DNA of 25,132 nt. Source: Saccoglossus kowalevskii. Lineage: Eukaryota; Hemichordata; Enteropneusta; Harrimaniidae. The notes under the pieces were generated by a model that saw only the letters and a program-made list of their open reading frames with translations, ran no database searches and was not told where the DNA came from. The position numbers were made by a program, and so were the translations under genes. Location: contig NW_003108580.1 of NCBI RefSeq assembly GCF_000003605.2, forward strand, positions 671,327 through 696,458, written 5' to 3'. Of this stretch, positions 1 through 25,132 are shown piece after piece. Position 1 is the stretch's first letter. The number at the start of each line of letters is the position of its first letter.

Positions 1-160
1 TTCCTTTATCACAACTTTAAAAAAAATTGTTACGCGCTAATATTATATGCAAATTTTAACGCGCGTTGTAGACACGCCCTAATCTAAAATAGGGTGTGTC
101 TACATCGCGCGTTAAAATTTACATATAAAATTAGCGCGTAACAAAATTGTGATGAAGGAA
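1..160. repeat. Foldback (MITE-like) palindromic element
   Basis: The left arm starts TTCCTTTATCACAA and the right arm ends TTGTGATGAAGGAA. The two arms are reverse complements over most of their length, including the GTTACGCGCTAAT, TTTTAACGCGCG and GTAGACACGCCCTA blocks, around a short AT centre near 82-90. The left arm has a few extra A residues. No coding capacity is visible. This is the form of a non-autonomous foldback DNA element. Target-site duplications cannot be judged because the left end coincides with the window edge. Confidence 0.8.
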
Positions 161-516
161 AGAGTGGTATAAACAAAGATCAGTGATTACTTGAAATCGA
201 TACCAGGAAAGGGGTAAAAAAAAAGTTATATAACATTTTATTATTTAATAATTTATTAAAATACACAAGTTTGTTCAACTCCCTGTGATGTTAGATAAGA
301 TTTTCATTCATTCATTTATGTATTGACCGAAACACCAAAGTTTGTAGTATGACTTCAATCGGGAACCGCTCAATCCCATGGATTGCACCAAAGAATCATG
401 GGACACTATTGTTTATGTTGTTTACAAAGTTAATCTATCTTTTGTTATCCATGGTAATTTTAATCTAGGAAGTAAATTTGTTGTGAGAATAGGCTTAACT
501 GAAAGTGCCCCTTTAA
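161..516. other. Intergenic or intronic AT-rich spacer
   Basis: No gene is seen. The missing tail exon of the gene at 1273-2575 was searched for here on the minus strand. The best acceptor-like site leads to a stop after one codon and no proline-rich tail is encoded. The plus ORF that starts near 378 runs into the minisatellite and has no family features. Confidence 0.5.
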
Positions 517-1272
517 GTGTATGTACCGTTACGTGTATTAAATACGCATTATCATCCACAAGATGTATACTCGTAACGTACATTGAATACGGTTTTGTAA
601 CCTTACGTGATGTATACTCGTTACGTGTATTAAATACGCATTATCCCCCACGAGATGAATACTCGTAACGTATATTGAATACGGTTTTGTAACCTTACGT
701 GATGTATACTCGTGACGTGTATTAAATACGCATTATCCCCCACGAGATGAATACTCGTAACGTATATTGAATACGGTTTTGTAACCTTACGTGATGTATA
801 CTCGTGACGTGTATTAAATACGCATTATCCCCCACGAGATGTATACTCGTAACGTATATTGAATACGGTTTTGTAACCTTACGTGATGTATACTCGTTAC
901 GTGTATTAAATACGCATTATCCCCCACGAGATGAATACTCGTAACGTATATTGAATACGGTTTTGTAACCTTACGTGATGTATACTCGTTACGTGTATTA
1001 AATACGCATTATCCCCCACGAGATGAATACTCGTAACGTATATTGAATACGGATGTGTAACCTTACATGATGTATACTCGTTACGTGTATTAAATACGCA
1101 TTATCCCCCACGAGATGTATACTCGTAACGTATATTGAATACGGTTTTGTAACCTTACGTGATGTATACTCGCAACAATACGTATTGTTACCTTACGCGA
1201 TGTATACTCGTAACAATACGTATTGTAACCTTACGTGATGTATACTCGTAACAATACATATTGTAAACTTAC
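517..1272. repeat. 92-bp minisatellite with a 46-bp dimer substructure, plus a 38-bp variant block
   Basis: The TTATCC anchor recurs at 641, 733, 825, 917, 1009 and 1101, exactly 92 bp apart, with a diverged copy before it. Each unit is two related halves of about 46 bp, both carrying GATG(T/A)ATACTCGTAACGT-like text. From about 1165 the array changes to roughly three 38-bp units (TTACGTGATGTATACTCGTAACAATACGTATTGTAACC type). The array ends directly at the splice donor of the membrane exon of the gene at 1273-2575. On the transcribed minus strand every unit contains CACGTAAGG, which resembles a 5' splice site. Confidence 0.93.
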
Positions 1273-2575
1273 GTGAAGTTATAATATCAACTCTTTTTCT
1301 CTTCTGCGACCTTTTTGTGCTGCTAGCACACATGATGATAACAATAATAACCACGACAACAATTATTAACACACCAATCAGTATTCCAACCATTATACTG
1401 GACCTTCAAATATAAATATTAAGCATATTGAGTTAATTTTGCCATATTTAATGTTATTTTTTTGTTCGTAAGAGAACGCGTATTTTGTCCAGTATTTGTG
1501 TTCATTTCAGCTTGTTTTGACAAGCACAAATAAAGTAATTTACAATATACAAGTGGCTTTAACAAATAAAATCACAATTTATATAGTCAAGTGAACTTTA
1601 ACCCCTCCAAATATTAAATAAGCTACTGATTTGACATGTCCAGCAGACACTATCAAAAGTACGCACCAAAAGCTTTCAAAAGATAACGTCTTGTTGGTGC
1701 CAGTATGTTGCACGGCTCATTTACAAGTGACAGCGACACCAAGCCATATCTTATGTTTGCCATACTTACATTGGCGATGGCAATATCACGTCGTCATCTT
1801 GGAATTTGGCAGTTAGCCAAGTAATGTAATCACAACAATATTTATAATTATAAGTACCACAGCAGTATTTATCATCGTCCCAATCATCCTGAATAATGCT
1901 GGGACAGTCAAAGCCATTCTTTTGGTTTCCCAAGATATCAACGTAACCAGTACAGCGGTCGTTTTTTGCCTCTGTTGAATAGACAATTGTACGAGTAAAT
2001 AGTTCATTTATGAATTTAAAGTGAAACTGTAGATCACGTGGGGTCCCTGAAAGTATATTATGATGGCGTAATAACAAACCGCACTATTCGTAAATAGATT
2101 CGAAATTATAGCCAAACAGTGTGACCAACCTCGTAAACATGTTTAAAAAGCTACATGCAATTTTGGCGAATTTGACTCGTGCATGAATTAACCAAATTTT
2201 GATTTAGATAAAGTGTCAACAATCTCATTGTGAGAATATACTTTATTTTAAATTAGTGACATCTTGAATTAGCGAAATTACAGATTAGCTAAATTAACAT
2301 GTTTTACAGTATACTGTCCTTATTTAGACTGTAAAATTGTAAATTTAAAAATTAGGAGATATCTACCCACTAGGTATTTATTCAGTAACTACTACAATAA
2401 AGCAGCATCAAGCGAATGATTATATTAGGGAGTAGCTGACCTATTCATTGCAATCTACTACTGTAACGGGTTAAATATATTCGCTCTGAGCGAAGTTGGA
2501 CCTAAATTCGATGTATGACTTACCTTTTACGACAACTAAGATGCAGACCATCGCCACAAACAATATATTAGTCAT
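1273..2575 (-). CDS. Shisa-like (STMC6) single-pass membrane protein 1, 3'-partial
   Basis: Three exons are recognised on the minus strand: 2524-2575, 1770-1971 and 1273-1397, joined by GT-AG introns of 552 and 372 bp with phases 1 and 2. The last exon ends in a phase-1 donor. Exon 1 gives a signal peptide (MTNILFVAMVCILVVVK; an in-frame upstream Met exists but adds charged residues). Exon 2 gives the ectodomain with C-x15-C-P-x12-CCG-x6-CC, including NGFDCP, KYCCGT and KYCCDY. Exon 3 gives a strongly hydrophobic helix (GILIGVLIIVVVVIIVIIM) followed by a basic stop-transfer segment (KRSQKRKRV). The 126 codons seen are normal for the family without the tail. The tail exon must lie left of the window or in unrecognised sequence. 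The role is inferred from the family: a membrane adaptor at the cell surface or in endomembranes. The ligand is unknown. Confidence 0.8.
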
Positions 2576-3865
2576 CTTTTGGACTTGACTGTGTCGTTGC
2601 CTCCGAAGAGAGACCACCAAAACAACAGTTTTTCTACGCACAAAATACGCCAATCAACATCTGTGTCACGACATGTAATTGGCTAACAACTTGCATTCAC
2701 GTGCGTATAGACCAATTACTGGAACTGTATTCACACCGCTGCAAACCCACCTGGTTTACAAAGGAACATTTTATGTTGGTATCCAATGTCGCTTGAGAAT
2801 ACTTAACCATAAAAATAACCGTCAATAAAATCACCTTAATGAGTGCATATATTGGACAAACTGAGAAAGACGTGATCAAAGTTGCTATCAGTCCGAGACA
2901 CTTGAATCATTCGTTCCCGTTATGTAGAATGATATGCCAAACATAAATACAATCCAGATTGTTCTATTTTATCTATGGGTAAGTATGTATTTTAATTTAC
3001 CGAAATGTACTGAAGTTGACCCAGGTTTCAAACCTTTTTTATGCTTAAACCGATCGGGCAATTGTTAGGTCATATTTAATATATTTTACTTCTTATAGAC
3101 ATGATGTACATTTAAAAAAAATGTGGGATGAACATCAGATTATATAATGGTGAATGAGTTGCCCCACCTCTTCCAAAATGGAGCTGTCTAGAATATTTGT
3201 ATTGATTATAGCTGGTCGGAATTTATAGGCGGTCACCGTGACTGTAAGTGTGAATTATTTAACGAACAGCCGTTATTTGGTTTAAATTGTTTTTATTTTG
3301 TACAAAAATGTAAATGAGTCAGCGTGTAACAGTAATTATATGGTTACATGAATACAAATGTATAAATAAGTTCGTTAAATATGCAAAATAGTCCGCGTTT
3401 TATTTACGCTTAAAGCAGAGATATATATTTCATAGTCTAGTATTTTGACGAACCAGCATATTTGTGTGAAATTGAGCACATCGCAACAATGCAAGAAGAA
3501 ACGCCGCAATGTTTTTATGCAAGTCCATTTATATTCCCCCCCTGTCCATTATATTCACTACAGTGGAACCGGGCGGCATTGTGTCTAGTTATCATATTCC
3601 AGTAGCCTTTGCAACTAATAATAGTTATATTAATGATGAAATTACCATGTCAAAACGACAGAAGGCTGAACAACGTCAATCAATTAATTCGGTTCAAGTG
3701 AAAATAATACTGTAAATGTGCTGATTATTGCGTCACACCTTGAATAATAAGCTTTTATATTGATGAAATATCGAAGCAGTATAAAAGGGGTTCATGTCCA
3801 TACTTAATTTACAATGTTTAGACAAGTGCATCGACACAGCGTGAACACTATACCCCGGATGTGGA
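2576..3865. other. Intergenic spacer between Shisa-like genes 1 and 2
   Basis: AT-rich sequence that holds the promoter side of gene 1 and the 3' flank of gene 2. No supported coding exon is seen. A minus ORF at 2697-2879 has a hydrophobic N terminus, but no splice donor or cysteine pattern ties it to the family. No canonical AATAAA signal was seen on the minus strand close to the gene 2 stop. Confidence 0.4.
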
Positions 3866-5669
3866 CTAAACAATACGCATTGGTCTGGTTGTATATGGCG
3901 GAGGTAATTGCGCATGGAAAAAGTCGGTTTGTAGTTGTTCTTCTTGCTGTTGCCTTTCATGTTGTTGTTGTTGTTGTTGTTGCAATGGCGGTGGTGACGG
4001 CAATGGCGCAGTTGGTGGAATCGGTGACGTATGTTGCTGATGTTGTTGTTGCTGTGGCGACGGGGATATATGTTTCTCTTGTTGCTGTTCACACATTGGT
4101 GAACTTAAAGTTGACACATGCAGTTGTCGGTAAGGAGATCCTTGTAGCTGTTCCATCGTGATGTTGGCCGTACAACCAGATGCTGGTGAGGCTTCATGTT
4201 CTAGGGAAAAAACATCACGAACGTGAAATGATGGCTAGAATGTAACTAACGAACGAAACAGTTGTTTACAGTTGCATTGTGGTCATCAGAAATTAACATC
4301 TATTGTGATAATAAATTAAATGAATTTTCAAAGAATTCAAAATCGTTATGAAATAACAGGCTTGTCCCAAGATGTTTTGAAACGAATCGTAGAGGATGTA
4401 GAAACAATATTCTATTTTTTTTACTTACGGATAATTGCAGACGTGTCGGACGAGGATGAAGAACAGCAGATCCCGGTGTAGATAAGGACACCCGCAATTG
4501 TAATAGTAATGACAACGATGAATCCAAAAACACCACATATTATACCAATTATAACTCCAACGCTATACAATATAAAACATACAAAAAATTACAGACTGTA
4601 ATAAAATAGATTATAATAGTATGTAATTCATCATTAAACATTGGAGTAATTAGAATACATACTCAACAACCCCTTCTTCTTCCTCTGTAGAACCATGGAA
4701 GCCATTAAACATGTGCGTGGAAGTTATGTTATCAGCGATATTGTTCCCCGTCAGACCGTTGCCATAGATCCCCTGTGTCGCTTTATTGCTTGTATCTTGT
4801 TCACGTTGATGGTCATCGTAATCACAGCAGTACCGAGTATATGTTTGTCCGCAACAATACATATAATTGGGAGAGTTGTACTCTAGAGGACAAAAGAAAC
4901 CACTCCGCCATACTCCCGCGTTGTCAAGGAAACCAGGACAGTAATACGCATGTACTATGTGAAAAAAACATGGTATGTAGTTGATATATCTCATCGTTAT
5001 ATACATACTACACAATCCGATACTAGTATTCTCAAAACACTCGTATAGCGTATTTCTTCTTCTAATGTGTCACATTTTGCTGGCGTTCGGTCCCCGAATC
5101 TATAATGTCGTCAAATAGTTTTGTGATTTGAAACTTGTACTTTAATTATAATTAAGCTTACGGTGTAACTGAGCTGTGAGTACCATTGTACACATCAACC
5201 GTACCGTACCGGATAGAGAAGCTCACGCAAACAAACAAAACAATACATCACCGTGGATAGAATACACCTCATTAGATTTGCGACGTTTGACCTCATTTCA
5301 ACTCCATATATTTGAGGTAAATTGTGACTCTTCCCGCCCCGCACATTTCGCCATATTTTACAGACATGCCATGTACTATTAACAATTTTGAGGGGATCAT
5401 GTATGGGATTAATTGCCATGATCAATCCCCGAAATAACTACAATCCACACTAGTAAAGCCGATAGTTCCATACACGCATGTTAAGCGTCAGTCTTGTCGT
5501 TACTAATAGACCACAATCATCGGCCTCCGCCATTGTTGGTATTTTTTATGTGATCAACCTAAAGTCTCAGATCGGAAGAAAAATAAAAACACGTTGTTTA
5601 CTTACCCGTCACAGCAAAAAATAATAGTATGCAAACGATCGACATGTTGCCTGAAACCTCAGTGGCCAT
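3866..5669 (-). CDS. Shisa-like (STMC6) single-pass membrane protein 2, complete
   Basis: Four minus-strand exons: 5606-5669, 4663-4954, 4439 or lower bound 4429-4562 (the donor fixes 4429), and 3866-4200. Intron phases are 1, 2 and 1, and the total is 825 nt for 274 aa. The N terminus is a signal peptide (MATEVSGNMSIVCILLFFAV); Met-9 is an alternative start. The ectodomain has C-x15-C-x11-CC-x7-CC (SGFFCP, MYCCGQ, RYCCDY), then an acidic linker with an N-I-T glycosylation sequon and an EEEEG run. The membrane helix VIIGIICGVFGFIVVITIT is followed by CCSSSSSD. The tail exon has a poly-Gln-rich segment, proline clusters, and LPPPY just before the C terminus RPMRIV. LPPPY is a PPxY ligand for WW domains such as those of NEDD4-type ligases. 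PPxY tails are known in the Shisa/WBP1/VOPP1 group, and an adaptor role is inferred. Confidence 0.87.
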
Positions 5670-5700
5670 TTTGGGAAAATGCGTTACAGCACTGGCAGCT

Positions 5701-5710
5701 TATTTATATA
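5701..5710 (-). promoter_or_regulatory. Possible TATA box of Shisa-like gene 2
   Basis: On the minus strand the sequence reads TATATAAATA, about 32-41 bases upstream of the first ATG at 5669. If used, transcription would start only a few bases before the ATG, giving a very short leader and perhaps favouring Met-9. AT-rich DNA makes chance matches common, so this is weak. Confidence 0.3.
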
Positions 5711-6660
5711 TACATGTATTACTCTCACTTCTATACATTCACCGACCATTGGACAATCAGCATCACGTGACATATGTCACCTGGACTTCCTTCTTGTTTT
5801 ATTCGCTCTAAATCACCTGCATTTATGGCAAGGTTCGTTTTATTCAAAAGAACAAGACTGATTGTGTACCGATACTAGTAATTATCAAATACGTGAAGTA
5901 CATTAAAATACGGAAACAAATTCGCGATGAATGTTTTTATGTTTGTGTTTTACTCGCCAACGTATGGCAGGGAGAAGAATGCGCCAGTCTCTTCCATTCA
6001 ATTCAGGCTTTGGTGGAGACGATTTATAACCTTTCCCAGCATGCACTTATTCCCCAGGGAAAAATAAGTGACAGATAGTGTTTAAATTTAAGTATACATT
6101 TTATTTAACGGCTTGGGTTGACATACATTTGATGTACAGGCTCTGGATTTCAACACCAGCACAGAAGTACGAAACGAGCTGATAGACAGACGTATTTATT
6201 GTCAGGAAAACAAACGAGTAATATCAATCTTAATTTTAAAACCCATTTAAAAAGACATATATTAAGTAAAACATTTCAATGACACATTTGATGTTACCAT
6301 GACGATGTGTTAAACTTACAACTGTAATAATACACAACTAACTGTAGATTTGAATTATTTGACATTCAGTCGTGTAGCTGTGCGTTCGTGTTCGTGTGAA
6401 CCCTTTCCATCCACACGTGTATTATTGTAGTTTTGCCTGGATATCGCCCTCTCGTGGCAATATAAGTCAACCCTTGAAATCATCCCCAACTGGCGACATT
6501 GAAGATATGAGTTAGCTACACATCCATATCATGCAGAATGGAGCAAGATTGACGATTATAGAACTCTTAACTGTAATTATAGCGGTGCTCCCCTGCGAGA
6601 CAGGAGAGGGCGCCAAAACTCACATACTGCTAATTAATTTGCATATATGACATATTCTAA
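5711..6660. other. Intergenic spacer upstream of gene 2
   Basis: No gene is seen. It contains several short random ORFs with no motif, low-complexity AT stretches and no recognised repeat. It should include the 5' regulatory region of gene 2. Confidence 0.35.
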
Positions 6661-6829
6661 CATACACACCGAAATAGAACATGTCCTATATGCAATACAA
6701 ACTCATTAGAAGACGAGGAGCATTTTCTTATCAGATGCAAACAATAAAAATAAAGGCTGGATTTATTTAATGAGCCAAGTATGCAAAATTATCAGACAAA
6801 ATGATTATCTTACCAACAAACTAAAATAA
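6661..6829 (+). mobile_element. Relic of a LINE-type reverse transcriptase C terminus
   Basis: The plus strand first encodes HTHRNRTCPIC, then EDEEHFLIRCK, then a stop at 6745-6747. With a +1 shift near 6742 the reading continues NKNKGWIYLMSQVCK up to a stop at 6829. The CPxC...EDExHFLxxC zinc-knuckle-like motif followed by a (F/W)IYLMS segment is typical of the C-terminal end of endonuclease-reverse transcriptase proteins of invertebrate non-LTR retroelements. An in-frame stop immediately upstream and the frameshift show that it is dead. No polymerase core is present. The function is lost. Identification rests on motif recognition only. Confidence 0.55.
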
Positions 6830-6996
6830 TAAGCTAATCAGAGAAATCTGTAAATTGATAACTGATATCATATACGAAAATGTGTCAATTCTTATTCTGT
6901 TGAGATTTTCCTTTATCTTTCTGTCGTTCTGTATTGTCATGTAATCAAAATCCCACTGAGGATACGAGTTCAATTAACAATATATTATTACGTGTG

Positions 6997-7273
6997 CTGT
7001 ACAATATATATATACCTTATACTGTACAATATACCTTATACTGTACAATATACCTTATACTGTACAATATACCTTATACTGTACAATATACCTTATAATG
7101 TACAATATACCTTATACTGTACAATATACATTATACTGTACAATATACCTTATAATGTACAATATACCTTATACTGTACAATATACCTTATACTGTACAA
7201 TATACCTTATAATGTACAATATACCTTATACTGTACAATATACCTTATAATGTACAATATATCTTATAATGCA
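6997..7273. repeat. 19-bp minisatellite (ACCTTATACTGTACAATAT)
   Basis: About 14 tandem copies of a 19-bp unit, with CTGTAC and ATGTAC variants interspersed. Because three units equal 57 bases, all frames repeat every 19 codons, which produces an artefactual long plus ORF. The unit contains the palindrome TGTACA. Confidence 0.95.
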
Positions 7274-8318
7274 CCTGAAATTTCACTCATGATTCATCGA
7301 CTCAAATCCAGACCTCTAAAAACCTGGTACTTTTATTGGGGGTATTATTAGAATCGCATTCTAATTTGCGGGTGACTCTGATAATACGCAGTTGCTAAGA
7401 TACTCACTATGCAATGCAGGCCCACAAAACATATCTCTCTGTGTGATCTCGCGAGAATCCAACAATCATGAGAATACGCTGCGAGAACAAAGAGTTAGAT
7501 GATTTTGCTTCATGGTTTTAGATCACGGGCAGTGCTATACATATTTATAGAAAATACCAAATGTTGATATGTTCCGAAAAGTAACGCCTCTGGCATCTTG
7601 TCATTTGATCTACCAGGAATTCAATGTCAGTTACCATGTACTCGTGTTTGTGGTCTCATATTGGCCAATATCCGAACGAACACTACTCAGTCGGACATTA
7701 TGGTATACATACTACACAAGCGTTAATAAAGATCACAAATACAAACATTGGAATAGACATAAAACAGATTTACAAGAACAGAATGAGATTTTGTAAGTAA
7801 TAAAAATAATAAAATGCAACTGATAAGTATCTTAGATTACCTGACGACATGAACAGTATCACTACATTGAAACACTAAACAACTTGTCTATGAAATAGTA
7901 AATACAACAACGTCATGAAGCCTTGTGTACGAAAGAGGTATGAACACACACAGAACTGCCAAAAGTCTCGTAATATATCGGACCATATCATTTACATGAA
8001 TTATTCATAGGAAATAAAAATATTTCATGCTATACAATCAAATATAACGTTCATAATCCACATCTCTGTAAAGTTCCACGATACCGCAGACATTGGTAGT
8101 TCTCATTCAGGGACTATATTGTGTTATGTCAACAAGAAAGTTCAAATGCAAGCAGAGCTAGTAATGTTAATATGAAAATATGGTCAAGAACACGGCATAT
8201 CGATAAATGAAATAAAAAATCAGCGTTTTCAGCAACTTATTATATATATACATATATATATAGGCCAGTCATTAAACGACATAATTTCATTCATTAATAT
8301 AGAAAACAGTCTTTTACT
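7274..8318. other. Intergenic spacer, including the 3' flank of gene 3
   Basis: No gene is seen. A plus ORF at 7569-7796 lacks recognisable motifs. The part nearest 8318 probably belongs to the 3' UTR of the minus-strand gene that ends at 8411. A short TATATA microsatellite lies near 8240-8262. Confidence 0.35.
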
Positions 8319-8390
8319 ACATCAAATCCGCCTCCCGAGAGGAGGGTTGTCACCACATCAACCCTGCCTCCCAGGGGAAGGATTGTCACT
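8319..8390. repeat. Two 36-bp direct repeats just beyond the gene 3 stop
   Basis: Copies 8319-8354 and 8355-8390 share ACATCAA, CCTCCC and GG(A/G)TTGTCAC. Each carries a small GC-rich stem (CCTCC-cgaga-GGAGG in the first copy). They lie 21-92 bases past the stop codon, within the likely 3' UTR. Any role in the transcript is unknown. Confidence 0.7.
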
Positions 8391-8410
8391 GCAGCAATAT
8401 GACAGCTTAT

Positions 8411-12370
<3,960 letters not shown>

Positions 12371-12468
12371 CTTGTATGTTTGACCTCAATTGTATTGTGA
12401 GAGTTATTATTATTCAGTACGTGTATTGAACGTGCAATTTCAAAAGCGTTTTCTATACAAATGACGTA

Positions 12469-12476
12469 TGACGTCA
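12469..12476. promoter_or_regulatory. CRE-like palindrome TGACGTCA upstream of gene 3
   Basis: A perfect TGACGTCA lies about 100 bases upstream of the first ATG (12370), with a second half site TGACGTA just beside it (12462). This is the consensus for CREB/ATF-type bZIP factors. The location fits a proximal promoter, but use is not shown. Confidence 0.35.
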
Positions 12477-14384
12477 ATCTACCTGTCTACGCATGCCCAC
12501 AATCGACAAAGACAGACGACCATAGCAAGTCATTGTCGTATAATGAAGGGTATTCAGATACGGGTTTCAATTACCGTCATTTAATAAGCACTGAAAAAAA
12601 CATTCCACTTACAATCTACAACACATTCTACGTAGGTAAAGGGAGCGTTATGCTTATTTACATCAACATTCTTGGTATCCACGGAAAGTCTTTCATGTTT
12701 TCATGTATTTAAATGGCCTTTACGGAACAGTTTCGAGTCGCACCCAGTTCGGCCAAGTTTAAAATGACCGCATTCATGTTAATTGACAATATAAGGTTAT
12801 TCGATCATCTTTATATGAAAATTTGTGTACCGAAAACTCTGTATAATGTTGTGTACGACGAAGAACCAGTAAACATGTTGACACTCATATTCAAATAAAT
12901 ATAAATAGATTTATTTATTATATATTTGGAGAAAAAACAACATTTTTTCGATGCAGTTGGCGTAATATTTTTATTTTGTCTTTTTTATATTGAAAATGCT
13001 TTCTCACTCAATATTAGTGTCGTGTTGTCTTTAGTTGTCAAAATCAGGTTCTTCAAATATGTAATTCATACACAATAAATTTTGAAACTGTTTTTTTGTT
13101 TATATGATATATTTACACTGAATTAGGATTGAGTATACTTCACCCTGCCCCAGTCTAAGCCTAATATGAGCTTGTTTAGTCTTAGTTTAACATTCACGTT
13201 ATCATATCTCCGTGTACCAACTGTTTTTAATAATCTAGCATAAAATATTTAAAGAAATGTCGGCGGTATTATTAGCAACGATTTTTGTTCTTTTGCATAC
13301 AGATTGTTAATTTCTAAAGTTAATCACCACATTCTAAGGCAAACAAGCTAATGTTTATTTTTTTATTTTGAGAAGATACGTACAAAGACATTGTCATTGT
13401 GCGTTTTCCATTTGGGATACTGAAGACGTGAACTTGATCAGATTGATTTCATTAAGCAACAACAACAACAACAAAAATAAAATATATTTATACTTTAAAA
13501 ATTTTTTTTAATGAAATTTATATATAAATTACACATCTCCTCACATCATTAACAAATACGACTCTACTTTGCCGCGCCCTTTTTGGTTTTGTGTTTGCTA
13601 CGGCGATGGGAAAGTAATTCAACAGAAGTCTTTGTGATTTACCCAATAGAATAAAATAGAATAGAATACAATAAAGTAGAATATAATACAATATACTACA
13701 ATAGAGTAGAATCTGATATATACGGAATATAGCATTTGCGATCAATTGCATAAAAAGACAAAAATACTAGACACAAAATTAAGAAGGAAAGATAAAACTC
13801 TCTTTTGAGAACACATTTTTGTTAGGGGTTCAGACCACTTTATAGGTCCGATGGTGGGTATGACATTTTAATGACTAAAATATGTTTTATAGATTCAAGT
13901 TAATTATTTCATCTCTAATGTGCTGCGCTGGAAAAGATGCACAGTGAGGGAGGGTCACGTGACGTCCACTGCTAAAGCACCAAACTGTAAGTAGAACCTT
14001 GAAGCTTGTGTTTTAGCTCCATCGTGGGAAGATGACACAATTTACCAATGATTGATGATCAGCAGGATCAACTTTGTTTACACTACAGGGCGTAATACAC
14101 ACCCCGTACAATGCATTTGTGTTCAGTCAAAACGTTGAGACAACAATGTCATTGCATTCAGCCATTGGGTTGGGCGATAAAGGTAAACGAACTATCAAGG
14201 TACTGCAGTACTCAGAATTACCTAAGTTATATATACCTTGGTATATGTTTCTGGCCGAATGTTCTCGAGGACGAGAAGAACCTGTTCGAGTATTTAGCCC
14301 GGGGTACTTAGTTACTTTACGTAGAATTTTCTCTTCAAATCAAACACTGAAATCAACGCGGTTAGGCGAAAATTAACGATGAAC
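12477..14384. other. Intergenic spacer between genes 3 and 4, left part
   Basis: No supported gene. It contains short CAACAA runs near 13458-13475, an (AGAAT)-type low-complexity tract at about 13646-13713, and an isolated TCACGTGA E-box palindrome near 13955. A 100-aa plus ORF at 14074-14376 shows no recognisable domain and was not accepted. Confidence 0.4.
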
Positions 14385-14431
14385 TCACACTCTGTCTATG
14401 ATACAAGTGCCAACGGTACGTACACTCAAAC

Positions 14432-14673
14432 ACACAGGTGTCCCATGAATTGTGGAGCCACCATTGGATTAACTTTTAATATCGTTGAATTAACTTTTAA
14501 TATAGTTGCGATATGAACTCGATTAAAACGCGTTCCTATATAGGGTTGCGTTTTAATTGGAGTTTAATTAAACTCAATTACAATGCAATACAATGGAGAA
14601 TTGCACTTTAATTAAGTTTAATTAAACTAGAGTTGAAGATCCCGTCGCTGAACATAGAAATGTTTGCGAAGCT
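14432..14673. repeat. 240-bp dispersed repeat, copy 1
   Basis: Starts ACACACAGGTGTCCCATGAA and GTGGAGCCACCATTG; contains TATATAGGGTTGC and the palindrome-rich GGAGTTTAATTAAACTC and AAGTTTAATTAAACT, ending CTGAACATAGAAATGT then TTGCGAAGCT at the gap edge. The second copy is at about 15110-15353. Confidence 0.85.
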
Positions 14674-14723
14674 NNNNNNNNNNNNNNNNNNNNNNNNNNN
14701 NNNNNNNNNNNNNNNNNNNNNNN
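14674..14723. other. Assembly gap (50 N)
   Basis: Fifty undetermined bases between repeat copies. The round size suggests a placeholder of unknown true length. The flanking repeats probably caused the break. Confidence 0.99.
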
Positions 14724-14764
14724 TGATACTTACGTACAAAGTTTTATTGAAATATGATGATTAG

Positions 14765-15100
14765 TACTTGAGATATCAGTGGAAAAGCCAAAAATTGAAT
14801 AATCATTATGCAAATTAGGTAATTAATATTGCACAGATTTTTACCCAAAAATAATCAAATCTGTGCATGAGTTCAGAGCATATATTTGTCAAGTTTCATC
14901 AAAATCCAATGAGTGGTTCTTTAGATATCAGTGAAGTCATGGAACAGCTAAAAATCAGCTAATTATCATGCAAATTAGGTAATTAATATGCATGGATTTT
15001 TACCAAAAACTAGTAATCAAATCTGCGCATTGGCTCAGAGCATCTATGCACCAAGTTTCATCAAAAACCAATGTAGGGTTTTTGAGATAGCAGTGGAACA
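14765..15100. repeat. Two-copy tandem of about 152-162 bp
   Basis: AGATATCAGTGGAA-like text recurs at about 14771, 14923 and 15085. Within each unit are CATGCAAATTAGGTAATTAATAT, TTTTTACC, AATCAAATCTG(T/C)GCAT and AAGTTTCATCAAAA. No coding potential. Confidence 0.8.
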
Positions 15101-15109
15101 GATGGACAC

Positions 15110-15353
15110 ACACATACAGGTGTCCCATGAATTGTGGAGCCACCATTGATATTAACTTTTAATATAGTATGTTTAATTAACTTTTAATATATTTGCGATA
15201 TGAACTCGATTAATAGCGTTTCTATATAGGGTTGCATTTTAATTGGAGTTTAATTAAACTCAATTACAATGTAATACAATGGAGAATTGCACTTTAATTA
15301 AGTTTAATTAAACTACCTAGAGTTGAATATCCTGTGACTGAACATAGAAATGT
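15110..15353. repeat. 240-bp dispersed repeat, copy 2
   Basis: Same order as the copy at 14432-14673: CAGGTGTCCCATGAATTGTG, TTAACTTTTAATATA, TATATAGGGTTGCATTTTAA, GGAGTTTAATTAAACTC, CTGAACATAGAAATGT. Same orientation. After the final block it is interrupted by a small hairpin insertion before GCTTCGCAAAC, while copy 1 reads TTTGCGAAGC at that place. Confidence 0.85.
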
Positions 15354-15417
15354 ATCGGGGTAAGGTATGTTACAATTATATTAATATTAATATAAACTGA
15401 ACGATACCTTCCCCGAT
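15354..15417. repeat. Short foldback insertion
   Basis: ATCGGGGTAAGGTAT (15354-15368) pairs with ATACCTTCCCCGAT (15404-15417) with one unpaired base, around an AT-rich centre. It sits at the end of the second 240-bp repeat copy. Confidence 0.7.
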
Positions 15418-15483
15418 ACTAAACCTAAGCTTCGCAAACCTGACTTAAATTCGATTAAATATTACTATAAATTATGAAACATT

Positions 15484-15509
15484 GTGGAGCCCCATGTTTG
15501 GGGCTCCAC
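15484..15509. repeat. Perfect 11-bp GC-rich hairpin
   Basis: GTGGAGCCCCA and TGGGGCTCCAC pair perfectly around a TGTT loop. The left arm shares GTGGAGCC with the start of the 240-bp repeats, so it may be a transposable-element end structure. Confidence 0.75.
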
Positions 15510-15616
15510 TTGTACAAAGTGCTCCACTTCTACGTCTATAATTACAAGTGGCAACGGTACGTACACCCTCACACACTCTATAATACAAGTGGCAACGGTA
15601 CGTACACTCACACACT

Positions 15617-16092
15617 ACAGCACAGTTTTTCATGAAAAATAATAAAAGATATATATTCTTTAATATGTGAATTCAAACCATATACAAAAACTATTTTACA
15701 CAACCACATGTAAATCTTTTTATAATTAATGTATGCTAAACAAGCAATGATTGTCATTGTAGAATATGAAATCCTTTCTTCAAACATGACATCGGTGATC
15801 AAGAGACATTGACACGTCGTTATTCTCGGATGTACGCGGAATTACTGGATTCCAGGTTAGGTTACATGGCGTCATGGCTAAATAAAGTAAATGTGGCCAC
15901 CGTAACGTCAACATTTTGAAAATCGGATCATGCTATTGACTTGACAATAATCAATCATTTTTTAAAAATCGAACGTACAATCATCCGTGCGTTAAAAGTG
16001 AGCTGCCAATTGTATGTGATTAAAAAAAGATATACTAGAAACTAAAGAAGAGTTGGACGGAATCGCTACGTGGTTCAACCCCGTTCATCCGA
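15617..16092. other. 3' flank of gene 4
   Basis: AT-rich, no exon recognised. It includes the likely 3' UTR of the minus-strand gene that stops at 16093. The minus ORF at 15608-15802 has no family features. Confidence 0.35.
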
Positions 16093-17924
16093 TCACACCG
16101 GGGAGGTCTCAGTTGCCGGAGGTTGTTGATATGCCGGTTGAGCTGGCGGTGGTTGTTGATATGTTGGGGGCGGCGCCTCGCTATACACAGGAGTTGGTTG
16201 AACTGCGTTTCCTTCTGCAACGTACAAAAAGAATAATTTTAATAATTACGTTATTTTTGATAAATTCAACATTATTTGTTCGATAAAAAAAACAAGAATT
16301 AATATGAACACACAAAGTCTTGAACTTACGGACGACGGTTGTAGTAGTGGCACTTTTGCTGCCTGCAGATGCAGCTGCTCCAACACAACAGCAACAACAT
16401 ATTACAATGCACACAATAATGAGAACAATGAGTCCAATTACACCACAGACGATACCAATGATAATACTAGTACTATAATAAAACAACGTAAATTGGTCAG
16501 TAAATGCACGATATACTTTCATACATACTTATATAGAAATATATTCACTAAAAAAATAAATATCAGTTTATAAAACATTTTCTCGCCCATTGGCTATTAT
16601 GATACGTATACAGGTGAATATAACAACCCGAAGTGTCAAGTTTGCGAGAATCTACTTTGAAGTAAGTCAAATTGTGGCATTCAAGCTCAGTTCAAAACGC
16701 TAATGCAATTCAACACGACAGTACAACAATGCTGATCATTCCACATGTCAGATCTTTTACCTTCGCATAAAGAAACACACAAAAGTAATGTGAACACTAA
16801 TAAGTAAATACTCACGCTAATCCTGCCGCTTCCTCCAAATCGTCCCCCCAATCGACCCAATCCTGGGCATCATAAGAAGCCTGGTCACAGCAATAGTAGT
16901 ACGTAGTACCAGTGTTGCAACAGTAAGTTAATGTTAGGGTATTACACTCCTGCGCAGGCTGAGTTGTTCCCCAGGCGTCGACATAAGAATCACAAGATCC
17001 GCCATATGCTCCTAAAATTTAAAAATACAATCATAAGTTAATATGCGCTGGTGTATGGAGACTGTGAAAGATATGAGAATTACAATTTCATTTTGATGGT
17101 CATGTTACGGCTCAGAATAATAAGCAGCTTACGGCGTGACCTTGAATCTTCGGTTACCGCAACGACCTTCGTTTGGGGAATCCTTACCTATCATCACGCG
17201 TAAATTTATATATGAGATGTATCAAGTTGCCATAGCAACGGTAAAATATCTATTTTTATTGAGTCCACCACTCGTAAAATAATTGGTGGCCACTTTTTTT
17301 CAGTGCCAAAGATTTGTATATAGTAAAACATCGTCGAGAAAAAGTGAGGAATTTCATGACACGGATTGGTTAAATGGTATGACCACAATTGCCAGCGACT
17401 AATAAACGTACACGATGCAAGCATAGATAGGGAGAAAGGCTTTATAGTTAACTATATGAGATTAAGATTATTAACTGAATCTAACTGACAGGCAATCACT
17501 CATATTTCTTACACATAGAATGATTAATAAGCGTTACTAATATACGCTACATTTCCAGCGTTGGACTTGTACTATGTTTAGCGTAGGCTGCGACCATGTG
17601 TCTCAGTGGTACGTCGTTACAGACTATATTTTACAACATCCAACCATCGCGGTAACCGACCCATGAAAAATAATTTATATAAATAACTGATAGTTGAGAC
17701 TGGTATCTGAAATATAGTACTTTCTCATTTACAGTATATTTGTTTTTGTTTTTTCGTAATCCCACCTAGCAACGGCACAACTTTACACACACATACCTAA
17801 TACGGTGAGAGCTATTTTTAAGGTGATATTTAATTTAGAGGATAAAACCCAAAGAATACTTGCCTCCAATATAGATGAGCATAAGACAGCATAAACTGGA
17901 ACCTAGCATCTTAGCAGCACTCAT
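16093..17924 (-). CDS. Shisa-like (STMC6) single-pass membrane protein 4, complete
   Basis: Minus-strand exons: 17864-17924, 16816-17011, 16330-16472 and 16093-16214; phases 1, 2 and 1; 522 nt for 173 aa. The first intron starts with GC rather than GT. The signal peptide is MSAAKMLGSSLCCLMLIYIGG. The compact ectodomain has C-x15-C-x7-CC-x8-CC (GGSCDSY, LTYCCNTGTTYYYCC), then a Trp/Asp/Glu-rich linker. The helix TSIIIGIVCGVIGLIVLIIV leads to CIVICCCCCVG, a five-Cys juxtamembrane run that could be palmitoylated (inference), then SATTTTVV. The tail holds APPPTYQQ (a PPTY WW ligand) and ends ETSPV, matching a class I PDZ ligand (S-x-V). The closest relative in the window is the gene at 21859-24329. 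Role inferred from the family. Confidence 0.87.
17858..17863 (-). other. Non-canonical GC splice donor of gene 4 intron 1
   Basis: The minus strand reads GGAG|GCAAGT at the end of the signal-peptide exon. This position and phase match the GT donors of the other genes. No nearby GT donor keeps phase 1. GC-AG introns are a known minor class and usually keep an otherwise strong consensus, as here (AG|GCAAGT). Confidence 0.65.
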
Positions 17925-18300
17925 TTTACCTGTTGCGCCTTGTGTACCTTGCGTAGGTCTGTCAACAAACCTGAGCTCGGTGAAACCCCCAAGGTGAAAA
18001 ACCCAAAGTGAAAACGAGGTTTAGCCATTGTTTTCTTTCAATACCAGTCACAATACTCCTCTCGTTCCTACTGGGCAATCACAACCAAACAAATAGTCGT
18101 TTCCATGCAAGAGTTATAGTCATGCGCATAGCCCCTAAATTTTTTCATGTAAAATTGTTCCTATATACTCTCTTGTTAGTCTTGCATATTTTATGTTCAT
18201 GTAGCTTACATTCTCCTCTTTAAAACCAGGTTACTTGTTCTTATTGAGGTTTTATGAATGTACATGAAACACTTCCACTTAGATTTGGTTGGTTTACGTT
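17925..18300. other. Upstream region of gene 4
   Basis: No coding sequence supported. Presumed promoter side of gene 4. It shows a small internal duplication (AAACCCCCAAGGTGAAAA / AACCCAAAGTGAAAAC) near 17983-18015. No clear TATA box. Confidence 0.35.
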
Positions 18301-18309
18301 CATTTTTCA

Positions 18310-18464
18310 AGCTAGGACGAAGCGGCATTGGCGACGAAACAGCCTGGGACGAAATGACATTAGAACGAAACTTCGTTGAGACGACAGATCATTGGGACGA
18401 ATCACCATTGGCACGAGATAGCGCTGGGACAAAACGGCATTGGGACGAAACAGCGTTGGGTTGA
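18310..18464. repeat. Degenerate GGGACGAAACRGCATT array
   Basis: About nine diverged copies of a 16-17-bp unit built on (T/G)GGGACGAAAC(G/A)GC(A/G)TT. It creates a spurious plus ORF rich in W-D-E-T. Its composition differs from the AT-rich surroundings. Confidence 0.8.
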
Positions 18465-18479
18465 CACCGAATCTTTCTA

Positions 18480-19217
18480 ATCAATATAAATGTATTAGAC
18501 GAATACGATTCGATCTACTTTGTTAAGCTATAGACAGATACGAGACATTACACAGAGTATGACATTATTAGTATGCTAGACCAACAGGCGATGAATGTGC
18601 GACAGAATACCCGGTGTGATTGGTAACTTGCGACAATGCTGATGCGAAGTTATCCGCTGTATCTCCTGAGACCAAGGCGTAGCTCGCAGATGAAAAGATG
18701 AGCAAGCGGATACCATTGAGGTGGTTGCGAATAGATATCGTGCATGTGAATGAGTGACCGAGAAATTTAGTGTAGCAAACAGTAGTTTGTGTTGTAGCTA
18801 GAACTGGCTGAATGCAAAAGAAACGCCAGAAAAGGAGGATTTCAGAAGCAAAGGATGAGCGAAGTGAGCAAGAAGCAAACCAAAACAGTAAGCGGAGCTG
18901 ACCTACCTGCAGCAGTGAAAAAGAAAAATACCACGAATAAGAAAGAATGAGTGAACTGGAACACATCCTTAGATACATATTTTCTTAAATGCCGAAATGT
19001 GGATGGACAGCTCAGAGATTGAATTCGAAGCGTGTTTGTAGTACTGAGTCACTTAAGTGTAATAATGTGTAATTGTAATAGTTTAATTCATTAAATTCAA
19101 GTTTAAGTATATTTTTTCCTCATTTGTAGTTCATTTTTTTAATTTTCGTTTATTGTCATATATCGATTTTTATCCATTCCAATGGATGTTAAGTGATTAA
19201 ATATTATTATTATTATA
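18480..19217 (+). other. Possible 3' end of a decayed retroelement or pseudogene
   Basis: This block is less AT-rich than its flanks. On the plus strand it has an open stretch at about 18797-18950 that starts after an acceptor-like TTGTGTTGTAG and reads LELAECKRNARKGGFQKQ, then a Lys-rich end before TGA. The block ends in a short ATTATTATTATTAT tract (about 19200-19218), as many non-LTR element 3' tails do. Other plus and minus frames are broken. No family is recognised. It could also be a last exon of an unrelated gene. Confidence 0.25.
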
Positions 19218-19218
19218 G

Positions 19219-21858
19219 CATTATTATAGAGATTATTTGTATGCGGAGACATTGCCAATTATGGGACAATTGTTTGAGTGCAACAAAGACTACAAGTAGT
19301 TCCAAAGCATTAACCCATGTTGGTAATGTGACACCCCACAGCGTGAGAGGCTTGCATCTGTATAGACAACAGTGTCTTGCGTGACCTTGATTGTGTGTGT
19401 ACGAACGAAACACCTTTATAGTCCAGTAGAAAGGTCCTTAGCCATAAGAGGTCTTTAAGAATATCTGAATGTTCAAAACGTGCAGAACACACAGAAATAA
19501 ACAATTAGCCCAGACGAAAAAAAATTATGACAACAGACCAATGTGTTTCTGTTTTTCTGCGTGAGAACAAGTTGACCTATTCACCCAGTTAGATAGCTCT
19601 TGATGAATTTGTGAGTCTCAACTTTAGTTTATTTTTTTCTCATGATCAAAGGCCGTAGATGTTCTCGCGTTGATTGTAATGTCGGAAATGGCATGCCGAA
19701 ATGGATATAGCCGGGTCTTAAAAACAGCCCAGATTTAATCCGTACATAGCATCATTTCTTAGCTGTGCGTGAACGCTACTAATAGGGGAAATAGGGAAAC
19801 TACTTCCATATACTCTCATTACACAATCAACCCCTAAATAAATAAAGGTAATTGTTTTTGAGAACTGAATAACCGTGGTGACTACAACTATAAACCATTT
19901 ACCACATACTATATTCGTTTTATTTCATTTCTGCTGACTATGGTGCAGTTACCCGGAGAAAACATTTACTACATTTAGGAGAAAACATTCAGGAGAAAAC
20001 ATACTGCACAAACAATTCATACATGAAAACTTACACCAGAAAAATGTAAACGGAACCCGTAAACATATTATGAAAGGAAATAATTCAATCTGCTGGGAAA
20101 AATTATCTCGGATCACTAATTTTATTAAACGTTAATACACGAAAGCACTACCAACTAGTCGTACTCAGTTCCATACATGACGGCATTCAATATATATACT
20201 ATTGTTGTGATTTTCGTTAGTGAGTTTATGCGTATGTATGCAACATTTTTAATCACTTCCTCGGCGAGGAGTTTTAAGCGTTTTTAAAATAAAACTAAAC
20301 AGTACAACAATCATTCCAAAACACTTCTTGACAGCTTTACACAATTGGAGACTGAAACCATCCAATAATACAGACAGAATGAAATACTGAGTACTCAATA
20401 TTGTCATAATTTGTAAATTGATTGTATAAGTATTAGTCACCTTCATACGTCATAGCACACCACATTTTGAGGTGTATAATTCTCAAATAAACGTGGGCAT
20501 GTAGGATAGTTGAGTTGGACCTAACTCGATGTTCACGCAATGCTAACTACACCAAAACTCTATTCACAATACGTTGCGTTGTTTGGGCTGTAAAGTGTCA
20601 TCAAACGAATTTTGTCTCAAAGTATATCAAAACCAAATATTCACACAATTTATCAAAATACGTCCATTCACTAATAAACTGTCAACTTTTCAATACACAA
20701 AACAAACGGAAACAAATAATAAATAACGAACTTATTTGCTAGATTATGCGTTCTAAAACAGGGGTGATCGACGTATAATCTGAGTTTATTATCCGATTTA
20801 AGACACTGCGTGATTGGTTAAGGAAGAAATATTTGCAACATTTTGTCAAAATTCCCCAACGACAACTTCAGAGTCTAATTCAGAAAATCATTGTTGTCTG
20901 TGTGCCAATGCAACCGTTATTCTCCACTCCAATCTTTAAGAGCACATAATAAAACATTTTTTATTATTTTAACAACTATCTACAAACTACACGCCTTCTT
21001 GAATAAAGACGTTTTTCAATGAATTTTAAATAAAGAAAAGTTAGAACTGTTTGTAACATTATTTGGCAACTCTATCCAAAAACGCAGTGCACAGAAAGCA
21101 ATGTCTCCACATGTAGTTAATCTCGATCTAGGAATAACCAGTCTGAAAATGACATAAATTCAACTCTATATCTACCAGGAAATCTCATCAAATATTGCGT
21201 AATACGGTCATACTTCCTGCAATGTGTAGTCTGGCTGCAAAATTGTGTACTTTTTGAAGTTTTGACTTTTGTGAATTTGTTATACCATAACGTTACATGA
21301 TATAACCGGGCAATAAAAAATAATTTCAATAATTTATTTGGACAAATATTTCCTGATCTCAGACCCTGAGCAGTCATGAAATGACAATATTCGCTAAAAT
21401 GGTTAATCATAATAACAATCATACGAAATTCAAAATTAAAAAGTGAATTTAAATTCAATACAGAGTCTATGATACAAGCGGTAACGTGTCAATAACAAAG
21501 CCTTTACGGAATCGCAAAATTGAATATTCAAAATGTCTCTATTCTAAACAACGTAAACTATTAAAATTTTGAACAGATTCTATACTTATAGAATGAACTG
21601 CGGTAATATGTATCATCTGCTCAATTGGATATCATATCTCACAACTATAAACTTATTTTTAGTCATCTGAGTGCAAACTAAATGAAGGATTATTTGAACA
21701 ATTACTGGCAATTTGTCCAAACAAGCAATGATTCTTATTGATAAATACGGTTTGGCCGTAACATATTATCATCTGCTGGACTATGTCTATATGTACGGAC
21801 TATATCATATTACATTGAATGTAATACACCTTGAACAGAAATGCAACGTGGTTCAACC
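19219..21858. other. Long spacer between genes 4 and 5
   Basis: No supported gene in 2.6 kb. Visible structure: a 12-bp AGGAGAAAACAT motif repeated near 19955-20000, a diverged boundary motif TATGATACAAGCGGTAACG near 21468, and a pair of related segments (CGGTAATATGTATCATCTGCT near 21601 and CCGTAACATATTATCATCTGCT near 21756). The ORFs present are short and lack motifs. Confidence 0.4.
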
Positions 21859-24329
21859 CTAAACTGGGGAGGTCTCGATTGCTGGGGATTGTTCATATGC
21901 CGGTTGAGGTGATGGTGGTTGTTGATATGTTGGGGGTGTAGCGTTGCTATACACAGGAGTTGGTTGAACTGCATTTCCGTCTGCAAAGTACAAAAAGAAC
22001 ATTGTTTTGAATAATTACGATATTACATTATTACATACAGGAATTATTATGAACACACAAAGTCTTAGACTTACGGACGACGGTTGTAGTAGTGGCACTT
22101 TTTCTGCCTGCAGATGCAGCTGCTCCAACACAGCAACAACGCCATATTACAACGCACACAATAATAAGAACAGTCAGTCCAATGACACCAAAGACGATAC
22201 CAATGATACTACCGGTACTGTAACACAACAACACACATTGTCAGTAAATGATTCACATGTCTCCTTATTGCTCTACACTCACTGGACAGTATTGCTCTCT
22301 GTATACAACACGTTTAGGAAATGCACTTCCTTATCCTAATAGCTACGTAGTTTTAGCTCTCTGTTCTATACGAAAAGACAATGGTTAGTCACCGACACAG
22401 TCACTTTAGAAGATCGCCATCAATAAATGACAGTCACATGTACCTAAATATAATTACACCCATTCCACTATTGTGTATGTATAGAAATAAATAATTACTC
22501 GACATAAAATTCGCAACTCAGAATTAAACATGAATCATATAAACATTAATTGGAAACAAATGTATAGCTTTATGATAAAAATGACAACAGACACTAAAAC
22601 AAGGGAATTCCAAGTTTTAAATTCTTCACAATATTTTATACAAAAATCTTTTATGAGTGTCGTTATACAATATCATACTGGAATGACTTGTTATTTTGTT
22701 AGGGGCATCCAAGCAAGCTCTCTATGGTTATTTCTGATCCAGAGGAATCACTGCTAGTGAACTTCATTTGTTTGATGGTAAGGAAACATGTATACATCAA
22801 TGATGGATGGTGGAAAGCCAAATTTAATGTTTTTTGTTTTATCTTTTATTTAAATCAATTTATCAGTGTAAAAATATCAATACAGGAAACAATAACAAGT
22901 AGGAACTGTACTTTAAAAAAATGGGTTCCTATAATAACATATGTGTGATAAATCTTTGTATTTAACATGGCAACTACGGGTTTGTACTTTCAGGTTTTGT
23001 TTAATTTCTGTACGATAAACTTTATACAGAACATGTAATTTCCCAGATAATCTGTAATGTACTTATCAGAAATTATCGAAATTTACCCAATAAAACTTCT
23101 CTAAAAACAAAAAAGTACAACTAGAAATCAAGACACATGGTGAATTAAGTACCTCGTGGCCTGACGGATTTTGATAATCCGCATTTAATGAACGGTAGTA
23201 GTATTTCCAATCACATCTGAGCACTTTCATATGTAATTTAAACAATTTTCAGAAGACTGTTTTGAAACACTTCAGAAAGCAAAGTCATCGACGATGTTTC
23301 AACCCAAACCACCAGACTATAAGTGTTTTGCAAAGTGTTAATATATAAGGCACATTTGTGTTCATAAAAGTAACTAAAATACTTTTCTTCTAAATTGTTT
23401 TATCTTGAAGTACTTCCTAAAAAAACAAACAAACAAACAAACATACAATGTATCAAGGTAAAACACCCAACTATGCATGTTTTATAAGTGTTTATGTATA
23501 GGACATGTAAAAAGTTCATAAGAGTAACCAAAACACTTTTCTTCCAAACTGTTATATTTTGAAGCAATTCTAAACACACATATAACATTTCAATGTTCGA
23601 GTTAGTAAGCTGGATGACGCAGCGCTAAACTGGCGTTAATTCCATGTGATCTAATCATTATATCCATTTACTTTACAGCACAGCTCTTATTCTATTGGTG
23701 GAGCCTTAGTGTCTCTGTTACAAGCACTTGTCAATATTCAGTCTGTGTTTTGCGGAAAGTACTTTTCAAAATGTTGCGATGATAAACACATATTTCAATA
23801 CATATTTCTGGTGGGAACTCTTTTCAAAATGTGTGTCTAGTGAAATCACTTTTCAAAGACTTGTGATAGTAAACACCTCATTAAAACATGTCTTCGGTTG
23901 AGACACTTTTCTACGTGTCGTGGGGACAAAAATGTGTCATATTTTAAAACACCTAGATTTACAGTGTAGAGTTAGTCAATCGAGGTGACTGGTTTCGCAT
24001 ATCGTAGTCTAGAGTTAATAACTCGAAGTGAGTGGTTTCGTAACCTAGAGTTAATAACTCGAAGTTAGTGTTTTCGCGTATTGTTTTAGGAGTGTTTTTA
24101 GGAGTTTTTCCACATTATGAACACCTATTATGAATTAAATTTACTTACGCTAAACCTGTATCAGCTTCAAGACTGGTGCCCTGGGCATCATAAGTTGCTT
24201 GTGAACAGCAATAGTAGAATGTGGTACCAGTGTTACAGCAGTATGTTAAAGTTTCGATATTGCAATCAAATCCAGCCACAGTATTTCCAAAGCCATCCGT
24301 ATAAGAGCTACATGACCCGCCATATGCTC
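21859..24329 (-). CDS. Shisa-like (STMC6) single-pass membrane protein 5, 5'-partial
   Basis: Three minus-strand exons: 24149-24329 (phase-1 acceptor), 22075-22217 and 21859-21980. The last two match the lengths of the equivalent exons of gene 4 exactly (143 and 122 nt). The ectodomain has C-x15-C-x7-CC-x8-CC (GGSCSSY, AGFDC, LTYCCNTGTTFYYCC). The helix is GSIIGIVFGVIGLTVLIIVC, followed by WRCCCVG instead of the five-Cys run of gene 4. The tail has PPTYQQPP (PPTY WW ligand) and ends ETSPV. The signal-peptide exon was not found before the right edge. The 147 whole codons seen equal the mature part of gene 4 apart from a shorter linker. A recent duplicate of gene 4; role inferred from the family. 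Confidence 0.82.
23320..23585. repeat. Diverged direct repeat in the first visible intron of gene 5
   Basis: GTTCATAAAAGTAACTAAAATACTTTTCTTCTAAATTGTTTTAT (from about 23359) recurs with changes from about 23514, roughly 155 bp later. Related AACACTTTTC motifs continue to about 23945, suggesting an old degenerate array. An (AAAC)n tract lies near 23423-23442. Confidence 0.65.
23966..24076. repeat. Three short tandem copies (about 33-42 bp)
   Basis: (C/G)TAGAGTTA, then AACTCGAAGT or CAATCGAGGT, then GAGTGGTTTCG recur at about 23966, 24010 and 24043, about 70 bases from the ectodomain-exon donor of gene 5. Confidence 0.8.
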
Positions 24330-24972
24330 CTGAAAATACAAACAAAATATAAGTTGGTATTTGAGGATGTTGAGATATGCTAGAATTATAATTCTATTAT
24401 GATTAAATCATGTCTTGTATCGTTTCAGACTACTAATACTGCAAATTATCAACGCGACATTATTTTTCATATAATATGTACCACGTTTGTTTATGTGATT
24501 ACGATTAACAGCCGCACAAATTAACGCTATTATTATGGGATGTTCACAAAGAAAGATCAACGGTGCACAATATTATAGGCATACTCTAGGCACTCTAGGC
24601 TATGCACTGTTTCTCGTGTTTGGGTGAAATATCCCTAGAAATGCAGAAAATGCCCAAGAAAAACACGCATCCCCATACTAGAAAAAGGTATAAAATGTCT
24701 GGCAAAATTCAGGTTAAATATATTACTTTACTTTAGTTAATTATGTATTTATACTCGCCGAGTACGAGCATTGGCAGACACCAATAGCGACGTAACTCAC
24801 ACAAATCATACAAATTCAGTGATTTGCGATCAAAGGTTTGATAAACACATGATAGAAATTCCAGAATGTAAACGAATATTATACAAGTAATTGATATGTT
24901 CGGCAATATTCGACTGAGCTTGAAATAATGGGACGAAAAAAAGTGCAAGGGTGACACGCATTTGACCTATGT
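24330..24972. other. Presumed first intron of gene 5
   Basis: The minus strand was searched for a signal-peptide exon ending in a phase-1 donor. None is convincing. The ORF at 24733-24957 ends near MLVLG and a GC-type donor but is not a signal peptide. The equivalent intron of gene 4 is 852 bp, so the exon may lie just past the right edge. Confidence 0.4.
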
Positions 24973-25132
24973 AAGCCAGACTAACCTTTATAAGATAAGT
25001 AGTCTGAGCTCTAAGATAAGCCAGACTAACCTTTATAAGATAAGTAGTCTGAGCTCTAAGATAAGTCAGACTTACCTTTATAAGTAGTCTGAGCTCTAAG
25101 ATAAGCCAGACTTACCTTTATAAGATAAGTAG
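24973..25132. repeat. 45-bp minisatellite, truncated by the window edge
   Basis: Units start AAGCCAGACT at 24973, 25018, 25063 (AAGTCAGACT) and 25103. The third unit is 5 bp shorter. Each holds AGTCTG and CAGACT as a short inverted repeat. On the minus strand the last two copies read AAAGGTAAGTCTG, a full match to the 5' splice-site consensus. Confidence 0.93.

Follow-up and report, generated by a model that had tools for sequence, protein, structure and literature searches.

The window analysed here, i.e. the whole stretch of 25,132 nt from Saccoglossus kowalevskii, contains five intron-containing genes on the minus strand (g1 to g5, predicted from sequence) that share the exon plan signal, six-Cys ectodomain, membrane and tail. 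Together they span 1273-24329, from the donor end of g1 exon 3 to the first base of g5 exon 2. The exons, and the g4 and g5 copies of a block of high identity, are as follows.

1273..1397, minus strand: g1 exon 3, membrane; basic residues after the helix; donor phase 1
1770..2046, minus strand: g1 exon 2, six-Cys ectodomain; Shisa_N 41.4 bits as ORF; 5m0w E 8.5e-6; phase 1 in, 2 out
2524..2575, minus strand: g1 exon 1, signal (MTNILFVAMVCILVVVK..); ATG, hydrophobic core, strong donor AAG/gtaagt (slash, exon end), phase 1; sole candidate in 2047-3400
3866..4200, minus strand: g2 exon 4, Gln/Pro-rich tail; PPPY, stop TAG
4429..4562, minus strand: g2 exon 3, membrane; membrane-exon profile and junction phases
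4663..4954, minus strand: g2 exon 2, six-Cys ectodomain; Shisa_N 39.7 bits as ORF; 5m0w E 4.7e-7
5606..5669, minus strand: g2 exon 1, signal; sole donor from a scan of 4955-7000; two in-frame ATGs possible
8411..8598, minus strand: g3 exon 4, tail; LPAY, stop TAG
8950..9077, minus strand: g3 exon 3, membrane; membrane-exon profile and junction phases
9491..9749, minus strand: g3 exon 2, six-Cys ectodomain; Shisa_N 29 bits as ORF; 5m0w E 3.6e-5
12313..12370, minus strand: g3 exon 1, candidate signal (MAAAKMVAMQLGCVVIFFL..); best in a scan of 9750-14000; phase 1, in frame once joined
16093..16214, minus strand: g4 exon 4, tail; PPTY, C-terminus TSPV, stop TGA
16097..16506, minus strand: high-identity block, g4 copy; runs from 34 nt ahead of exon 3 almost to the stop; 82% identity with 21863-22250
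16330..16472, minus strand: g4 exon 3, membrane, with a Cys run; membrane-exon profile and junction phases
16816..17011, minus strand: g4 exon 2, six-Cys ectodomain; Shisa_N 24.8 bits as ORF, unlisted once spliced; no 5m0w match
17864..17924, minus strand: g4 exon 1, signal; GC donor GAG/gcaagt, phase 1; sole donor from a scan of 17012-20500
21859..21980, minus strand: g5 exon 4, tail; PPTY, C-terminus TSPV, stop TAG
21863..22250, minus strand: high-identity block, g5 copy; from blastn and alignment
22075..22217, minus strand: g5 exon 3, membrane; membrane-exon profile and junction phases
24149..24329, minus strand: g5 exon 2, six-Cys ectodomain; Shisa_N 24.2 bits as ORF, 21.9 bits spliced; 5m0w E 0.73

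Where both sides of a junction are visible (13 cases), the phases are 1, 2 and 1 in order, as the original prediction had it: exon1/2 is phase 1 in g1-g4 (4/4), exon2/3 phase 2 in all five genes, and exon3/4 phase 1 in g2-g5 (4/4), with the donor side of g1 exon 3 also in phase 1. AG closes every intron (13/13), and the opening dinucleotide is GT in 12 and GC in one, intron 1 of g4. The visible exons are all open with intact junctions, splicing is in frame, and a stop codon closes each of the four genes for which a tail exon was found (g2-g5). The five minus-strand genes and the common exon order predicted earlier were thus confirmed, with the g1 tail exon (tail-exon profile, six-frame window, below 1273) and the g5 signal exon (donor scan, 24330-25132) not found in the window.

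For the signal exons, splice donors were scored using a set of position weights, and a hydrophobic ATG exon with an in-phase donor was predicted in four of the five genes (g1-g4). Exon 1 of g3 is a prediction located 2.6 kb upstream of exon 2, and its start is similar to that of g4 exon 1 (M-x-A-A-K-M); a position at approximately 9.9-10.0 kb was dropped since no phase-1 donor was found there. Reading the sequence, we noted a single long hydrophobic stretch after the ectodomain in all five, in which aromatic residues, counted by eye, number zero (g1, g3 and g4), two (g5) and three (g2); the S1 legend of PMC5578492 mentions a four-aromatic motif in the Shisa membrane helix, and these counts speak against its presence here. 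An alignment of the five proteins has 13 invariant columns, including the six ectodomain Cys, the Tyr preceding each Cys pair, two membrane Gly and the juxtamembrane Cys. Exon order, phases, strand and sequence are shared, and hence support tandem duplication of a Shisa-like family, in keeping with the repeated local duplication suggested by the original prediction.

Family membership was assessed with the Pfam model Shisa_N (PF13908; curated cut-off 22 bits). All five ectodomain ORFs, taken stop to stop, score above the cut-off (see the list), as do three of the five spliced proteins (g1 40.5, g2 37.1 and g3 26.8 bits); spliced g5 falls 0.1 bit under it, and spliced g4 is not listed at E up to 1. 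Judged by these profile scores, Shisa_N membership appears secure for g1-g3 and marginal for g4 and g5. The cysteine order C*C*CC*CC, invariant in 5/5, is given as a Shisa feature in PMC5578492, and a profile of the five proteins matches the solved Shisa-3 structure (PDB 5m0w) with E 4.8e-11; among single sequences g1, g2 and g3 match it, g5 reaches only E 0.73, and g4 has no match at E up to 10. Shisa_N was the sole family above its own Pfam cut-off among the ORFs and spliced proteins scanned: CYYR1 (PF10873) was reached below threshold by g1 only (14.2 bits spliced against a cut-off of 31, and 10.5 bits for the g1 membrane ORF) and was not listed for spliced g2-g5 at E up to 1. Pfam includes a model for WBP1, but with the same E limit neither the ORFs nor the spliced proteins gave a WBP1/VOPP1 model among their hits. 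From the wider Shisa/CYYR1/WBP1-VOPP1 (STMC6) assignment made originally, the Shisa part therefore stands, while the profiles lend nothing above threshold to the remainder.

The genes resemble Shisa family members in the six-Cys pattern, with a Tyr ahead of the Cys pairs, in the one hydrophobic stretch that comes after it, in a hydrophobic first exon (4/5) and in a Pro-rich tail (4/4 visible, g2-g5). However, in g4 and g5 the second Cys is not followed by Pro, the spacing between the Cys pairs is 8 residues instead of 6 or 7, and the spliced proteins lie at or under the Pfam cut-off. With STMC6 members (CYYR1, WBP1, WBP1L and VOPP1) the genes of the cluster share a layout of Cys-rich ectodomain, one membrane helix and [L/P]PxY tail (PMC5578492, PMC11399591, PMC6991692), but the CYYR1, WBP1 and VOPP1 models are not reached by profile, and each visible tail carries one [L/P]PxY (PPPY in g2, LPAY in g3, PPTY in g4 and g5; 4/4) whereas three are reported in CYYR1 (PMC11399591) and three in WBP1L (PMC6991692). 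A single such motif is not rare for the composition of these tails, appearing by chance in 6.4% (g2), 14.1% (g3), 22.7% (g4) and 16.5% (g5) of shuffled tails.

Further copies were sought with one profile per exon type against the six-frame window. This returned 5 ectodomain, 5 membrane and 4 tail matches at E 2.1e-12 or better, which is expected by construction since these exons had themselves been used to make the profiles; independent support comes from Shisa_N and 5m0w. The next-best matches (E 0.097, 0.41 and 1) score about as well as the top ones from the reversed window (E 0.12, 0.23 and 0.18), and the best of them, a possible extra ectodomain at 19894-20046 (plus strand; E 0.097, barely better than the reversed best of 0.12), was rejected. 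Inside the window, no sixth gene stands out from the reversed-window control. With respect to other genes, no Pfam match above cut-off was seen among the 10 ORFs scanned of 102 listed, no Rfam family reached its gathering score in the window, and a search for viral-contig relatives gave 236 pattern matches with 0 confirmed. The CpG observed/expected ratio of the sequence is 0.97, at most a hint that this is not a vertebrate genome depleted in CpG.

The new point of this analysis is that the divergence between g4 and g5 is mosaic. They are 85% identical over the membrane exon, intron 3 and tail exon and 70% identical in the ectodomain exon, and dS is 0.18 for the membrane exon, 0.38 for the tail exon and 1.0 for the ectodomain exon (dN/dS pairs 0.081/0.181, 0.098/0.38 and 0.282/1.004, respectively). 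In a gene tree of the five proteins (g1 minus its first 37 residues) the best-supported fork is g4+g5 (93/94, which narrowly misses the threshold set by the tool); the remainder has support 61/57 and long g1 and g2 branches, and for this reason we claim no duplication order. This pattern of divergence points to gene conversion or recombination, and overall the cluster looks like ordinary local gene duplication plus some recombination between two copies.

Our main reading, to which we assign a probability of roughly 0.6, is that at least five tandem-duplicated Shisa-like genes encode type I adaptors that hold a client and recruit ligases or scaffolds through their tails, and that g4 and g5 have exchanged the membrane-tail half. 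We infer that the genes are expressed and that each product would be a small type I membrane adaptor with a signal peptide, its six-Cys Shisa domain placed outside the cell or in the lumen, followed by a predicted single membrane helix that carries a GxxxG pattern, and by a juxtamembrane Cys. By analogy with vertebrate relatives, ectodomain and helix would retain a client receptor within the secretory or endosomal pathway, and the [L/P]PxY of the tail would recruit NEDD4-family ubiquitin ligases; such motifs mediate binding of NEDD4-type ligases by WBP1L (PMC6991692) and CYYR1 (PMC11399591). The C-terminus of g4 and g5 may in addition bind PDZ proteins, and g1, its tail exon being unseen in the window, may lack the recruiting part. 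The adaptor would thereby set the amount of client staying at the surface. As to history, the copies would have arisen by repeated tandem duplication, followed by an exchange of the membrane-tail half between g4 and g5, through gene conversion or unequal recombination, that left the two ectodomains diverged. Frizzled and FGF receptors bound by Shisa proteins are kept from arriving at the surface (PMC5578492), and in vertebrates adaptors of the Shisa type influence Wnt, FGF and glutamate receptors in their surface levels or function (PMC5578492, PMC7653359); a receptor-adaptor role is proposed for g1-g5 by analogy. In the fly, the action of PRRG4 on Robo was not reproduced by Shisa or CYYR genes (PMC5578492); therefore the layout alone does not confer every trafficking activity.

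The mosaic could instead reflect unusual constraint, e.g. splicing or RNA signals, on the membrane exon, intron 3 and tail. The high-identity block takes in an intron (75/94 aligned bases identical) and a 34-nt identical run that crosses the exon 3 donor, and a permutation test on the longest run is weak (p 0.04). Yet synonymous differences differ between the blocks (22/39 sites versus 15/67, rounded; Fisher p 6e-4), and the outer non-coding sequence of g4 and g5 (87/188 and 90/181 identical) is no more alike than shuffles, which made on intron 3 range between 41 and 59%. Moreover, when the window was compared with itself by BLAST (E up to 1e-3, matches over 40 nt), the g2 membrane exon matched that of g4 over just 48 nt (81%), and no match of g3 in the block was listed. 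We therefore regard constraint as an unlikely cause and exchange as the better account. It is still less probable that some copies, i.e. g1 without a tail exon and g5 without a visible signal exon, are non-functional: these exons were not found and the g1 exon 3 donor lies at the edge of a minisatellite, but both missing exons face a window edge, the visible exons are open and their junctions intact, and dN is below dS in each of the three g4-g5 exons compared.

With respect to function, the cluster might encode auxiliary subunits of ligand-gated channels (CKAMP-like, e.g. of nicotinic receptors) whose main effect would be on gating and on where the channel sits at synapses or cilia, and less on degradation. 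In vertebrates, Shisa6-9 serve as AMPA receptor subunits (PMC7653359), PDZ interactions at the C-terminus are described for Shisa6 and Shisa9, and g4 and g5 end in TSPV; the gill transcripts of a mussel show enrichment for both the Shisa Pfam domain and nicotinic receptor terms, and that study puts forward Shisa-like proteins as possible regulators of nicotinic receptor trafficking (PMC5549309). However, the AMPA-receptor Shisas have been proposed to be a vertebrate innovation, and eight invertebrate Shisa1/L1 sequences were placed on the Shisa5 branch (PMC7653359), so that we consider this improbable for the present genes, and retain receptor adaptors as the preferred reading.

Shisa expansion is already known in invertebrate deuterostomes, and the cluster is a new instance of that known kind. 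Reported counts are 16 genes in S. kowalevskii and 6 to 8 in three Branchiostoma species, with 0 to 2 in the protostomes of Table 1 (PMC7653359). Both accounts have multiple Shisa genes per genome; clusters, exon phases and conversion are, in contrast, not described in the accessible text of that paper ("tandem" occurs 0 times in its main text). Among the literature matches listed, judged by titles and the starts of abstracts and with the family review by Pei and Grishin (2012) outside the scope, no paper dealt with a Shisa tandem cluster, and there was little functional work on invertebrate Shisa copies; in a paper on zebrafish Shisa genes (PMC10531659) the words exon, tandem and invertebrate do not occur.

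With its fixed exon plan and recombination-like mosaic, this intact tandem array is a concrete place to study how the family expands, and it lets one ask whether ectodomains and tails evolve separately. A bolder and rather doubtful idea is that the cluster constitutes a set of interchangeable adaptors, in which recombination keeps the membrane-tail output uniform while the ectodomains diverge to fit different client receptors; if true, one degradation or anchoring output would serve many inputs, as in paired immune receptor clusters.

The five Shisa-like genes (g1 to g5, numbered from low to high coordinates) all lie on the minus strand and share an exon plan, i.e., signal exon, six-Cys ectodomain exon, membrane exon and tail exon (exons 1 to 4). 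Both ends of the originally predicted span, 1273 to 24329, are exact to the base. The exons as read from the sequence are:

2575-2524, 2046-1770, 1397-1273, minus strand, g1 exons
5669-5606, 4954-4663, 4562-4429, 4200-3866, minus strand, g2 exons
12370-12313 (predicted signal exon), 9749-9491, 9077-8950, 8598-8411, minus strand, g3 exons
17924-17864, 17011-16816, 16472-16330, 16214-16093, minus strand, g4 exons
24329-24149, 22217-22075, 21980-21859, minus strand, g5 exons

Joined in silico, the exons of each gene give a frame that is open along its whole length, and a stop codon ends all four genes with a tail exon (g2 to g5). Wherever both sides of a splice junction can be seen (13 junctions), the phases follow the order 1, 2, 1, as first proposed. 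Twelve of the intron borders are GT-AG and one is GC-AG, i.e., g4 intron 1, with its GC donor at window 17858-17863 (GAG followed by gcaagt).

Signal exons were scanned for using an ATG, a hydrophobic core and a phase-1 donor scored by donor weights. Those of g1, g2 and g4 are each based on the sole donor that the scan gave, with two possible ATGs apiece for the g2 and g4 start, and that of g3 (12370-12313) is a prediction, the best among several candidates. Given this g3 exon, a 71-bp minisatellite (≈24 tandem copies, window 10338-12060) would fall within g3 intron 1. For g5 the scan gave no candidate in the 803 upstream bases within the window. Exon-type profiles, built from the same exons that they recover, identified five ectodomain, five membrane and four tail exons in the six-frame translation of the window. 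No further copies emerged from this search, the next-best matches being close to the level of the reversed window (E-values, window/reversed: ectodomain 0.097/0.12, membrane 0.41/0.23, tail 1/0.18), and thus five cluster members are detectable inside the window.

The Pfam ectodomain profile Shisa_N (PF13908; cut-off 22 bits) matched the stop-to-stop ORFs with the ectodomains of g1 to g5 at 41.4, 39.7, 29, 24.8 and 24.2 bits, and the spliced proteins of g1, g2, g3 and g5 at 40.5, 37.1, 26.8 and 21.9 bits; for spliced g4 no Shisa_N match was listed at E up to 1. We suspect that HMMER composition filters acting on the Cys run and the Pro-rich tail lower the spliced-protein scores. All other families listed for the ORFs and spliced proteins score under their own cut-offs, including the CYYR1 profile (g1 only). 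Of the wider family originally proposed, Shisa_N scored above its cut-off for all five ORFs and spliced g1 to g3, and CYYR1 below its own. The Shisa-3 structure 5m0w (PDB) matched a five-row g1-g5 profile with E 4.8e-11, and the single genes g2, g1, g3 and g5 with E 4.7e-7, 8.5e-6, 3.6e-5 and just 0.73, respectively; g4 alone gave no match at E up to 10. In the g1-g5 alignment 13 columns are invariant, among them all six Cys of the ectodomain and the Tyr preceding each Cys pair. On these sequence comparisons we file g1 to g3 as Shisa-family members, and g4 and g5 as divergent members by exon plan, Cys pattern and likeness to g3 (g3 and g4 are 35% identical). Together with the common exon plan and phases, the Shisa_N and 5m0w matches support the predicted Shisa-like family and its local duplication.

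New relative to the original prediction is that g4 and g5 have diverged unevenly, one half of the gene more than the other. The block of exon 3, intron 3 and exon 4 is identical at 306 of 359 aligned bases, compared with 126 of 181 in exon 2. Intron 3 itself is identical at 75/94 positions (20 shuffled controls, 41-59%), and the outer non-coding sequence is inside the shuffled range (87/188 in the 200 nt past the stop; 90/181 in 200 nt deeper in intron 2). Short exon-flanking stretches still align, with ≈34 nt preceding exon 3, ≈28 nt preceding exon 2 and some bases just past the stop codon. The NG86 dS/dN values are 1.004/0.282 for the ectodomain exon, 0.181/0.081 for the membrane exon and 0.38/0.098 for the tail exon; that dN is below dS in all exons compared is as expected of working genes. 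Ectodomain versus rest, synonymous differences number 22/39 and 15/67 sites (rounded; Fisher p 6e-4) and non-synonymous differences 32/138 and 16/190 (p 2e-4). The longest identical run is 34 nt (permutation p 0.04, weak). Unequal ages of the two halves, through gene conversion or unequal recombination, would explain this pattern better than protein-level selection alone, since the non-coding intron 3 is also low in divergence. Constraint on the whole exon 3 to exon 4 block, intron included, is a less likely cause.

Several repeats were noted. A minisatellite at 527-1276 (92-bp, then 38-bp units) adjoins and takes in the g1 exon 3 donor. The motif ACGTAAGKT occurs eight times between 600 and 1274, always on the minus strand and with the g1 donor included, compared with 0.47 expected in the window; the array thus holds repeated splice-donor look-alikes. 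Retention of the last visible g1 intron would lengthen the frame by ≈26 codons, read from the minisatellite up to a stop (1193-1272), and so make an alternative short tail. A 240-250 nt element with inverted arms, present twice (14424-14663 and 15106-15353; 90% identical), is probably a small transposable element, and a 55-nt inverted repeat at 27-144 (arms 93% complementary, 8 nt spacer) resembles a small palindromic mobile element.

The visible tails carry a single [L/P]PxY motif each (g2 PPPY, g3 LPAY, g4 and g5 PPTY). Shuffled tails carry it in 6.4% (g2), 14.1% (g3), 22.7% (g4) and 16.5% (g5) of cases, so no individual motif is convincing alone; the joint chance for g2, g3 and g4, as the product of these rates, is ≈0.2% if independent. 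The C-terminus of both g4 and g5 is TSPV, in keeping with a class I PDZ ligand. A juxtamembrane Cys is invariant in g1 to g5 and may be palmitoylated by analogy with WBP1L. According to PMC6991692 and PMC11399591, WBP1L is a palmitoylated and glycosylated CXCR4 regulator, and WBP1L and CYYR1 engage NEDD4-family ligases via [L/P]PxY motifs. PMC5578492 describes Shisa proteins as binding Frizzled and FGF receptors and keeping them from the cell surface; it also finds that Shisa and CYYR genes lack PRRG4-like action on Robo in fly. From these precedents, the tail motifs and the juxtamembrane Cys, we favour a role in which the g1-g5 products would act as client-receptor adaptors that bring in ubiquitin ligases or scaffolds.

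Finally, the literature matches listed, whose scope leaves the main family paper outside, hold no description of a Shisa tandem cluster or conversion, going by their titles and the beginnings of their abstracts. Expansion of the family is already known. In PMC7653359 the number of Shisa genes is 16 for Saccoglossus kowalevskii, 6 to 8 for Branchiostoma species and 0 to 2 for the sampled protostomes, and independent expansions in deuterostomes are described. PMC5549309 gives the Shisa Pfam domain as over-represented in mussel gill transcripts, alongside nicotinic receptor terms. The cluster is another instance of this known kind of gene family expansion.
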